Shown here piece after piece: positions 1 through 64,000 of a stretch of 64,000 bases of DNA. Within the stretch, counting starts at the first letter, position 1. Each line of letters starts with the position of its first letter. Location: positions 1-64,000 of the IMG/VR virus record IMGVR_UViG_3300025674_007777; one strand, given 5' to 3'. The notes beneath the pieces were generated by a model. The model was given only the letters and a program-made list of their open reading frames with translations, was not told the DNA's origin and did not search any database. This stretch comes from a virus. Position numbers and translations under genes: made by a program.

Positions 1-1381
1 TAAAATCCTGGCCTGATAATGGATATACCTGTTTGATATCTGCAGTAGCAATTGCTGGTAATGTCAAATTGTTATCAATCACCCATGACCGGTTTGAACT
101 ATCAAACCATACCAAAGTGCTTTCTCCTTGCACTACTCCTGTATATCTCGGAGCTCCGTTGAACTCAGCCCCACGTGTCAGATTCCCGAAATTCAATTTA
201 GAGTTGGTGCTACCACTGATGTAACTCATGGTTGATGGAAACCTAGATGTTTCCGGCGCTGTTCTGTTAGTCTGGCCTGCGAATATCGTTCCCAGATTTT
301 CTGCTTCTGCTGTTTCATTTTGCTGAACAAATCGACTAGCACTTGCATTTAATTGTGTCGGAACAGTACTACCACCATAAGCAGTTATCACAGATTTAAG
401 ATCTCGTTTTGCTATACGGTTCTGAGTCATCACAGTTGTCACACCATAATTTTTGTCTATGTCGGTATCATTCACAACTTCTCTGACTCGATCAAGTGAT
501 ACTTGCAAAGCCGGTTCAATGGTATTATAGTAATTCAGGTTACCTGGTCTCCCGCTGTAACCTAATAATCTCACTATGTTCTGTCTGATGCCTCTACCTA
601 ATGTACTGCCAGCACCGAATGAATCCCAATTCACTCCACTGCCAGGTCTTAACTGAGTCTTATAATTATCAGCTTGGCCAGCTAAACTTTTGTAGAATGC
701 TTCTTTACCTGATTTTAATGTCTCACCAGAGAACTGTTGATTAACTTGCTCTCCCGTAACTTCAGCTGAGGATTCCAGGAATGATGCAAATCCTGTCACT
801 TTCAGAAAATTGGCATCTGTCTCAGCCAATGTGATGAAGTTCTCTGTTTTCACTCGATCATGTACACTTGAATCAATGTCAATACCATATATCTCTCTGG
901 CCAAATCGAATACTGCAGTGGTGGCTACAGCTTCTGTGTTACCAAGATCCATCACTTCTTTGATGGCAGTTGTGATAGGAGATATAACTGTGGAACCTAC
1001 TGGCGCTTTCAATACACCTGTAAATGCAACGCCTGTCACTGTGTCTGTTCCTCCTTCAATTGTAATATCACCAGCTGGGACAAAATCCAAAGTGAAAGCT
1101 CCAACACCATTTGTTGTTGTCGATACAACAAAATTACCATTGGAATCAAATACTTTAACTGTGGCCCCTGATATTGGGCCATCAATACCTTGACCTACGA
1201 ATACAGAGTTGCTGGTAGCGGATGCTCCGTATAGAGCAGGTTGAGATGTTGCCATCCAACGGTCATAGTAAAACTGCTCTTTCAGATATTTCTGACGAGC
1301 TTCTTCAATGGTAATTCTGGTGTTATCTGATCTCCTAAGGAACTGTTGCCAAGTCCCTGGATGGCCAACGTGTTTATGCAT
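1..1381 (-). CDS. Virion structural protein, 3' end outside window
   Basis: The reading frame opens with ATG at 1381 and has no stop to the window edge, so about 460 N-terminal residues are visible. Residues about 60-130 form a Gly/Thr/Val-rich beta domain of carboxypeptidase-regulatory or Ig type (GATVKVFDSNG, then a TNGVGAFTLDF strand). This is followed by a mixed helical region and a Ser/Thr/Asn-rich stretch typical of phage fibres and baseplate appendages. No named family is recognised. An ATATTTATA element lies 13 nt upstream, as for other structural genes here. A structural role is inferred from composition and promoter class. Confidence 0.6.
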   Translation of the reverse strand, partial: MHKHVGHPGTWQQFLRRSDNTRITIEEARQKYLKEQFYYDRWMATSQPALYGASATSNSVFVGQGIDGPISGATVKVFDSNGNFVVSTTTNGVGAFTLDFVPAGDITIEGGTDTVTGVAFTGVLKAPVGSTVISPITTAIKEVMDLGNTEAVATTAVFDLAREIYGIDIDSSVHDRVKTENFITLAETDANFLKVTGFASFLESSAEVTGEQVNQQFSGETLKSGKEAFYKSLAGQADNYKTQLRPGSGVNWDSFGAGSTLGRGIRQNIVRLLGYSGRPGNLNYYNTIEPALQVSLDRVREVVNDTDIDKNYGVTTVMTQNRIAKRDLKSVITAYGGSTVPTQLNASASRFVQQNETAEAENLGTIFAGQTNRTAPETSRFPSTMSYISGSTNSKLNFGNLTRGAEFNGAPRYTGVVQGESTLVWFDSSNRSWVIDNNLTLPAIATADIKQVYPLSGQDF

Positions 1382-1394
1382 GACTACTTTTTCG

Positions 1395-1403
1395 TATAAA
1401 TAT
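1395..1403 (-). promoter_or_regulatory. ATATTTATA late-type promoter-like element
   Basis: Read on the gene strand, ATATTTATA ends 13 nt before the ATG at 1381. The same 9-mer precedes seven other start codons in this window. A promoter function is inferred from recurrence and position. Confidence 0.45.
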
Positions 1404-1406
1404 GGA

Positions 1407-2090
1407 TTACTGCACTGAATACCTTTTGCGATTCAGTACCAAATTGATGGTATCTGAATACAAAGTGTCAGCGTCCAGATCTATCACATCATTGGGATTG
1501 AACTGAGCACCCATGAATCTCATTTCAAAGTGTAGGTGAGGTCCTAATGAGTTACCTGTACTTCCAATGATGCCTATAGGATCGCCACATTGTACAGTGT
1601 CTCCATCTTCTGCCAACAGCTCTCTGAAGTGAGCATAGTATGTCTCAATGCCATTAAAATGTCTGATGATGACCAGGTTACCATAACCTCCATTGTATCC
1701 ATACTTGGACCAACGAATCACTCCATCGAACATGCTCACAGCAGTGTCTCTGTTGTTATATCCAATGTCCAATGCACCGTGCCATCCCTGGCGACGATAT
1801 CCGTAGCCACTTGTAAGTTTTCCTCCTACCGGGAATGTGTACTCTCCTGTGTCCAACACAAGCACAAGCTGTGCCGAATCTGGATAGCCATGGAATGGTT
1901 TGAAATGCATGTAACTCAGATCACCGCCTTCATACAGTGTGTCTGCTTTCAGTGTGTCAGGTAATGGTAAAACTGTATCTTGAATCTGAATTGGAATCAG
2001 TTCTGGTACTGGATATCGTTGTGTGAATGTACCTTGCATGAACATAAATGCAATGGCCAGTAGTAACATTGATAAATAATACTTCTTCAT
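1407..2090 (-). CDS. M23 (LytM-type) metallo-endopeptidase, secreted or anchored
   Basis: Predicted zinc endopeptidase that cuts peptide cross-links of peptidoglycan. Residues 1-22 form a signal peptide or membrane anchor (MKKYY, then a hydrophobic run). A Pro-rich linker leads to the M23 domain at about 85-205. The zinc site motifs are intact: HGALD (H104, D108) and HLH (185-187), with the GSTGNSLGPHLHFE block typical of the family. It probably acts in lysis or as a virion-associated wall enzyme. An N-terminal export signal suggests action from outside the inner membrane without needing a holin. It lies between a structural gene and small unknowns, with a long leader of about 56 nt after the upstream element. 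Confidence 0.9.
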   Translation of the reverse strand: MKKYYLSMLLLAIAFMFMQGTFTQRYPVPELIPIQIQDTVLPLPDTLKADTLYEGGDLSYMHFKPFHGYPDSAQLVLVLDTGEYTFPVGGKLTSGYGYRRQGWHGALDIGYNNRDTAVSMFDGVIRWSKYGYNGGYGNLVIIRHFNGIETYYAHFRELLAEDGDTVQCGDPIGIIGSTGNSLGPHLHFEMRFMGAQFNPNDVIDLDADTLYSDTINLVLNRKRYSVQ

Positions 2091-2146
2091 GATGATATGT
2101 TTTTTGGTTAATGAATCGGCCAGAATAGGCCTGATATATGATTTAA

Positions 2147-2155
2147 TATAAATAT
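2147..2155 (-). promoter_or_regulatory. ATATTTATA late-type promoter-like element
   Basis: ATATTTATA on the gene strand, 56 nt before the ATG of the M23 peptidase gene. The leader between them contains a short GGCC-N6-GGCC inverted repeat at about 2118-2131, which could fold in the mRNA. It is not followed by a T-run, so I do not call it a terminator. Confidence 0.4.
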
Positions 2156-2158
2156 GTA

Positions 2159-2818
2159 TCAGACCGATTCAACCTTCATATTTTTCAATGGTTCGTGCCA
2201 TTTTTCAATGAACCAACCTATCATTACAGAGAAACCTTTGCCATCTGACCAATCACATCCAGTATCTTCAAGCTCCACACCATCATAGAACATTTTTTCT
2301 ATGAAGTCACCAAATTCAGTCTCGAGAATACCTATGGTCAATTTCTTAGCATCAAACTCTCCATCTAGCTCTAGCTCCCAGTTGTTCAACCATCCTTTCT
2401 CATGACTCATGCATGCCAGTACTGGTTGAAAATCTTCTTTGGTCAGGCCTGTTGGTAAATTTTTCCAATCTGGCTCTTCAGTAACAATATATCCGCCTTC
2501 TCTGCTCCATTCTGTCTCCACAACATCGATCTTGATCTGATCTTCAGTCTCATCGTCTATTACAAATATTGGTCCATCAGCATGTGATCCATAGTGATGC
2601 AATATGTCATCTATATCGTGCCAATACATGTTCTCACCTTCATACATCACAGGGCCTTTCTCACCGCCTTCATGTTCCCAATCTGCACTGAACAGATAAT
2701 TTTCCAATTCCGAATCACTTCGACTATACCAATAGTTTCTGAATGATTCAGATATCTTACCTATAACTAACTCTCCGCCGTAGGCACTGCCTCGAATATT
2801 GTATTTTGTTTTAGCCAT
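2159..2818 (-). CDS. Conserved T4-like phage hypothetical, acidic
   Basis: About 219 residues starting MAKTKYN, a start that overlaps the stop of the upstream gene at 2818; an in-frame Met at 2857 would lengthen it but overlaps more. The protein is rich in Asp, Glu and Trp, with a WHDIDDILHHYG stretch, and has no signal or membrane segment. I recognise the N-terminal block (NIRGSAYGGELVIGK) as resembling conserved hypotheticals of T4-like marine phages, from memory only. Function unknown. Confidence 0.6.
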   Translation of the reverse strand: MAKTKYNIRGSAYGGELVIGKISESFRNYWYSRSDSELENYLFSADWEHEGGEKGPVMYEGENMYWHDIDDILHHYGSHADGPIFVIDDETEDQIKIDVVETEWSREGGYIVTEEPDWKNLPTGLTKEDFQPVLACMSHEKGWLNNWELELDGEFDAKKLTIGILETEFGDFIEKMFYDGVELEDTGCDWSDGKGFSVMIGWFIEKWHEPLKNMKVESV

Positions 2819-3228
2819 TATATGTAAATGTTTGTATCTTGATGAATTAATATCCAATCAGGTCTCTTCTTGACCTCATTGAGTTTTCTCATTCGCAGAG
2901 TAGGATGTGGTGGAGTGACCAATCTGGTACAGTCCGAAAAAAGACCATCACCCTCATATAAACCATAATGATATCCTATCTGCACATTCTTCCATTCTAT
3001 TTTACCAGAACTATCAATTTTCCATGGTAACCAGGTCCACTCCATATCCTTGTCCCATAATATGATTGTCCCAGGCTCCAATTCAACTTCTTTCTTTGGA
3101 AATGGGAGCTGAGTAAAGTATTCGTGAATTGAATTATGATCACAATATGTCGGTTCCAAGCCTAAACGCTTCAGAGCATATGTCAGACACGTATCAGTTT
3201 TAGTTAATTTTACTTGTGCTAGTCCCAT
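2818..3228 (-). CDS. Possible NlpC/P60-like (papain-fold) hydrolase
   Basis: A 136-residue protein. A Cys in a DTCLTYALKRLG helix near the N-terminus, a PGTIILWDK strand and a GYHYGLYEGDGLF block with a His are arranged as in NlpC/P60 or CHAP amidases (Cys at a helix start, then G-D/T-x-x-x-W, then the catalytic His). If correct it cleaves peptidoglycan stem peptides or an amide substrate. It lacks a signal peptide, so the wall target is uncertain. It sits among other wall-active genes (M23 at 1407, SLT at 4631), which supports the idea. The assignment rests on motif spacing only. Confidence 0.45.
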   Translation of the reverse strand: MGLAQVKLTKTDTCLTYALKRLGLEPTYCDHNSIHEYFTQLPFPKKEVELEPGTIILWDKDMEWTWLPWKIDSSGKIEWKNVQIGYHYGLYEGDGLFSDCTRLVTPPHPTLRMRKLNEVKKRPDWILIHQDTNIYI

Positions 3229-3235
3229 GATAATA

Positions 3236-3532
3236 TTATCTTGTTAAATAAGAATACCTTACTCTGAATACTTTCCAGTCTGCCCAATATTCTCGATCCA
3301 CGAAATATACTTTGTAATCAGCTTGATATGCATAATCACACCAATACCAATGATGTTTTTCTTCATCAGCTTCATATCGATAATCAGTAACCCAATATTT
3401 GATATCAGCTTCCCAATGGTAATCTACTTCGTATAACAGAATATCAGCTTGATATGGATAATCTACTTCATACATCAGTTGTGAAAAGCTAACGCTTGGT
3501 ATAAACAGTAAAGCAAGTAAAATTTTTTTCAT
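3236..3532 (-). CDS. Secreted DUF6150-like tandem-repeat protein
   Basis: 98 residues: a signal peptide (MKKILLALLFIPSVSFSQ), then six imperfect repeats of about 13-16 residues built on YxVDYxYxAD (VDYPYQAD, VDYHWEAD, TDYRYEAD, CDYAYQAD, VDREYWAD, VRYSY). This matches the pattern of the DUF6150 family, known mostly from Bacteroidetes. The mature protein would be an aromatic and acidic beta-repeat exported by the host. The gene follows the tRNA directly, and probably shares its transcript. Function unknown. Confidence 0.65.
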   Translation of the reverse strand: MKKILLALLFIPSVSFSQLMYEVDYPYQADILLYEVDYHWEADIKYWVTDYRYEADEEKHHWYWCDYAYQADYKVYFVDREYWADWKVFRVRYSYLTR

Positions 3533-3546
3533 TTCAATATTTTTAG

Positions 3547-3620
3547 TACTCCCGGTAGGGCACGATCCTACAACCTACTGCTTAGAAGGCAGTTGCTCTA
3601 TCCAATTGAGCTACGGGAGC
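3547..3620 (-). tRNA. tRNA-Arg (anticodon UCU)
   Basis: A 74-nt cloverleaf can be folded by eye: acceptor GCTCCCG pairing with CGGGAGT (one G-U), D-arm GCTC/GAGC, anticodon stem ACTGC/GCAGT with loop CTTCTAA giving anticodon TCT, and T-stem GTAGG/CCTAC. The discriminator base is A and CCA is not encoded. The T-loop (ATCGTGC) departs from the usual TTCRANY. It reads AGA, a favoured arginine codon in AT-rich phage genes. Confidence 0.9.
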
Positions 3621-3626
3621 ATATTA

Positions 3627-3884
3627 TTATTCTATGGCACCATTTTCATCATAATGATCATAGATTATTTTCTGATACATGTCATCTTCATCTAAAGCAG
3701 TCCAACCATCATCTGTCAATACAAGTAGGTCACAATGCTTAGGAGATTCTGCAATTCTGAATTTCAAAGTCTTACCATCTGTGAACTGAAGTTCATATTG
3801 CCTAGTAGTTTCCCACCAAACCTCTTTGCTGTCAAGTACTTCAAAATTTAACTTATCGTTTACCTCCATAATATTTTTTTGCAT
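3627..3884 (-). CDS. Small hypothetical protein
   Basis: Up to 85 residues; the start could be at 3884 or the internal Met at 3869 (MEVNDKL), which reduces overlap with the nuclease gene upstream. Acidic, with a likely small beta fold (WWETTRQYELQFTDGKTLKFRI). No signal or membrane segment. Not recognised. Confidence 0.55.
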   Translation of the reverse strand: MQKNIMEVNDKLNFEVLDSKEVWWETTRQYELQFTDGKTLKFRIAESPKHCDLLVLTDDGWTALDEDDMYQKIIYDHYDENGAIE

Positions 3885-4203
3885 GACCTTCCGTGATCAA
3901 CATTTCATTGATGCTCCAACCATCTTTCTGTAGAAACAGTTCGCCTAAACATCTGCCATATTTGCCTACACCATGAGAAACCAAAACAAATTTGTTATCA
4001 TTTGATTCCAGTTTATCAATCAGATACTGTTTAGCTGCCAATCCCTTCTTTTTCTCATCAAGATCTCTGGTTCTAGATTCCCATGCGTCCAAACCATATA
4101 ATCTGATACGAACTTTTTTCCAGGTATCAAATCCTAGATCCACTAGAGCATCGACCGTGTCACCGTCTACCACTCTGTCTACTGTTGCATTGTATGTGTA
4201 CAT
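3853..4203 (-). CDS. Staphylococcal-nuclease-like (thermonuclease, SNase) protein
   Basis: A 116-residue OB-fold nuclease of the SNase family. Motifs are in family order: VDRVVDGDTVDALVD, then RIRLYGLDAWE with the catalytic Arg and Glu, then GKYGRCLGELF and EGHAKKYYGG. The calcium-binding Asp residues and catalytic RxR/E positions look intact. There is no signal peptide, so it should act in the cytoplasm, perhaps on host DNA or RNA. It lies in a run of small genes with short intergenic gaps. Confidence 0.85.
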   Translation of the reverse strand: MYTYNATVDRVVDGDTVDALVDLGFDTWKKVRIRLYGLDAWESRTRDLDEKKKGLAAKQYLIDKLESNDNKFVLVSHGVGKYGRCLGELFLQKDGWSINEMLITEGHAKKYYGGKR

Positions 4204-4204
4204 A

Positions 4205-4621
4205 TTAAAATTTTATATAAGTTAAATTTCTCAACCTATAAATATTCTTGTATCGGTCCCATTCTGGTATATATTCTATGCAAATATTCAACATACCTTC
4301 ATCATAGAAAACATATATGCGATTGTCTGATAATGATGCATTTATATATGAATAAACATCAGCATTCATATCTTTATTATATTCGATGAAATGTACCCGT
4401 AGTTCGTGAGCGACATGCGTTACATGATCATAAATTACAATGTAATTTTCAAGAAATGAAATTTCTAGATCTACTACTCTTGTTTCTTCTATAACATAAT
4501 ATTCATCTGAATATTTTACTGGGTCTAGGATTTCCATTGTCTTACAAGTGAAATCAAAACCTGTTAGTGATTGGGAAACTGCTACTAACGGAGCAAATAA
4601 TAATAAAAATAGTAAACGCAT
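4205..4621 (-). CDS. Secreted hypothetical protein
   Basis: 138 residues with a clear signal peptide (MRLLFLLLFAPLVAVSQS) and a predicted beta-rich mature part. The VSQS cleavage region resembles those of Bacteroidetes exported proteins. It stands between the SNase-like gene and an exported SLT-like enzyme. No family is recognised. Confidence 0.6.
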   Translation of the reverse strand: MRLLFLLLFAPLVAVSQSLTGFDFTCKTMEILDPVKYSDEYYVIEETRVVDLEISFLENYIVIYDHVTHVAHELRVHFIEYNKDMNADVYSYINASLSDNRIYVFYDEGMLNICIEYIPEWDRYKNIYRLRNLTYIKF

Positions 4622-4630
4622 TATAATAAT

Positions 4631-5062
4631 TTAGTGGTAATAAGCTAATAAATCAAGTTCTTTTTTTACTTTATGCCAATAGCATTTAGTATTATGATGA
4701 CTACTACCAGATGGTCCTCCATTCCAGCATCGAGCTATTGTCTCCCAGTCTGAATCAGAATGATAGTATTCTCTCCAGATATGAAACATTTCAATTGATT
4801 TTTTTACACTATATCGGTCAGTATACCCGTAACGAACATCGCTACCATCTTTTTCTAGGATACGATTTACTTCTCTAACCATAATAGGCCATATTTGTAA
4901 TACTCCAATAGCCCAACCTCGATCTCCTACTGCTGTAGAGTCACCTCTTGATTCAACTTGGATTAATGCTTCAACTAAAAAGTCAATAGGCATATCTTCA
5001 TACTGTGCTTGGGCATTATTGATAAACAGGGTTGCAGTAAATAATAGTAACAGTTTCTTCAT
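4631..5062 (-). CDS. Secreted SLT-type lytic transglycosylase / lysozyme-like protein
   Basis: 143 residues with a signal peptide ending AQAQ (1-20). The mature domain has the SLT signature: catalytic Glu in VESRGDS (E37), followed by GVLQIWP (the GxxQ motif) and ARCWNGG (the AYNxG-type motif). It should cleave the glycan strand of peptidoglycan in the periplasm. With M23 at 1407 and the possible NlpC/P60 at 2818 it makes up a wall-degrading set. A bipartite promoter-like element ends 16 nt upstream. Confidence 0.8.
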   Translation of the reverse strand: MKKLLLLFTATLFINNAQAQYEDMPIDFLVEALIQVESRGDSTAVGDRGWAIGVLQIWPIMVREVNRILEKDGSDVRYGYTDRYSVKKSIEMFHIWREYYHSDSDWETIARCWNGGPSGSSHHNTKCYWHKVKKELDLLAYYH

Positions 5063-5078
5063 AACATTAATTTATACT

Positions 5079-5109
5079 TAAATATAAGAAATAAAATGCA
5101 ATGATCAAA
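5079..5109 (-). promoter_or_regulatory. Bipartite Bacteroidetes-like promoter, TTTG-N18-TTATATTTA
   Basis: TTTG (5106-5109) and TTATATTTA (5079-5087) are 18 nt apart on the gene strand, 16 nt before the ATG at 5062. The element overlaps the end of the upstream gene. Confidence 0.55.
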
Positions 5110-5440
5110 GAGTTTTTCGAAGTTTTTTTATATCAGCTTTCAGCTTTTTCAATTCTTTGATCTGATCGCCGGTATGTAAGTTTCTTACTGTCATTACTAC
5201 TTTACATAACATAGTAGACACAATTGATAATCCAATCCCTATTGCAAACTCTTTCAAGTTGCTAGCTCTGGAAGCTACTACTAAAACATAACTCCCAGCT
5301 GCTACCAAATTGAAAAACATTGCTCCTCCTATGAAAAGAAACACTGCCCGGGCATCATGTCTGAATGACATCATGGTCAAAGTGATATTGACCGGTAATA
5401 TGATCAATGCCAAGCAAAGACCTAACAATAAACTATTCAT
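5105..5440 (-). CDS. Membrane protein, three hydrophobic segments
   Basis: 111 residues with hydrophobic segments at about 3-22, 30-55 and 65-83, then a short Lys-rich amphipathic tail (KELKKLKADIKKLRK). Holin-like in size and topology and upstream of an exported lytic enzyme, but I see no family signature. The stop-start overlap with the gene at 5440 (its stop touches this start) suggests translational coupling. Confidence 0.5.
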   Translation of the reverse strand: MNSLLLGLCLALIILPVNITLTMMSFRHDARAVFLFIGGAMFFNLVAAGSYVLVVASRASNLKEFAIGIGLSIVSTMLCKVVMTVRNLHTGDQIKELKKLKADIKKLRKTL

Positions 5441-5832
5441 TAATCTAAATTAGGGTGTTTTGTATCATATAGATCCTGCAACGCCTTTACTCTGATACAT
5501 TCTTCGTAATTTTCAATGTCTTCATAAAATTCCAATGATTCCTGTAAACATGTAGGCCATTCTGACAATTCAATCCAGACATCCAGATCTTCATTGCTCT
5601 CCTGATGTATGAGTATTGCTAATAGGATATCTTCTACCATGTTGTTGTTCAGATAATCTTCAATCATGGCAACCATTTTAGTATATACATCTGATTTAAA
5701 ATCTGCAAACGCCTGTTCAATCAGCGTGTCCATATCGCCATAGTCCAGTTCCAGGTCACTGATATCCAATATCAATGGATCTAATGGTCCACCGTAATTT
5801 GGCTCATCAAATTGTGAGTTTAGTTCTTCCAC
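5440..5832 (-). CDS. Acidic hypothetical protein
   Basis: 130 residues, strongly acidic (many Asp and Glu, few basic residues), predicted helical, with no membrane segment. It overlaps the HNH-type gene upstream by about 26 nt. Strong negative charge is a common trait of DNA-mimic or inhibitor proteins, but nothing specific supports that here. Confidence 0.55.
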   Translation of the reverse strand: MEELNSQFDEPNYGGPLDPLILDISDLELDYGDMDTLIEQAFADFKSDVYTKMVAMIEDYLNNNMVEDILLAILIHQESNEDLDVWIELSEWPTCLQESLEFYEDIENYEECIRVKALQDLYDTKHPNLD

Positions 5833-6334
5833 CGCACGGATTGTTTACTTCTAAATAATAACAGTTCAAACATAAGAATCTTAAGTTCTCTCTGCGATGA
5901 TTGGTAGTATCTCCATCTATCCAATCCAACATCAACGGAACTGTGTAATCAGTTACCCGTCGCTCATCAAAACCACATCGACTGCATTTTTCTTCAAACA
6001 GGCCACTCTTCAGTAGTCTATGTTTGAGTTTATGTTTGTCGTACTTAGGATGTTTGCCATCCAGGATATCATTCAGACCATATTGACCGGTGAATCTGTT
6101 TTTTGGCATTGTCCTTTTAATGCCTTTGCCTTGTTGATTTTTATGCAATTCAAACAGTGATTTACCTGTAGCCTCATCTTTGTACATTGTGGCATATTTG
6201 CGAAATGTCTCATATGACACTCGCAGGAATCTAGCAGCAGATGCAGCTGACTTTGTGTTCTCCATGGCATATCTGATTTCACTTTCTGATATGTCCATCG
6301 AAGGTCGGCCTTCTCCGAATCCAAAACCTGACAT
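5807..6334 (-). CDS. HNH-type zinc-finger protein with N-terminal helix-turn-helix
   Basis: 175 residues. Residues about 15-50 look like a helix-turn-helix (SEIRYAMENTKSAASAARFLRVSYETFRKY). The C-terminal part has the HNH zinc finger frame: CSRCG, then PLMLDWIDGDTTNHRRENLRFLC, then LNCYYLE, giving two CxxC pairs around a D/N-R-N-L-R core. A His normally expected in the first H of HNH is replaced by Asp (LDWIDGD), as in several phage relatives. It may be a homing-type nuclease or a DNA-binding regulator. Confidence 0.65.
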   Translation of the reverse strand: MSGFGFGEGRPSMDISESEIRYAMENTKSAASAARFLRVSYETFRKYATMYKDEATGKSLFELHKNQQGKGIKRTMPKNRFTGQYGLNDILDGKHPKYDKHKLKHRLLKSGLFEEKCSRCGFDERRVTDYTVPLMLDWIDGDTTNHRRENLRFLCLNCYYLEVNNPCGGRTKLTI

Positions 6335-6335
6335 A

Positions 6336-6494
6336 TTATCCGTTTAACAATTTTCGATTGGCATCACCTTCTTTTGACGACTCCTGCAATTGTATGAATT
6401 CTTGTTTCTCAGAATGATTCAATGATCTGAACCAGGCTTCAAAATCGCCGCCATTCAAGTTGATATATTCTTGCCAAAGATCTCGTTTACTCAT
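6336..6494 (-). CDS. Small hypothetical protein
   Basis: 52 residues starting MSKRDLW; this start overlaps the upstream gene by 8 nt, whereas an upstream in-frame Met at 6566 would overlap by 80. Helical and charged, with no membrane segment. Not recognised. Confidence 0.5.
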   Translation of the reverse strand: MSKRDLWQEYINLNGGDFEAWFRSLNHSEKQEFIQLQESSKEGDANRKLLNG

Positions 6495-6834
6495 AAACTT
6501 CTGCTCCGTTTTCGTTATCCTCAAATACTGAAACATATGTACATCCAAACTGTTTACATATCTCACGTGCTAACATTTCACAGCTCATTGCACCAAACTC
6601 ATGTGTTCTGGAGTTTTCATCATAATACTTTGCACGAAGATATTCTTCAATGTCTCGTTTGAACATGATAAACTCCACATCACGATCATCATGATATACT
6701 CGCTTCTTTGCAGTGATGTGCCAAATATGACGATGCATATTGCTCAGAAAACCTACTTCAGGAAAATGTGCCTGGGCATCTGGCCAATTATGCATACCAT
6801 CCAATTGTAATGTTGCTATAACGTTTGTTCTCAT
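6487..6834 (-). CDS. Conserved hypothetical with HRH and HDDRDxEF motifs
   Basis: About 115 residues starting MRTNVIA; a promoter-like element ends 4 nt before this ATG, which favours it over the Met at 6861. The motifs LxGxHxWPxA, HRHIWHITA and HDDRDVEFIMFKR recur in a small family of bacterial and phage proteins that I remember as uncharacterised. Paired His residues suggest metal binding or a T-fold, not proven. The leaderless start is notable. Confidence 0.6.
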   Translation of the reverse strand: MRTNVIATLQLDGMHNWPDAQAHFPEVGFLSNMHRHIWHITAKKRVYHDDRDVEFIMFKRDIEEYLRAKYYDENSRTHEFGAMSCEMLAREICKQFGCTYVSVFEDNENGAEVYE

Positions 6835-6838
6835 TGTA

Positions 6839-6870
6839 TTAATATAAGATAAATTTTTCAAATAATCAAA
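6839..6870 (-). promoter_or_regulatory. Bipartite promoter, TTTG-N19-TTATATTAA, near-leaderless
   Basis: TTTG (6867-6870) and TTATATTAA (6839-6847) are separated by 19 nt. The second box ends only 4 nt before the ATG at 6834, so a start site at the usual Bacteroidetes distance would put the mRNA 5' end at the start codon. The -33 half shares TTTGATTATTTGAAAAATTT with the element before the helicase gene. Confidence 0.55.
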
Positions 6871-7105
6871 TCAATTCCACATATAAATCTTTCTTACGCA
6901 GAGCTATGTAATAACGCATTAGTTCTGATTCAGTACCGGTCATTATGCAACTTCGGCCTTTGTAATGTGTTATCTGTGCCACTTGTTCTGCTCGAATAAC
7001 ATTGTAATCTGGAATGAGATTTGCTAAACAAAACACTACATGACGAAACGAATTGTGATTATCATCTAGCAAATATAATTTCTTTTTATTGGATCGTTTA
7101 GGCAT
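6866..7105 (-). CDS. clpS: ClpS-like N-degron adaptor
   Basis: 79 residues covering the ClpS core. The family's substrate-binding face is visible: LYLLDDNHNSFRHV (residues 10-23, matching the NDD-T/N-x-F signature), then AEQVAQITHYKGRSCIMTG (HxxG block) and a C-terminal L-x-V-E-L strand. ClpS delivers N-end-rule substrates to ClpAP or ClpCP. The wording DDHNTF ... HxKG is closest to Bacteroidetes ClpS as I remember them. The short basic N-terminal tail (MPKRSNKKK) would be the part that engages ClpA. A phage copy could redirect host proteolysis. It is followed by small early-type genes. Confidence 0.85.
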   Translation of the reverse strand: MPKRSNKKKLYLLDDNHNSFRHVVFCLANLIPDYNVIRAEQVAQITHYKGRSCIMTGTESELMRYYIALRKKDLYVELI

Positions 7106-7108
7106 GCA

Positions 7109-7336
7109 TTAAGAGTTGACATTGATTCTCTTTTCTAATATATAACCTTTGTGGTTATTTTCCAAATTTTTCATTTCATTTATTGCATCGTCGAACATTA
7201 TATGAATCGAAGCTGATATATTGTTACCATTTAGATCTTGCAGTGCTACAAGATATGATGGCTCTGCAGATGGCAAGCTTTTAACTAATATATTAAATTT
7301 GATCGAGTCTTCGTTGTAGTTCTGCACATTTTTCAT
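7109..7336 (-). CDS. Small hypothetical protein
   Basis: About 75 residues starting MKNVQNYN; an in-frame Met at 7363 also exists. It overlaps the preceding gene by some 40 nt, larger than usual here, so one of the two starts or genes may be wrong. Mixed alpha/beta composition, not recognised. Confidence 0.45.
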   Translation of the reverse strand: MKNVQNYNEDSIKFNILVKSLPSAEPSYLVALQDLNGNNISASIHIMFDDAINEMKNLENNHKGYILEKRINVNS

Positions 7337-7505
7337 ATTGTTCCGTTCCCTGATAATGTTCAATCATCAGATCAAACATTTCCATTTTCTTTGCATTGTC
7401 CCAATTCATTGGCCAAAGATCTGTGTTCGTGATCAGATCATATACCTCTTCAATTGTAGCATCTGTGTAACTACTGGACAATGGTATTTTTTCTTCGTGT
7501 GACAT
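7293..7505 (-). CDS. Small acidic helical protein
   Basis: 70 residues, mostly helical, ending in a YEKCAELQRRLDQI helix that resembles the UvrB/UvrC-motif coiled coil (MxxxxExEdFExAAxLRDxI) in spacing, though weakly. A bipartite promoter-like element lies 21 nt upstream. Not otherwise recognised. Confidence 0.5.
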   Translation of the reverse strand: MSHEEKIPLSSSYTDATIEEVYDLITNTDLWPMNWDNAKKMEMFDLMIEHYQGTEQYEKCAELQRRLDQI

Positions 7506-7526
7506 TTAACTTCTTATATACAATTA

Positions 7527-7557
7527 TAAATATAAGAATATCAGCAATCGAAACAAA
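7527..7557 (-). promoter_or_regulatory. Bipartite promoter, TTTG-N18-TTATATTTA
   Basis: TTTG at 7554-7557 and TTATATTTA at 7527-7535, 18 nt apart, 21 nt before the ATG at 7505. The second box continues into TATAATTG, so it also contains the ATATTTATA word of the late-type family. Confidence 0.55.
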
Positions 7558-7569
7558 ATGTATTCGGTG

Positions 7570-8361
7570 CTATTTTTTCTTTGCCTTGGACTTTTTTACT
7601 ATGGCCCAAGATTTGGATGGTGTGGCTGCATTCACTCTGGCCATGGCCCATTGATGTTGAGACATGCCTCTACGGCTTCCTGAAGATGCCCATGCTGCCA
7701 ATCCTTTCTTATACTCTGCATAAACTGATCCTGGAGTCAATCCTCTCTTTTCAGCTTTCTTCTTCAGAGTTGCTTTGGTCTTTTTGCTGAGAGCTTCGCG
7801 TAGTTCCTGTTCAATCAATTTCGCAAATGACCCATAGGTCATGTTTTCATTTCTTGCTTTCTTTTCCATACGCTCTCTTCTGCGATATGCTCTCTGTTCC
7901 AATTCATCGGCTTGTTTAGCCTTTCCTTGCTTTCTCAGATCTTTTGCTCGTTTCAGATCCTTCTGAGTCTGATCCAGTTGTTTGTCTCTCTTACTGCCTT
8001 CTGGCGCATCATATTGTTTTGGATGTTGAACATCTTCATCCATATCGTCAAGCATCTGCCCTAATGACAATCTGGCTGCACCAGCTCCTGGCGATTTTCT
8101 TGCTTCTGAATCTATGATGTTAGCCACAACCGCAGCTGCCATTGTCGGATGTATCATGAACTCATCACTGACCTTCTTCATAAGACGTCTGAGTTGAGAC
8201 CCATATTTCTGTTTGATCTGATCTGTCTTTGTAAGTTCTGTAATAATGCGTTCAATTACAGTACTGTCATCTTCTGATCTGTCAAATGGTTTGAAGTCAG
8301 CTGTTCCTAGCTGATAATAATCAGGTTTATGTGCTCTGCTCAATTTAGAATGATAATCCAT
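7570..8361 (-). CDS. Basic phage protein with C-terminal GLAAW...QWAMARVN motif
   Basis: About 263 residues; the start MDYHSKL at 8361 overlaps the previous stop as TAATG. The middle is a long Lys/Arg/Glu-rich helix (about 120-190), and the C-terminus ends KKSKAKKK. The block KGLAAWASSGSRRGMSQHQWAMARVNA is familiar from T4-like marine phage proteins (DUF5824-type, from memory). The protein is highly basic and lies in the putative head-interior gene group, so DNA binding or packaging with DNA is plausible. Confidence 0.6.
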   Translation of the reverse strand: MDYHSKLSRAHKPDYYQLGTADFKPFDRSEDDSTVIERIITELTKTDQIKQKYGSQLRRLMKKVSDEFMIHPTMAAAVVANIIDSEARKSPGAGAARLSLGQMLDDMDEDVQHPKQYDAPEGSKRDKQLDQTQKDLKRAKDLRKQGKAKQADELEQRAYRRRERMEKKARNENMTYGSFAKLIEQELREALSKKTKATLKKKAEKRGLTPGSVYAEYKKGLAAWASSGSRRGMSQHQWAMARVNAATPSKSWAIVKKSKAKKK

Positions 8362-8714
8362 TATTTCAACATGTTTTTTATGGCATCTGGCCCGGACCAC
8401 ATTCTGCATGACCAATATCTTGCTGATGTTTTATCCTTTGCAGTATCGCATTTATGTCTTGCTCTGAATGATTTCCTGCGATCCGGGTCTTTAGTTTTGA
8501 TACTAAGACCGGTACTATCTCCGAATTGAATCTTTCTGATATTACCGGTCTTAGGATCTTTTACATACACATAGAATTTTTTGTCTCCGCCTCTCTTCAC
8601 TTTGTTAAGTTTCACAGTTCTACCTTTGTATTCAGCTTCCTGAAATATGATAGGTTTATTATGTTCAACTATTTCCAAGCCGAGCGATTCTGATATGTAT
8701 ATTGATTTGTTCAT
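8361..8714 (-). CDS. Conserved T4-like phage protein, FRARHxC...YWSCxxW family
   Basis: About 117 residues from MNKSIYI (8714). It has a beta part (KFYVYVKDPKTGNIRKIQFGD) and a conserved C-terminal block: DPDRRKSFRARHKCDTAKDKTSARYWSCRMW, with two Cys and a His that could bind metal. Near-identical blocks occur in DUF5754-like proteins of cyanomyoviruses (from memory). Function unknown; neighbours suggest a capsid-associated role. Confidence 0.65.
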   Translation of the reverse strand: MNKSIYISESLGLEIVEHNKPIIFQEAEYKGRTVKLNKVKRGGDKKFYVYVKDPKTGNIRKIQFGDSTGLSIKTKDPDRRKSFRARHKCDTAKDKTSARYWSCRMWSGPDAIKNMLK

Positions 8715-8715
8715 A

Positions 8716-8880
8716 TTAACTACCCAGCACACCCCAAAGTTTTGTAGCAGCAACTCCAATTGCAATACCTCCGATTAGTGGTAAACCTTTGAAAAATACA
8801 ACTGCTCCGGCTAGACCTGCTACTCCGATTACAAAATATGGTGATGTTAACACTGATTTGATTTTTCCTAACTTGCTCAT
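8716..8880 (-). CDS. Small hydrophobic protein
   Basis: 54 residues starting MSKLGKIKSVLTS, ending KLWGVLGS. A basic N-terminus precedes a Gly/Ala/Val-rich hydrophobic stretch (residues about 14-48) that could form one or two membrane helices. It fills the gap between the SOD gene and the next gene and has one of the few strong Shine-Dalgarno sequences in the window (AGGAG, 6 nt before ATG). Not recognised. Confidence 0.6.
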   Translation of the reverse strand: MSKLGKIKSVLTSPYFVIGVAGLAGAVVFFKGLPLIGGIAIGVAATKLWGVLGS

Positions 8881-8886
8881 TTTTAA

Positions 8887-8891
8887 CTCCT
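8887..8891 (-). promoter_or_regulatory. Strong Shine-Dalgarno (AGGAG)
   Basis: AGGAG, 6 nt before the ATG at 8880 and preceded by an A-run. Most genes here lack such a site, in line with Bacteroidetes-like initiation, so this one stands out and supports the small gene. Confidence 0.6.
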
Positions 8892-8895
8892 TTTT

Positions 8896-9570
8896 TTAAT
8901 ATGACAATTTAGTTAGTGCATGCTGGTAGCGTTTATTCGCCATTGACCAACATACCAATTTGAAAAAGGCATCCACATATTTGGGACGCTCATTCTTGAA
9001 CTTCAGATAATAGGAATGTTCCCATAGATCCAAAGCCATTATGATTTCACCCGATTCTGGAATGTAATCCATTAATGGGTTGTCTTGATTATCTGTTGTA
9101 GTGATTCTGAACATGGACTTGTCATAAATTAACCAAGCCCATCCAGAACCAAAATGTGAATTAGCAATTTCCTTGAACGTTTCAATGAACTTCTCCATGG
9201 AACCATACTGCTCAATCAGTTTTGTTTCCAATTCTGAATCAGCCAATTTACCTTTCTCATCTGGATTGAGACCTTCAAAGAACAAAGTATGATTATAAAA
9301 TCCTCCTGCATTGTTCTGAAGTTTTGGAGAGTACATAGATGCTCTGCTCAATACTCCTTTGATGCCTTGCATATCATCACCCATGACAACTGTAATGTTT
9401 TCCTCTGCAACGGCTTCATTGAGTTTATCTGTATATCCTTTATAATGCTTGTTGTAATGAAGTTTCATAGTTTCTTCATCAAAAGGAGCATATTCGCCGG
9501 GTTTATGTGATAACTTCACACGCTCAAACTTTGGCGTTTCCTGTTCAAATAATAGTGACTTAAGCTTCAT
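8896..9570 (-). CDS. Fe/Mn superoxide dismutase with possible capsid-targeting N-terminus
   Basis: Converts superoxide to peroxide and oxygen. From the start MKLKSLL at 9570 (224 residues), all four metal ligands are present: H38 (LHYNKHY), H94 (NHTLFFEG), D181 and H185 (LDLWEHSYYLKF), with the GSGWAWL strand. The family's catalytic domain normally begins near residue 15-20 of the mature enzyme; here it is preceded by MKLKSLLFE, which ends in an LxE site like those cut by the T4 prohead protease, then QE. I infer that the enzyme may be packaged inside the head. Fe versus Mn use cannot be told by eye. Confidence 0.9.
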   Translation of the reverse strand: MKLKSLLFEQETPKFERVKLSHKPGEYAPFDEETMKLHYNKHYKGYTDKLNEAVAEENITVVMGDDMQGIKGVLSRASMYSPKLQNNAGGFYNHTLFFEGLNPDEKGKLADSELETKLIEQYGSMEKFIETFKEIANSHFGSGWAWLIYDKSMFRITTTDNQDNPLMDYIPESGEIIMALDLWEHSYYLKFKNERPKYVDAFFKLVCWSMANKRYQHALTKLSY

Positions 9571-10084
9571 CATCTGCAGCTGCCTTCTTTTCATCTGTTA
9601 TTGGTCCACCGCTTACCCATGATTGACATGTTCTGGCAGCGGCGCATTTGAATTTCAGAAACTGACAATATCCCAATTCTCCAGCCTCCACAATTGTTTC
9701 TGGATCAGTTTCGTCACCAATTCCTTTTTCAATGCAATCCTTCATTGTGCTAGTAACATCAAATGCTGCACAATTACCACATCGTTGCTTTATAATGGCA
9801 TCAATGGAATCTGCATTATATATCTCTACTAATTTGGCCCAATAAGAACTATTAGGCGACTCTTGTAGTCCTTCAGTAGATATGATATCATCATCCGTTA
9901 ACTTGGCAAAGTCAATATCTTCTATATCTCTTGCAAGATCCGGTCTAGGGTCTGCAGGGCCATATAGATAATCTTTGAATGCCTTGTTGCGATTCTTCAG
10001 ATTGATATCTATATCCTGAGTAGCCGGAGGGCATCCAGTTTGCTCAGTAATGATATTTTCATATATTCTGAATAACTTAGTCAT
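9560..10084 (-). CDS. Cys-rich protein, possible metal or Fe-S binding, head-type N-terminus
   Basis: About 174 residues from MTKLFRIYENIITEQ. Six Cys lie in a conserved-looking core, CGNC, then MKDC, then ELGYCQFLKFKC and ARTCQSW, followed by GGP. This spacing suggests an Fe-S or zinc site; I recall similar proteins in T4-like marine phages without a known role. The N-terminus carries ITE followed by Q, compatible with an (L/I)xE prohead cleavage site. It overlaps the next gene by about 11 nt and the previous by 8. Confidence 0.6.
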   Translation of the reverse strand: MTKLFRIYENIITEQTGCPPATQDIDINLKNRNKAFKDYLYGPADPRPDLARDIEDIDFAKLTDDDIISTEGLQESPNSSYWAKLVEIYNADSIDAIIKQRCGNCAAFDVTSTMKDCIEKGIGDETDPETIVEAGELGYCQFLKFKCAAARTCQSWVSGGPITDEKKAAADDEA

Positions 10085-10328
10085 CGTCACCTGTTCCTGT
10101 TAATAGATAATCTCTTGATTTATTCAAATATGAATATGCCATTGTAATTTTTGCCATCCACCAACTTGGCAGATCATCCTCATCATCCATTTGCTGTAAA
10201 GCTTGTAGAATTTGATGTGCATCTTCCATAGCCAATATCATTTTACGCTTAGCATATGCCACATCTGTATGGCCATCTTCGGTCAGAAGCCTGATAGCCT
10301 CTTCTTTTAATAATTTCTTGTTAATCAT
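10077..10328 (-). CDS. Small helical protein with head-type N-terminus
   Basis: 83 residues, all helical, with a conserved-looking core DVAYAKRKMILAMEDAHQILQALQQM and DDLPSWWMAKITMA. The first 17 residues, MINKKLLKEEAIRLLTE, form an amphipathic helix ending in LTE, again like a prohead protease site. Similar small proteins occur in T4-like marine phages (from memory). Role unknown. Confidence 0.6.
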   Translation of the reverse strand: MINKKLLKEEAIRLLTEDGHTDVAYAKRKMILAMEDAHQILQALQQMDDEDDLPSWWMAKITMAYSYLNKSRDYLLTGTGDDD

Positions 10329-11337
10329 CGTACTGAACTCCAGTTAATTGATCTCCGGTTTTGGTCAACACATCGCCGGCTTTGTAAGTAGGTCCATTGT
10401 TAGTGACTCTGTATGTCACCAATCTGCCAATCATATCTGGAAGGTCAATAATCTTACTCACGACGCCCATTGATCCATAATGTGGGCATGATTTATTTTT
10501 GTTCTTCACAATGTCACCAATGCCGTAAGTGTAATGAGCGCCTTCGGTAATTGGTTCTGAAGCTAATTGCGATTTCTCTGCACTCACTGATTTCATCTTT
10601 TCCTGTGCTGCTTTCTGAGCATCTTTTGCCTGCTTCTGCTCATCTTTTGCTATTGCAATCTCATCCTTAGCAACTGCAATTTCATCTTTAATTGTTTTTA
10701 TTTTATCTTTGACGTATTTTTGCATTTCTTTAGCACTCTTAACCTCTTCTTTGGAAATCTTTTGTTGCTCTTTAGCAGCCTTGATCTGATCTTTCACTAT
10801 ATTGGTTTCATCTTTCAAAGCTTTCTGTTTATCCTTTGCGCCTTTGGCATTATCCTTTGCTACTTTGGCCAATTCTTTGGCAGCTTTGAGTTCATCCTTT
10901 GCTACATCTTCTTTAGCATCCAATGCAGCTAACTGAGCTTTTTGTTCTGCGGCTGTGATCTCACTGACCATATCCCTCATAGTCGGGAACAAGCCTTCTT
11001 CAGTTACTTCTTCTTCACCTTCTTCCTCAGCAGCTGGCTCTTCTTTGGCAGGCTCTTCTTTTTTAGCAGTATCATCGCTTCCAAATTCTTTAGCCATGGC
11101 ATCATTGAATGCATCCAATGTGATGTTGTTACCATTCACTAGCAGATGATCAATTCGGCGATAATCAAATTCATGCATACGACCGTCTTCATCCATTCCG
11201 AAACCATATATAGGATCTTCTAGATCATCTGCTGATGTGATAGTATAATAAACTCCATCAACATAAACTTTGATGGGAATACCAGTAAGTACGAACTGGC
11301 CTAATATTACATTGTTAAATGTGTTCAACGGTTTCAT
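10321..11337 (-). CDS. Heptad-repeat coiled-coil protein with acidic linker
   Basis: 338 residues. An N-terminal beta-rich domain (about 1-85) is followed by a Glu/Ala-rich acidic linker (about 93-112), and then by a very regular array of at least 14 seven-residue units of the form (K)xAKDEx (about 150-255; for example KVAKDNA, KGAKDKQ, KTIKDEI, AVAKDEI). A C-terminal globular domain (about 265-338) contains HYTYGIGDIVKNKNKSC. The array predicts one long amphipathic helix with a strict 7-residue period and alternating Lys/Asp-Glu. It resembles LEA or apolipoprotein-like helices. An ATATTTATA element is 16 nt upstream. A virion-interior or scaffold-like role is inferred from neighbours only. 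Confidence 0.65.
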   Translation of the reverse strand: MKPLNTFNNVILGQFVLTGIPIKVYVDGVYYTITSADDLEDPIYGFGMDEDGRMHEFDYRRIDHLLVNGNNITLDAFNDAMAKEFGSDDTAKKEEPAKEEPAAEEEGEEEVTEEGLFPTMRDMVSEITAAEQKAQLAALDAKEDVAKDELKAAKELAKVAKDNAKGAKDKQKALKDETNIVKDQIKAAKEQQKISKEEVKSAKEMQKYVKDKIKTIKDEIAVAKDEIAIAKDEQKQAKDAQKAAQEKMKSVSAEKSQLASEPITEGAHYTYGIGDIVKNKNKSCPHYGSMGVVSKIIDLPDMIGRLVTYRVTNNGPTYKAGDVLTKTGDQLTGVQYDD

Positions 11338-11353
11338 AGAATAAACAGTTTAA

Positions 11354-11362
11354 TATAAATAT
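11354..11362 (-). promoter_or_regulatory. ATATTTATA late-type promoter-like element
   Basis: Ends 16 nt before the ATG at 11337, in the short gap after the membrane protein gene. Confidence 0.45.
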
Positions 11363-11372
11363 ACTACTATAG

Positions 11373-11717
11373 CTACTTCCAAAATATTTGTATCAGTACA
11401 ATTGCTATAGATAACAGAATACTGATAAAACTTTTCATGTTAATGCCTTCGCCCATTATGCAATAGATCAAAGTTGCAAAAACTAAACTACCCATGCCAA
11501 AACCGAGCAGCCGGCCGGGCCAGAACAGTCCATCAAAATGTGCTACCAGGAACGAAGTAGATTTGATCACACATAATGAAATTGGTATCGCAAATATCAA
11601 CGCAATAGCTATTGTATTGTTTTTGGCCCACGTGTTAAAAAATTGCAGATTTGCCTGAAACCAGATCATTATATGAGCTAATAATGATAAGCCCATTCCT
11701 AATAACAAATTTTTCAT
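11373..11717 (-). CDS. Four-helix membrane protein
   Basis: About 114 residues starting MKNLLLG at 11717, just 8 nt into the end of the HAD gene; the longer frame to 11846 overlaps that gene extensively. Hydrophobic segments lie at about 3-20, 33-50, 66-88 and 95-112, with a conserved-looking WPGRLLGFGMG motif between the second and third. I recall similar small membrane proteins in marine phages, function unknown. Confidence 0.55.
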   Translation of the reverse strand: MKNLLLGMGLSLLAHIMIWFQANLQFFNTWAKNNTIAIALIFAIPISLCVIKSTSFLVAHFDGLFWPGRLLGFGMGSLVFATLIYCIMGEGINMKSFISILLSIAIVLIQIFWK

Positions 11718-11724
11718 ATATAAC

Positions 11725-12657
11725 TTATTTTTTACGATTTGCACGCATGAAGTTGATAACCATGTTCGCCTGTGCCTTGTCATGCGCTGTGGCACCTTTT
11801 CTGTTCTTGAATTTCTGTAATTTTGATATGGTGATCTTACCTCCATACCCAGCTCTGGTCATCTTTCTTTTGAGAGTACCTTTACCACCCTTCTTCGTAG
11901 TTCGAGTACTATCCTCTTGGATACCCTCTGACTTTGCTTTATTGATTTCGATAGCCGCTAATTGTTTTAAAGCAGCTTTTTTGGTCTTATGAGTACCTAA
12001 TCGTTTACCACCTTTCTTAGGATATACCACCCAATCATTGTCAACCTTCCTGATGGTCTCTGTTCTTCTCTTCTTCTTGGTAGGTTTATATCCAGAACCA
12101 TATGGTGCTGCTTTGCCATCATGATCAGGCGCTACATTTTCTGCCAACTGAGTTACAATCTTCACTCCTGGATATCTGTTGCGAAGTAGTTCTACAGCTC
12201 TGAGATTCTTTTTGGAATCATCCATGAAGAATATGTCATCATATCCTTTCTGAATATGTTTTTCTATCCATCTGGATTTCAATCTCGGATCAGCGCCTGC
12301 AACACCTACTACGTATGGTTCAATGCCTATTTGATGTTTAAAGAAGTGTCGTAATGGAAATACCAATGCTCGAGCAGTTAACACAGTGACTTTGTTCTGA
12401 GGATTTGACATTGCCTTTTTCAGAAGATTGATGTTCTGTTTAATTGCTCTAGGATTTCTGAGCATTTTATTGAAATCTCGAAAATCAAATTCATCGCCTG
12501 GCTCTTCTTTGTATACTGCATACTCGCCTGGATCTAATTCAATCTCAGTACCGTCCGCCTTTGTAAGATAGATCAGTGCATCTGATTTTGCTAATGTGTC
12601 ATCAAAATCAAAAACCCGCAACTTTCTGCCTTCAAGCAATGTACGTAATTTCAACAT
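11725..12657 (-). CDS. HAD-family phosphatase with basic C-terminal extension
   Basis: 310 residues. HAD motifs: VFDFDDTLAKSD (nucleophile and acid Asp, residues about 15-26), VLTARA (motif II) and FFMDDSKKNL (motif IV). Residues about 200-240 hold a WVVYPKKGGKRLGTHKTKKAALKQL block like the DUF2188 small beta domain, and the last 70 residues are very basic (RTTKKGGKGTLKRKM). The N-terminus MLKLRTLLEG has LLE followed by G, the best match here to the T4 prohead site. Probable packaged phosphatase, perhaps acting on nucleotides or nucleic-acid ends; substrate unknown. Confidence 0.75.
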   Translation of the reverse strand: MLKLRTLLEGRKLRVFDFDDTLAKSDALIYLTKADGTEIELDPGEYAVYKEEPGDEFDFRDFNKMLRNPRAIKQNINLLKKAMSNPQNKVTVLTARALVFPLRHFFKHQIGIEPYVVGVAGADPRLKSRWIEKHIQKGYDDIFFMDDSKKNLRAVELLRNRYPGVKIVTQLAENVAPDHDGKAAPYGSGYKPTKKKRRTETIRKVDNDWVVYPKKGGKRLGTHKTKKAALKQLAAIEINKAKSEGIQEDSTRTTKKGGKGTLKRKMTRAGYGGKITISKLQKFKNRKGATAHDKAQANMVINFMRANRKK

Positions 12658-12950
12658 CAGCTTTTCAGTTCTGTTACAAGATTATCAATCAGTGTACCAT
12701 CAATGCTATTATACGTCACATTGTAAGAACATCCATCAGCACTGCTAATGTATTGTGATCTAACACCTTTGAATATTCTTATGACATGATAATCACCTTC
12801 TGCTACGCCATCAGGTCTCAGACTTTTAACATTATCAATCAATGGCTGTAAAGAAGTCAGATCTGAATTATTTTTTGTTAGATGTTGATCTCCGTTAGCC
12901 AATTGGGCATAACCCTTTGCAAATATGTACAAACTATTGAAATTACTCAT
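12657..12950 (-). CDS. Small protein downstream of the fibre gene
   Basis: 97 residues, soluble, mixed composition, ending in a LIDNLVTELKS helix. Overlaps the fibre stop (ATGA type) and the HAD start, so translation is probably coupled. The position right after the fibre gene would suit a fibre assembly factor or cap, but there is no motif to support that. Confidence 0.5.
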   Translation of the reverse strand: MSNFNSLYIFAKGYAQLANGDQHLTKNNSDLTSLQPLIDNVKSLRPDGVAEGDYHVIRIFKGVRSQYISSADGCSYNVTYNSIDGTLIDNLVTELKS

Positions 12951-15900
12951 ACTACTATTTTTAATTCATCAAATGCTGAACCAGTTCTGTAAACTGCCCC
13001 TACCGGTAATCCTGCAGCCGATGTTGGTAAATTTGTTAATGATAAATTGGCAGCATAAACTGTGTCAGATCTATCTGCTTTGATATTATGACCAGCTACG
13101 ATGGTGGAACCTGATACATCTGGCATTATTATGTTGTTAGCTCCATTTACAATGGTGTTATATAATCCTGACACATCGGATGTGATGCCTGAACCTGAAA
13201 TTAAATTATTAGTTCCATTTACAATTGTATTATATTTGTACAAGGTTTGTGTCGTAGCCCCGCCGGTCTGGATTCTATTTGATTCGCCATTAATAATTGT
13301 ACTGAATTTTCCACATTGATCCTTCGCTGCATCGGTTGTAGGTGCGGAACCAGTTATCTGATTGGAATTTCCATTCAGAATGGACAAATATGATTCATTT
13401 GTTTGACTAGTCGGTTGAACGCTATCATCAATGATGTTACCATTACCAGTTAATATAACACTGTTACCAACTCTACCATTCAATGTATTATTATTACCTC
13501 CCACAATGATTTGGCCTCTAGCAATTGCAGGGCCTAATGTATTATTTGCTCCGGCAAAGATACCTCCTGGATTTTGTGAGCTATTTTCAGTACCACTAAT
13601 GGTATTATCGCGACCTCCAATTCGGTACAAATTGGTTTCAGTTGATATAGTATTACCTCGTCCTGTGACAAAGGAACCAGGTGCCATACTACTATTACTT
13701 AAACCATGCACAAATGACTGATTATTCAAAACATATGTCAAAGTATTACCACTACCAAGTGCCACATTCTGACTACCCGCATCTATCACATTGCCATTAC
13801 CTGCAATGAGATTATCATTGCTACCACTGATACTGTTATTTCGGCCGCCAATGATCGCATTAGCATTGCCTGACTCAATAATACTACCAGAACCGCCTGC
13901 TATAAATGAATTAGAGCCAAATGCCTGATTACCTTGACCTCCGCCGACTGTATTAAATGAACCGCTTGATAAATTACTTCCTAATTTTGGCCGAATATCA
14001 CCAATGCCAGATCCTGATGTATATGGGGAAAGATCTGCGTATGAACCAGTATAATAAACTCTGCCAGTCGCAAGATCTTGTACCAAGACACGGTAAGACT
14101 GTCCCGAATTTTCAGAAGCCGATACGAACAACAATCCAGATGCACTGACATTTCCAGCCACAGTTAGTAATTCTGACGGAGCACCGGTGCCAATACCTAC
14201 ATTACCTGATGATGACACAAACATTATGTTGTCATTACCAGTAGCATCAAATCGGACAATTGATGTCGGAGCATTGGAACCTGTTAACAAATTGATATGT
14301 AATTTTGATGCAATGCTAGCAGTTGCTACACCTAAACCAATTCTACCTTGACCATCAACGTCATTGTCATAATGAGTAGGATCGAATGCAAATATTGCTC
14401 TAGGCGTATCATCGGCTTGGATAGCAAGTATATCAACTTGTGTCGCATTTTCGCGAATTTTAAATGTACCATTATTGTTTTCTTCAAGCATAAACAGTGA
14501 ATTACCTGTTATGTTGATTGTATCTGTTTGACTATCTCCTATGGCGGCCAGGTTTGACACTGACAAGTTAGCAAATGAAGCTGACAATCCAATGATGTCC
14601 CCACTTGCACTGATGTTGTTAGAAGCGGTAAGATTACCAGTCAATGTCAATGCATTGCTTGTCTTATTGAATGTGAATGCTGATGATCCACCGAATATAC
14701 CACCATCATTGAACTGTACTTGTGTATCCGAGCCTCCTGGATTAGTAATTGTCGCAGATACGGTATTGGCTCCGCCCGTTGTTCTGTCTGGGCTGAAGTA
14801 CATTGTGTTAGCGCCGAGATAATATCCAACAGGTATTGAGAAATGCGCAGGATTGCTTGGTGGTACTGCTGATGCAGATCCGTTATCTCCTAGATATAAC
14901 AACTGTCCGACACGGTCGCCAGGTGCATATGGTAAATTCACAATGCCATTTAACAGATATTCTCCAGTGCCTTGATCTCCGCCTGTCAGTGCAATTGCCA
15001 GAGATGATGATGCACATGCGCCGGAACCTGAGCTGGCAACTCCCCATTGACTTCCTGTGAGTGCGACTATGGCACCTTTTGGGCTGGTGTTAGGGCCGCT
15101 ACTATATGAACCTACGCCGACAATGGCATCACCTCTGTAATCCAATGTCTCTGTGTTCAATGCAGTAGCCGCTCGCAGTGATGATGTGACAAACACATTG
15201 GCAACGCCATCCTTAGCATATAAGAAACTAGTTGATATGTTCCTCAATGTAGGACCAGGCTCCAATGTTTGAGAGCCACTCTTCGCGCCGAACATTTCTG
15301 TATTACCTTTGGCAAGTATACGAACTACATTACCTCCATCAGCTTGCAACGCAATCTGATCACCGGTTGTGGTGATGTTCAATCTACCACTTGCAGATAT
15401 CTCAGAGGCAATGTCTGATCTGAATATCAATCGACCATCCATATGAATGTTACCGCCATAATCTATGACCAGATTTTCTGATGTCAGATCAGTGACATCT
15501 TTATTGATAACGAAGGCAGGGTTGGTATCATCTACCTGTGCCAAAGTGCTCAGTGCAAATGGTCTTGTATATTGCTGTTGATTTGAAAATGCTGATGCGG
15601 AAAAATAACCAGCAAATGAGGATGTTTGTGTTGTACTAGAAGCACCGCCCCTATATACAGACAATACACCATAACCAACATTGAGATGCTCACCAACAAA
15701 GAATTCTAATTCGCCCTGAGCATTTGTAAATATACCTGATGGTTCATAGGTCACATAAAAGTTATTTTGGTTGGCTCCACCTAAGTTAGATAGATCTCGT
15801 TTACCAAATGTCATGGAAAGTTCACCTTCGGATGCACTAGAACCTGATGTGTATTTTAACCCAAATATTTGGTTAGATATGGGTTGACCTGCTGCTGTAG

Positions 15901-16507
15901 CAATACCTTGTCCAAAATATGATTCTAATCCCCCTCTACCTGTATCGGGTGATGTTTGAACTATAAATGAGCCTGAATTAGCGGCTCCTGTTAGGAACTC
16001 AAATGAAGCAGATTCATTCATTTCCATGGACAGAGCAGATGCTTCGGATGCCAACAATATTGTGGAACCAGTCATCTCCAAAGTGTCAGTGGTCTTATCA
16101 AAAGTCAGAACTGATGATCCTGATAAATTTCCGTTATCATTAAACTGTACCGATCGGTTAGGTCCTTTAGCACTCATATCACCGGTAACTACAAAACTAC
16201 CAGTCAAGTTCAGAGTACTTTCAGCATCAACAAATGTGAAATTGCTAGATCCAGATATTACACCATTATTATGTATCTGTACTGAATTAGCTGGGCCGCC
16301 TGGATTATTTGATATTGAAAATACGTCAGCCGATGATGTGATGTACAATTTACCAGATCCGGTATCATATGTTACCAGATTATAAGTAGGATCACCATAT
16401 GAGGCACTGAATAGCAATTCTCTAGTACCACTAACAGCATTATGTACAGTGAATGTGTCGGAACCGGTGACAATCAGTCTTCCAGTAGTATAAATTATTT
16501 TAGCCAT
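12947..16507 (-). CDS. Long tail fibre / virion appendage with YadA-like head repeats
   Basis: 1186 residues, rich in Gly, Ser, Asn and Thr. The N-terminal half repeats a module of the type SVQFNDNG-xxSGSSxxTF (three copies, about 95, 125 and 590) and has many SASG and GNVGIGT strands. Residues about 840-1150 are a left-handed beta-roll of 14-16 residue units (for example GSGNTL, GGRNNSISGSN, GRGNTIS), the pattern of YadA and trimeric autotransporter heads. No intramolecular chaperone peptidase motif is seen at the C-terminus (ends FDELKIVV). It likely binds the host surface. It lies directly downstream of the glycan cluster, with its own ATATTTATA element. Confidence 0.8.
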   Translation of the reverse strand: MAKIIYTTGRLIVTGSDTFTVHNAVSGTRELLFSASYGDPTYNLVTYDTGSGKLYITSSADVFSISNNPGGPANSVQIHNNGVISGSSNFTFVDAESTLNLTGSFVVTGDMSAKGPNRSVQFNDNGNLSGSSVLTFDKTTDTLEMTGSTILLASEASALSMEMNESASFEFLTGAANSGSFIVQTSPDTGRGGLESYFGQGIATAAGQPISNQIFGLKYTSGSSASEGELSMTFGKRDLSNLGGANQNNFYVTYEPSGIFTNAQGELEFFVGEHLNVGYGVLSVYRGGASSTTQTSSFAGYFSASAFSNQQQYTRPFALSTLAQVDDTNPAFVINKDVTDLTSENLVIDYGGNIHMDGRLIFRSDIASEISASGRLNITTTGDQIALQADGGNVVRILAKGNTEMFGAKSGSQTLEPGPTLRNISTSFLYAKDGVANVFVTSSLRAATALNTETLDYRGDAIVGVGSYSSGPNTSPKGAIVALTGSQWGVASSGSGACASSSLAIALTGGDQGTGEYLLNGIVNLPYAPGDRVGQLLYLGDNGSASAVPPSNPAHFSIPVGYYLGANTMYFSPDRTTGGANTVSATITNPGGSDTQVQFNDGGIFGGSSAFTFNKTSNALTLTGNLTASNNISASGDIIGLSASFANLSVSNLAAIGDSQTDTINITGNSLFMLEENNNGTFKIRENATQVDILAIQADDTPRAIFAFDPTHYDNDVDGQGRIGLGVATASIASKLHINLLTGSNAPTSIVRFDATGNDNIMFVSSSGNVGIGTGAPSELLTVAGNVSASGLLFVSASENSGQSYRVLVQDLATGRVYYTGSYADLSPYTSGSGIGDIRPKLGSNLSSGSFNTVGGGQGNQAFGSNSFIAGGSGSIIESGNANAIIGGRNNSISGSNDNLIAGNGNVIDAGSQNVALGSGNTLTYVLNNQSFVHGLSNSSMAPGSFVTGRGNTISTETNLYRIGGRDNTISGTENSSQNPGGIFAGANNTLGPAIARGQIIVGGNNNTLNGRVGNSVILTGNGNIIDDSVQPTSQTNESYLSILNGNSNQITGSAPTTDAAKDQCGKFSTIINGESNRIQTGGATTQTLYKYNTIVNGTNNLISGSGITSDVSGLYNTIVNGANNIIMPDVSGSTIVAGHNIKADRSDTVYAANLSLTNLPTSAAGLPVGAVYRTGSAFDELKIVV

Positions 16508-16522
16508 GGAATATGCTTTTCA

Positions 16523-16531
16523 TATAAATAT
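16523..16531 (-). promoter_or_regulatory. ATATTTATA late-type promoter-like element
   Basis: Ends 15 nt before the ATG of the fibre gene. Confidence 0.5.
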
Positions 16532-16533
16532 GA

Positions 16534-16779
16534 TCAATTCTCTCTTATCTGTAATGTTTTGATCTCTGTTAAGAATGTCTCAACATCAATTTGCTTTCCT
16601 TGTTCAGTGAATATTCTGGCCTGGCTGATTAGTTCAGATTCGGTTTCAATCATTTTCCTCATTGTCCTGAAACCTTCGGAGGCCCAGAATACTCCAAAGC
16701 CATTATTTTCTCCTAATTTACGATCCTCATATATGGTATCAGATTCTTTGTCTCCTGGATAAAGTATGTAGTATGTCAT
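16534..16779 (-). CDS. Conserved small T4-like phage protein
   Basis: 81 residues starting MTYYILYPGDKESD, with an FGVFWASEGF block. I recall very similar short proteins in cyanomyoviruses; no function is assigned. It separates the fibre gene from the glycan cluster and overlaps the last gene of that cluster by 4 nt, so it belongs to the same transcript. Confidence 0.6.
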   Translation of the reverse strand: MTYYILYPGDKESDTIYEDRKLGENNGFGVFWASEGFRTMRKMIETESELISQARIFTEQGKQIDVETFLTEIKTLQIREN

Positions 16780-17954
16780 CGTTTACAATTTATTAATTCA
16801 TGCTCATATGTAACCATTGCATTTATTTCAATATGAAGATTGCCTAATTCAAACTCTCCTATCTCTCCATTATCTGCTATGATGGATGATATCTCCTGAA
16901 TGTAGTACATGTCTTCATTTGTGAATGTATTACCATCAATATAAATAGTGATGTCATTTGTTATGTCATCTTCAATGCCGTACATTTTATTTAGTATATT
17001 GAAATCAGTGTTAGGCTGTTCCATATGAACATATGACTGAAAATTTATATCCGTATACATGCTCGTACACCATGGTTCCAGAACTTCTAACAATTGTCCC
17101 GTAGTATTTTTGATATGAATACCGATATCATACTTAGGAGGGACTATTGGCTTCATTAGAGCATCATGCTTCACAAAATGACCCCACTTTCTTATGAAAT
17201 TTCTAGTAGATCTCATATTCTGCGCTAACCACTCGGGAGAATCCTGATAAATGCTTGTAGCTTTATCAACTGTATTGCGTCTGCTGCCCCTGCATGTCAT
17301 ATGATATACGCACCCATGCCATGTCTGAACAAATTTGATACCATTCAGTTGAAATCTATTGAAAATATCAGAATCTTCCTTACTCTGCGGAGCATATAAT
17401 GGATCATGACCGCCTATTTCTTGAAAGTCTTTTCTATAAAATGCCCAAGGAGCAAAGATACCTTCTGTTGTATCATTTGTCGGTATCCTCTGGCTAATGA
17501 ATTCAAGCAATTCATCTTCTTTGAACTCTTCTGGCTCAACTCCGTAATCTTTTAAAATCTTTTCAGGTCCATCAGGATGTAATGGCGGTTCAATTCTTGT
17601 CAATGAAACAATGATACCTGGCTCAATTTCATTTTCTATAGCATCTAATGCTCCAGGGCATAAATACATATCAGCATGGTATATCATTGCAATATCATGT
17701 ATGGCAACTTCATTAATCAAACGATCATATAGAATGGTATGACCTAATCTTTCGCCTGTATCATTTCTTATAGCACTGAAATGTTCATCTGCGGTCATGC
17801 GTTCTTGACACCATTCCCAAGTTCCATCAGTTGATGCATCATCAGCTACGCAGATCTGTACCGTATGATCGCCTTGATTCTTTCTGATGGCGTCATATGA
17901 CCATTTGAGATATTTCAAATTATTTCTCGATGGTTGAATTAAACTTATTTTCAT
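16776..17954 (-). CDS. GT2-family glycosyltransferase (paralogue 1)
   Basis: 392 residues. The N-terminal GT-A fold has IQPSRNNLKYLKWSYDAI, the nucleotide-binding VADDASTDGTWEW (about 35-47) and a DxD-like YHADMYL (about 93-99). The acceptor half ends with a YHMTCRGSRRN motif and FIRKWG. After about residue 270 there is an extra domain of 120 residues with no match. It is clearly a paralogue of the next gene (shared VYHxxxRGS and FIRKWG blocks). Sugar and acceptor unknown. Last gene of the glycan cluster, ATGA-coupled to the gene before it. Confidence 0.75.
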   Translation of the reverse strand: MKISLIQPSRNNLKYLKWSYDAIRKNQGDHTVQICVADDASTDGTWEWCQERMTADEHFSAIRNDTGERLGHTILYDRLINEVAIHDIAMIYHADMYLCPGALDAIENEIEPGIIVSLTRIEPPLHPDGPEKILKDYGVEPEEFKEDELLEFISQRIPTNDTTEGIFAPWAFYRKDFQEIGGHDPLYAPQSKEDSDIFNRFQLNGIKFVQTWHGCVYHMTCRGSRRNTVDKATSIYQDSPEWLAQNMRSTRNFIRKWGHFVKHDALMKPIVPPKYDIGIHIKNTTGQLLEVLEPWCTSMYTDINFQSYVHMEQPNTDFNILNKMYGIEDDITNDITIYIDGNTFTNEDMYYIQEISSIIADNGEIGEFELGNLHIEINAMVTYEHELINCKR

Positions 17955-18829
17955 AATCTTGTTTTTACATTTGTACCGTGAATTGGTTTAACGAAGGTAT
18001 CATTATCATGGTCTGGCAATCTGCCCCATTTTCTTATAAATTTCTGCATATTGATCTGCTCTGCGGTCTGCTGTCTCTGCGACTTTCCTTTGAAATTGTC
18101 TTTTGCTTCGTCTCTGAAGTGACTGCCCCTAGCTGAAAAATGATATACTACTGATTTGCTGGTCATTTTGAATTCATACCCCTCTAACTGCATTCTAATA
18201 AATAAGTCCATGTCTTCCCAGCTGGCTGGAGCGAATAATGGATCATTTCCTCCTATCCATTCATAATCTTCCTTCTTGCAAAAGAAACCTGCACCTCCTC
18301 CTTTTCTAACATCGATATCATTATTGTCACTGAATTCCCGAGCCCAGTCGTCAAAGATATCATTTTCAAAATTATGATGATAGGCACCGAATGCATCTAA
18401 TGGAACAAACACCGTGCCTGGGCGATAATCTGGATCATTAGGAAATATTTTTGGCTGTATTCTAAATGATGAGGCTATGAGTCTAGTATCTCCAATATCA
18501 TCATATAGATTGAGTAACTCCAAATCCTGATTAGGTGCTATCCACATATCTGAATGTATGATATTGACAAATTCTGTCTGGGCTTTATCTACGCAGAAAT
18601 TCATTCCGCCGCCGATGCCTTTTTCCTGTTCATTATGCTCAATGTAATATTCTATATCATATTCATTATCAGCCAGCCATTCATTGGTACCATCTACACA
18701 ATTTTCTGCATAAACTATGATTGGCATATCATTGTAATATGCATTTTGTCGCACAGATTGCACAGCTAGTTTCAAATACTCTAAATTATTATTTGTAGAT
18801 ATGCAAGTTGTTATTTTATGTTGTTCCAT
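17951..18829 (-). CDS. GT2-family glycosyltransferase (paralogue 2)
   Basis: About 292 residues from MEQHKIT (18829); another Met lies at 18841. GT-A motifs: CISTNNNLEYLKLAVQSV, CVDGTNEWL (nucleotide site), and IIHSDMWIAP as the DxD equivalent. The GxxGGGMN loop and VYHFSARGS close to the end match the neighbour. It is the shorter of the two paralogues, lacking the C-terminal extra domain. Soluble, with no membrane segment, so it would act in the cytoplasm on a soluble or protein acceptor rather than being an integral polymerase. Confidence 0.75.
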   Translation of the reverse strand: MEQHKITTCISTNNNLEYLKLAVQSVRQNAYYNDMPIIVYAENCVDGTNEWLADNEYDIEYYIEHNEQEKGIGGGMNFCVDKAQTEFVNIIHSDMWIAPNQDLELLNLYDDIGDTRLIASSFRIQPKIFPNDPDYRPGTVFVPLDAFGAYHHNFENDIFDDWAREFSDNNDIDVRKGGGAGFFCKKEDYEWIGGNDPLFAPASWEDMDLFIRMQLEGYEFKMTSKSVVYHFSARGSHFRDEAKDNFKGKSQRQQTAEQINMQKFIRKWGRLPDHDNDTFVKPIHGTNVKTRL

Positions 18830-19749
18830 ACATCTTTCCATGTTAATGCATTATAAGCAGGATTGAATAAGTTATGCGAATTCTTTTCAGACATTTTCCC
18901 TGCTATCTTATACCAGTTATTAGAATTACGACGCTCTCCTAATGTGTCACCATTTTCATCAGCCACATAACAACGCTTCTTAGGATGTTCTCTGTTATGT
19001 ACTAACAAAATATTTTTAATCACATATTGAGGAATGTTTCCTAAAATTTTATTTGTCATATACATGAAAGCCGAATCTTCATGAGTGAAGAATACAGATT
19101 TAGGAATATTCACTCCCGCCTTAATGACTTCAGATGATATGACCAAACCACAACCGTTAAATTTATGAGGTGAGGCGATTCGTACATCCAACTCCTCTAC
19201 ATCATTAATTTTATTCATTTCATCTTTGCTCATAACATATCTAGTGCCCCACCATTTTTTGTTATCCACAGGCTTGTCTGTCATCATAACATGTTCAACC
19301 GGTCTCCAAGAATCATCCCACATCTTACATGTTCCAAAAAATGCTAAATATTTTGGTGATGTAGCTGATTGAGATTGATGCAACATATCCAATACTGAAA
19401 ACATTTGTTTAGGAGCTAACATATCAGATTCTCCCCATATCAGCACATCTACTGAATCGCAATATTTTTCATTGAACTCACGCCGATAATCTGCAATGGT
19501 AACAAGTAATGGTGATAAATTGACTGACCACTCTGCTGGAATAGATTGTTTTATTTTAATTAAACATTCAGCCAATTGTTTTTTACTGATACATTTTTCT
19601 AATTGCTGATTGGAACTTATCCAGAAGTCGACAATGACATCACCATCGTATTCGGTCATTGCATCTTTCAATGAATCAATGTATTCATTAATGATATCAC
19701 ATTCATACCATTGCACTAAACATCCTATGGCAAACTTAGTCTTTGGCAT
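18811..19749 (-). CDS. Putative GT-A glycosyltransferase
   Basis: About 312 residues from MPKTKFAIGC (19749). Features of a GT-A fold: FAIGCLVQWYECDIINEYIDSL at the N-terminus, then a VLIWGESDMLAPKQMF block with an acidic E-S-D that fits the DxD metal site (about 118-133), and a late FFTHEDSAFMY acidic block. No exact family named. It overlaps its neighbours by 14 and about 19 nt within the cluster. Confidence 0.55.
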   Translation of the reverse strand: MPKTKFAIGCLVQWYECDIINEYIDSLKDAMTEYDGDVIVDFWISSNQQLEKCISKKQLAECLIKIKQSIPAEWSVNLSPLLVTIADYRREFNEKYCDSVDVLIWGESDMLAPKQMFSVLDMLHQSQSATSPKYLAFFGTCKMWDDSWRPVEHVMMTDKPVDNKKWWGTRYVMSKDEMNKINDVEELDVRIASPHKFNGCGLVISSEVIKAGVNIPKSVFFTHEDSAFMYMTNKILGNIPQYVIKNILLVHNREHPKKRCYVADENGDTLGERRNSNNWYKIAGKMSEKNSHNLFNPAYNALTWKDVWNNIK

Positions 19750-20518
19750 AATTAGCTTCTTCCTCCCAATTTCTAAAATATGGTAACCATCGTTCCTCTG
19801 CATGACCACAATATGCTGGTATTGAACTTATCAAGCCTTTTCCTTTGCCGGCCAATAATCTGAATGTAGCTCCTCCCATTGGTAATGGTTTACCAGTATG
19901 TAATTGCATCATATCATCTCTGTCTTCTCTGATGTTTTCCGCTGTTGTTGCAAACGTCATTGTTGTGCTACTAGTTAATTTCCAATGACATGATTTGGAT
20001 GCATACACAACGGTATCTTCGCCGTGACAATACACATTGAGTGGTTTGCGAACACCATCATCATCAATGTCTATTTTTCCATGTCCCCACTGAAATCTAC
20101 TATCTTCTTTATCCTGATACTTATCTGGATGATCATATAATGTAGCATATGGAGCTCCTAATGCTTCAAAAGCTTCAATCAAAATGTTCTTAGCGCCGCG
20201 ACAATGTATGTAATCATCTTCTACAAGATACACAATTGTATCTGCTGGCATATCTTTTGTTAGTTCATATGCTTTGTTCCAACTGTATAAGAATGAGCCA
20301 GTGTTTCCATTATTTGTCAATTCTACATTGTCAGAATATCGCTTGACCATATCAAATGTCTCTTGAGATACATTATCACATATGACATGCAGGTTTTCTG
20401 AACCAAATTCTCTTACCAATGTTCGTAGGCAATCTTCTTTACTAGCATATGCTGGTTTAATTTTTTCAGGATTGGAATGATCACTGATTCTGTAAATAGT
20501 AACTATATTCATATTCAT
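19736..20518 (-). CDS. Putative glycosyltransferase with EDD metal site
   Basis: 260 residues. VTIYRISDHSNPEKIKPAYASKEDCL leads into a nucleotide-binding region, LHVICDNVSQET, and TIVYLVEDDYIH (about 93-104) provides the DxD-type acidic cluster. The C-terminal half has a Cys/His-rich acceptor region (YCHGEDTVV, YCGHAEERWLP). I recall similar proteins in marine phages and bacteria annotated as glycosyltransferases. Start at 20518 gives an ATGA overlap with the gene before it. Confidence 0.6.
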   Translation of the reverse strand: MNMNIVTIYRISDHSNPEKIKPAYASKEDCLRTLVREFGSENLHVICDNVSQETFDMVKRYSDNVELTNNGNTGSFLYSWNKAYELTKDMPADTIVYLVEDDYIHCRGAKNILIEAFEALGAPYATLYDHPDKYQDKEDSRFQWGHGKIDIDDDGVRKPLNVYCHGEDTVVYASKSCHWKLTSSTTMTFATTAENIREDRDDMMQLHTGKPLPMGGATFRLLAGKGKGLISSIPAYCGHAEERWLPYFRNWEEEANYAKD

Positions 20519-21312
20519 ATCTCGTTTATTGTTATTCTTTTAAATCTTTCATCTGCTGGATTTGTGTCTGATAATATTTCAACATCTATTTCTTCTCGAA
20601 CAAACCAGTCATACATTGCTGTCGTGCATTCAATTGTATTTTTCAATTCTGTATAGCTAGGACCTCGGCCTACACTTGCTGTATACAGATCCTGCGAATG
20701 CTGTTCAATCCAATTCGGATCACGATCATTTCCTTGATATCTAGATAAGTCCCCAATATCCCAACCTATTGTGACAATTTTCTTCACACCTAGTAGATAA
20801 CATAATGGAAATCCAGATTCATATAATATACCTGGCCCCCACATAACTCTCGTATCAGTTCCCAACTGTTTCCAATTGTCAAAATTTCTTGTATATGCAG
20901 TAGTACCTTCCAATGTTATCCATGGACCTGAAATGACAGGAAAATAGATATCAATATCATGTTGCCATTCATTAATTATCCTATGCAGTTCATTATCCAT
21001 GTTACTAGCAGTAAGTTGCCAGGATTTTATAGTATGCTCATTGTCATATGTATATGGCTGAAAATTATATGTGGATATCAAATGAAAATCGCATATATCA
21101 CTAAGATAATTGAAAGATTGTTTTGCGCAGATGACTAATTTGTCTTTCAGTTTTGATTTCAGTACTTTCTGATCATGTTTAGTTAGACTAGGGCCACATG
21201 TAACAAGATATGCGACATCACCTTCATATGCGCCGTTCAATAATTCTAAACGTTCTTCTATCGAATCCAACGCATGCATTTGCTGTTTTATCTGACTCGT
21301 CTTCTTTTTCAT
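20515..21312 (-). CDS. DUF115/MptE-like (Maf-type) glycosyltransferase candidate
   Basis: 265 residues. After a helical N-terminus, YLVTCGPSLTKHDQKVL (about 35-51) gives the GxGPSL-type Rossmann loop of DUF115 (6-hydroxymethylpterin pyrophosphokinase MptE-like). The block FPLCYLLGVKKIVTIGWDIGDLS (about 173-195) matches the second half, where family members bind the nucleotide-sugar. DUF115 domains occur in Maf proteins that attach nonulosonic acids to flagellin. In a cluster that also carries NeuB and NeuA homologues, transfer of a nonulosonic acid is a reasonable inference, not shown. Confidence 0.6.
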   Translation of the reverse strand: MKKKTSQIKQQMHALDSIEERLELLNGAYEGDVAYLVTCGPSLTKHDQKVLKSKLKDKLVICAKQSFNYLSDICDFHLISTYNFQPYTYDNEHTIKSWQLTASNMDNELHRIINEWQHDIDIYFPVISGPWITLEGTTAYTRNFDNWKQLGTDTRVMWGPGILYESGFPLCYLLGVKKIVTIGWDIGDLSRYQGNDRDPNWIEQHSQDLYTASVGRGPSYTELKNTIECTTAMYDWFVREEIDVEILSDTNPADERFKRITINEI

Positions 21313-22022
21313 TTCTGTAATATAACTGTCATTGATGGTTTCTGAATACCAGGTGTTTCAATATTGATATGTTTAAATTTATCAGAAAATAACATTCTCA
21401 TTGATTCTTCAGAAAAATAATGATAATGACCATCCCAGCCGCCATCATTTGGATATCTCAAACGTCTTTTAATAGGAACTTCCAATATCAAATAACGATT
21501 TGTAATTTTATCAACTGTATCAACAAACGCATGCAAGTCTTTGATATGTTCTAAGACATGCCAACATGTTACCAGATCATATGATTTGTTAAAGTCAATA
21601 TCATTAATATCTCCATGATATACATTTTCATAGCCATATTCAATAAGATTGTTAACACAAAGATTGCTAATTTCCTGACAATCAATTTGTAAATGTTTGA
21701 ACCGATCACGAACCATATTGACAAATGATCCTCCGCCGGCTCCAATATCTAACATACTATCACAATCATCGACGATGTTTTTTATAATATTACAACGACT
21801 TTTCATGATATGGTGTCTGACACTATGAAACTTATCAGTAAACTTACCATCTATAACTTCACCAGTCGTTCTATTACCATGCTTATTAGTTCTATATTCA
21901 TTGCGATGATAAGATAAACCATCATCCTGATAATCTACGAATACATGCTTACATGATGGACATTTATACACATCCTTCACAGATGCTTCATGCATTACAG
22001 TGTTACAAATAATACATCGCAT
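21309..22022 (-). CDS. SAM-dependent methyltransferase with N-terminal zinc ribbon
   Basis: 237 residues. CxxC pairs CIIC and CPSC at residues 3-21 form a zinc ribbon. The class I methyltransferase domain follows: SMLDIGAGGGSFV (motif I, about 89-101), LVTCWHVLEHIKD (motif IV region of the Methyltransf_23 type) and YLILEVPIKRR. This arrangement is typical of sugar or polysaccharide-modifying methyltransferases. The HxLEH motif is intact. It overlaps the DUF115-like gene by 4 nt. Confidence 0.8.
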   Translation of the reverse strand: MRCIICNTVMHEASVKDVYKCPSCKHVFVDYQDDGLSYHRNEYRTNKHGNRTTGEVIDGKFTDKFHSVRHHIMKSRCNIIKNIVDDCDSMLDIGAGGGSFVNMVRDRFKHLQIDCQEISNLCVNNLIEYGYENVYHGDINDIDFNKSYDLVTCWHVLEHIKDLHAFVDTVDKITNRYLILEVPIKRRLRYPNDGGWDGHYHYFSEESMRMLFSDKFKHINIETPGIQKPSMTVILQK

Positions 22023-22025
22023 CCA

Positions 22026-23093
22026 TCAATCCTTACAAGTTGAAATAAAATTTTTCAATGACTCATGCCATTTTTTAATTGATGCATTTCTGATCTTATA
22101 CCATGTTTCGCGGTATGTGGAATCCATTAGCAATCTGAAATGTTTGCCGCGCAATTGATCTAACCAATCTTCGTCATTGATATCAATGTTATAATCTTCA
22201 AATCCATTTCTTAATGAAAAGTCACGCACTTTGTCCTGTGTGCTGAAATATAATCCAGGTATATTCATTCCAATGGAAATTAATTGTCCATGACCCCTGA
22301 ATGCTATTATGGAATCGAAATTCAAATACACTTTAACCAACTCTGATGTATAATCAAATGCCAACATATCAGTCAACTGTCTCGAATCAATGATGAAATT
22401 TGAAAAATATCTAAAATCCTTTGGGGTATGTGGCATTGCCACTAATTTACTATTGTTAGCAAATTCGACAATACTTTTAATGTTTGCTTCGCCATTGAAC
22501 CTATGTTCATTAATATGCTGACTAGTATTGAATGCTGGCTGAATTACATTAGTTTCTAATTGACCATACTTTTCAATCTTAGCATAATCGAAAATCAAGC
22601 CTGGATCTGGAACTTCAATGACTTTATCAGTATGCAATCCGAGATCCTTCAAAATATCAACTGAGCCGTCATTTCTCAATGAAAATTTTGATGACAATTC
22701 AATCATAGATTTCAAAGAAGCCTTTGCTTCATCAGAGAAACCCTCTCTACCTCTGAAATAATTGATACCTAATCCAACAAAATATGTGGGACAGTTCAAT
22801 GATTTCATTATCTCTTCATTGAATGGTAACTTGAAATGGGTTTCATGTTGTTCATATCCTCTATATTCAATCAAGCCGCCTCCGCCGACAACTATGGCAT
22901 CGAAATTATTCTGCTTGAAGAATTCAATAACAAATTTAATATTGTTTTTACGATTCCAGAACATTCCTATGTCTAAAGAATGCCATTCGATATCAGAATA
23001 TTGGGCATCAAATTCTTTTCTCACATTATACAATGCAATGTTATCACCTAAATTTCTGTTATACGATCCTATGTGTGCAAATTTATAACTCAT
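22026..23093 (-). CDS. Polysaccharide pyruvyltransferase-like (CsaB/WcaK family)
   Basis: 355 residues. N-terminal GSYNRNLGDNIALYNV matches the GxxNxGDxA start of the family; IVVGGGGLIEYRGYE (about 68-82), FVGLGINYF and SLRNDGSVDIL (the R/D-x-x-S block) follow, and the second half has FDSIIAFRGHGQLISIGMNIPGL. Members transfer ketal pyruvate from PEP to sugars of cell-wall or exopolysaccharide, and some act as glycosyltransferases of GT-B fold. A 10-nt gap separates it from the previous gene. Confidence 0.75.
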   Translation of the reverse strand: MSYKFAHIGSYNRNLGDNIALYNVRKEFDAQYSDIEWHSLDIGMFWNRKNNIKFVIEFFKQNNFDAIVVGGGGLIEYRGYEQHETHFKLPFNEEIMKSLNCPTYFVGLGINYFRGREGFSDEAKASLKSMIELSSKFSLRNDGSVDILKDLGLHTDKVIEVPDPGLIFDYAKIEKYGQLETNVIQPAFNTSQHINEHRFNGEANIKSIVEFANNSKLVAMPHTPKDFRYFSNFIIDSRQLTDMLAFDYTSELVKVYLNFDSIIAFRGHGQLISIGMNIPGLYFSTQDKVRDFSLRNGFEDYNIDINDEDWLDQLRGKHFRLLMDSTYRETWYKIRNASIKKWHESLKNFISTCKD

Positions 23094-23103
23094 ATATAAT
23101 CTT

Positions 23104-23940
23104 TTATATTAAAAATGGATTTAGTCTTTTCAAAATTAATCTACTACTGTCTCTAACATAACCTTTTGTGGTCGGATACCTTCTATGAAAACCGCTAGTA
23201 TCTGTTATTATAACAGATCCTTTTTTTCCTGTAATAAGTGTTTCTTTCTGCAATCCATATGACGATAAGTATTTATTTATTTGATTTGTGTCAATACAAT
23301 AATCTTTAGTAGTGGCTAGACGTAAACTATCAGTCCATAAAATATGATTAGAATTTCTAGTTACCTTTTTAAATCTTAAGTTATGACTTCTACGCATCGA
23401 TAGATCGTAAAGCAGTGTCAACTTTTCTTTGGAATTTTTATTGGTCCCTAATACATAAGAATATGGACCATTTTCGAGCTTAACATCGTTATTATAACGG
23501 AATACCTTAAAACAAGGATGAAATGTATCTACATGCATTGTACACTGTATATCATAATCAGATGCAGTATCTATTCTTGTACGATTTACCCATGAGCGTC
23601 CTATATCAAAATTTTCATCAGCTGTAACATATTTCATTATATCTAAAAATGTTTCATGCTTTATTCCAGGTTCCAATACTAAAACACCATCATGTAAAAA
23701 CTTATTAGTATATTCATTTACTTCGAAATTTGCACGTTTATAATCAAATATTTTTTCAGCTAATATGCAACGAAGTAAATGAATACCATCTACATCAAAC
23801 TCAGAAACTACATGCTTACTATTATTATTAAACTCATTTAAATCGTTAGAATCGATAACAGCTTTAATCGATTTACCTGTAATAGAATCAATCAATTGCA
23901 TGTCTTCTTCGGTGATAAATTTTTTAATTAGATCTTTCAT
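23104..23940 (-). CDS. Phytanoyl-CoA dioxygenase-like Fe(II)/2OG oxygenase
   Basis: About 278 residues from MKDLIKK (23940, TAATG overlap). The HxD iron motif is in CTMHVDTFHPCFKVFRY, followed by ENGPYSYVLGTNK, the GP-x-x-Y-x-x-G-T/S-H block of PhyH proteins. The distal His and the 2-oxoglutarate Arg fit GSVIITDTSGFHRR and RLILKR. It would hydroxylate or otherwise oxidise a small molecule or glycan. This gene and the next look more AT-rich than the neighbours. Confidence 0.65.
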   Translation of the reverse strand: MKDLIKKFITEEDMQLIDSITGKSIKAVIDSNDLNEFNNNSKHVVSEFDVDGIHLLRCILAEKIFDYKRANFEVNEYTNKFLHDGVLVLEPGIKHETFLDIMKYVTADENFDIGRSWVNRTRIDTASDYDIQCTMHVDTFHPCFKVFRYNNDVKLENGPYSYVLGTNKNSKEKLTLLYDLSMRRSHNLRFKKVTRNSNHILWTDSLRLATTKDYCIDTNQINKYLSSYGLQKETLITGKKGSVIITDTSGFHRRYPTTKGYVRDSSRLILKRLNPFLI

Positions 23941-24692
23941 TACCAAATAATATTTTTTGAAACAATTATGTCATGAGCATTATTAAATTTACTAATATCG
24001 CCTGATCTGTATGTATGAAAATTTTCAGGTATTAATTGTTTTTCATTGTTACCGATACCCATAACTTGTTTACCAACTAAAAACTTATCTATAATATCCA
24101 AAGCTTCTTTGTTATCAAATCTATTAAATTCAAACATTATAACATAATTGATAAAATTATCTTTTTCATGTATTCTTTGTAATATTGTATGTTCTATACC
24201 TTCTACATCAATTTTCATAACAAATTCAGTGACATTACCAAGCACATCTATTACATCAAATTGCTGAACATCTTGTGTTATTACTCCAGTTTTATTAGTA
24301 ATACAATTTAAATCGATACTACCGTTACCAGAACTTTTTGGTATATATAGTTTAACTGTTTTTGTACAATTTCCTACAGCGACGTTATTTATTTCTACAT
24401 TATTACATCCTTTAACTGTTTCTCGTAAACAATTAAATACACTTTCATTAGGTTCATAAGCTTTTATTTTTTTGGCAACATCCAAAACAGGCACTAAGAA
24501 CTCTCCATAATTTGTTCCTATATCAAATACACTATCTGGACTTAATTTTCTAATAATGTTTTTCCATGTTTTAACTTTGCCTTCTTGTGTACCTTTTCTG
24601 GACTCTACTAATCCAGACCTTGTATCGCTCGTATTAACGTATAATTTATAAGGAATATTGTCGTACTCTACTGTAATAACTTTTCTTGCCAT
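23940..24692 (-). CDS. FkbM-family methyltransferase
   Basis: 250 residues. Motifs: VFDIGTNYGEFLVPV (SAM site, about 53-67), IKAYEPNESVFNCL, and the family-defining FVMKIDVEGIEHTIL (about 158-172). FkbM enzymes O-methylate sugars and other small molecules. The first 50 residues contain YKLYVNTSDTRSG, typical of the family start. It overlaps the NeuA-like gene by 25 nt. Base composition looks lower in GC than the flanking genes. Confidence 0.8.
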   Translation of the reverse strand: MARKVITVEYDNIPYKLYVNTSDTRSGLVESRKGTQEGKVKTWKNIIRKLSPDSVFDIGTNYGEFLVPVLDVAKKIKAYEPNESVFNCLRETVKGCNNVEINNVAVGNCTKTVKLYIPKSSGNGSIDLNCITNKTGVITQDVQQFDVIDVLGNVTEFVMKIDVEGIEHTILQRIHEKDNFINYVIMFEFNRFDNKEALDIIDKFLVGKQVMGIGNNEKQLIPENFHTYRSGDISKFNNAHDIIVSKNIIW

Positions 24693-25351
24693 AACGTTTC
24701 TGCTACTTTAAATTGCCATTCGTAATCAATGTCAAACGCTTCGAGCTCTGACATCACAAATAATTCTGGCTGAGGTGGGTAATTTGTATCCATCCAATAC
24801 CCATTTTTAATAATGTTCAATGGACTGGCATATAAACAATGCGCCGCTTCAAATATTGGTTCCACAACTTTGGTATTCATTATACTAGCCTGTTTCCAAT
24901 CAGTGATCGGCGATCCGGAACTATCCCAATAATATGTCTTCTTTTCAAATACAGCAAATGCTCCTTGTTTATCAGATTTTGCATAATTTCTTATGAACTC
25001 ATCAATTGTTTCAATTTTTAATAACGGATTACATGCGCTGATTAACACCACGTACTTATATGGTAACTTATCATGCCATTCATAGATAAGCTGTAGATCA
25101 TTATCTTCATTGGCAGATGCTTCACTACGATCAAATACATGAACTCCATGTTTTGCAGCAACATCTTTCAATTCCTGTTCCCATGCTGAAAAGTATACAT
25201 TGTCCATGGATATTATTTGAGATGATTTGAGTTTTTCAAATAATATCTCAGTCAGTGTTGTATCAGCAAATGTTCGTAACATTTTCCTGGGCACTCTCTG
25301 AGAGCCAAGTCTTGCCTGAACAATGATTGCTATGTCATCTAATTTTTTCAT
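24668..25351 (-). CDS. NeuA/SpsF-like cytidylyltransferase (CMP-nonulosonate synthetase candidate)
   Basis: 227 residues. Signature loop: IVQARLGSQRVPRKML at 10-25 (the xARxGSxRxPxK motif that binds CTP), then VYFSAWEQELKDVAAKHG and DRSEASANEDNDL, then ISACNPLL (the GD/D-P-region with Cys replacing Gln/Asp), and near the C-terminus EAFDIDYEWQFKVAETL, matching the DIDxxxDxxxAE block of acylneuraminate cytidylyltransferases. It should activate a nonulosonic acid as the CMP sugar, or act as an SpsF-like relative. The Asp-rich metal site looks complete. Together with the NeuB-like gene it forms the core of a sialic-acid-type pathway. Confidence 0.7.
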   Translation of the reverse strand: MKKLDDIAIIVQARLGSQRVPRKMLRTFADTTLTEILFEKLKSSQIISMDNVYFSAWEQELKDVAAKHGVHVFDRSEASANEDNDLQLIYEWHDKLPYKYVVLISACNPLLKIETIDEFIRNYAKSDKQGAFAVFEKKTYYWDSSGSPITDWKQASIMNTKVVEPIFEAAHCLYASPLNIIKNGYWMDTNYPPQPELFVMSELEAFDIDYEWQFKVAETLWQEKLLQ

Positions 25352-25985
25352 ATACCTCTGTACGTAATGGAAAATATTTTTTACTTATTTCTGTGCCACA
25401 ATTATAATCAAATCCTTCGCCTAGATTCTGTAAACAGGAATAATCATCATCTAGATATTGCTCGAAACAGTTCACAAAACCTTCATGATATATTTTATAT
25501 TCTCTGCGAGTATCAGTGTCTTTCAATCCTACATGACCAGTAAAGGCATGTGCGTTACTGAAATCTCTGTTAAATCCATCAACTCCAGCAAAATATATGT
25601 TCTTAGCACCGCACATCAAAGCAAGTTTTACTAATCGAGCAGCTGCGCCGGCAATACTATTAAATGGAATGTCGACCCAAAAAACATCAAACTTTGAACT
25701 GAATTCTTTCAACTCTTTGGAATGAACCTTTTCTCTGTAATGATGTGGCTCGATCAAAATCATAGGATCATCCTTGCGTAGCCTGTCACGAAATGATGTG
25801 TTCTCAATGTCTGTATTGTAACCTATCAATGCTAAATCTATCTTAGTGTCTGATAATCTTTCTGATATATAGAAATCATTACATGTCCAAACATAGTCAT
25901 AGTCTAAATTTTCCCATTTAACATCGAGAGTAGATGTACCAGCACCTAAGATTAAAATATTTTTATTTATGAATTTATCCAGCAT
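25335..25985 (-). CDS. GT42-like sialyltransferase candidate
   Basis: 216 residues. The pattern NILILGAGTSTLDVKWENL (about 8-26) with TCNDFYISERL (about 34-44) parallels the start of bacterial GT42 sialyltransferases (such as CstI/CstII: GNGPSL ... RCNQFYFEDKYYL). The block SIAGAAARLVKLALMCGAKNIYF-AGVDGF (about 108-136) parallels their S-G-x-x-x-x-x-A-I-A-L-G-Y-K-x-I-Y-L-C-G-I-D. GT42 enzymes use CMP-Neu5Ac. The similarity is judged from remembered sequences. DUF115-like membership is the main alternative. It sits between the NeuA-like and NeuB-like genes. Confidence 0.55.
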   Translation of the reverse strand: MLDKFINKNILILGAGTSTLDVKWENLDYDYVWTCNDFYISERLSDTKIDLALIGYNTDIENTSFRDRLRKDDPMILIEPHHYREKVHSKELKEFSSKFDVFWVDIPFNSIAGAAARLVKLALMCGAKNIYFAGVDGFNRDFSNAHAFTGHVGLKDTDTRREYKIYHEGFVNCFEQYLDDDYSCLQNLGEGFDYNCGTEISKKYFPLRTEVYEKIR

Positions 25986-26823
25986 TTTTAATAGCTTCCA
26001 GCTCTTTCCAATTCATTTGCGGTACAATACCATTCACTCCCATCAAGTTACCATATAATTGAGTACGCTGATATTTGTTATGATCATACTGCATTTTTAC
26101 TGCATGCAATGTATCAATATCCGGAGCAAAAAGTACTATTGAATTGTTTTTATTACAAACGACCTCTGATTCGCACCAATCCCATGGTATCCAGCATCTG
26201 TTCTTAGATAAATGTGTTTTCCAATATTCAGGAATGAATTTCCATTCATCTTTAAATTTCAAAAGATGTGTATGAACATCATCATTATCTACATCAGAAT
26301 TTTTATTAATGTTGAGCAGGTACGTCAATGCCTTTTCTCGCACATCTGGATGTGGACTTATCTCATAATGTGACAAGTTCTTCTGAATGGCCGTGATGAT
26401 TCTTGTTTCTGCAGTAATATTGAATTTAGTTGTCAATGCTGCCTTGAACTCAGCCCCATTCAAATAATTCACCAATTCCTGAATAAATGGATTATCATAT
26501 TTTTGCAATCTGAATGTGATACCGAAACTTTCAACTGGATTGCCTTTGCGTCCGGTCGGAAAATCATTATTATTGTATCTTCTGATATATTCATATACAT
26601 CTGTGATACAACCTGGAAACTTCTGCACGGCATAATTCTTTTGATAAAGTTTAGAGATGAGTTCTTCGGTATTTTTTGTCTCATCCCAATGAATCTGTTG
26701 ATCATTTAGAATTTGCTCTAGATGTTCTTCACTTAAGAAGTCTTCGATTAGTAAATGCTTAAACGGTGCATCCGCAAATTCAGCATTCAATATCTTTTCT
26801 GATAAGTATTTAAAATCGTTCAT
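25975..26823 (-). CDS. Fe(II)/2-oxoglutarate oxygenase-like protein
   Basis: 282 residues. The first third has LLIEDFLSEEHLEQIL, as in prolyl-hydroxylase-like proteins. SHYEISPHPDVREKALTYLLNIN carries the H-x-D motif (HPD), and NSIVLFAPDIDTLHAVK plus KYQRTQLYGN supply the distal His and the 2OG-binding Arg. A Trp/Cys-rich loop (RCWIPWDWCESEVVC) lies between. Substrate unknown; one of three such genes in the cluster, so it may oxidise a sugar or an amino group. An extensive overlap with the GT42-like gene (11 nt) implies coupling. Confidence 0.65.
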   Translation of the reverse strand: MNDFKYLSEKILNAEFADAPFKHLLIEDFLSEEHLEQILNDQQIHWDETKNTEELISKLYQKNYAVQKFPGCITDVYEYIRRYNNNDFPTGRKGNPVESFGITFRLQKYDNPFIQELVNYLNGAEFKAALTTKFNITAETRIITAIQKNLSHYEISPHPDVREKALTYLLNINKNSDVDNDDVHTHLLKFKDEWKFIPEYWKTHLSKNRCWIPWDWCESEVVCNKNNSIVLFAPDIDTLHAVKMQYDHNKYQRTQLYGNLMGVNGIVPQMNWKELEAIKNAG

Positions 26824-26824
26824 A

Positions 26825-27676
26825 TTATCCTCTCAATTTTTTCCTAACAGGTATTTCTGATTCAGTCACAGTTATGATACCATCTCCGTATGCCTTTTCC
26901 AATTCTCTGATACCTGATACTAATTTAAATAATCCTTGCGGCTCCACTGATGCCATATGATCCGAACCTTCCATGGTTCTGTCCAAAGTGATGTGACGTT
27001 CAATTATAGTAGCTCCTAGATATATGGCTGCTACTGATGTTCCTAATCTGAATTCATGGCCCGAATATCCAATTTCAAAATCAGGATACATTTCTGTCAA
27101 TGTTTTTATGCCGGACAAATTTAACTCTTCGATCGGAGCTGGATATGTGGAATTGCAATGCAATAATCCTATTTCATGCTCATTATTAAACTCATCTTTC
27201 GCTTCACGTAATACATGTACAGCTTCATGAATTTCTTGCTGGGTAGACATTCCCGTTGAAAATATTACACGCTTTCCGGTTGCTACACATGCACGGAGCA
27301 ACTCATGATTTGTTAACATGGCTGATGGTAGTTTGATAAATGGTATATCATACTGACTTAGAAAGTTCAATGAATCCATATCCCATGGTGATGCTGACCA
27401 ATCAATTCCTTGCTGTTTACAATAAGCATCAATTTCATCATATTCTGCCTTTCCAAATTCCACTTTGTATTTGTATTCGAGATATGTCATATCTTCGCCC
27501 TGCCAACTCCTAGGCTTACTTTTCTGATCTTCAGGTACACATACATCTGGATTTCTCTTCTGGAACTTCACAGCATCACAACCAGCAGCTGCTGCAATAT
27601 CAATTAAACGTTTTGCAATGTTAATATCACCTTGATGATTGATACCTATTTCGCCTATGATATATGTCTTTTTCAT
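26825..27676 (-). CDS. neuB: NeuB-like N-acetylneuraminate/nonulosonate synthase, lacking SAF domain
   Basis: 283 residues. Condenses PEP with an N-acylated mannosamine-type sugar to a nine-carbon nonulosonic acid. Family motifs: GEIGINHQGDI (8-18), AVKFQKRNPD (36-45), ASPWD, KLPSAMLTNHELL, FSTGMSTQ, LLHCNSTYP, IGYSGHE and the ERHITLDRTMEGSDH block (about 229-243) with the metal and PEP sites. Usual length is about 340-350; this protein stops where the C-terminal antifreeze-like SAF domain would begin, so the Arg that SAF places over the partner's active site is missing. Its activity might depend on another protein or be altered. Located after the 2OG oxygenase gene, 1 nt gap. Confidence 0.85.
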   Translation of the reverse strand: MKKTYIIGEIGINHQGDINIAKRLIDIAAAAGCDAVKFQKRNPDVCVPEDQKSKPRSWQGEDMTYLEYKYKVEFGKAEYDEIDAYCKQQGIDWSASPWDMDSLNFLSQYDIPFIKLPSAMLTNHELLRACVATGKRVIFSTGMSTQQEIHEAVHVLREAKDEFNNEHEIGLLHCNSTYPAPIEELNLSGIKTLTEMYPDFEIGYSGHEFRLGTSVAAIYLGATIIERHITLDRTMEGSDHMASVEPQGLFKLVSGIRELEKAYGDGIITVTESEIPVRKKLRG

Positions 27677-28455
27677 TAGTTATTTTTTATATGATTTTTA
27701 CTGTAAATGTCGTGTTTATGCTTATCGCCTGGCAATAAGAATGATAAATGCATGCAATGTCTATAACCTGCTTTTGGTAAATTGGCTCTATGCAATATAT
27801 GACTATTAAAACTAGCACATGTGCCAGACTTTCCTATCACTTCATGACCTTCAATTGAATCAGCTTTATATCGCTTTCCTTCTTCGTGTAGTACACATTT
27901 TTCGTCAATCATTTTAGGTGACATGATAGGATCTGCTATCATTAGACCTCCCTGATCAATATCGATATCATTGAGATATACCAATAATTTGTAATTGTTC
28001 AGTTCAAATGATTTGTCTGTATGCCATAATGCACTGTAAAATATACTATGCTCATAATCAAATGGCATATCATCTTCCAGTACTGGTTCAATCTCTCCGA
28101 ATCTACATCGTTTTAAATGTATATCATCTACATACTGATTAGGACCTATGCATTCAAATTTTATTTCATTCACAGATAATTCTGACAATCCCAGATAATC
28201 AATCACATCGTTCTTAAATGAATCTGCTAATTCTGGCGGTAGATTATTCATGATATAATCGGTAGAATTTGTTCCACTGATACCAAATACCCACCGATAA
28301 TCAATATCATTGAATGAGTGGCTAGCTTCTAATTTATCATTATCTAAAAGCCAATTCATAATATCAATACCAGCATTAGCTAATTTTGTATCCAATGAAA
28401 CATTATATGATTCAGAATCTATGGGAACAATAGATTTTAATTTATCATTGATCAT
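27676..28455 (-). CDS. PhyH-like Fe(II)/2OG oxygenase
   Basis: 259 residues. ALWHTDKSFELNNYKLLVYLNDIDIDQGGLM gives the H-x-D iron motif, the Lys and the two strands of the double-stranded beta-helix; GTCASFNSHILHRANLPKAGYRHCMHLSF gives the distal His and the Arg. The spacing of about 75 residues between HxD and His is normal for the fold. A sugar or lipid hydroxylase is likely. It stops on the NeuB start (TAATG), so the two are translationally coupled. Confidence 0.7.
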   Translation of the reverse strand: MINDKLKSIVPIDSESYNVSLDTKLANAGIDIMNWLLDNDKLEASHSFNDIDYRWVFGISGTNSTDYIMNNLPPELADSFKNDVIDYLGLSELSVNEIKFECIGPNQYVDDIHLKRCRFGEIEPVLEDDMPFDYEHSIFYSALWHTDKSFELNNYKLLVYLNDIDIDQGGLMIADPIMSPKMIDEKCVLHEEGKRYKADSIEGHEVIGKSGTCASFNSHILHRANLPKAGYRHCMHLSFLLPGDKHKHDIYSKNHIKNN

Positions 28456-28745
28456 ATCTCTTCAATCCTTTTAGTTTTATCACAAATTAACAAATCATAT
28501 GCAGGCTTCTCACCTGTAATTAATTTTTGATATTTACATCCCCAACTATCTAACTGTCGCTTTGTTACATCGTACCAGTCAATACCAGTAACAGAGCCTC
28601 GAGCTGTCCAGTAGGTAATGGTATTACCTTCATCATATAATATATTAATTTTTTTGATATTTTCCAAATTTGGCTCGGCTTTTTTATAGTCTCGATCGCC
28701 AGAATAGAAACATATCGTTTCGTCAATGTCAACGTAAATGTTCAT
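28452..28745 (-). CDS. Small HAD-superfamily phosphatase-like protein
   Basis: 97 residues. NIYVDIDETICFYSG carries the DxDxT/x nucleophile motif at 5-9, and a YWTARGS block is motif II (the T/S-x-R form). PAYDLLICDKTKRIEE supplies the third acidic motif. It is close in size and pattern to capsular-polysaccharide-type HAD phosphatases that dephosphorylate sugars. In NulO pathways a phosphatase often removes a phosphate from the 9-phosphate; this one would fit, but that is inference. Confidence 0.65.
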   Translation of the reverse strand: MNIYVDIDETICFYSGDRDYKKAEPNLENIKKINILYDEGNTITYWTARGSVTGIDWYDVTKRQLDSWGCKYQKLITGEKPAYDLLICDKTKRIEEI

Positions 28746-29362
28746 AACGTATTATAGAAATTGTTTTGCTTTTCTTGTCGGTCAATAGATTTAGGATGCT
28801 GTAGACAGTACATATCATTGGTAGGTAACTTAGCTTCAGATGTCTGTCCTATGATGATTTCATGTACCTTGTTTATCCATTTGATGCGATCGACATTTTT
28901 AAGTATTCTGCACTGATAATCTGGAAAATTGATACGATTATCAGCATCCATTCTCCAACCCCATTGCTGTAAATGTTCTGCGCGAATACCATTCACAATA
29001 TTGATTCGTGGTACCCAGTAAACTTCAGTGTCTGGATTTTCCTTGAGTATCCATGGTAAGGTTGCTACAAGATCTGGATCTGGATATTCATCAGCATCTA
29101 TCTGGAATATGTAATCACCTGAACACGCCTCTTTCAATTTATTTTTGAAGTTAGCAAAATGATTCATTAATGGATATTCGGTATGAACAATATCATCACC
29201 ATGTTTTCGAATAATATCATAAACATCTGATGTAGTATTGCCTTCATCATTTTGAACAACTACTTCATCTTCATCACGTTTGTGTTTGATGAGAAATGAA
29301 ACTAGCCGATCAAGTTCCTGAGCTTCGCTGCATACTGTTATGGCATAACTAATCCGCATCAA
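28742..29362 (-). CDS. GT2-like glycosyltransferase, short
   Basis: 206 residues. ISYAITVCSEAQELDRLVSFLIK is the GT2 start; EVVVQNDEGNTTSDVYDI holds the nucleotide-binding acidic residue; YIFQIDADEYPDPDL is the DxD motif (about 86-100). Resembles WaaE/KdtX-type glycosyltransferases of LPS. The 5' start is MM, so 29359 is possible. Short for the family, lacking a large acceptor domain. Confidence 0.7.
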   Translation of the reverse strand: MMRISYAITVCSEAQELDRLVSFLIKHKRDEDEVVVQNDEGNTTSDVYDIIRKHGDDIVHTEYPLMNHFANFKNKLKEACSGDYIFQIDADEYPDPDLVATLPWILKENPDTEVYWVPRINIVNGIRAEHLQQWGWRMDADNRINFPDYQCRILKNVDRIKWINKVHEIIIGQTSEAKLPTNDMYCLQHPKSIDRQEKQNNFYNTL

Positions 29363-29837
29363 CTACCATCTTTTTGTTAACAGTTTCATAGAAAAAATTC
29401 AGAGCAGTCTCAAATTGATTCATTTCAAACTGAGTCGCATTATCCACATCTAATCTAGCTGTAAAATATTCACCCTCTTTACCAGGCACAGGATACTTTT
29501 TACGCTCTTCTCCTATTATTTCCACAACCTCTGCTACTTCATAATGAAATTTATCAGCAGCACCATCTGGATATATCATAGCACCTGGTAATTGCATAAA
29601 TGCAGGATACCAGCATAGACCGACGGCGTCAATTATTCGAGCTTCTTTCATTAATTCAGTTAAACCTGCTTCATATGCCTCTTGAGCATCTGATTCGTGC
29701 ACTAACTGATCTGTGGTTGTATAACCAGTTTCCATACAAATCATAGAAACTACTCCTGTCTGTTCATCTGCTTCTTCTAATACAGTATTATTTCCGGTTA
29801 CCGGAGATATGGCATCATAAGTAATTTTAGGCTTCAT
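29349..29837 (-). CDS. Hypothetical protein in glycan cluster
   Basis: 162 residues, soluble, acidic, with a beta-rich N-terminus (KITYDAISPVTGNNTVLEE), an internal CxxxxG and a conserved-looking WYPAFMQLPGAMIYPDG. Lies between two glycosyltransferase genes with overlaps of 14 and 11 nt. Not recognised, and its compact location argues for a role with them. Confidence 0.55.
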   Translation of the reverse strand: MKPKITYDAISPVTGNNTVLEEADEQTGVVSMICMETGYTTTDQLVHESDAQEAYEAGLTELMKEARIIDAVGLCWYPAFMQLPGAMIYPDGAADKFHYEVAEVVEIIGEERKKYPVPGKEGEYFTARLDVDNATQFEMNQFETALNFFYETVNKKMVVDAD

Positions 29838-31158
29838 TTGCTACTTTTTTTAATTTAGGTAATTTAACTTTAGATGTATTTGCCGAATTCACTTTCTTTA
29901 ATTTTGGCAAATTTAATTTCATTTCTTTTGGTACTGATTCCAATGCTTTATCAATACGTTTCACAAATAATTCACTCATATGATCGAATGTGAAATTATT
30001 TAATACATATTCCTGCTGCTTCTTAGCCTGTTTCTGATAAGTTTTATAATTATCAATTACATCAATCAGTACCTGAGCTGCGTATGAATAATTTACTCTG
30101 AACCATTCAGACTCTTTCAGTAACCAATTGTTAGCAGCTGATGAATCTACCTTCATAAGTTCGCCTGGTAACAATACTGCATGTTTGAGAAAATCGACAT
30201 GTCCGGACCAGTTAGATGCGATGACAGGCTTGCCAATTGCAGAAAATTCTAATAATGGGCGACCAAAACCTTCTCCATGCGTAAATGATACCATGGCTTT
30301 CACTCTTGGATGATTGTATAGATCATTCATTTCTTCATCAGTAAGATCTCCATGCAACAAATAAATGTTAGGTGCTTTGTTACCATATGGAGCTATTATC
30401 TGCTGTATCTTCTTTTGTATTTGATCTCGATCTATGATAGAAAATTTAGCAGATGATGTTTTCAATATCAGGCCTGGACGTTTACTGCTCGGTTTACGTT
30501 TGAAAGCTTCACAGAATGTTTTGATCATCATACCTATATCTTTTCTGTCATGGCCAATGTTCCCATTCAGCCAATGTCCCACAAATAGATAACAAAAATC
30601 ATCTTTTATATCTGATAATTCAGACTTTATTTCTGGTCCGATCTGTGACGTTTTATTGAATATATGAGTCCTAAGACCTTCAAATAATACTTCACATGGT
30701 TTTTCCATCTTGATTTCGCCTATCTTTTGTCTAGTTTTCTCATCATGCTTATTAAAAACAGAAGATTCAATTGATTGTTTAGAATGTTCTGATGTTGTTA
30801 TGATAAGATCCATGCGATTGCACCCTTCTAACTGCTCGCCTGGAATGATAGTTGTTTCAAAACCTGCTGTAACTCCAATGCTATATTTACCCATCGGCTG
30901 AAACTCACTCGGTATTGATACTTGTATGAAAATATCTGGCTTTCTAGTTATGTTACCTTTTGCAAAACGCTTCAATATTTCTGAATGCTCTGGATCATTC
31001 GGATCTAATGCATTCATTGGAGTACTGCCCCATGGTAATGATATCAATTCAATATCATACCGGTCTTCTTTAATTAATGATAATACCAATTCTCTGGTAT
31101 GGGCGCCGTATCCAGATCTGGTGGCTACCGGTCCTTGTATAACAATATATGGTCTCAT
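29827..31158 (-). CDS. GT4-type (GT-B) glycosyltransferase with C-terminal LPKLKK repeats
   Basis: 443 residues. N-terminal GPVATRSGYGAHTREL suits a GT-B acceptor domain. C-terminal domain: FVGHWLNGN, LLHGDLTDEEMNDLYN, and FTHGEGFGRPLLEFSAIGKPVIASNWSGHVDF, the classical GT4 EX7E block. The last 30 residues carry two copies of LPKLKKV separated by a linker (at about 417 and 432), with an LPKLRK copy at the N-terminus of the adjacent glycosyltransferase. This could be a docking or pairing motif. Overlaps the gene before it by 4 nt. Confidence 0.8.
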   Translation of the reverse strand: MRPYIVIQGPVATRSGYGAHTRELVLSLIKEDRYDIELISLPWGSTPMNALDPNDPEHSEILKRFAKGNITRKPDIFIQVSIPSEFQPMGKYSIGVTAGFETTIIPGEQLEGCNRMDLIITTSEHSKQSIESSVFNKHDEKTRQKIGEIKMEKPCEVLFEGLRTHIFNKTSQIGPEIKSELSDIKDDFCYLFVGHWLNGNIGHDRKDIGMMIKTFCEAFKRKPSSKRPGLILKTSSAKFSIIDRDQIQKKIQQIIAPYGNKAPNIYLLHGDLTDEEMNDLYNHPRVKAMVSFTHGEGFGRPLLEFSAIGKPVIASNWSGHVDFLKHAVLLPGELMKVDSSAANNWLLKESEWFRVNYSYAAQVLIDVIDNYKTYQKQAKKQQEYVLNNFTFDHMSELFVKRIDKALESVPKEMKLNLPKLKKVNSANTSKVKLPKLKKVANEA

Positions 31159-32621
31159 TTTAATACTATTCCTGTGTTTTGAATTTTTTCTTGCTGATTA
31201 ATCTTATATAATGTAAAGCGTTTACGTGGCTTCCATGATTTTAGACATTCATCAATGCATTCAGACATTGCCTGGCACATCTTCCTAGATGACATTTTGG
31301 ATTCATCACCAAGAACCCATTCTCTACCTGCCTGACCCGCTTCTGCTCTGAATTCTGGTGACATATCATACCAATACCGGATTGCTTTCGCTACATCTTG
31401 GAAATCGGCTCTGTCGTCAAAGATATATGGTGTTTGTGGAGATCCTTGCAATGAACGATTTGACGGAAATACTGGTCGTGCCCATATACCATGTTGTTCG
31501 TATCGACCAATATGATTGCTTGAAAATTCAGTATCAAACTCTATCCAATTTCCTTCTTCATCTTCAAATCTACAACCATCTTGCAATCCACCAGTCACAT
31601 TATTGATAATAGGAGTACCGGTATGTAATGATTCACACCACGAAATACCAAAACCTTCATTACTAGCAATATTAATCGTAACATCTGAAATATTATACAA
31701 ATAGTTCAAATGCCGAGTATCGACTCTATCTGTAGAAAACATTACATTATAATCTGGGCATATAGCTTCTTTGACAGCATAAAGATCAGTACCATTACCA
31801 TCTACCGGTGATGTATGCATTAATAAACAAGTTTTGCGTGCTTTCTCTTTGGGTAAACCATCACAGAATGTTTTATATGCTAAAATTACATCACCCGGTT
31901 GCTTACGTCGTATGTTTCTATTGTTCCAAAATAAAATGAAATCAAAATTATTGTTACCAGCAAATCCAGTTTTAAATTGTTGGAAATCTTCCCATTCAGG
32001 ATGCAGTTCATCTATCTTGTAAAATTGTGTCTCATTAACACCATGAGGTACCCACTGTACGGCCCAATCTGGTTTAGGATGTTTCCGTATCACGTTCTTA
32101 ACAAGATTTTGTGTCTGCCGTGAAATGTTCATTAGTAGATCACAACTTTCATAATATGATTCATTCCAATGAGGATATGGAACATCATCCCAGATGTTAT
32201 AATACATGATCGGAACCTGTTGCCTGATTTCATGTTCTATATCATACAACCAAGTCCAGTATCTAGGATCAGTGAAATGGAGAATGGCATCAGGCTTTTC
32301 CAAGTCAATAATTTCCTTCAATGCTGATTCATTACCATAACCAGAAAATGGATAGAATCGCAGATAAGCATCATGTACTCCTGTCTGCTGTGCTACATCG
32401 TCTGATGCATCCATCACTTTACCATGATCTGGATGTTTCACTGCGGCTGCTAATTGTACCCAATCATACTTATCAATTGTACCCATCACAAATTCGCGTG
32501 ACATTACACCGATACCTGAAGGCATTCGGAGGTCATCTGACATTAATAAGATCTTTGGTTTTTTTCTTTTTGGCTTAGAAGGGTCTATCTTTCTAAGCTT
32601 TGGTAACTTTATTTGACTCAT
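31155..32621 (-). CDS. GT4-type (GT-B) glycosyltransferase, first gene of the cluster
   Basis: 488 residues. N-terminus IKLPKLRKIDPSK then LLMSDDLRMPSGIGVMSREFV. The sugar-nucleotide domain has FSTDRVDTRHLNYLYNISDVTINIASNEGFGISWCESLHTGTPIINNVTGG with the GT4 acidic pair, and LLFILFWNNRNIRRKQPGDVILAY. It lacks membrane segments. It is the first gene after a late-type ATATTTATA element, so it heads the transcript of about 16 kb. Confidence 0.8.
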   Translation of the reverse strand: MSQIKLPKLRKIDPSKPKRKKPKILLMSDDLRMPSGIGVMSREFVMGTIDKYDWVQLAAAVKHPDHGKVMDASDDVAQQTGVHDAYLRFYPFSGYGNESALKEIIDLEKPDAILHFTDPRYWTWLYDIEHEIRQQVPIMYYNIWDDVPYPHWNESYYESCDLLMNISRQTQNLVKNVIRKHPKPDWAVQWVPHGVNETQFYKIDELHPEWEDFQQFKTGFAGNNNFDFILFWNNRNIRRKQPGDVILAYKTFCDGLPKEKARKTCLLMHTSPVDGNGTDLYAVKEAICPDYNVMFSTDRVDTRHLNYLYNISDVTINIASNEGFGISWCESLHTGTPIINNVTGGLQDGCRFEDEEGNWIEFDTEFSSNHIGRYEQHGIWARPVFPSNRSLQGSPQTPYIFDDRADFQDVAKAIRYWYDMSPEFRAEAGQAGREWVLGDESKMSSRKMCQAMSECIDECLKSWKPRKRFTLYKINQQEKIQNTGIVLK

Positions 32622-32636
32622 ATATATAACCTTTAA

Positions 32637-32645
32637 TATAAATAT
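32637..32645 (-). promoter_or_regulatory. ATATTTATA late-type element at head of glycan cluster
   Basis: Ends 15 nt before the ATG of the first glycosyltransferase gene at 32621, the same spacing as before the fibre gene. No similar element is seen again until 16523, so the whole cluster could depend on it. Confidence 0.5.
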
Positions 32646-32843
32646 TTATTGTTCTGCTTTTGATTTTTTCATATTGAAAATAAATTTGTCAATTGGCCAG
32701 AAAATTAATGCCCCTACAAATTGAAAACCGATTACGGTTGCCCAATGTGGCCAATGAAAAACATCTTGAAATAAATACATGCACGGCAATGATACTATGA
32801 TACCAAGTTGCCATTTCAAATGATATGTTAAATACTGTTTCAT
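32646..32843 (-). CDS. Small two-helix membrane protein
   Basis: 65 residues, with hydrophobic segments at about 12-26 and 36-56 separated by an HWPHW loop, then a Lys-rich tail. Similar short membrane proteins occur in T4-like marine phages; role unknown. Start overlaps the SLOG gene stop by 4 nt. Confidence 0.55.
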   Translation of the reverse strand: MKQYLTYHLKWQLGIIVSLPCMYLFQDVFHWPHWATVIGFQFVGALIFWPIDKFIFNMKKSKAEQ

Positions 32844-33241
32844 GATATAATTGTAACTGGTTTATCTAATTTCTTTGCTGCTTTGATTGCTGAGGCACAT
32901 CCGTTAACAGATTCGCCTTGTTGCACAAACACCATCATCACGTCACAAGACTTTGCAATGAGCCCATTACGGTGATGAAACTGAGATACATGATACTTAC
33001 GGCCATAATATCCTTCAGACATTCCTGAATACAAATTATGCGGCGTATGTGCTGGATTGTACTCTTTGTAATCAATACCAAATTCAATTGCATATTTTTT
33101 GATCATGGCATCAGCTCCGTGACGACCTCCTCCGGATATGATAAGCAGATCATCAAGAAACTTATTGCGCAAAGCTGTTAACGTTTCTTTGATCTTTCTG
33201 CTGTTCTGATAATGCTTACTGCCGATCATTGCAACTTTCAT
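32840..33241 (-). CDS. SLOG-family protein (DUF2493/DprA-like nucleotide-binding fold)
   Basis: 133 residues. MKVAMIGSKHYQN, then DDLLIISGGGRHGADAMIKKYA (the SGGAxGAD loop, about 35-55), and AKSCDVMMVFVQQGESVNGCASAIKAA form the Rossmann-like core of the SLOG superfamily. Members bind nucleotides or nucleotide-derived ligands, and some serve in antiphage systems. The bound ligand here is unknown. It sits between a membrane protein and the RecB-like nuclease gene, all overlapping by 4 nt. Confidence 0.7.
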   Translation of the reverse strand: MKVAMIGSKHYQNSRKIKETLTALRNKFLDDLLIISGGGRHGADAMIKKYAIEFGIDYKEYNPAHTPHNLYSGMSEGYYGRKYHVSQFHHRNGLIAKSCDVMMVFVQQGESVNGCASAIKAAKKLDKPVTIIS

Positions 33242-34167
33242 TCTCGTATACGATTTGCTTTAGGACATAATTCTTCAGTATTGAATTGACAATACTTGCA
33301 GTTCTTCAATGCTTTACCACCAACTGCCGGATAATTCTTATTTGTATTGTAACTACCATCTGGCTGGAAGCTGTTATTCACAAAATTATTCACATCTCTG
33401 GTCAAACGATTCCTGGTCACTGTACCACTTGCCGGAACAAATTCTGTGATTCGTTTCTGCGGAAACATTGCTCCTTCAATAAGCTTACGCTTCAATATCA
33501 TGTAACTGATATTGATCTTCTCAGGATCGAACCCATATTGATCAGCAAAATACTTCTTATACAATACTAACTGAGATGCTTTCAGTTTATCTGCTTTCTG
33601 ATACTTGTTCCATCCATGTGTCGATGTCTTGAAATCAATGATTGTTATTTCATTGCTATTCTTATGACGAATAACAAGATCTATGAATCCTAACATCTTC
33701 ACCGGAGATGATTCATTTACCGGATGATATATCGGAACCTCTATACCTAACAATTCATCTGACTTAGTACTGAAATATCCTCCTCGCTTTCTTTTGAACC
33801 AATCTATGATGGCAACCCCGTCTTCATAGAACTCCTGCAGCTCGAACTTGTTAGAGAAATGTTCACCCATTTCTTCAACAGCTTCTTTATAAAGATTGTA
33901 CATCTTATCTTTGAGCATGCCAGGCAGATCCATTTGATTGGCTGCCTTCACAGTTTTATTGAACATTGTGTCAAGATATTCCTGTAACACTTCATGCATA
34001 GCCGTACCAAATATGGTATGTATGGACTGCTGAAATGTTCTTAATTTTTTCACATATGCCAACTCCCATTGCTTGGGACATTTGCTATACATGGCATATT
34101 GTGAATATGATATCTTTGCAACGCCAGACTCTGGCTCTTTGTAATTGTACTTCAATAACTTATGCAT
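33238..34167 (-). CDS. RecB/Cas4-like PD-(D/E)XK nuclease with Fe-S cysteines
   Basis: 309 residues. Starts KISYSQYAMYSKCPKQWELAYVKKL (first cluster Cys). The nuclease core is HTIFGTAMHEVLQEYL, MLGFIDLVIRHKNSNEITIIDFKTS (D-x-x-x ... D-x-K motif) and SQLVLYKKYF (Q-x-x-x-Y). The C-terminal CKYCQFNTEELCP supplies three further Cys, so a [4Fe-4S] cluster typical of AddB and Cas4 is likely. It could act in recombination or end processing together with UvsX. A start-proximal TTATATTAA box ends 5 nt upstream of ATG. Confidence 0.85.
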   Translation of the reverse strand: MHKLLKYNYKEPESGVAKISYSQYAMYSKCPKQWELAYVKKLRTFQQSIHTIFGTAMHEVLQEYLDTMFNKTVKAANQMDLPGMLKDKMYNLYKEAVEEMGEHFSNKFELQEFYEDGVAIIDWFKRKRGGYFSTKSDELLGIEVPIYHPVNESSPVKMLGFIDLVIRHKNSNEITIIDFKTSTHGWNKYQKADKLKASQLVLYKKYFADQYGFDPEKINISYMILKRKLIEGAMFPQKRITEFVPASGTVTRNRLTRDVNNFVNNSFQPDGSYNTNKNYPAVGGKALKNCKYCQFNTEELCPKANRIRE

Positions 34168-34172
34168 ATACC

Positions 34173-34181
34173 TTAATATAA
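34173..34181 (-). promoter_or_regulatory. TTATATTAA -7-like box, near-leaderless
   Basis: TTATATTAA ends 5 nt before the ATG at 34167. The matching -33 box is poor (TTAG at the expected place), so this is a weaker member of the family. Confidence 0.4.
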
Positions 34182-34190
34182 GGAAATATT

Positions 34191-34637
34191 CTAACGATTC
34201 CTAATCATTGACTTGATTTCTTTATCTGATTTACCATATTTTTTCAAGATGTCAGATAAAGTGTCAGGGCATTGTTTTGTCATGATATCAACATATGCCG
34301 TGACTTCAGATTTGGATAGTTGAAAGTGTTCTGATAACAATTTTATCAGATCGTTATTATATTTGGCAGCTTTTTTGCCTTTTATATATTTGAACCTAAA
34401 TCGTTGTTTCGGCAACAGATCTAGATACAGTTTATATACTTCTCGAACTGATAATGGGCCTATTGTGTATTGTTGAAATGCATCTACATATTCTATCAGA
34501 TCTTCGTTCATGCTCAACCATCGATTGATCAGATATGGTGAAAATGATTTACGATCTGCTTCCGATAATGATTCCCAAGGTGTTTTCTTATATGTGATAC
34601 CAGCTAGGTGATCAAATATAGTAGCTGCTTTCGCCAT
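34191..34637 (-). CDS. 62: Clamp loader small subunit, gp62-like
   Basis: 148 residues. The N-terminal block IFDHLAGITYKKTPWESLSEADRKSFSPYLINRWLSM is characteristic of gp62 in T4-like phages (memory of cyanophage homologues: LKEI.F.K.PWEDFSEEDKKSFNPFMINRFLSM). It binds gp44 to form the clamp loader that opens gp45. It is adjacent to gp44 as in T4, with one small zinc protein between them. Confidence 0.8.
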   Translation of the reverse strand: MAKAATIFDHLAGITYKKTPWESLSEADRKSFSPYLINRWLSMNEDLIEYVDAFQQYTIGPLSVREVYKLYLDLLPKQRFRFKYIKGKKAAKYNNDLIKLLSEHFQLSKSEVTAYVDIMTKQCPDTLSDILKKYGKSDKEIKSMIRNR

Positions 34638-34874
34638 TTACTTGATTAAGAATTCCTCATTGATATGACCACAATCTGAGCATCGGAATGATGGTACAGG
34701 TGCAATCTGTTCTTTACCTGTAGGTGATAGCAATGCTGATACTCGTTTGAATGCATGTACCTGATTGAAATATCGGCATCCGCAGTTTTCACAAACAATG
34801 TCTGTCATATCTTCTAATTTCAATCCCATGGATTGACCTGCGTTATCATTTGGCATATTAACTGTTTTACTCAT
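34638..34874 (-). CDS. Small zinc-ribbon protein
   Basis: 78 residues. Two CxxC pairs, CENCGC and CSDCGH, at about residues 28-33 and 65-70 form a zinc ribbon. Between them, FKRVSALLSPTGKEQIAPVPSFRC is a stretch I recall as widely conserved in T4-like marine phages. Located between gp44 and gp62 with little or no gap. A role with the clamp loader or transcription is possible. Confidence 0.7.
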   Translation of the reverse strand: MSKTVNMPNDNAGQSMGLKLEDMTDIVCENCGCRYFNQVHAFKRVSALLSPTGKEQIAPVPSFRCSDCGHINEEFLIK

Positions 34875-34879
34875 AACTT

Positions 34880-35809
34880 CTATTTTATTTCATTTAACAA
34901 TTTGATTAACATTGCCATGACATGAAGTTCCTTGTCAACAGCAAATGTGTCTTGATACTGTGCTTCTGCCAATATAAGAATGGCTGCGGCAATACTACCT
35001 TCCGCATAAGTATCTAGTTCATCAAATAAATATCTGTACAAGGCCGTAAAGTCCTTCACTTTGCTATCATTGATCAATTGACGCGCATCTCTGAATGCAG
35101 TTTTCTTATCAGATGGGCCTTTCAAGATCTCCAATAATTTAGTCATGTAATTTGCTTGAACTAAACTGTTATCATCTATCACTAACTGATTATCAACAAT
35201 CTGACTTTGACATGAATTCAATATGCGTCTGATGTCTGGATATCCCGAATTGATAACTGTAACTAGATCCTGATTGTCGTACTTAATACCACGTTCATTC
35301 AAAATGTTCACAATACGCTTAGCTACCTCCTTTCTATTAGGCGGTTCAATAGCAAATGCCTGGCATCTGGACTGTATAGGATCGATGATCTTTTCAACAT
35401 AGTTACATGTCAATATGAACCTACATGTCTTTGAGAAGGTCTCCATTAGATTACGAAGTGCTGCCTGACCATTAGGAGTCATGTAATCGGCCTCATCTAA
35501 TATCACAATCTTCCAACGACGAAATCCTACTGTACTTGCAAAGTTCTTGATCTTAGTTCTGACAGTTTCAATGTTGTTTTCATCCGATGCATTGATATAC
35601 ATTACATCTGAATCAACTCCTTTTGCTATAATCTTTGCTAATGTAGTTTTACCTGTCCCTGCTTGCCCGTAGAATAACAGATGCGGAACATCTCCTGATT
35701 CCAGATAAACTTTCACTTTGCTGACAACATGTTCATTGCCAACATAACCATCTAACGTGTCGGGCCGAAACGCTTCAACCCATAGTGTATTCTCCTGATT
35801 TCCGAACAT
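34880..35809 (-). CDS. 44: Clamp loader large subunit, gp44 (AAA+ ATPase)
   Basis: 309 residues, the usual length. Walker A GQAGTGKTTLAK (about 48-59), Walker B ILDEADYM (about 105-112), sensor 1 LTCNY and the arginine finger region QSRCQ are all present, as are the C-terminal collar helices. With gp62 it uses ATP to load the sliding clamp onto primed DNA. It lies just after dUTPase and two genes after gp45. Confidence 0.95.
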   Translation of the reverse strand: MFGNQENTLWVEAFRPDTLDGYVGNEHVVSKVKVYLESGDVPHLLFYGQAGTGKTTLAKIIAKGVDSDVMYINASDENNIETVRTKIKNFASTVGFRRWKIVILDEADYMTPNGQAALRNLMETFSKTCRFILTCNYVEKIIDPIQSRCQAFAIEPPNRKEVAKRIVNILNERGIKYDNQDLVTVINSGYPDIRRILNSCQSQIVDNQLVIDDNSLVQANYMTKLLEILKGPSDKKTAFRDARQLINDSKVKDFTALYRYLFDELDTYAEGSIAAAILILAEAQYQDTFAVDKELHVMAMLIKLLNEIK

Positions 35810-35815
35810 ATAAAC

Positions 35816-36253
35816 CTATTTTCCAGTTGAACCAAACCCTTCTTCTCCTCGCTCTGAACTTGATAGATTTTCCACCTCTAAAAGTTCGATATAAGGGATT
35901 GGCATAATAACTAATTGACCTACTCTGTCGCCATCTGCATATCGCTTCAATGATGGCCAATGAGCTTCTTCTTTGAATTTGAATCTCAATTTGATTTCAC
36001 CTCTGTAACCTGAATCTATCACACCTACTGAATTTGCTAACATCAGATCCTTTTTGGAATTTGATGATCTAGGAAATATCAATCCTACATGACCTTCTGG
36101 AATCTCAATGGCAATACCTGTATGATATTCTGCAAAGTGATGGCGTGTATCAATCTTATGCGTTACTGCAAACAGATCCATACCTGCATCGCCAGGATTT
36201 GCATATGAAGGCACTTTAGCTTTTGGTGTCAATTTTTTGAACTTGACCTGCAT
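35816..36253 (-). CDS. dut: dUTPase (deoxyuridine 5'-triphosphate nucleotidohydrolase)
   Basis: About 145 residues from MQVKFKKL (36253, TAATG with the gp45 stop); an in-frame codon at 36289 would add 12 residues over gp45. Five trimeric dUTPase motifs are seen: DAGMDLFAV, PRSSNSKKDL, GVIDSGYRGEIKL, RVGQLVIMP, and the C-terminal RGEEGFGSTG that closes the site. Removes dUTP and supplies dUMP, keeping uracil out of phage DNA. Confidence 0.95.
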   Translation of the reverse strand: MQVKFKKLTPKAKVPSYANPGDAGMDLFAVTHKIDTRHHFAEYHTGIAIEIPEGHVGLIFPRSSNSKKDLMLANSVGVIDSGYRGEIKLRFKFKEEAHWPSLKRYADGDRVGQLVIMPIPYIELLEVENLSSSERGEEGFGSTGK

Positions 36254-36969
36254 TAGCTTACTTGTAATTGGACTAGGAAATATGTACACTCATAATCAGA
36301 TCCGGTGAATGTGGCACGAGCCAATCCTGCGGCAGACACTTCCAACTTAGCCTGAGTTGCATCTTTGTTAGCCATCATCATTTCTTTTAGCAACGAAGCT
36401 GAAAAGCATGTCATGCCCATATCAGTAGCATCATCGGCATCGATATTGAATTTGATTCTATTGTTATTGATAGTGGAATAATTGATAACTAACTCTGCCG
36501 TACCGGCACTGACATGCACTCCAAAGTTATCTGCATCCGGAATAGCATTCTTTGCCTTAATAAACTTGTTACGAAAATCATCTGTGATAGGAATAGTCAC
36601 ATTCCAATCAGGCATATTCTTCAGTTCTGGAACCTGACGGATGATGCTAAGATCTGCCAACATGAATGTCATGTTAACTTCTCCATCTGAGATAGCTAAA
36701 CTGACAGCCTTGTCTCCAACCTTGTTCACATCAATGTCCACATCATCTGATACGGCTGATAACATTTTTGTTAGTAATGGAGTAGCATAAACTCCTAATT
36801 CAGATGTACCTAAATTAATGGAATCGCTTGTCAATGTTCCTATCACATTCTGATCATCTGATATGAACTCAATAGTACAACCGTTATCTGATGTTTTCCA
36901 TTTCACAGAATTCACTGCTCCATTCAGATAATAACGATTGATAAAACTTAATAATTCTGTTTTCTTCAT
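36253..36969 (-). CDS. 45: Sliding clamp, gp45
   Basis: 238 residues, normal for gp45. The N-terminus LLSFINRYYLNGAVNSVKWK and the beta-rich two-domain pattern (each with a long edge strand, such as VNMTFMLADLSIIRQVP) match T4-like phage clamps. It tethers the DNA polymerase and activates late transcription in T4. Given the late-type elements seen in this phage, a similar link is plausible, but no gp55/gp33 homologue is in this window. Confidence 0.85.
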   Translation of the reverse strand: MKKTELLSFINRYYLNGAVNSVKWKTSDNGCTIEFISDDQNVIGTLTSDSINLGTSELGVYATPLLTKMLSAVSDDVDIDVNKVGDKAVSLAISDGEVNMTFMLADLSIIRQVPELKNMPDWNVTIPITDDFRNKFIKAKNAIPDADNFGVHVSAGTAELVINYSTINNNRIKFNIDADDATDMGMTCFSASLLKEMMMANKDATQAKLEVSAAGLARATFTGSDYECTYFLVQLQVS

Positions 36970-36971
36970 AA

Positions 36972-38159
36972 TTATGTAACGTTAAAAAAATGGTTTAATA
37001 CACTGTCGTTTGATATTTCTTGCGTCGAACTGTATTTCTTATATAAAGGCAGCGACTTCTCATAGATTTCATATGCCTTATCTGGATGCGCAAACATCTC
37101 TCTCATTGATGTCATTGCTCGATAAAATTCATTAGGGAGCATCAAACTTACTAATTCATCATGACACTTCACAAGTTCTGTAACCTGACGAACTGTTTCA
37201 TTGTAAACAATCAGATTGTTTATGGTCATCTTATTCATACACGGAGCATCATACTTGGCCACATCTCCAAATGTAAATCCTTCTGCTACCGGATGGCCAT
37301 ATGGATTAGGAACCGGATCTGTCTCTTTGTATGGCAATGCATCACCTTTTGGAAAATGAAGTTGATTGAACACCATCTTACCTAATTGCGGCGAATGCAG
37401 ATAAATACCATAAACAGGATACTGTCCGGGAGAACTTGAGTCAGTTGATATCTGAATTCTACCTCCGTAATATTCGTTTATCATTTTCTGAAAGTATGCC
37501 AATATGAAGAAGTCAGATACTTTGGAAATACCCAGGATGTGAATGTAACGATTTCGTTCCTTATCAAACTCTCCGTTCTGTAACATCACTGCAATGGCTT
37601 GCATTAGCAACACAAGACCACTTTGAGTACCTCCGATACACCAACCATTGAAATCAAAATCAGCTACCTTCTTATACCAATACTCATACTCTGCCAAATT
37701 GTTACCTTGAATTACATTCAGAAAATCACACTTACCGGATTGGTTATCTGCAAAATATTTGAAGTTCTCATAACTGATGTCTAAACATTCATAGAACTTA
37801 CCCTCATACTTCACTCTTGGCGGAATATCAAGATTAACTCCAATATCACAGTTATTCTCTAACCAATGAAATATAGTTTCTTTGAACTCTGGTTTCCATT
37901 TGATTGCGCCAGTAGCCAATTGGAATCCTCCAGAGTCTCCCATAACTTTCACATTATCACCTAACCCATACTCTTTTCGAGACTCAGGCTTCTTGTAATG
38001 ATGACCTGCTGTGATCAGAAAATATTCATGACGCCATGGTTCTGGAAATTCCGGAGAATAGAATCTAGCTGGAATGCCAGGTGCCACCTCTTTGTCTTTC
38101 TTCAACCAGCTGGCAAAACCTCCTGATGACAGTGATGGATAATATACTAACTCTTTCAT
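36972..38159 (-). CDS. dpdA: DpdA-like DNA-guanine transglycosylase (TGT family)
   Basis: 395 residues. Relative of tRNA-guanine transglycosylase that in phages swaps guanine in DNA for a 7-deazaguanine base. The TGT substrate motif GDSGGFQ (D75), INLDIPP-type (GVNLDIPPR), and GWCIGGTQSGL are present, and D240 in STDSSSPGQY fits the nucleophile position. HILGIS is the TGT LGIG-type strand. No RNA-recognition PUA domain is visible, as expected of DpdA. It overlaps a glycosyltransferase gene by 4 nt and lies with FolE, QueD and QueE nearby. Confidence 0.85.
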   Translation of the reverse strand: MKELVYYPSLSSGGFASWLKKDKEVAPGIPARFYSPEFPEPWRHEYFLITAGHHYKKPESRKEYGLGDNVKVMGDSGGFQLATGAIKWKPEFKETIFHWLENNCDIGVNLDIPPRVKYEGKFYECLDISYENFKYFADNQSGKCDFLNVIQGNNLAEYEYWYKKVADFDFNGWCIGGTQSGLVLLMQAIAVMLQNGEFDKERNRYIHILGISKVSDFFILAYFQKMINEYYGGRIQISTDSSSPGQYPVYGIYLHSPQLGKMVFNQLHFPKGDALPYKETDPVPNPYGHPVAEGFTFGDVAKYDAPCMNKMTINNLIVYNETVRQVTELVKCHDELVSLMLPNEFYRAMTSMREMFAHPDKAYEIYEKSLPLYKKYSSTQEISNDSVLNHFFNVT

Positions 38160-39355
38160 TCGAAATCCAATGTTAACTGATTGTTATATGCTGGCCCGGC
38201 AATCAATGCTTCAATGTACTCCTTCTCATGCCAAACATTAAGTTCTTTATCAAAATCATTTGCCACAATAAATGCTTCTGTTCTACGACCAAGATCAGAA
38301 CGATCGACAATATGTGGATGTGCCATCGGAGCTTCGATTGCATCTTCAATGGTTTCCAGAGCATCTGAAACATCAAACGGTTTATACATACGCTTCGGTG
38401 TAATGAATTCAGGAAAACTTCTGAAGAATGGATATACAATGTCTGCACCAAATGCTGTAGCTTCAATTGCTGTCCAGGAAACATAATCTTGAAGTGATGA
38501 ATTGAACTGAATCTTACAAGTTGCTAATTCTGTATAATATTCCTGTTTAGTCAATCCACTCAAGAGTTTGAATCGGGGCTGACGCTTCGCCAATGCTTTC
38601 AATTCTTCAATGACTCCTGGTACCATACTTCTGAACTCCTTACCAGAGGTAGTGACATGCCATTCATAATCCGGACGATAAGATAAAAAGGATTCGGCAA
38701 CCTTCATCATGAAGAAAGGATTTTTTTCTTTATCCAATCGAGAAGAATATACAATTACCTTCTTCTTCTCATAATTGCCGGCAGGTAGTTTAGTTAGAGT
38801 TGCGTCCTTATGAATAGGCAATGACACTACATGGATTGGAGCATTAAATCCTGCTTCACGTAGCTGCTGTTTATGAATGGTACTACCTACAAATATACCA
38901 GACATTCGTTTATCTAAACCTAGTTCGTAATGTCTCATCCAATCTCGCATTGGATAAGTGAAATCATATTCATCGACTGATTGTGCATGTAACATGGCAT
39001 ACACTTTCACATTAATACCATAAAGATCTAATGCGTACCATATGGCATCCAAACCAGGTGTCCAATAATCTTGCAAGAAGATAATGTCATTGTCTTTAAC
39101 TTTACCTTCATTGATCATTTTCAGAAACTGATTGCATTGGCTCAGTGAATATACACCTCTGCCAACCGCATCTAACACTGCGCCGACCTTTATTTCCTGA
39201 TCAACCATTTCTCCCTCGACTTCGACGAAGTTCAAGCTTCTTGCATAAGGTTCGAATGCCTTAGGCATCCACTCTTTTGATAATTGAAAAGTATATCTAC
39301 TTTTAATTGGTTCTAAACTGAAATACCACAAATTTCTTTTCATATCTTTTTTCAT
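38156..39355 (-). CDS. GT-B glycosyltransferase-like protein coupled to dpdA
   Basis: 399 residues. C-terminal half: VIVYSSRLDKEKNPFFMMKVAESFL (GT4-type hinge), FKLLSGLTKQEYYTELATCKIQF and SWTAIEATAFGADIVYPFFRSFPEF, the acceptor/donor E-containing block. N-terminal half has LQDYWTPGLDAIWYALDLYG and HAQSVDEYDF. The 4-nt overlap with dpdA implies coupled translation, so a role in DNA modification, such as adding a sugar to the modified base, is possible but unproven. Confidence 0.65.
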   Translation of the reverse strand: MKKDMKRNLWYFSLEPIKSRYTFQLSKEWMPKAFEPYARSLNFVEVEGEMVDQEIKVGAVLDAVGRGVYSLSQCNQFLKMINEGKVKDNDIIFLQDYWTPGLDAIWYALDLYGINVKVYAMLHAQSVDEYDFTYPMRDWMRHYELGLDKRMSGIFVGSTIHKQQLREAGFNAPIHVVSLPIHKDATLTKLPAGNYEKKKVIVYSSRLDKEKNPFFMMKVAESFLSYRPDYEWHVTTSGKEFRSMVPGVIEELKALAKRQPRFKLLSGLTKQEYYTELATCKIQFNSSLQDYVSWTAIEATAFGADIVYPFFRSFPEFITPKRMYKPFDVSDALETIEDAIEAPMAHPHIVDRSDLGRRTEAFIVANDFDKELNVWHEKEYIEALIAGPAYNNQLTLDFE

Positions 39356-39789
39356 AATGCTCTATCAAATTTATAATCATCCGGTGTCACATGCTGCATG
39401 TTCTGTATACTTGTACAATATAATGAATAATCTGCATACAACACTTTGATGCTGTCATTTTCTTTCAACAAGGATGCATCCTCCGCTTCCATCATGAACA
39501 TGATATGAGCATATACTCGTACCATGGCTGGAATGTGTTTCAACATACCTGGTTGCACTTCTATGGTCACCGGAACCTCTTGTACAATCATTAAGTTCAA
39601 TAACCAATCCCAATCCAATGGAGATGTCCTATCAATGAGCTGTCTAGTTGCTGGCGTACATATGTAGATATGTGGGGCATCTGGACGCTTTGGCGTTTCC
39701 GGAGTGAAGTTTCCAATGAAAAATGTCATGATGTCTGTGAATCGACCTTCACATTCTTTTCCGTACCAATAATCTTTTATTCCTAACAT
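39352..39789 (-). CDS. Hypothetical protein, leaderless start
   Basis: 145 residues starting MLGIKDYWYGKECEG, with a hydrophobic core and no signal peptide or membrane helix. A TTATATTTA box ends 4 nt before ATG. It precedes and overlaps by 4 nt the glycosyltransferase next to dpdA, so all three should be co-expressed. No family recognised. Confidence 0.6.
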   Translation of the reverse strand: MLGIKDYWYGKECEGRFTDIMTFFIGNFTPETPKRPDAPHIYICTPATRQLIDRTSPLDWDWLLNLMIVQEVPVTIEVQPGMLKHIPAMVRVYAHIMFMMEAEDASLLKENDSIKVLYADYSLYCTSIQNMQHVTPDDYKFDRAL

Positions 39790-39793
39790 AAAC

Positions 39794-39830
39794 TAAATAT
39801 AAGTTAAATAATTCAATTATCCTAACCAAA
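39794..39830 (-). promoter_or_regulatory. TTATATTTA -7-like box with distant TTTG
   Basis: TTATATTTA (39794-39802) ends 4 nt before the ATG at 39789. The nearest TTTG is 24 nt upstream of the box, longer than in the other members, so the -33 half is uncertain. Confidence 0.4.
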
Positions 39831-42305
39831 TGAGAAGAATTTTTGCAAATTGTTGTTATCTGGTATCTTGCCCCAATTCAATGCACCATAGAAGTCATCC
39901 AATTTGTTCTGAAATGCTGATCTGAATATCTTATCATGATCAATAAATTGGGTAACGTAATCATAAAGGGCTTCTGGATCTTCCATACCTTTCAGTGCCA
40001 TCACATCTAATCGCAATGGATTATTCTTCAGATATGTCCATCTGATCTTTTCGCCGTTCACAATCTCTCTGACATTGAACACATTATGATATCTAAGCAT
40101 GTCATTGTAATTCAGCGCTGCTTTGGCGTGAACCGGCGTACCCTTAGGCCTTGGAGCAAATGTGTCAGCCCCTGATATCTGATACTTCTTGATGTTCTTG
40201 ATACCCGTAGGGAACATGATCTGATCTATGGTCATGCCTTTGATATCATCTTTGAATTTCAATATCTTGGCATCCAGATCATTCTTCTCAATGTCATTCA
40301 GAATATCCTCCAGAACTTCGGCCATGAAGGATCGGAATGCAGGTGGGAATGAAGATCTTACCACATCCAATCCTTTGACATCTAATCTGGAAATGGTGTG
40401 CCCTTCCTGATTGATCAACCACTGAGCATATCTTTTCTTAGCAATCCAGAGACCTGCCTTTGCAACGAACTCCTGTTTGATGTCAAATCTATGTTTATCT
40501 ACATGATGGAACCGTTTAGCATAGATGTTATATGCATTGTTAATGAATGACTGCATTTCAGTTGCAATCTCAATGGTGCGATCGGCCATCCACTTTTCAT
40601 CAGTCTCATCAAATGTTTCAAACCGTTTCTCAATCAGAGGCAATGATGAGAAGAACACTGAATCAGTATCAATGTATATGTTATAATCTTTCTTCACTCC
40701 AAGTTCATTCTCATAGAACTTGTTACCAATGTCTGCAGTGAATTTGATCAACTGCTGGCCTGTACTTGTGATGGCGACAGCATTGTCGGGGTCAAAGAAT
40801 CTGAAAGTAGGATTACCCAATACTCCATAAAATGAATTCAGAAGAATCTTAGTCACCAACTGCATACGATCAAAGTATTCAGCTTGTTCCTTGTTACCCT
40901 CCTTCTCATATTTCTTACGCAGATTCTTATATTCAACTCGCTCATTGAACCAGTTATCAAGAATGGTTGGCAGAAAGCCATTCAGCTTCTTATCATAGAT
41001 AACACCGTTGGCTGCAATGGAATAATCATTCTCATCCAGATATTTTTTCAATGCAGTCGTATCCTCCCAACCATTCCATCCATCAGTGTAATGTTGACCT
41101 TTGCCCTTCACATAACTGTTGCCATCAAAATTATCTATCTTTGTGACTTTGGTTTCTGGTGATATGTTCAGAGTCATGATGATTGACGGATATAGAGATG
41201 TCAAATCCAAATCATATACCCATTTATATCTACCTGGATTAGGTGGCTTCACATATGCTCCTAACAAATCTAATGGTTCCGAAGAATCTCTGGTCGCACG
41301 TGATGGTGCCACAATGTTCAAGCGTTTCAGATATGTGAGAGCAGCTCCATCCAGATATCTGGTTGCAAATATGAAATCATCATATGCGACATGACCTTTG
41401 TGACAAATACCTCTTGCAAGATCAATCAATTTCATTTTCTCATCAAGCTCATAGACCAGATCCACATCCGTCATGTTGTAATCAATGAACTTCATGATAT
41501 CTTCTCTCATCAGATCATCCAATGAGCCATCATACTTCACTTTACCTTTGCCTAACTCTTTCTGTGAAATAGCTTCCAGAGAATAACTACTCTCCTGCGA
41601 ATATGTAAAGTTCTTATACAATGCCATGTAATCCAAACTAGCAACACCTGAAATACGATAACGATTTCTATGCTTCATCCAGATCACATCTTTGATAGGA
41701 GACAACTGCCTTGCTCGAGATTCTCCTAACAATTTGCTCATTCGATTGAACAGATAAGGAACGTCAAAGAAATCAATGTTCCAGCCTGTTATGATGGTTG
41801 GTTGTATCTCAACATATTTTCTGAGAAACTTATCTAACAGCTCATGCTCTGTGGCACAGGACACAACTGTCTTGTTGTCAATGATCTGATTCTCTACTGT
41901 ACCATCAGGATCTAAAATCCATACCACTCGCTGCTTCTTTGATGCATCCAATATTGCTATGGATGTAACTGCATTCTCTGCAGTCTCTGGAGTAGGAAAC
42001 TTATCTGTGGTGTCAACCTCAATATCAAAAAACAATGTTCGATGACCCGTTGATATCTCATCTGAATCAGTATACAGATCTATCAGTGTTCTTGTCTCTG
42101 GACTTATGTCTGCCTCATATAATCCAGGTTCTCCTCTTTCAAATTCAAATACCTTTTCTACCTGCTGCCCATCCAATGCCACATACTTACCATATCTGCT
42201 TTTGCGATAAGCATATGGCTTGTATTTGATCTTCTTGTAACCTGTAGTGTCGTCCCATAAATGTATGGTGTTATCACTTTTTCTATATGATATTGCTTGA
42301 TACAT
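39822..42305 (-). CDS. 43: DNA polymerase, family B (gp43)
   Basis: 827 residues, somewhat shorter than T4 gp43 (898). The 3'-5' exonuclease is intact: Exo I FFDIEVD (D94/E96), Exo II GWNIDFFDVPY, Exo III YNMTDVDLVY. Polymerase motifs: DLDLTSLYPSII (motif A), KILLNSFYGVLGN (motif B) and IDTDSVFF (motif C). The C-terminus LQKFFSFG ends in the clamp-binding peptide type. The main replicative enzyme. It overlaps the HPRT-like gene stop by one base (TAATG). Confidence 0.97.
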   Translation of the reverse strand: MYQAISYRKSDNTIHLWDDTTGYKKIKYKPYAYRKSRYGKYVALDGQQVEKVFEFERGEPGLYEADISPETRTLIDLYTDSDEISTGHRTLFFDIEVDTTDKFPTPETAENAVTSIAILDASKKQRVVWILDPDGTVENQIIDNKTVVSCATEHELLDKFLRKYVEIQPTIITGWNIDFFDVPYLFNRMSKLLGESRARQLSPIKDVIWMKHRNRYRISGVASLDYMALYKNFTYSQESSYSLEAISQKELGKGKVKYDGSLDDLMREDIMKFIDYNMTDVDLVYELDEKMKLIDLARGICHKGHVAYDDFIFATRYLDGAALTYLKRLNIVAPSRATRDSSEPLDLLGAYVKPPNPGRYKWVYDLDLTSLYPSIIMTLNISPETKVTKIDNFDGNSYVKGKGQHYTDGWNGWEDTTALKKYLDENDYSIAANGVIYDKKLNGFLPTILDNWFNERVEYKNLRKKYEKEGNKEQAEYFDRMQLVTKILLNSFYGVLGNPTFRFFDPDNAVAITSTGQQLIKFTADIGNKFYENELGVKKDYNIYIDTDSVFFSSLPLIEKRFETFDETDEKWMADRTIEIATEMQSFINNAYNIYAKRFHHVDKHRFDIKQEFVAKAGLWIAKKRYAQWLINQEGHTISRLDVKGLDVVRSSFPPAFRSFMAEVLEDILNDIEKNDLDAKILKFKDDIKGMTIDQIMFPTGIKNIKKYQISGADTFAPRPKGTPVHAKAALNYNDMLRYHNVFNVREIVNGEKIRWTYLKNNPLRLDVMALKGMEDPEALYDYVTQFIDHDKIFRSAFQNKLDDFYGALNWGKIPDNNNLQKFFSFG

Positions 42306-42805
42306 TAAACTATGTGTATATCCTTTAAGTTTCTGTTCAGTGAATTATTGTCCATACCATACCCGTACACCCAATCATCGCCAATTTCAAATCCATAAAA
42401 ATCTGCTCTTTGTGGACCATTCTTACGTTGCAGTAATGCTACAACACGAACTTCTTCTGGTAACATTTCGTTTACTCGAAGTACAACTTCTAACATGGTG
42501 TTACCCGTGTCCAAAATGTCATCAACAATGTATGCTCGCTGACCACGAATATGCATTTCCATATCTTTGGTGAATATCACTCCTCCGGAATTGTCTTTGC
42601 CGACATATGATTTGGCTCGAACAAAATCTACCTGCACATCTAGATCCATCTCTCTGATCAGATCTGCAAAGAATATGCTAGCCCCGTTCAATACACATAC
42701 CATAACCGGAGGATGTTCATTACCTGAACTTCTATGGTCTTCCACAATTTCCTGAGCCAACTGTTTAACTCTGGCTTTGATATCTGCCTCTTTAATTAGT
42801 ACCAT
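42305..42805 (-). CDS. Hypoxanthine/guanine phosphoribosyltransferase-like
   Basis: About 166 residues from MVLIKEAD (42805), with in-frame Mets at 42832 and 42850 that overlap FolE more. The PRPP signature YIVDDILDTGNTM (about 100-112) and the family start VLIKEADIKARVKQLAQEI are clear, as is the C-terminal W/VYGYGMD loop. It would convert hypoxanthine or guanine to IMP or GMP using PRPP. Being set between folE and polB in a deazaguanine gene group, it may salvage guanine released by DpdA-driven base exchange. That is inference. Confidence 0.85.
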   Translation of the reverse strand: MVLIKEADIKARVKQLAQEIVEDHRSSGNEHPPVMVCVLNGASIFFADLIREMDLDVQVDFVRAKSYVGKDNSGGVIFTKDMEMHIRGQRAYIVDDILDTGNTMLEVVLRVNEMLPEEVRVVALLQRKNGPQRADFYGFEIGDDWVYGYGMDNNSLNRNLKDIHIV

Positions 42806-43463
42806 ATCCTCTGACAAATTCGTAATATTCATTTCTGGTCGCAGAATCATCTTTGAATGCGCCAGTTAACTTACTAGTCTTCATGCTAGCGCCACCGTGC
42901 TTCACACCACGACATTGCACGCAATTATGAGTGGCTTCTATCATTACTGCCACACCTGCATTGTCTTCTATGATGGCATCAACTGCATGATGTATTGCAA
43001 CAGTTAACTGTTCCTGTATAGCACCTCTTCTGCCGAAATGCTCTACCAATCGATTCAGTTTTGATAATCCAATCACTTTACCATCTTTACCTGGTATGTA
43101 TGCAACATGTACCACACCCATGATAGTTTGATGATGATGTGAACACATGGAAGTCAAAGGAATACCTCCTTCAAACACAATACCATCATATCCATCAGAT
43201 GGGAATGTAGTTATCTCAGGTGGGGCATCATATCGACCAGCCCAAAGATCTCTCACATATGCTTTTGCAACACGATAAGGTGTTTTATCTGAATTCGGAT
43301 CATTGCGCCAATCCACACCTAAGGCATCTAAAAATTTACCAAATGCTTCTTCAGCATCTGCAATCATTAGTTGTTTCTCTTCTTCTGTCAAAGGCCTACC
43401 TTCAGCTGCGCCATTGGCATAACCGGCCTTTACTAGTTCTAAATTTACTTTGTTTTCACACAT
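42792..43463 (-). CDS. folE: GTP cyclohydrolase I
   Basis: 223 residues. Opens GTP to 7,8-dihydroneopterin triphosphate, the first step toward queuosine-type 7-deazaguanines. Motifs: PLTSMCSHHHQTIMGVVHVAYIP (zinc Cys and two His), GLSKLNRLVEHF, RRGAIQEQL, and ATHNCVQCRGVKH (second zinc Cys). The zinc and catalytic residues look intact, and the C-terminal TRNEYYEFV is typical. Serves the QueD/QueE pair encoded nearby. Confidence 0.93.
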   Translation of the reverse strand: MCENKVNLELVKAGYANGAAEGRPLTEEEKQLMIADAEEAFGKFLDALGVDWRNDPNSDKTPYRVAKAYVRDLWAGRYDAPPEITTFPSDGYDGIVFEGGIPLTSMCSHHHQTIMGVVHVAYIPGKDGKVIGLSKLNRLVEHFGRRGAIQEQLTVAIHHAVDAIIEDNAGVAVMIEATHNCVQCRGVKHGGASMKTSKLTGAFKDDSATRNEYYEFVRGYGTN

Positions 43464-43490
43464 ATAATTCTTCAGTGTTTTTATTACGAA

Positions 43491-43787
43491 TTATTGATTT
43501 GATACCATTACAATTTCTGATTCTCTAACTAAAACATATGTCTCATCATCAAATGACACTTCATTGTCTCCTTTCAACCATCGTGATGCAACTAATACTG
43601 TATCATCAACTTTACAAGTCATTGCAATTCTGTCTCCTGTCTGAGTGAACAATCCTGGGCCAACAGCTATGACATCTGCATATTCATAATTGTTAGACTC
43701 AGTGGTCAGAATTATACCACCTTTAGTAGTTTCCTGACCCTCTTGCTTTTTGAGAAGAACATAATCGCCCATAGGTTTCATTTTCAT
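43491..43787 (-). CDS. GroES-like co-chaperonin (gp31 analogue)
   Basis: 98 residues. PMGDYVLLKKQEG, TKGGIIL, YADVIAVGPG (the GKVxAVGxG block) and a late DETYVLVRESEI match GroES. The mobile loop lies at about 15-35 (QEGQETTKGG). Phage-encoded co-chaperonins such as T4 gp31 replace GroES so that host GroEL can fold the capsid protein. No GroEL gene is in this window. A bipartite promoter-like element lies 18 nt upstream. Confidence 0.85.
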   Translation of the reverse strand: MKMKPMGDYVLLKKQEGQETTKGGIILTTESNNYEYADVIAVGPGLFTQTGDRIAMTCKVDDTVLVASRWLKGDNEVSFDDETYVLVRESEIVMVSNQ

Positions 43788-43805
43788 ACTCGTTCCTTTA
43801 TACTA

Positions 43806-43837
43806 TAAATTTAAGAAATATTTGGCAATTAACCAAA
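43806..43837 (-). promoter_or_regulatory. Bipartite promoter, TTTG-N19-TTAAATTTA
   Basis: TTTG at 43834-43837 and TTAAATTTA at 43806-43814, 19 nt apart, 18 nt before the GroES ATG at 43787. The -7 box is TTAAATTTA, one base off the group consensus. Confidence 0.5.
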
Positions 43838-43854
43838 TTTATACGCATTTTTTT

Positions 43855-44631
43855 CTACACCATTCTCTCAGTTCCGAACGCCATAATATGGCTTCTTCCA
43901 GTAAACCTCCATCCTCTATCTCTAACAAAGTTCATTACTACAGGATAGGATTCTTGTAGAGCTGGAATATCATCACCTGCTGGCATACACCAAACCTTTT
44001 CATCTGGTATCTCTAGATCTTTAACGAATTCTTCTACTTCCGGAAGAATGCTTAGTTCTTTATCTAATACAGGTTTGATATGATAATCTTTATGATATTC
44101 GATAGAAGCTTTGATTGCTTCTTTATTCAATCGCTTACTGTTATGTTTTATAATCATCTTTTCATCCACTATTTCTCCTAATGGAGTTTTTGTTCCTACT
44201 ACAGGAATGGAATTGCTGAACTTAGGTGAAATAGATAAAAGATCAATAGGATAATCAGTTTCTAAGAAATGAGATCCTTCAGTTTCAATGGTAATGAAGA
44301 TTCCTCGCTCATGAGCAAAATGAGTTAATTCATTTACTAGAGCAGGATGCATTGTAGGAGAACCTCCTGTTAGCATCATCTCTTTGATATGAGGATTATC
44401 ATCATACATTTTGATAATGTCGTTAAAACAGAAGGTTCCTTTTTCCGGATGGATGGAGGTGTACCATGAATCACACCACCCGCCTTCACCGAAAAAACAT
44501 CTGTGAGTACATCCTGATGTTCTAACCACAATGGTAGGATAACCTTGTCTTGAGCCTTCAGATTGAACTGCCGTATAGAGTTCTAATACCTGTAAAGGCT
44601 TTTCATAACTTCTTAATCTTTTACACTTCAT
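43855..44631 (-). CDS. queE: QueE, 7-carboxy-7-deazaguanine synthase (radical SAM)
   Basis: About 258 residues from ATG at 44631 (GTG at 44640 is an alternative). Converts 6-carboxytetrahydropterin to CDG. The cluster-binding Cys lie in SGCTHRCFFGEGGWCDSWYTS (C-x3-C-x7-C; the canonical CX3CX2C is lengthened, as in QueE variants). LYTAVQSEGSRQGYPTIVVR is the substrate region, MMLTGGSPTMHP the SAM-binding GG motif, and FITIETEGSHFL the ETNG-type strand. Overlaps QueD by 11 nt. Confidence 0.9.
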   Translation of the reverse strand: MKCKRLRSYEKPLQVLELYTAVQSEGSRQGYPTIVVRTSGCTHRCFFGEGGWCDSWYTSIHPEKGTFCFNDIIKMYDDNPHIKEMMLTGGSPTMHPALVNELTHFAHERGIFITIETEGSHFLETDYPIDLLSISPKFSNSIPVVGTKTPLGEIVDEKMIIKHNSKRLNKEAIKASIEYHKDYHIKPVLDKELSILPEVEEFVKDLEIPDEKVWCMPAGDDIPALQESYPVVMNFVRDRGWRFTGRSHIMAFGTERMV

Positions 44632-45088
44632 ATATTGCACTATTTTTTTCGTGTTCTTTAACTTCTACTGATACTACACGACATCTGCCATTCGTATCTT
44701 TTGTCACCCACTCATTGAGTTTATGATAAAAATATTCTGCAAACTTCTCTGCTCCTACAGCAGGTAACACTCGTAACTGAACTATGCCATGTTGATCCAA
44801 AGCTTCGAAAGTTGACAATGCAGGATCATCCTCTGATAAGATAACTGTATGATCTAACATGTATGCCAACCAGTCTTTAAGATTCATGCCATCGATAAGT
44901 TCCTCAGATCTTTTTGCTCTGCCGAAATCAACTACCCAGTTTCTGAAATCTAGATCGCCTTCATAGGTCACTTTCAGAGATACTGAATATCCATGTAGAA
45001 ATTGGCAATGTGTATCAATTGCTTTCCATTGACGAAAGCAAGTAGAATAACCATCATATATTTTTGTAGATCTAAATCTTTCCTGCAT
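44621..45088 (-). CDS. queD: QueD-like 6-carboxytetrahydropterin synthase
   Basis: 155 residues, T-fold family. Catalytic Cys in THCQFLHGYS with the zinc His; MLDHTVIL gives the catalytic Asp/His, and VEVKEHEKNSAIYEV the C-terminal Glu that anchors the pterin. The first zinc His found in the common SAAH motif is not obvious here (the sequence is STCFRQWKA), a variant I recall from other phage QueDs. Converts dihydroneopterin triphosphate to 6-carboxytetrahydropterin. Confidence 0.85.
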   Translation of the reverse strand: MQERFRSTKIYDGYSTCFRQWKAIDTHCQFLHGYSVSLKVTYEGDLDFRNWVVDFGRAKRSEELIDGMNLKDWLAYMLDHTVILSEDDPALSTFEALDQHGIVQLRVLPAVGAEKFAEYFYHKLNEWVTKDTNGRCRVVSVEVKEHEKNSAIYEV

Positions 45089-45206
45089 ACTGTAACAATT
45101 TATATACTATGAAATTCAGTGAAGCAAAACCGCCCACCAATAACGTCCAAATGTTCATATGACCTTCGCCACATAAACCAAAAACATGTCTCAGAAATTC
45201 TGTCAT
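45072..45206 (-). CDS. Small membrane protein
   Basis: 44 residues, from ATG at 45206 (MTEFLRHVFGLCG) to TAG at 45072. A single hydrophobic helix (NIWTLLVGGFASLNFIVYKLL) follows a Cys/Gly-rich stretch. It starts with an ATGA overlap with the preceding gene and ends 17 nt inside queD, a spacing consistent with a real coupled gene. No family recognised. Confidence 0.5.
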   Translation of the reverse strand: MTEFLRHVFGLCGEGHMNIWTLLVGGFASLNFIVYKLLQYAGKI

Positions 45207-45385
45207 TGCGTTTCTTCATATGGTATCAACTCAATACCATCTGTTAATAAATACGATGTAGACTCCAAATGAAGTGGTTTGGCCATTGACCAGTCATCAC
45301 TCCATTGAAAAACGCCTTTCATCATACCAATATAAACTTTGCCCATTGCATTCACAACTGCATATTGTTTATCACTACTATACAT
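45203..45385 (-). CDS. Small hypothetical protein
   Basis: 60 residues from MYSSDKQYAVV (45385). A longer frame to 45457 would overlap the neighbour and a promoter. The -7-like box ends 6 nt before this ATG. Beta-rich, no membrane segment, not recognised. Confidence 0.5.
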   Translation of the reverse strand: MYSSDKQYAVVNAMGKVYIGMMKGVFQWSDDWSMAKPLHLESTSYLLTDGIELIPYEETQ

Positions 45386-45391
45386 ATAGCT

Positions 45392-45423
45392 TAAATATAA
45401 GAAATTTTTTGCAATGAACCAAA
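45392..45423 (-). promoter_or_regulatory. Bipartite promoter, TTTG-N19-TTATATTTA
   Basis: TTTG 45420-45423 and TTATATTTA 45392-45400, 19 nt apart and 6 nt before the ATG at 45385. The -33 half continues as GTTCATTGC, similar to the elements before GroES and before the family A polymerase gene. Confidence 0.55.
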
Positions 45424-45729
45424 TCAATATTCTCCAAAATGTGTCCAAGCCAACCAATACTTTCTGCCATTCATTCGATATGATGACACCTTATCAAAGT
45501 CAGCATCATAGCTGGTCATCTCATTGAGCATCTTATGCTCATTGTCAAAGAAAGTGAAATTGTCTGGACTATCATATTTGGATTTGATACCACCCGGTGA
45601 TGACTTATGTTCTCGACCATTGAGCAGATCAAAAAACATGTCTTTCAAAGCCAATTGGTCTCGACGGTCCATAGATTTGCGATCAAACGCATAACGCACA
45701 TTCTTGTAACTAATATTTCTTCTTGCCAT
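45424..45729 (-). CDS. Small hypothetical protein, basic
   Basis: 101 residues, basic N-terminus (MARRNISYKNVRYAFDRKSMDRRD), ending KYWLAWTHFGEY. No membrane segment or motif recognised. A bipartite promoter lies 16 nt upstream. Confidence 0.55.
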   Translation of the reverse strand: MARRNISYKNVRYAFDRKSMDRRDQLALKDMFFDLLNGREHKSSPGGIKSKYDSPDNFTFFDNEHKMLNEMTSYDADFDKVSSYRMNGRKYWLAWTHFGEY

Positions 45730-45745
45730 TTATTTAATTTATACC

Positions 45746-45776
45746 TTAATATAAGAAATTATTCTGTAATATCAAA
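45746..45776 (-). promoter_or_regulatory. Bipartite promoter, TTTG-N18-TTATATTAA
   Basis: TTTG 45773-45776 and TTATATTAA 45746-45754, 18 nt apart, 16 nt before the ATG at 45729. Confidence 0.5.
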
Positions 45777-46431
45777 GTCTTTTTTTACTTTTAAATGCCT
45801 GATCTAATCCGAAATATTTGGATTTGTAATCGCCTTGATCATCAGCATTCAAATTCATCCATTCAGATTGATGTCGCATCAACAGTTTTGCAAAATGTTC
45901 CCAATCGGTTGCCAACACTCGTTGCTGCATGTCATACAAATGATCTTCAAGTTCGTTCCATTCATATGCCAGGAAGTCCCATTCCCAATGCACCAACTCT
46001 ATACATTCATGTTCCGTCATGTAATCAATGCAGAAATCTGTACCCCACTTTCTGAATGCATGCGCAAACTTCCAAAGTTCTGGTCTTGTTCTTGCAGCTC
46101 TCTTCACCTGCTCCAAAGCATCTCCGGCCAACTGATATGCAGTACAGCAATATGAATGATCCAGATATATGTTATCATGATAATCAGGTTGATCGAACCA
46201 AGGTAGTATAGCAGCATGCCAACTATCATCTCCACCCGTTTCTTTTGCTATCACATCCTTCTCGGTGAGTGCAATGCCTTGAGCCTTGTAAAATTCTTGC
46301 TCTATAGGCAGAAGTTCATAACCTTCTCTGTCAAAATTATCCAATCTGCAACTATGTAACAGTGATTCATCTTCAATTGGTGTTGTCAAGAAACAATCTT
46401 TAACAAGCTGAACGTTATGGAGTTTGAGCAT
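45772..46431 (-). CDS. Hypothetical protein, Trp-rich
   Basis: 219 residues, soluble, rich in Trp, Asp, Glu and Leu, predominantly helical (repeated WEWDFLAYEWNELEDHLYDMQQ). Contains a CCTAYQLAGDALEQV segment. No family recognised. It overlaps the gene before it by one base (TAATG). Confidence 0.55.
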   Translation of the reverse strand: MLKLHNVQLVKDCFLTTPIEDESLLHSCRLDNFDREGYELLPIEQEFYKAQGIALTEKDVIAKETGGDDSWHAAILPWFDQPDYHDNIYLDHSYCCTAYQLAGDALEQVKRAARTRPELWKFAHAFRKWGTDFCIDYMTEHECIELVHWEWDFLAYEWNELEDHLYDMQQRVLATDWEHFAKLLMRHQSEWMNLNADDQGDYKSKYFGLDQAFKSKKRL

Positions 46432-46817
46432 TATTTTATCCTACTATCTGATGCACTGAATTTAGATTTTTCAAAACCTTCATAACTCATTTCACCATTA
46501 GTGGACTTCACTCTACCTACAATGTTACCAACCATATCACCACCGGTCAATTCATAAATCATCTCAATGATGGCTTCCTTCTTTTCCAGATCAACTCTAG
46601 CTTCTGCCATCACATGACCTTGTTTCACAATCAGATCAAAATCACCAAGATCCTTCACATTGTGAATGAAGAAATGCTTGTCATCTTCTGTTTTCTGATA
46701 TTGAAATGCATATTTGTTTCCAAATCTGCTGTTGAAGTACTGCACATACTTTTCCGCTTCTGTGACTATGTTAGCGTCAAAGCTTTCTTTTATAAGAGAT
46801 GTTAATTTGATAGACAT
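46431..46817 (-). CDS. Hypothetical protein with head-type N-terminus
   Basis: 128 residues. The first 13 residues, MSIKLTSLIKESF, end in IKE followed by S, matching the (L/I)xE then small residue pattern of T4 prohead targeting peptides. The rest is alpha/beta with VKSTNGEMSYEGFEKSKFS at the end. An ATATTTATT element ends 6 nt before its ATG. Function unknown. Confidence 0.55.
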   Translation of the reverse strand: MSIKLTSLIKESFDANIVTEAEKYVQYFNSRFGNKYAFQYQKTEDDKHFFIHNVKDLGDFDLIVKQGHVMAEARVDLEKKEAIIEMIYELTGGDMVGNIVGRVKSTNGEMSYEGFEKSKFSASDSRIK

Positions 46818-46823
46818 TTTTCT

Positions 46824-46832
46824 AATAAATAT
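46824..46832 (-). promoter_or_regulatory. ATATTTATT late-type element (variant)
   Basis: ATATTTATT on the gene strand, 6 nt before the ATG at 46817, differing from the group by its last base. The first base coincides with the end of the Smr gene. Confidence 0.35.
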
Positions 46833-47059
46833 TATGATAATTGGACTATCATCATACCATAATTTTTAGGATCTGTTTCTCCTACGAGCTGATATTCTGC
46901 TAACACTTCATGCACTTTCATCTTCATGTCTGAACTGTTACCTGTTATGATGAATGCCTGATGCATACCTGTTAACAAAGCATCTCCCAGGAACATGTCC
47001 ATGGTTCTACGCACATCTCGATGTCGAACTCCATGCAGATCCAATTCCATTGTCTTCAT
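46832..47059 (-). CDS. Smr-domain protein (small MutS-related)
   Basis: 75 residues, a minimal Smr domain. LDLHGVRHRDV (the LDLHG motif), then AFIITGNSSDMKMKVHEVL (the TGxG-type loop as ITGNSSDMK). Smr domains nick or process DNA or RNA, and recently act on stalled ribosomes. The active-site His of LDLHG is present. It lies after the Cys-rich mini-gene. Confidence 0.75.
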   Translation of the reverse strand: MKTMELDLHGVRHRDVRRTMDMFLGDALLTGMHQAFIITGNSSDMKMKVHEVLAEYQLVGETDPKNYGMMIVQLS

Positions 47060-47060
47060 A

Positions 47061-47186
47061 TCATTTACCTAAATTTGTATTGCCTTTCTGATGCTTAGGA
47101 TAATATGGACAATTGCGACACTTCAAACCACAACAATAACCTCTCGCTTTGAGCTGCTCTGCTGTCATTGGCCGCAATTGTCCCAT
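47061..47186 (-). CDS. Cys-rich mini-protein, DUF5522-like
   Basis: 41 residues, from ATG at 47186 to TGA at 47061. The block ARGYCCGLKCRNCPYYPKH carries four Cys (CC-x3-C-x2-C) and matches the short DUF5522-type CCGNGCRNCPY signature. It starts 7 nt past the ribonucleotide reductase stop, and its TGA lies one base beyond the Smr start. Metal or Fe-S binding is likely, function unknown. Confidence 0.65.
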   Translation of the reverse strand: MGQLRPMTAEQLKARGYCCGLKCRNCPYYPKHQKGNTNLGK

Positions 47187-47192
47187 TATCAC

Positions 47193-49049
47193 CTACACAA
47201 TTTCACATGCACCGCCAGCACATGCAATCTCACCTTTCAGATCTGTCTCATCTTCTGTTTCAACAATTCTTGAAAGATCCACATCAACAAGGCTCTGCAT
47301 TAGCTGATCATATTGTTCTTCTGTGATGTCCTCAAATGGAGCCTGCTTATAAGTACCTCCCATATAAGGTAGTACTGAGAGACCATTATAAAATTCACGA
47401 TTCTCCCACATCCAACTGCCTACAGCATCCCATTCATGTTCACGCACTGAAATGGTGGCTGAAATGTTATGACTGTTAGCACCTGTTCTATGTCCTGGGC
47501 GAATCCAATCCTTTGTGACATGTTTCACTCGCTCCAACAATTGTAGAGGTGATTCTGTTCTGAGGATTGCCGTCTCAGGAGATTTCTGTGGTACTGATAT
47601 CACAGCAGTGTCATGTGGTCTGAAATATTCATCTTCAATAAGCTCTGGATGATTTTCTACCAAATAAGAATAAATTGCTTCATTCTTGCCAACACGTACT
47701 CTTCTGATATAGAAATCATTGTGCCATGCATGAATACCTGATGATGTTCCCAATGTCAATGATGTGGTTCCTGCAGGCTTAACTGTGGTACATCTTGCTG
47801 CTTTGTTGATACCGATGAGACCAGCAACTCTAACGTTCTCATCTTTCACAACCTTAGCAGCTTCCTTCATGTTATAATCCAATATAACACCGGAACCGAT
47901 GCCTGTCATTGAAATACCTACCAATGCATCCTTCTCAGTGGTTCTTTGCCATACCGGACGCAGATAATGAAAATCTGTGTATCCTGCTTGTAATGTACCT
48001 ATCAGAGATGCTGCACGTACTCGCTCATTCAGATCTTCCTGAGATTCAATATTGGAAACATTCACTTCAGTTAGATTACAGAACTGGAATGGTCTCAGTC
48101 CAATCTCACAACATGGATTTGTTCCCCAATCTTTGTCATTGGAAAGATAAATGCCAGGTTCGCCGGCTCCACTCAACTCAATACGCTTCCAAAGATCCAT
48201 GAAGAAATCTTTTTCCAAGCGATGGCGAAGTAACACAGCTGAATTATTGGCACGACCTCTCTGTGGATTGTTCTCCCACCAATTACCAGACTTGCATCCA
48301 ATCATTTCATCATCATCTGCTGAGAACAAACTGATCAAAGCTGCTCGACGAATACCTCCTGCCAACACTGCATCTGCAATGTGACAAATGATGTCATGCA
48401 CTTCCAATGGAGTCAATTTATCACCGTTCTGCTTTTCATTCAGGATACCTTCCACTTTCACCAAGCATTCTCTCAGTGGCTGTGGTCCAGGTGCCTTACC
48501 TCCTGATGTTATGAGTCTAGCACCTTTTGGTCTGATGTCTGAAAAGTCAAACTTGATCTTTGATCCGCTATAGAAATACGTCTTCACTAACGCCTTAACT
48601 GCATCAGCCCAACCTTCAATTGAGTCTGCAATCAGGAATCTTCGTGTACGAGCTGGATTAGGTTTGTTGATCTCAGGTAGTTTGTCTACATGATGACGCT
48701 GGACCGAATATCCAACTCCTGTACCTCCTAACAATAGGAACATCACTTCACCAAATACTCTCCAATCATCAATTGGTGCAAATGCACAATTGTATACACG
48801 GTTAGGTGATATCTCAATAGGCTTACCAGCAAACTGCATACTACGCATTGATGGTAAAACTTTCTTGTCATATACTAATTTATATGCCGTTTCAATTGCT
48901 TCTGACAATGCAGGGTATTTTTTCAAATGCATTGCCTTGTTCCGATCCACAAGTTCTGTCCATGTCTCTCTCCTGTTCTTTTCAGGCAGAAACTTAGCAT
49001 ACTTCATGTGTACGGTGATATCACTGAGTATCTGGGTAGATATATCCAT
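47193..49049 (-). CDS. nrdJ: B12-dependent (class II) ribonucleotide reductase
   Basis: 618 residues. Makes deoxyribonucleotides using adenosylcobalamin. Features: LPSMRSMQFAG, NCAFAPIDDW, GGTGVGYSVQ, NPCCEIGLRPFQFCNLTEVN (the active-site Cys pair and the radical Cys region), and the C-terminal CAGGACEIV redox pair. Length and pattern fit the small monomeric RTPR type. There is no NrdB small subunit in the window. Dependence on host or environmental B12 follows. The upstream 124-bp gap to the helicase holds no clear riboswitch. Confidence 0.9.
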   Translation of the reverse strand: MDISTQILSDITVHMKYAKFLPEKNRRETWTELVDRNKAMHLKKYPALSEAIETAYKLVYDKKVLPSMRSMQFAGKPIEISPNRVYNCAFAPIDDWRVFGEVMFLLLGGTGVGYSVQRHHVDKLPEINKPNPARTRRFLIADSIEGWADAVKALVKTYFYSGSKIKFDFSDIRPKGARLITSGGKAPGPQPLRECLVKVEGILNEKQNGDKLTPLEVHDIICHIADAVLAGGIRRAALISLFSADDDEMIGCKSGNWWENNPQRGRANNSAVLLRHRLEKDFFMDLWKRIELSGAGEPGIYLSNDKDWGTNPCCEIGLRPFQFCNLTEVNVSNIESQEDLNERVRAASLIGTLQAGYTDFHYLRPVWQRTTEKDALVGISMTGIGSGVILDYNMKEAAKVVKDENVRVAGLIGINKAARCTTVKPAGTTSLTLGTSSGIHAWHNDFYIRRVRVGKNEAIYSYLVENHPELIEDEYFRPHDTAVISVPQKSPETAILRTESPLQLLERVKHVTKDWIRPGHRTGANSHNISATISVREHEWDAVGSWMWENREFYNGLSVLPYMGGTYKQAPFEDITEEQYDQLMQSLVDVDLSRIVETEDETDLKGEIACAGGACEIV

Positions 49050-49173
49050 GAATTCCTAATTTTTTAATGTTATTTAATAAAGTGTTCGTCGTAACTAATT
49101 TGGCGTAAAAAGAACGATTTACTGCAATATATATACGTCATGAGAGCGTAGAATAGCCATTTGAACAACAAAA

Positions 49174-50529
49174 TCACCCGAAATCTTTTCCAATTGTTTC
49201 ATTGTATTTTCGGGCAAGCAATTGTCTAGCCAACGTATTCCCATTATCCATTTGCTTTTGCGTCTGTTGACCGTTAATGGACGTATCCGTATATATGTTA
49301 AATTGCCCGTTACTAAGATTCATCTTGCTTGGCAGTGTGATACCATCTGGACCAAAACGATTCTTGATGATGTGCCAACGACCTGTTCCAGCTAATTTGT
49401 CCTCAACCTTTCTGGACAATGATATGATGAAATCTGCAACCATCACTTTACCATATGATTCAGCAACTTTACTTGCATCAATTACATCTTCCTCCAATGC
49501 AGATCTGTTTGCCTGAGATGCTGTCCATACTGGCAATTCATATTCGCCGGCCATACCTCTGAGATCTTCATATATACTTTCCAGTTCATGTCGTTTCTCT
49601 GTCCCATTGCCTCGTAACAGGTCAGCATAGTCCACAATGATCACATCAGGCTTCTTACCTTGCATTATGCATTTCTCAACATGAGCACGAATACCTAACA
49701 CTGAAGTGGTCTTGGTTGGATAATGTTTGATGATCAGATCGCCATCTATCTTAGCCAACCGTTCCTTCACTTCAGACTGATAATGTTTCAGATTCTGATT
49801 TGCAATACCTGTTATCACAGAATCATATCTGAGACCTACATATGCTTCATTGAGCTCCAATGTATAATGCAGAACTGTTTTACCTTTCTTCACAGCAGAT
49901 GCGCCAATGTTCATCAATGCCCATGATTTACCAATACCGGCCGGAGCAACCATCACACCTAACTCCCCTTTGCCTAGGCCGCCATCTGTAAGATCATCTA
50001 TCACGTCCCAACCAGTTGATTGAACATGACGAACAGCGTCTGTATAACGTTCTTCAATGGCAGTCATGTAATCATGTCCAATATCTTTGTCTGCTCCTGC
50101 TTTTAGAGCATCATCTATCTGAACTTTGATTTCTTCATAACGACCATGTTTGAGTAATTCAACACTGCTCATGATGGCTTTCTTGATCTCCTGATTCTTA
50201 CAGAAGTCCAAAGCCTGCACCTTTATGAACTCCAGATCATCTGATTCAGTGTACTTCCAGGCATCCTTCAAATGGTCTTTGATCTGTGTAGCAAGAACAT
50301 CATGATCAACATCATCCAGTTTCACTTTCATCACATCCAATGATGGTGATGCCTTATGCTCCAAATGATATTTCAATACAGTGTCGACTATCCAATGATT
50401 AGCCTCTGACTCAAAATATTTCGGAGATAGGATATCTGCAATCTGTTGCAAAAATGTCTTGTCAGTCATCAGTGATGTGATCACCTTGATCTGAAATGAA
50501 TATCCATAGGACGAAAGACGGTCGGTCAT
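49174..50529 (-). CDS. 41: Replicative DNA helicase, gp41 (DnaB family)
   Basis: 451 residues. RecA-like core with Walker A APAGIGKSWALM (about 193-204), LHYTLELNEAYVGLRYDS (the LELS-type motif), VIIVDYADLL (Walker B) and the arginine-finger region FIISLSRKVEDK. The N-terminal domain is helical. The hexameric 5'-3' helicase at the fork. A -7-like box ends 4 nt before ATG. Confidence 0.9.
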   Translation of the reverse strand: MTDRLSSYGYSFQIKVITSLMTDKTFLQQIADILSPKYFESEANHWIVDTVLKYHLEHKASPSLDVMKVKLDDVDHDVLATQIKDHLKDAWKYTESDDLEFIKVQALDFCKNQEIKKAIMSSVELLKHGRYEEIKVQIDDALKAGADKDIGHDYMTAIEERYTDAVRHVQSTGWDVIDDLTDGGLGKGELGVMVAPAGIGKSWALMNIGASAVKKGKTVLHYTLELNEAYVGLRYDSVITGIANQNLKHYQSEVKERLAKIDGDLIIKHYPTKTTSVLGIRAHVEKCIMQGKKPDVIIVDYADLLRGNGTEKRHELESIYEDLRGMAGEYELPVWTASQANRSALEEDVIDASKVAESYGKVMVADFIISLSRKVEDKLAGTGRWHIIKNRFGPDGITLPSKMNLSNGQFNIYTDTSINGQQTQKQMDNGNTLARQLLARKYNETIGKDFG

Positions 50530-50533
50530 ACGT

Positions 50534-50564
50534 TAAATATAATAAAATTTTTCAAATAATCAAA
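50534..50564 (-). promoter_or_regulatory. Bipartite promoter, TTTG-N18-TTATATTTA, near-leaderless
   Basis: TTTG 50561-50564 and TTATATTTA 50534-50542, 18 nt apart, ending 4 nt before the helicase ATG (50529). The -33 half shares TTTGATTATTTGAAAAATTT with the element at 6839-6870. Confidence 0.55.
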
Positions 50565-51609
50565 TGCTTCCATAAGCATTTAGTGACATAAATGATGAAT
50601 TCAGCCAACTGTCCAGATCTTTGATAACCGTGTACATCTTATCACGCATGAACATCTTCTTGAACTCCAGCACATCCAGTTTCTGAATGTCCTGTTTACA
50701 CATATTCAGAGCCAACATTTTGGCATTGCCATGAATATCCACTTCTTTGAGTTGCATCAATCTGTAATTCAGATCCAACTGATCTTTAGCAGCTGCCAAC
50801 GTGTTCACAACTTTGTATTTGGAATCTTGCTGCACTGCATAGTCAATGATCTCATCAACTGACACTTCTCGGTCCTCTGTCAACATTGGAAAATACTTGA
50901 TCAGTGATTTCAGGCCTACTCCTTTGATACCCTCAATATTATCCGATTTATCCCCCGTTATCGCCCTGTACAAGAGGTAGTTCTTTTCATTTATACCTAT
51001 TTCTTCTTGTAGAAGACTTGGAGTATATAAGCGCTTTTTGATGGGGCTCCATACACTGATTCTGTGATTAACCAACTGCAGAAAATCTCTGTCTGTGGAC
51101 ACAATTGTACACTTCTGATGATCTTCTGTGTACACTTCATTTGCAATGTATGCAATGATGTCATCTGCTTCCACATTGTCAATGGACATGGTGGTAACTG
51201 GTAAACAGTTCAGATACTGTATCATTCGACCAAATTGCCGGCGCATACTTTCCTGTTCATCCTCCAATGATGCAAACTCCTGATATCTGTTGAAAGCAGT
51301 TTTGTTTGCTCTATTGGCTTTGTAGTTCGAGTAAATGCTCTTTCTACGCTTGGAACCTCCCTTACCATCAAACACAATGATACATCTGGTTGGTTTCAGT
51401 TGTCGTATCACTGCACCTATTGATCTGAGAAATCCAGTTACTCCTCCAATATGTTGTCCATCATCATTGAGAGCAGGAACGGCAGAGAACACTCTGATGA
51501 AAGTGTTCAATCCGTCTATAACCATTATATGAGAATTCTTATCTCTACCCGTTCCATCCTGCCGTTCCTGCTCAATCTGCTGAAGCAGCTCTTTATACCG
51601 TTTCTGCAT
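50560..51609 (-). CDS. rnh: T4 RNase H-like 5'-3' exonuclease (FEN/PIN family)
   Basis: 349 residues. Removes RNA primers. Acidic metal-binding motifs: HIMVIDGLNTF, CIIVFDGKGGSKRRK, DNVEADDIIAYIA, STDRDFLQL and ITGDKSDNIEGIKGVGLKSL (helix-hairpin-helix). The basic arch segment SNYKANRANKT is present. All metal ligands look intact. It overlaps uvsX by one base and ends in the helicase promoter. Confidence 0.9.
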   Translation of the reverse strand: MQKRYKELLQQIEQERQDGTGRDKNSHIMVIDGLNTFIRVFSAVPALNDDGQHIGGVTGFLRSIGAVIRQLKPTRCIIVFDGKGGSKRRKSIYSNYKANRANKTAFNRYQEFASLEDEQESMRRQFGRMIQYLNCLPVTTMSIDNVEADDIIAYIANEVYTEDHQKCTIVSTDRDFLQLVNHRISVWSPIKKRLYTPSLLQEEIGINEKNYLLYRAITGDKSDNIEGIKGVGLKSLIKYFPMLTEDREVSVDEIIDYAVQQDSKYKVVNTLAAAKDQLDLNYRLMQLKEVDIHGNAKMLALNMCKQDIQKLDVLEFKKMFMRDKMYTVIKDLDSWLNSSFMSLNAYGSI

Positions 51610-52745
51610 TAACCTTCTTCATTAACAAACTCTTCATCAATCTCGATGTCATCTACTCCAAAATCTTCTCCTGGCTTGTACTTCAGGATATATGCTTTAC
51701 AGATGGCATCATAGATCTCTTGTTTCAATCCATCTTCTTCAGCTATTTTCTTCTCAAAATCTTTTGATAGAAACTTCACATCAGAACCATCTGTTCGAGT
51801 ATATGTATACCATGCACCGGACTGATTAAGTAGTTTGTAGTCCTTCATAACATTTAGCCATCCACCGTAATTGTCAATACCTGACTCAAAATAGATGTCA
51901 TAATCGATTGACTTCAATGGCGGCCCCATTCTGTTCTTCACAACCTGAACTCTGGTCTTGATACCAATGACCTGATCAACACCATCCTTCTTCATTTTGA
52001 TCTGTCCTACTGATTTCAGACGTAATCGAACTGAAGCGTGGAATGGAATGGCCTTACCACCTGATGTTGTATACGGATCACCAAATGCAACACCAAGTCT
52101 TGTTCTGAGCTGATTTGTGAATAACAAACAGATCTTTTCACGACCAATCATGTTAGTGATCTTACGCATACCTTTGCTCAGAATGATTGCCTTGGAAGTG
52201 GCATAACCATCTTTGTCAAATTCTTTGGCCATCTCAATCTTAGTGGATGCTCCCATCACTGAATCAACAACAATGGTAACGAGTCTGTCTTTACTGCTTT
52301 TTCGAACACCTTCCACAATGCTTTCAATTGCTTCAAAAACATCTTCAATGGTGTCCAAAGGCACATACAACATCTTCTCAAGATCCAGACCAATGGCTTC
52401 CAGAAAATCACGGCTAACTGCATTCTCAGTATCAATATATACTGCCAATCCTCCTTGTTTCTGAGTACTGGCCAATGCATGAGCTGCTAACAGAGACTTA
52501 CCAGATGCTTCCAATCCTGTTATCTCAGTGATACGCCCGACCGGAAAGCCTCCATTCTCTCTGTTTGAGATTGCAAGATCCAACATATCAGATCCTGTCG
52601 GAATCCATCCTCGCACTTCTGAAGGCGAATCAGTGTCCTGGTTAAGAAAGTAAGCTGTCTTGTAGCCAGTATTCTTAAACTTCTTGTTTATGGCACTGGC
52701 GAGTTCTCCAGCCAGAGAGTCCTGTAACTCATCTTTAGACTTCAT
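51609..52745 (-). CDS. uvsX: UvsX-like RecA recombinase
   Basis: 378 residues. Walker A GLEASGKSLLAAH (about 59-71), LAVYIDTENAVS (the Mg-Glu strand), VTIVVDSVMGAS (Walker B) and LFTNQLRTRLG with the ATP-coupling Gln, then TTSGGKAIPFHASVRL as in L2. An acidic C-terminal tail. It has an unusually strong Shine-Dalgarno, AAGGAGG, 4 nt before ATG. Catalyses strand exchange for recombination-dependent replication. Confidence 0.92.
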   Translation of the reverse strand: MKSKDELQDSLAGELASAINKKFKNTGYKTAYFLNQDTDSPSEVRGWIPTGSDMLDLAISNRENGGFPVGRITEITGLEASGKSLLAAHALASTQKQGGLAVYIDTENAVSRDFLEAIGLDLEKMLYVPLDTIEDVFEAIESIVEGVRKSSKDRLVTIVVDSVMGASTKIEMAKEFDKDGYATSKAIILSKGMRKITNMIGREKICLLFTNQLRTRLGVAFGDPYTTSGGKAIPFHASVRLRLKSVGQIKMKKDGVDQVIGIKTRVQVVKNRMGPPLKSIDYDIYFESGIDNYGGWLNVMKDYKLLNQSGAWYTYTRTDGSDVKFLSKDFEKKIAEEDGLKQEIYDAICKAYILKYKPGEDFGVDDIEIDEEFVNEEG

Positions 52746-52748
52746 AAG

Positions 52749-52756
52749 TCCTCCTT
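52749..52756 (-). promoter_or_regulatory. Strong Shine-Dalgarno (AAGGAGGA) of uvsX
   Basis: AAGGAGGA, 3 nt before the ATG at 52745, a near-perfect anti-SD match. The spacing is short for the best use, but it is the strongest such site in the window and in the gap between gp32 and uvsX. Confidence 0.6.
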
Positions 52757-52758
52757 AA

Positions 52759-53532
52759 TTAATCGTTAAATAATTCATCAAATGCTGATGACACATCATC
52801 AACACGATTTACCGTCGAAGGCACTTCACCTTCTTTTGGTGCTGGAGGAATTCCGTCTGAACTAGCATCAGATGATGCTTCTTCTGGATTCAACCATGTC
52901 TCCAAAGCTTCTTTGAGTTCATCATATGTTGGTTCCTTGAAGATCTCTGTGAGAGCCTGCTGATTCTTTGCAATCTGCTCAGCAACATTTCGATCTTCAG
53001 TCATTGGAGAAACATTTGGTTTCACTCTGATAGCTGTCTTAGGATATGCTCCTGGGCCTTCTGCCGGAGTGAACTCAACAACAATGTCACGTCCTCCCAT
53101 TGGATCTGTGATGTCACCATAATCAGGATCTGCAATGAATCCTAGAAGTTCAGTGTACACAGTTTTTCCAAAGCCCCAAAATTTCACACCTTCAGATTCT
53201 TGGCCTCGAACGATGATTGGCGCATACACACGCATCTTTGGTTCCATCTTTTTGCCAAGTTTCCATTCATCTGAATTACCTGAAGCTTTGAGTTTCTCAG
53301 TGAACTCCACAACTGGATCAGCCTTGCCAAATGTTGTAGGAGACAGAAAGTTCTTCTTGCCTAAGTTGTAATGAAAATAAAGTTCCTGGAATGGGTTTGC
53401 TCGATCATGCTGATAAGGCACAATTCTAATAACCTGCTTGCCCGGTTCTGGGCGCCATAATGTTTGACGGCGGTTGCCTGTCGTTTGAAGTTGATTAAGC
53501 TTCCTTTTAATCGCATCTAAATCAATTGCCAT
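52759..53532 (-). CDS. 32: Single-stranded DNA-binding protein, gp32
   Basis: 257 residues. N-terminal LAST-like start AIDLDAIKRKLNQLQ, an OB core (RIVPYQHDRANPFQELYFHYNLG and MRVYAPIIVRGQE), and an acidic C-terminus (ASSDASSDGIPPAP, then DDVSSAFDELFND) that recruits other replication proteins. The gp32 zinc-finger Cys set is not obvious here. An AAGGAA Shine-Dalgarno-like site precedes the ATG. Confidence 0.85.
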   Translation of the reverse strand: MAIDLDAIKRKLNQLQTTGNRRQTLWRPEPGKQVIRIVPYQHDRANPFQELYFHYNLGKKNFLSPTTFGKADPVVEFTEKLKASGNSDEWKLGKKMEPKMRVYAPIIVRGQESEGVKFWGFGKTVYTELLGFIADPDYGDITDPMGGRDIVVEFTPAEGPGAYPKTAIRVKPNVSPMTEDRNVAEQIAKNQQALTEIFKEPTYDELKEALETWLNPEEASSDASSDGIPPAPKEGEVPSTVNRVDDVSSAFDELFND

Positions 53533-53577
53533 TTTTCAATTCCTTTTTTGGTTAAACAATAAAATACTAATCAATTC

Positions 53578-53608
53578 TTAATATAAGTGCTTAGATTCAA
53601 ATATCCAA
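53578..53608 (-). promoter_or_regulatory. Bipartite promoter, TTG-N19-TTATATTAA
   Basis: TTG 53606-53608 and TTATATTAA 53578-53586, 19 nt apart, 45 nt before the gp32 ATG (53532). Confidence 0.5.
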
Positions 53609-53643
53609 GTCTTTTAATGGTTATTTTTTATTTTTTTTACAAA

Positions 53644-53652
53644 TATAAATAT
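53644..53652 (-). promoter_or_regulatory. ATATTTATA late-type element upstream of gp32
   Basis: ATATTTATA 111 nt before the gp32 ATG, upstream of the bipartite element. Two promoters of different classes would suit gp32, which is needed both early and late. Inferred only. Confidence 0.35.
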
Positions 53653-53654
53653 GC

Positions 53655-54041
53655 TTAAACATCCAATCGTTTGAGCATTTTCAATTTGATTTGTCTGAGT
53701 TGGTCACCATCCGTTAACAACAGAGAGTTTCTGTAGAGTTGCCATGGAATGATGAAACTCTTGTCCAGAACACCATTGTTACATTCCTTGATCACTGTGT
53801 TGAGAGCATTGATGCTATACAATGTGTTGCTCTCTTTCTTTCTGTGAATGGATATGGTGTTAGCAGATCTTCTAGGCGATGGTAACACAATGTTGTAGGT
53901 TATGTACAGATCATCTGGACGCTCCTGATCACAGAACAGAAACATACGATTCTCACTGAGGTCATATGTTGCAATGATATGTTCTGTGATGATGTCCTGA
54001 TTGCGTCTATGTGCAAATGTACATAGTAATTGTGTTTTCAC
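53655..54041 (-). CDS. Conserved T4-like phage hypothetical, GTG start
   Basis: 128 residues from GTG at 54041, after an AAGGA site. The motif NTISIHRKKESNTLYSINALN (about 63-83) is one I recall as near-invariant in a T4-like marine phage family without known role. Precedes gp32. Confidence 0.65.
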   Translation of the reverse strand: MKTQLLCTFAHRRNQDIITEHIIATYDLSENRMFLFCDQERPDDLYITYNIVLPSPRRSANTISIHRKKESNTLYSINALNTVIKECNNGVLDKSFIIPWQLYRNSLLLTDGDQLRQIKLKMLKRLDV

Positions 54042-54088
54042 CTACCCCATCCTTTTTTAATATATATGTAAATTATATTGCAATATGA

Positions 54089-55354
54089 TTAATTCAGAGC
54101 AACACCTGGATTGGTATTATGCCACATAAAACTGCTTTCTGGTTTCTTTGAACCTAATGTAATGCTGCCAGCATCGACTACATCATCAATATCATCTCTA
54201 GTCACAACTATGAATGATGTAGACATATATTTAGGCGGTCTATGCTCATGAAAAATAATCGTATCAACATTGATCTTGTCCATATATGATTCCAGATTAG
54301 TTTTGGCCAATGCTCTACCAACATCGACTACATCATTATAATTCAGTGATGCATCAAAATATTTTCTTGCAACAGAGTCTTTATTGAAAAAAATGTTCCC
54401 AATACCATCCTGTACATTATCAATGAAGTCAGCTTTTGATATAACATCGTTATCAACCAACAGTTCATATGCATTTTTTATGGCATATGCAATATTTCTG
54501 TTATCAGGATTCTTGAGAAATTCTTCCTTGGCTTCCGCATCAACACTCAACATATTAGATAAGAAATTATTTTTTATGTTAAGTTCTTTACCTCGACCAG
54601 CTTGTTGGCCTAGGCGACCACCTTTTCCTTTCAATTCAGTGGTTTGACCATCCACGACTATATCACCACCTGATGTGGAATTGAAAACATTGTCAAATAA
54701 AAGTATGAGAGCAATTTCAGCCGGTCCGGTCGCACTACCACCCGCATCAGCACCTGGTTGTATTTTTATCAGATTACTAATTGTTTTGTCATTTAATCCT
54801 GTCAATTTGCTGATATCACCTTTACCGGCAGCATCCCATTTTAAATCTTTAGGAGATTCAAAATATTCTATCACTTCTTTGGCATTTGGTAGTTTTGCTA
54901 TCTTATTAAAAATAATGTTAACAGCGTCTTGTCCAATCTGATAATTACCTGATGTGATATTTTTCTTTTCAAAATACTGAAGAACAGGTGCTTTGAATGC
55001 GACACTGTTGATGATCTGATTTATTTTAAAAAGATCCTCCGAATCAAGATCTGTATTGTTAATTAGTTTGACAATGTCATCTTTTGAAACCTTATCATAA
55101 TCTTCAGTTAAAACATCATCTGATATGTACTCATAGAACATTTCATTTTCTGATACTGGATCATTTTCTTCAATATCTTTTTCGACCGGTACTGCGTCTA
55201 AGAAGCCTTGATCTAAGATGTCCGGCGACTCCTTGATATGTTCTGATAACACTTCGTGGAAGATATGCATTTCTTCCGTGCTATATGGTGGTTCAGCATA
55301 GCCTTTAGGCAAACGGAAGAACCATTCCTGTATGACTTTTTCTTTGATGTCCAT
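54089..55354 (-). CDS. Possible PD-(D/E)XK-fold protein of T4-like phages
   Basis: 421 residues. The central block GGDIVVDGQTTELKGKGGRL (about 229-248) has the D-x(n)-E-x-K spacing of PD-(D/E)XK nucleases (D, then ELK), flanked by ATGPAEIALILLFDNVF. The C-terminus has FHEHRPPKYMSTSFIVV. A nuclease or inactive structural relative would both fit. An ATATTTATA element is 10 nt upstream of the start, so late expression and a structural role is equally likely. Confidence 0.5.
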   Translation of the reverse strand: MDIKEKVIQEWFFRLPKGYAEPPYSTEEMHIFHEVLSEHIKESPDILDQGFLDAVPVEKDIEENDPVSENEMFYEYISDDVLTEDYDKVSKDDIVKLINNTDLDSEDLFKINQIINSVAFKAPVLQYFEKKNITSGNYQIGQDAVNIIFNKIAKLPNAKEVIEYFESPKDLKWDAAGKGDISKLTGLNDKTISNLIKIQPGADAGGSATGPAEIALILLFDNVFNSTSGGDIVVDGQTTELKGKGGRLGQQAGRGKELNIKNNFLSNMLSVDAEAKEEFLKNPDNRNIAYAIKNAYELLVDNDVISKADFIDNVQDGIGNIFFNKDSVARKYFDASLNYNDVVDVGRALAKTNLESYMDKINVDTIIFHEHRPPKYMSTSFIVVTRDDIDDVVDAGSITLGSKKPESSFMWHNTNPGVALN

Positions 55355-55364
55355 AGGATTTTTG

Positions 55365-55373
55365 TATAAATAT
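55365..55373 (-). promoter_or_regulatory. ATATTTATA late-type promoter-like element
   Basis: Ends 10 nt before the ATG at 55354 and begins at the stop of the family A polymerase gene. Confidence 0.45.
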
Positions 55374-56716
55374 TAGTTAATTCTTTTAGTCATGTCCTGC
55401 ATTGTGTGAAGATCTGCCCCTGCTTTGATTTTCACAGGAAAGGCTCCTCGCTCTGACATCACATCTTTGAGTTTCAGTATCAGCTCTTTGCCATCTGTGA
55501 GAGCATAATCAAACAACATGCTGTCATATGTATATAGTATGAACTTGCTGTCATGACCTTGCAGTGTGTGCATTATTCTGTGTATCACCGTTATGTTGTG
55601 TTCTGTTTCAGTGGCCTGCAGCATGTAATTGAACAGCTTGTTGGCATTCATGTCATCTGGCAAAGCATCTTTATGTAAAGGCCGTTCAAATATAGGAGTC
55701 ATAACTTTTCCATTGGCTTTGAACTCTTTCCATAACTTCTGCACATAGTCATGGCATGCTGCAAAGAACGGAATGCTTCGAAATTCTTTGTCAATGTTTC
55801 CGTATAGCAGTCTGAAAGTGATCTGCTTGGAACGCTCATACTGTTCTTCTGTGAGATCATCACCGAAATAATATTTGCCTAAATGTTCGTGAACAGATCC
55901 TTCTGGAAAGTTATATCCCAGTATCTTGGCAATGAGTCGCACATGAAATGCATCAAAGTCCATTTCCAACAGCATGCCTCTCTGATGTCTGCTCACAAAT
56001 GCGCTCCTGCAACCATTCTCCTTGTTTAATGCAGCATAATTCACTCCTCCATGCTTGTTGGATGGCCGGCCTGTGGCAGTGTACAGATTGTATTCACTGA
56101 ATGTCTTCGAAGATCTGGTTGCAGTGAAATGCTGTTCAAACACTGACCTGTCAATCTGAAGTCCAGACTGTTCAATGGCATGAAAGGCTGCAATGGACTG
56201 AGATTCATATTGCTGAAATGCTCTGCTGTGACGATGTGTTTCATAACTACACATGAACACTTCTCTCATTGCTCGGCAACGCTCCATATGCTTGGTCATT
56301 GGCAACCAGTCATAACTGTTTGTGGTTCCACTCCACCAGGCTCCCCAGGCATTGTGACATGCTGTGTTGCTGTCATCTAATGGCAGAGGCTTTCCTGTTT
56401 GCCACCAATGCATCATGTCAGCATCCACCGTTCTATACGGGTAGTATGCCATTAATCGCTTTCTGCCCAATGCATAGATCACCTTGGAACTTGTAAGGTG
56501 TTGCAGAAGGTCGTTACTTTGGTTTACGCAGTCGAAATGATGGAATGGAACTATCCAATCCTGTGCATCTGTGATGGTGTATATGTAAATGAAACTCAGT
56601 CTGGTGTCAGCATAATGACGGAAAGCGTCTGAGAACATTGGAATCCAGAAACTATCTGATTCTCTGAGAGATTCCTGCAATGACTTGATGTCGCCTGGAT
56701 GTTCAGCTATTATCAC
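55373..56716 (-). CDS. Divergent family A DNA polymerase
   Basis: 447 residues from a GTG start. Polymerase signatures in order: TATGRPSN (213-220), YAALNKENGCRSAFVS (the L-Q-N-I-P...R-x-x-F region), motif A EMDFDAFHVRL (D253), motif B K297-x3-F301-x3-YG, a QATETEHN block like the finger QGTAAD, and motif C YTYDSMLF (D398). The two catalytic Asp residues are kept, but the usual E in motif A, R in motif B and H-E in motif C are replaced. The N-terminal 180 residues look like an exonuclease fold lacking its carboxylates, and the thumb is very short. A second DNA polymerase beside PolB is unusual for a T4-like phage. Confidence 0.8.
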   Translation of the reverse strand: MIIAEHPGDIKSLQESLRESDSFWIPMFSDAFRHYADTRLSFIYIYTITDAQDWIVPFHHFDCVNQSNDLLQHLTSSKVIYALGRKRLMAYYPYRTVDADMMHWWQTGKPLPLDDSNTACHNAWGAWWSGTTNSYDWLPMTKHMERCRAMREVFMCSYETHRHSRAFQQYESQSIAAFHAIEQSGLQIDRSVFEQHFTATRSSKTFSEYNLYTATGRPSNKHGGVNYAALNKENGCRSAFVSRHQRGMLLEMDFDAFHVRLIAKILGYNFPEGSVHEHLGKYYFGDDLTEEQYERSKQITFRLLYGNIDKEFRSIPFFAACHDYVQKLWKEFKANGKVMTPIFERPLHKDALPDDMNANKLFNYMLQATETEHNITVIHRIMHTLQGHDSKFILYTYDSMLFDYALTDGKELILKLKDVMSERGAFPVKIKAGADLHTMQDMTKRIN

Positions 56717-56720
56717 GCAT

Positions 56721-56752
56721 TAAATATAAGAAGAATATCTCAATGCACCAAA
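56721..56752 (-). promoter_or_regulatory. Bipartite promoter, TTTG-N19-TTATATTTA, near-leaderless
   Basis: TTTG 56749-56752 and TTATATTTA 56721-56729, 19 nt apart, ending 4 nt before the GTG start at 56716. It separates tail genes from the replication block. Confidence 0.55.
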
Positions 56753-57391
56753 TTATTCATGAAATTCTGTGAGATCAGATAAAAAGTTTCTTAGACCAGG
56801 CATTTCAGTTTCGTTCACAGATATCACACGTCGATTTGTTTTACGTACTTCTTCTATTGGTCCTCTGATGGTCCAATCCAACTGTATTGTAATGTAAAGT
56901 TCATCATCGATACCTATTGCGTTATATTCATTCTCTGATAAAAATGCATTTGATGATATTTCTAAAATGTCAGGCTCATTTATCTTCTGAGCAAAATATC
57001 TCCTCATTATGCCATTACGTCGTTGCTGTTCATCTGGTACAGGATAATACATAGTAGGTGTCACATAATTATAGAATCTAGTATTTGTCAAACTAGCATA
57101 TACCAGATTGTTTTCAGGAACTGTATTAATAGTTTCCAGATTGGCATTTATTTCAGTTCTGAAATATCTTGTCAGAGGTTGTGACAGAGATGTTGGCACA
57201 GCTCCGGTATATACTGCTCCATTAGGATAGATGTGATAAAGTCCTATATATTCCACAGTTGGTACCAAATCAAAATCTGAACTAGGATCTTCCTGCATGA
57301 TCATATATTCCTTACCATTTGTGAGTTGTCGCAGTATGATGCGATTCAATGGTGTATTCAATGGTCTTAGTCTGAATGATCTATCCGTCAT
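56753..57391 (-). CDS. Putative baseplate/virion structural protein
   Basis: 212 residues, beta-rich (LFxEYIGLYHIYPNGAVYTGA, then PLTRYFRTEINANL). No family recognised. The position between a large tail protein and the polymerase, and its composition, suggest baseplate. It ends 1 nt before the -33 box of the polymerase promoter. Confidence 0.5.
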   Translation of the reverse strand: MTDRSFRLRPLNTPLNRIILRQLTNGKEYMIMQEDPSSDFDLVPTVEYIGLYHIYPNGAVYTGAVPTSLSQPLTRYFRTEINANLETINTVPENNLVYASLTNTRFYNYVTPTMYYPVPDEQQRRNGIMRRYFAQKINEPDILEISSNAFLSENEYNAIGIDDELYITIQLDWTIRGPIEEVRKTNRRVISVNETEMPGLRNFLSDLTEFHE

Positions 57392-57393
57392 AA

Positions 57394-59136
57394 TTACTTC
57401 AATATTCTAGGTATACATTTGACTTCAGTTTTCCAGTCAACACCGTCGGCAATCTGTGTCCATTCTGACACGGTCCATACTAGTTTGCCTGACCCATTGA
57501 TGGTGCTAGGTAAGCCTGACACCTTCACTACTCCGCCAAATTTCCAGCCTGTACAGCCATTTGTCACAAAGGAGAGTTCCAATGGTATGGGAGGAGGATC
57601 AAGCTTCGCAGACTTCTTAAATTTTTCATTTGCTCTAATGTTCACCAATTTTCTCAAAGCGCCACGTGATGCTTCATCAAAACCTGCTCTTCCCATCTGT
57701 ATCAATGCATTGCTGTATTCAGTGCCTGTGGCAGTTTTCTGAGGATCTTTTGATGTGATACCTGTGCCGACTTTCGATGCTGCATTTGCTGTACCATCTG
57801 CGTCAGGAGCATCGCCAAAATATTTGGCTGTCAAACTGCTGGGAATGGCACCGGTGAGTGACACATCTCTTATGCCTGATGTCGCACCACTGGAACCACC
57901 TGGCAAACTGATTGACAATCCGGAAGGCGCTGCAGCTTTATCATAATCCTGATTCTTGTTCACTATGTAAATGGTGTTAGGATCTTCAGGTGGAACATCC
58001 AATGTGAGATCAACCCAATTACCAGTGTTCTGTCTGATCACAGCAAAGATCTGATCAAAGAATTTTTTCAATGGCAGTCTGCCAGACTCTCTGTCCTCAA
58101 CTTCAACTGTGCTGTCCTCGTTCAATGCCTGATCAGATTGTCCGATGATTTGACTGATAAAAATCATGTTTATGTATAACGACGTAGCATAGGTTGGGTC
58201 TGAGAAATTGTCCACGCCCATTTGGGTTTCCGTATTCTGCTCTCCATAACCACCTCCATTACTTGTAAATTTCCAGCACACGGCTGTAGGATCAGATGAT
58301 ATCATGCCAGGAAATTTGTTTAATTTGCAGTATTTAGTATCAGAAGATAATTTGAACTTTGTTCCTTTGAGACAGAACTTATTGATAAGTTGTACAAGAG
58401 ATTCGAGTTTCACAAAATTGGCTGGGACGTTCTTTTCCGAGACTGCCCCAGGATGTATCAGTCCAGGAGTTTCCTTGCTCAGGCCGGGCATTTCTGCCAC
58501 CATAACCTTGACAGTAACACCTCCGACAGGTAGTGAATAAAAAGAATTCCATCCGTTGGTATTGCGACCAGGATTGTTCTTGACATCATTAAGTTGGTTA
58601 CTTTCTTTCTGACATACATAATTGATGTAGTCAAAGAATGTCACAGTTGTTGATAGTTCATTTCTTCCATCGTAATTCGATACGAAATCCACAGATTTAT
58701 CGAATGACTGATTCATGACGTCCACCTCGTCATAGAGACGACCAGGCCCATCTCCTTTGCTCAGACCTTTCACAACCACATCAAATCCTCCGAGTCGATC
58801 CATTTCAAAACTGAAGTCATATGTAGTGAATGTACCTGAGTCACCGAAGCTGACACTGAATTCAGACCCTAGCTGTACCAATGCACTATACATTGTACTG
58901 AACTGTGATTTGGTATATGCCTTCAGCGACACTTCACATCTTTTCAGAAGACCTATGCCCTGTGTAGTGATCTTGATGGACTTGCAGTAGGCGCTGGGAG
59001 TAGGAGATACATCAGATGTGCTGTCTGAGCCTCCGTAAGTCACGCCTCCTGCACTGACTGATGGTGAACTAAGTCGTGATCTCAGTGCTCCAGAGCTTGG
59101 AATACTGACACTCATGGATCTCATGAAGAAGCTCAT
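57394..59136 (-). CDS. Large tail/baseplate structural protein
   Basis: 580 residues, Gly/Ser/Thr-rich with many beta strands and two low-complexity linkers (SSPSVSAGGVTYGGSDSTSD near the N-terminus; SLPGGSSGATSG near 430). No peptidase or lysozyme motif. Its start is inside the end of the gp53 gene (TAATG type). A baseplate hub-like or tail spike role is possible but unsupported by motifs. Confidence 0.55.
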   Translation of the reverse strand: MSFFMRSMSVSIPSSGALRSRLSSPSVSAGGVTYGGSDSTSDVSPTPSAYCKSIKITTQGIGLLKRCEVSLKAYTKSQFSTMYSALVQLGSEFSVSFGDSGTFTTYDFSFEMDRLGGFDVVVKGLSKGDGPGRLYDEVDVMNQSFDKSVDFVSNYDGRNELSTTVTFFDYINYVCQKESNQLNDVKNNPGRNTNGWNSFYSLPVGGVTVKVMVAEMPGLSKETPGLIHPGAVSEKNVPANFVKLESLVQLINKFCLKGTKFKLSSDTKYCKLNKFPGMISSDPTAVCWKFTSNGGGYGEQNTETQMGVDNFSDPTYATSLYINMIFISQIIGQSDQALNEDSTVEVEDRESGRLPLKKFFDQIFAVIRQNTGNWVDLTLDVPPEDPNTIYIVNKNQDYDKAAAPSGLSISLPGGSSGATSGIRDVSLTGAIPSSLTAKYFGDAPDADGTANAASKVGTGITSKDPQKTATGTEYSNALIQMGRAGFDEASRGALRKLVNIRANEKFKKSAKLDPPPIPLELSFVTNGCTGWKFGGVVKVSGLPSTINGSGKLVWTVSEWTQIADGVDWKTEVKCIPRILK

Positions 59137-59426
59137 TATCTCTCCTCTTCTGCCTGTTCCAACATTTCCAGGAATGGCATTGCACTGTCAGGAATGCGTA
59201 ACTGAATGCCCGGTGGTACAACTAATGTTCCTTTGCCAATCTGATTGGCTTCTGCCAGAATCCACCATGCCTCAGGTGTTCCGTAGAATCGATTAGCCAA
59301 CAGATCTAAACGATCGCCTGTTCTGCTGATAATGAACAGATCATTGTCTGATCTAGGTATCACAGGATATCTGCTGCTGCGATATCTATCCTGATCAATC
59401 TCTGTGTATTCATATCTTCTCTTCAT
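59136..59426 (-). CDS. 53: gp53-type baseplate wedge protein (LysM-like)
   Basis: 96 residues. ISRTGDRLDLLANRFYGTPEAWWILAEANQ and VPPGIQLRIP form a LysM-like core that matches T4-like gp53 wedge subunits (and other LysM tail proteins). The N-terminus is basic. In T4 gp53 joins wedges into the baseplate. An ATATTTATA box ends only 4 nt before the ATG. Confidence 0.75.
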   Translation of the reverse strand: MKRRYEYTEIDQDRYRSSRYPVIPRSDNDLFIISRTGDRLDLLANRFYGTPEAWWILAEANQIGKGTLVVPPGIQLRIPDSAMPFLEMLEQAEEER

Positions 59427-59430
59427 ATGT

Positions 59431-59439
59431 TATAAATAT
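59431..59439 (-). promoter_or_regulatory. ATATTTATA late-type element, near-leaderless
   Basis: Ends 4 nt before the ATG at 59426, much closer than other members of this group. Confidence 0.4.
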
Positions 59440-59459
59440 GAAACTTCAAAGAATTTGCA

Positions 59460-62042
59460 TTAGCCAGCTAAAGGAAAGAATGAAGAGTCATGAGTAAGTG
59501 TGTTGAACAGATCAGTATTGCCTGTTGCAGACAACACCTTGAAGGTAATGCTCACTTCAGTGTAGATTGGTTTGGCTCGATCTGGATCAATGTCCCATGG
59601 GTACTCCACATCCCAGTTATATGTCATGTCAGTTATGATGCTTGAGAGATTCTGATGTACGCCGCCTATGTTCACATCCAACGCTGTACCACCCCAGGAA
59701 TGTTCATAGAGCGCTTTGAGATTTCGCCACATTGCATCATAATGTTCCTGATCAAATGCCGCTGCTATGAATGTGATTGATATGGTGCGTTCATAGGATG
59801 TGTATTGATATCGCGGATTGATGGTTCCAAGATCCTGTCCAGTATCAAAGTTGGGGCTGGACTGATCAGTGAGAGATGTTATGTAGGCATAGAACTGATA
59901 AGAACCGAACATCATGAAAATAAGATCTGACTGTCGCTTATTTCTAGTGTCTTTGCTTCCCTGAGTTTGGTAATGTGTATATCTAGCCCCGACTCCTTCT
60001 TTGACCGGATCAGTATTGTCATACAAAATGTCTGCTGAATTATTCTGTATAGCTGTCACAGCATCATTCACATCTGTAATTGCATTCACCTTTCTGAAGT
60101 CTATTGGCTTACCAGTTTGTCTGTTCTTTGCCATTGCTCTGATGCGGTTGTAATCTGAACTCTGCAGTGTATTGACAGTGCTGGTGACTTCGCCAGTCTC
60201 TGCATCAGCTGTGATCTCGGCGGACTTGACAGCATTTCCTCCTCCATACTGTGTTTCATTCACTGCTCCTAACGGAGTCAGTACTGTGTTATCACTATGA
60301 TTTAACCATAGTTCATTGTTGGAAACTATGTTGAACAGAGAATCATGATAAATGCGTCTGGCCTGTAGATCAGGTATTCCAAAAGTATCACTTGATCTTT
60401 CTTCGTCTGGCCTGACACTCAGAAAATTATCTTTTTCTTTCACAGCTATCAGCAGTCTATTATATCCATCATCAACATCTCTTCTTCCGTCAACACTTCC
60501 GATGTATCCAAAACCTCTACTCGTTGGATTCTTTGCTATGATGTCATTGTAACTCTGATTTCCCAGATATCGTAATGGAACAATTGCTCCTTGTGTTATG
60601 TTGTTACCAGAGAAGAAGAACTGATTGGTCTGATCTCCTCTGCTAATTCTGGTGACGCCAATGCCTAACACACTCTTTGGTCCAGCACGTCCGGTCAGTA
60701 TTGAACTGGCTTGTCCTTTTGGAAAATAACTTAGACCTAGCACGGCGCCAGAGTTTCCAGTACCCTCTAGACTGGTAACAACGTTTGTAGAACTACCTTG
60801 GTAGACATCGAAATCTGTATCTCCTACACCGCCGGCGCCTCCTAAGTTTGATGATATGTTTTCAACTGTGACAATTGCCTGGCTCCTAGATCCTTTGACA
60901 AGCCCATACTCGCCTCCTAACTGTACAAGTCTATTGAATCTAACACGTTCTGTGGGGTCAAATGCTCCCCTGTCCTGATGTATCTGTTCATATTTGCCTC
61001 TGGTAACAATGGGAGGTAAATGTCTGTCAAATCTGATGCCAAGACCAGAACTGACTGCATTCACTATTGCCGAAGTCGGATCATAGAGCTGAGTTGGTCT
61101 CAATCCCATAGCCGTTCCGAATATGTTCTCCACATTTGGATTCATGAACTGAAGTCCAAACTGTTTTGTCAGGAATGCAAGACCTTTTGGCGATATTGCA
61201 AATTTGCCTAATCGCACAGCATCAAACACCGCTCTGGTTGCAAATGTCAATGGCCCTCCTCTTGGTATGTCCAATAGACCTGATATCTGACCACCTATGG
61301 TGTTGTCAAGTCCCCACCGTTGTGGATCAGAATTGTCATCTCTCTGAATACCTCTGAGCACAAATGGCTGTCTGGTGACACCAAATGTGAATGGATTATG
61401 AGACTCGTCTCTGATCTTGTACTTGTTGTACATGTCATCTATTGGAGAATTGGCAGTATATGTGTCTGCCAAACCACTGTTGCTCTGAGCATTATAGATG
61501 CTGCCATATCGATTTTGATCAAAGAATCCTGTTCTTAAGATGTCAAAACTATGAATCTGCCCAGCTGGGCCGATAGGAAATTTGCTGCCATCGCCTAGCT
61601 GTGCTCTGCGTTTCGCAATACCTCTGTTTGAAAATGTGACATTGTCAACTAAGAATTCATCTTTGGCAGTTCTTGTGAAAGATATACTACTCGCACCATC
61701 ACGTTCAAAACCTCGAGCTGTTATGCTAGGTATGTTATCTGAATTGTTCTGATATCTGGTAGTGAAGTTTCCGACACTTCCTCTGACAAATGTATCTCTT
61801 GCAGGATTGCCTTGTGAATCAAATGGTCTCAGATTAGTGGTCATGTTACCAAGATTTCTGATACCTGTATGTTGATATTGCATTGTACCTGGAACATTAC
61901 CTTGTACGCCGACGAAATCTGAAGCTCCTTGTTCCTGTTTTCTTGTCACAAATCCCTTGGCATCAGTGTTAGGGATGTAATCTACTGCAGGTGGCTGATT
62001 ACCATACCAGGAGTACAAAGATTGATAGGTCATTAATGGCAT
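59460..62042 (-). CDS. Large virion structural protein (tail/baseplate)
   Basis: 860 residues, Gly/Asn/Thr-rich. The last about 150 residues (QFYAYITSLTDQSSPNF, then ERTISITFIAAAFDQEHYDAMWRNLKALYEHSWG, then YPWDIDPDRAKPIYTEVSITFKV) resemble the C-terminal domain of tail-tube or baseplate cap proteins of contractile tails. The rest is unassigned. It follows the tape measure gene, an order usual for baseplate genes. Confidence 0.6.
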   Translation of the reverse strand: MPLMTYQSLYSWYGNQPPAVDYIPNTDAKGFVTRKQEQGASDFVGVQGNVPGTMQYQHTGIRNLGNMTTNLRPFDSQGNPARDTFVRGSVGNFTTRYQNNSDNIPSITARGFERDGASSISFTRTAKDEFLVDNVTFSNRGIAKRRAQLGDGSKFPIGPAGQIHSFDILRTGFFDQNRYGSIYNAQSNSGLADTYTANSPIDDMYNKYKIRDESHNPFTFGVTRQPFVLRGIQRDDNSDPQRWGLDNTIGGQISGLLDIPRGGPLTFATRAVFDAVRLGKFAISPKGLAFLTKQFGLQFMNPNVENIFGTAMGLRPTQLYDPTSAIVNAVSSGLGIRFDRHLPPIVTRGKYEQIHQDRGAFDPTERVRFNRLVQLGGEYGLVKGSRSQAIVTVENISSNLGGAGGVGDTDFDVYQGSSTNVVTSLEGTGNSGAVLGLSYFPKGQASSILTGRAGPKSVLGIGVTRISRGDQTNQFFFSGNNITQGAIVPLRYLGNQSYNDIIAKNPTSRGFGYIGSVDGRRDVDDGYNRLLIAVKEKDNFLSVRPDEERSSDTFGIPDLQARRIYHDSLFNIVSNNELWLNHSDNTVLTPLGAVNETQYGGGNAVKSAEITADAETGEVTSTVNTLQSSDYNRIRAMAKNRQTGKPIDFRKVNAITDVNDAVTAIQNNSADILYDNTDPVKEGVGARYTHYQTQGSKDTRNKRQSDLIFMMFGSYQFYAYITSLTDQSSPNFDTGQDLGTINPRYQYTSYERTISITFIAAAFDQEHYDAMWRNLKALYEHSWGGTALDVNIGGVHQNLSSIITDMTYNWDVEYPWDIDPDRAKPIYTEVSITFKVLSATGNTDLFNTLTHDSSFFPLAG

Positions 62043-62045
62043 GGC

Positions 62046-64000
62046 TTAAGCTTTTTTCCTAAATGAATCTTCAGATCTGAGTTGTCGATTTACTCTTGCC
62101 CCATCCAGTTCTACTTTCATAGGCTTGTCTCTGATCTGTTCTAATATACCACGCATTGACACAATGGCATTTACTACAGGTGTCATGTCAACTGAAGCTC
62201 CGCCTCCGCCGCCTCCGCCTCCAGCGCCACCCTCTGTTCCAAAGCCTGGCCCCATTGATAGGCCATCTCGCTTATCTCCTTGGAAAAGACCACCAACCTT
62301 AGGAGATGCCACAATTGGACCGCCGTTTGGATCGATTCCAAGGTCACCTGTTTTTCTGAACAACTTCATACCTAGTCCAATGGCAGCGGCAGCGGCTGCT
62401 GCTCCTAATACTGGTCCTATGACAGGTATGGAAGCTGCAGATTTAAATGCTGTCATGGCAGCGCTGGCCAATGTTTTAAAGAATCCGCCGGACTGTATTG
62501 CATTAGATGCTGCCTGAATACCTATACCAGCTTGTACTCTTAAGTTTCTCAATTGCTCCATGGCAGCTATAGCTGTAGTTGTTATCAAACTCCTCTGTTG
62601 GAAACCTAATAATATCAAGAAAGCAGAACCAAAAGCAATTGTTGCTGCTTTGGACTTTTCAATGAAATCATATATTGCTGACACGCCTTTCAGTATCATG
62701 TTAACCGGAAACATTATCACTTTGAAAGCGAAACCAATCACTTTGAGTATTGGTGATAATGCTGAGAAAACTTCCATGAATGCTTCTGCTAATGGTAATA
62801 AAGCCATACCTAACTGTTGCTGCATTTTCTGCATTTCTTTCTGCATTTTCATTGCAGCCTGTTCCTGCTCCAACCTTGTCTGAAGTTCTGTCGCTGACAT
62901 GTTCATGATCTCTGCCTGAGATAATCCTAATCGCTCAGCAGCTGCTGCCTGGGCCTCTGTCATGCCAGGTAATTTTTCTTGCAATGCTAATGATTTGCCT
63001 AGCTGTTCAACTGACATACCCGTCGCTTCAGCTAATTTCTGTTTGGCCATGAAGTCCAATTGATTGAATTCATGTATGGAACCAACCTGATTCAGCACTT
63101 CCTGAGTAGCACCTGCTATGTCTCCTTGCAATGCCAATTGTCTAGCCAGATCAAAGTTAATGTTCTTGCCTGTCAATGCCTGGAATTCAAATTGAGCTGC
63201 CAAAGAGTTTTCAAAATCTAATAACTGCTCAGCTACACCAGCCATATCAGCAATGGACATTCCCAACTTGTTAGCCTGTATTGCAGCTCGCTTCAATTCT
63301 TCGGTGTTACCTGAAAAGTATTTTGAAACCACAGCAGTGTTACTGGTTATGTCATCAAAGACCTGATCAACATTAGCTCCTGATTTGGTTATGTCAGCTG
63401 CAAACTCTCTTTGCGTATCCACAAGATCAGTGGATGCCACGCCCATGCTCATTAAAGTGCTATTCATTCGGCCGGCCTGTTCAGCACCATAACCAAATGC
63501 AATGCCTATCTCCGCCGTTTCGGCTGCGGCTTCTGCTGACAACATGCCCACATTACCCATATTAGCAATCATAGCAGTCTGCACTTCCAATATGTCTTCA
63601 GATGCTACTAACTGATTACCTAATTGATTGGCAACATTCTGAGACTCAATTACCATCTGCTTTGTCTGAGCAACGTTTAATCCTGTTTCTTCTGCTAGAT
63701 TCCTCGCAGATTCTTCATGGTTGACAGCAAGTTTCAATAGCCCAGTCAATGCTGCAGCAGCTGCTGCAATTGCTAGACCGACCAACAGCATTGGATTGGC
63801 CATGACAGCTCCATTAAATGCTATCATACCTGCTCTCAATGACCCCATAAGGCCTACACCTTGCTGCATTGATCGAGCCATTGCTGAAAAACCGGCTGTT
63901 ACTGCCATTGATAACTGATTATTTAACTCTTCACTACCTAAATTTAATCTACTAACAGCATCTTGTGCTTTATCAAACACCGTTCCTAATGGAGAACTGG
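62046..64000 (-). CDS. Tail tape measure protein, 5' end outside window
   Basis: The frame is open to the window edge, so it is partial; an internal GTG at 63980 is not needed as a start. Long helical regions, two hydrophobic stretches (AMVxxPMLLVGLAIAAAAAALTGLL and the VFSALSPILKVIGFAFKVIMFPVNMIL region), Ala/Gln-rich coils (RLEQEQAAMKMQKEMQKMQQQL), and a Gly-rich linker (GGAGGGGGGGGAS) near the C-terminus are typical of tape measures. It sets tail length and enters the cell envelope. Confidence 0.75.
   Translation of the reverse strand, partial: SSPLGTVFDKAQDAVSRLNLGSEELNNQLSMAVTAGFSAMARSMQQGVGLMGSLRAGMIAFNGAVMANPMLLVGLAIAAAAAALTGLLKLAVNHEESARNLAEETGLNVAQTKQMVIESQNVANQLGNQLVASEDILEVQTAMIANMGNVGMLSAEAAAETAEIGIAFGYGAEQAGRMNSTLMSMGVASTDLVDTQREFAADITKSGANVDQVFDDITSNTAVVSKYFSGNTEELKRAAIQANKLGMSIADMAGVAEQLLDFENSLAAQFEFQALTGKNINFDLARQLALQGDIAGATQEVLNQVGSIHEFNQLDFMAKQKLAEATGMSVEQLGKSLALQEKLPGMTEAQAAAAERLGLSQAEIMNMSATELQTRLEQEQAAMKMQKEMQKMQQQLGMALLPLAEAFMEVFSALSPILKVIGFAFKVIMFPVNMILKGVSAIYDFIEKSKAATIAFGSAFLILLGFQQRSLITTTAIAAMEQLRNLRVQAGIGIQAASNAIQSGGFFKTLASAAMTAFKSAASIPVIGPVLGAAAAAAAIGLGMKLFRKTGDLGIDPNGGPIVASPKVGGLFQGDKRDGLSMGPGFGTEGGAGGGGGGGGASVDMTPVVNAIVSMRGILEQIRDKPMKVELDGARVNRQLRSEDSFRKKA

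What the first reader, a model, noticed from the sequence alone, without database searches (positions are those of the whole stretch)
55373..56716. Second DNA polymerase, divergent family A with altered catalytic motifs
TATGRPSN, motif A, motif B and motif C are in order with both catalytic Asp kept, but H-E of motif C are replaced and the exonuclease carboxylates are gone, while the thumb is very short. It stands beside PolB in a T4-like genome. It may be a translesion or primer-extending enzyme, or one suited to modified templates.
Basis: partly seen in the sequence, partly recalled or inferred. Interest (0 to 1): 0.68.

Follow-up and report, generated by a model that had tools for sequence, protein, structure and literature searches.

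The report
Thumbless, proofreading-dead phage DNA polymerase (divPolA1)
This T4-like phage carries, besides its main DNA polymerase, a second one that has lost its proofreading site and its DNA-gripping "thumb" and has an unusual, fully conserved histidine where relatives keep the acidic residue that excludes RNA building blocks; the family was described in 2024 from predicted structures, but I found no biochemical test of it.

Summary
The ORF at 55373-56716 (- strand, 447 aa, GTG start) is a real, selected family-A polymerase homologue: PF00476 passes its cut-off (35.9 vs 34.3 bits), dN/dS is 0.04-0.09, and the AlphaFold2 model (pLDDT 94) matches Pol I over its whole length (Z 27). Both catalytic Asp are invariant in 85 relatives. 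No acidic pair is left in the strand that carries the exonuclease site, and about 92 residues of thumb are missing.

It is a new member of divPolA1 (Yutin et al. 2024, PMC11348598), whose reference phage, Flavobacterium phage immuto, encodes its homologue (31% identity, E 3e-59). It is therefore not a new kind.

Added here: (i) a family signature, with E710 replaced by His (85/85), H881 by Tyr (84/84) and R754 mostly by Tyr, against E/D, H and R in 110 ordinary PolAs; (ii) hundreds of members in viral contigs; (iii) a 128-aa companion gene, near it in 59/60 loci; (iv) DnaG primase in relatives, against a primase role; (v) no fixed link to 7-deazaguanine genes.

Most likely role (inferred, about 40%): accessory short-patch, gap-filling polymerase working with the neighbouring gp32, RecA and 5'-nuclease. 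TLS and ribonucleotide-tolerant primer extension are untested rivals.

The parts
55373..56716 (-). divPolA1-type family A DNA polymerase, 447 aa, GTG start
56177..56716 (-). remnant 3'-5' exonuclease domain (aa 1-180), fold kept, no acidic residues in the first strand
56081..56170 (-). truncated thumb region (aa 183-212); about 92 residues shorter than E. coli Pol I
56057..56080 (-). TATGRPSN motif (aa 213-220); R217 corresponds to Pol I R668
55937..55960 (-). motif A DFDAFHVR (aa 253-260): catalytic D253, H258 at the steric-gate position (Pol I E710)
55799..55840 (-). motif B (aa 293-306): Y293 (Pol I R754), K297 (K758), F301 (F762), Y305-G306
55595..55630 (-). N363-Y-x-x-Q367-x-x-E370-T region (Pol I N845..Q849)
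55508..55537 (-). motif C LYTYDSMLFD (aa 394-403): catalytic D398, Y397 (Pol I H881), S399 (Pol I E883)
53655..54041 (-). 128-aa companion protein of unknown function, in 59/60 divPolA1 loci; HRKKxxNTLYxxNALN motif
54089..55354 (-). 421-aa protein of unknown function between them, present in only 18/75 loci
52759..53532 (-). gp32-like ssDNA-binding protein
51609..52745 (-). RecA/UvsX-like recombinase
   Evidence: homologue annotated as RecA/RadA recombinase in Mel-JY01 at the same place
50560..51609 (-). stand-alone 5'-3' exonuclease (FEN/Pol I N-domain type)
49174..50529 (-). DnaB-like replicative helicase
39822..42305 (-). regular family B DNA polymerase (gp43-like) of the same genome; ends in ...LQKFFSFG
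36253..36969 (-). sliding clamp (gp45-like)
34880..35809 (-). clamp loader (gp44-like)

Best explanation
The gene encodes a divPolA1-type DNA polymerase: a Pol I-like palm and fingers on a dead exonuclease scaffold, without the thumb that grips duplex DNA and without proofreading. SHOWN by sequence and model: family membership, both catalytic Asp, loss of the exonuclease acids of the first strand, loss of the thumb, His at the steric gate, strong purifying selection, coexistence with a full PolB-clamp-clamp loader replisome. INFERRED: it is an active but distributive, low-fidelity polymerase that makes short patches while PolB copies the genome. Its genomic partners are the gp32 ssDNA-binding protein, a RecA-type recombinase, a stand-alone 5'-3' exonuclease and the helicase, so its most likely job is that of a split Pol I: filling gaps behind removed primers and at recombination intermediates, with the 5'-nuclease supplied as a separate protein. 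The missing grip would have to come from a partner; the 128-aa companion and gp32 are candidates. Identity as divPolA1 is about 97% likely, catalytic activity about 80%, this particular role about 40%.
For: Family and fold. Direct homology to the divPolA1 of phage immuto, the group's reference phage. Catalytic Asp, Lys, Phe, Tyr and Gln invariant in 85 members. Thumb and exonuclease loss. Selection. Neighbours: 128-aa companion 59/60, gp32 49/52, RecA 40/44, FEN 32/34, DnaB 24/26. PolB in 12 of 15 carriers, a full PolA in immuto. Clamp and clamp loader. Motif C without Glu compatible with activity: Tt72 polymerase, PMC9324360.
Against: I found no biochemistry for any family member in the held library. 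R754 and H881, invariant in 110 ordinary PolAs, are replaced, so activity may be weak or differ in kind. No clamp-binding C-terminus is evident. Co-location shows a shared module, not a shared reaction; the same context would suit recombination-dependent synthesis, TLS or priming.
Confidence: 0.45

Rival explanations
1. Translesion or modified-template polymerase: the exonuclease-dead, open active site copies damaged or deazaguanine-modified DNA where PolB stalls.
For: Loss of proofreading and of the duplex grip is typical of TLS enzymes; QueE is found in 9 of 14 carriers; the window has FolE, QueD-like and QueE genes.
Against: Mel-JY01 and the 484-kb phage carry the gene without detectable QueC, QueE or DpdA; the gene is in the replication and recombination cluster in nearly all loci.
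Confidence: 0.2
3. Catalytically dead or vestigial polymerase that serves as a DNA-binding scaffold in the replication or recombination complex.
For: R754, H881, E883, thumb and exonuclease acids are all lost.
Against: D253, D398, K297, F301, Y305 and Q367 are invariant across very divergent members, which is not expected without catalysis.
Confidence: 0.12
4. Phage RNA polymerase derived from a PolA, as single-subunit RNAPs are.
For: Altered steric gate; Yutin et al. raise this idea for the other variant, divPolA2.
Against: The best structural matches are Pol I, Pol theta and Pol nu; there is no extra N-terminal promoter-binding domain, as aa 1-180 align with the Pol I exonuclease domain.
Confidence: 0.05

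Closest known systems
divPolA1 (Yutin et al. 2024, Virol J 21:200, PMC11348598), e.g. [quoted passage not shown]
   Same: Sequence homology over 88% of the length (E 3e-59), truncated thumb, inactive exonuclease, conserved palm residues, second to a regular polymerase, same downstream gene order.
   Different: Only about 31% identical. This phage uses PolB where immuto uses PolA; its RecA-like gene is far from immuto's. Steric-gate His and the 128-aa companion are not discussed in the section of the paper read here.
E. coli DNA polymerase I / Bst large fragment (PF00476)
   Same: Fold over the whole length (Z 27, rmsd 3.6 A over 408 residues to mycobacterial Pol I); TxTGR, motifs A, B and C; both catalytic Asp; separate 5'-nuclease in the gene cluster; Bst also has a dead exonuclease (own knowledge).
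   Different: No thumb; E710 to His, R754 to Tyr, H881 to Tyr, E883 to Ser or Ala; no fused 5'-nuclease.
divPolA2 of barbaviruses (same paper)
   Same: Extra, diverged PolA in a genome with PolB, without a normal thumb.
   Different: divPolA2 has an unrelated N-terminal domain and a variable gene context; here the N-terminal part keeps the exonuclease fold and the context is fixed.
Thermus phage Tt72 polymerase (PMC9324360)
   Same: Motif C D-S instead of D-E, active.
   Different: Tt72 keeps the steric-gate Glu (E389) and strong proofreading.

Membership tests
Family A DNA polymerase (PF00476) | Profile match over the curated cut-off | tested here: met
   35.9 bits vs 34.3; profile of 76 members hits Klenow at 7e-9
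Family A DNA polymerase (PF00476) | TxTGR, motif A Asp, motif B K-F-YG, motif C Asp in order | tested here: met
Family A DNA polymerase (PF00476) | Pol I fold | tested here: met
   pLDDT 94.1; E 1e-17 and Z 27 to Pol I
Family A DNA polymerase (PF00476) | DNA synthesis in vitro | not testable with these tools
   needs purified protein
divPolA1 | Homology to a published member | tested here: met
   tblastn to immuto phages E 3e-59, 88% coverage; immuto named as the group's reference
divPolA1 | Truncated thumb | tested here: met
   35 residues vs about 127 between the IExxG Glu and the TGR Arg
divPolA1 | Exonuclease acids replaced | tested here: met
   strand aa 22-28 without Asp/Glu in nearly all of 85 members; registers of exonuclease motifs II and III could not be fixed by sequence
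divPolA1 | Encoded in addition to a regular DNA polymerase | tested here: met
   PolB at 39822-42305
divPolA1 | Conserved replication genes downstream | tested here: met
   gp32, RecA, FEN, DnaB order
Pol I orthologue (canonical) | Thumb, E710, R754 and H881 present | tested here: not met
divPolA2 | N-terminal globular domain unlike any known domain | tested here: not met
   model residues 1-440 align with Bst 301-876, exonuclease fold included
Primase | De novo primer synthesis | not testable with these tools
   a separate DnaG homologue exists in 6 of 14 records, including the immuto and Mel-JY01 complete genomes

The most novel reading that the evidence does not exclude
divPolA1 is a Pol I that has been converted into a ribonucleotide-accepting, thumbless primer-extension (or mixed RNA/DNA) polymerase: the invariant His at the steric gate reads the ribose, and the co-conserved 128-aa protein acts as a dedicated subunit that replaces the missing thumb.
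Probability: 0.1. Interest if true: 0.75.

Novelty: new member of a known kind. Interest (0 to 1): 0.42.

Why it matters
The family was noted in 14 phages in 2024; here it appears in hundreds of viral contigs, so a polymerase without a thumb is a core replication gene of a large phage group. It is a natural test of which parts of Pol I are dispensable, and the invariant His at the steric gate predicts a measurable change in sugar selection. The 128-aa companion gives a concrete candidate for what replaces the thumb.

Tried and rejected
Single-sequence PDB search gave nothing; the profile was needed. hhalign could not fix the register of the exonuclease domain, so exonuclease motifs II and III were not mapped residue by residue. 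Primase role: weakened by DnaG in relatives; the window's own record is a 72-kb fragment, so absence there means nothing. Modified-template role: weakened. The companion protein: no Pfam, NCBIfam, convincing PHROG or PDB sequence match; its model is confident (pLDDT 94) but structural matches are weak (best Z 6.2). Its co-occurrence with divPolA1 (the same six phage records; 30 of 32 loci with enough upstream sequence) could be mere shared ancestry: other fast-evolving genes of the cluster are also lineage-restricted, while gp32 is widespread. Relatives in cellular contigs are few and MAG-derived, probably phage contigs that were binned with bacteria.

Full report
WHAT IS THERE. The ORF at 55373-56716 (- strand) is 447 codons from a GTG start. 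It passes the curated Pfam cut-off for family A polymerases (PF00476, 35.9 bits vs 34.3). A profile of 76 relatives matches E. coli Klenow at E 7e-9 and Bst and Taq polymerases behind it. The window lies in a 72,471-base viral record, so the genome is a fragment.

RELATIVES. In 50,697 phage records good matches (E 2e-36 or better) occur only in four Flavobacterium immutovirus records, one 484-kb uncultured phage and Microcystis phage Mel-JY01; the remaining matches are marginal (E 0.09 or worse). Close relatives differ from the window gene with dN/dS of 0.04-0.09, so the protein is made and used.

ANATOMY. In 85 non-identical members the catalytic Asp of motif A (D253) is invariant (85/85) and that of motif C (D398) in 84/84; R217, K297, F301, Y305, G306 and Q367 are also fixed. 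These align with Pol I R668, D705, K758, F762, Y766, Q849 and D882. Four positions depart from the norm: the steric gate E710 is His in 85/85, H881 is Tyr in 84/84, E883 is Ser or Ala in 84/84, and R754 is Tyr in 83/85. In 29 bacterial and 81 phage PolAs taken as controls, position 710 is always Glu or Asp, 754 always Arg and 881 always His; 883 varies. The controls are limited: the 81 phage PolAs are all of the immuto type. The thumb is missing: from the Glu of I-E-x-x-G to the Arg of T-x-T-G-R there are 35 residues here, 23-43 in the family, about 127 in Pol I. The N-terminal 180 residues keep the exonuclease fold in the model but the first strand has no acidic residue.

STRUCTURE. AlphaFold2 gives pLDDT 94.1 and pTM 0.90. 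Foldseek finds Pol theta, mycobacterial Pol I and Klenow at about 1e-17; VIA-align gives Z 27.0, 3.6 A over 408 residues to mycobacterial Pol I, and similar values to Bst over model residues 1-440. Viral predicted structures give the same family.

CONTEXT. Downstream come a variable gene (18/75 loci), a 128-aa gene (59/60), gp32 (49/52), RecA (40/44), a stand-alone 5'-3' exonuclease (32/34) and DnaB helicase (24/26); the order is the same in immuto and Mel-JY01. The window also has PolB, sliding clamp and clamp loader. PolB is present in 12 of 15 carriers examined; immuto has a full PolA instead. A DnaG primase homologue is in six of 14 records, including immuto, Mel-JY01 and the 484-kb phage. 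Deazaguanine genes are present in many but not all carriers.

COMPARISON WITH THE KNOWN. Yutin et al. 2024 (PMC11348598) describe divPolA1 in 14 phages around Flavobacterium phage immuto: conserved palm residues, truncated thumb, exonuclease aspartates replaced, encoded besides a regular polymerase, conserved replication genes downstream. Every one of these points is met here, as far as it could be tested, and the immuto protein is a direct homologue. The finding is a new member of this kind. The His gate, the breadth of the family and the companion gene are additions; the section of the paper read here does not discuss them, and its figures were not available to me.

FUNCTION. Activity is likely because the catalytic set is invariant over very divergent members, and because Tt72 polymerase works with Ser after the motif C Asp (PMC9324360). 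A polymerase without proofreading or thumb should be distributive and error-prone; placed next to gp32, RecA, FEN and helicase, short-patch synthesis in lagging-strand maturation or recombination is the simplest role (inference, about 40%). TLS, ribonucleotide-tolerant primer extension and a scaffold role remain open.

COMPANION GENE. The 128-aa protein at 53655-54041 is found in exactly the six phage records that carry the polymerase and, in reverse, 30 of 32 of its loci with enough upstream sequence carry the polymerase. Shared ancestry can explain this, and its fold (pLDDT 94) has no convincing match. It is the best lead for a partner that replaces the thumb.

Noticed in passing
53655-54041 (-): 128-aa protein with an HRKKxxNTLYxxNALN motif, tightly co-conserved with divPolA1; confident model without a convincing structural match.
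   Followed up: yes
54089-55354 (-): 421-aa protein between divPolA1 and the companion, with a ...GGDIVVDGQTTELKGKGG stretch that could be a PD-(D/E)xK-like nuclease site; no Pfam or phage-record match, present in only 18 of 75 loci.
   Followed up: partly
42305-45088 (-): Phosphoribosyltransferase, GTP cyclohydrolase I, QueE-like radical SAM and 6-pyruvoyl-tetrahydropterin synthase genes next to PolB: part of a deazaguanine pathway; no QueC or DpdA found in the fragment.
   Followed up: partly
L009 record LR756508.1, 260623-266900: PolB matches of the 484-kb phage fall in two frames (1022 and 625 aa) about 4 kb apart, suggesting a split or interrupted PolB.
   Followed up: no
L107-L186: All 81 immuto-type phage PolAs have Leu at the F762 position and Gln at E883 of Pol I.
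   Followed up: no
47193-49049 (-): Ribonucleotide reductase matching phrog_367 with the B12-dependent insertion domain, following the helicase gene; immuto has NrdF/NrdA in that place.
   Followed up: no
26825-27676 (-): NeuB-type sialic acid synthase among several glycosyltransferases, a surface-sugar gene group in a phage.
   Followed up: no
12947-16507 (-): 1186-aa protein with a weak match to an ice-binding beta-roll model, probably a tail fibre.
   Followed up: no
L092, L097: divPolA1 contigs sit in MAGs labelled Nitrosopelagicus and Rickettsiaceae; most likely mis-binned phage contigs.
   Followed up: no
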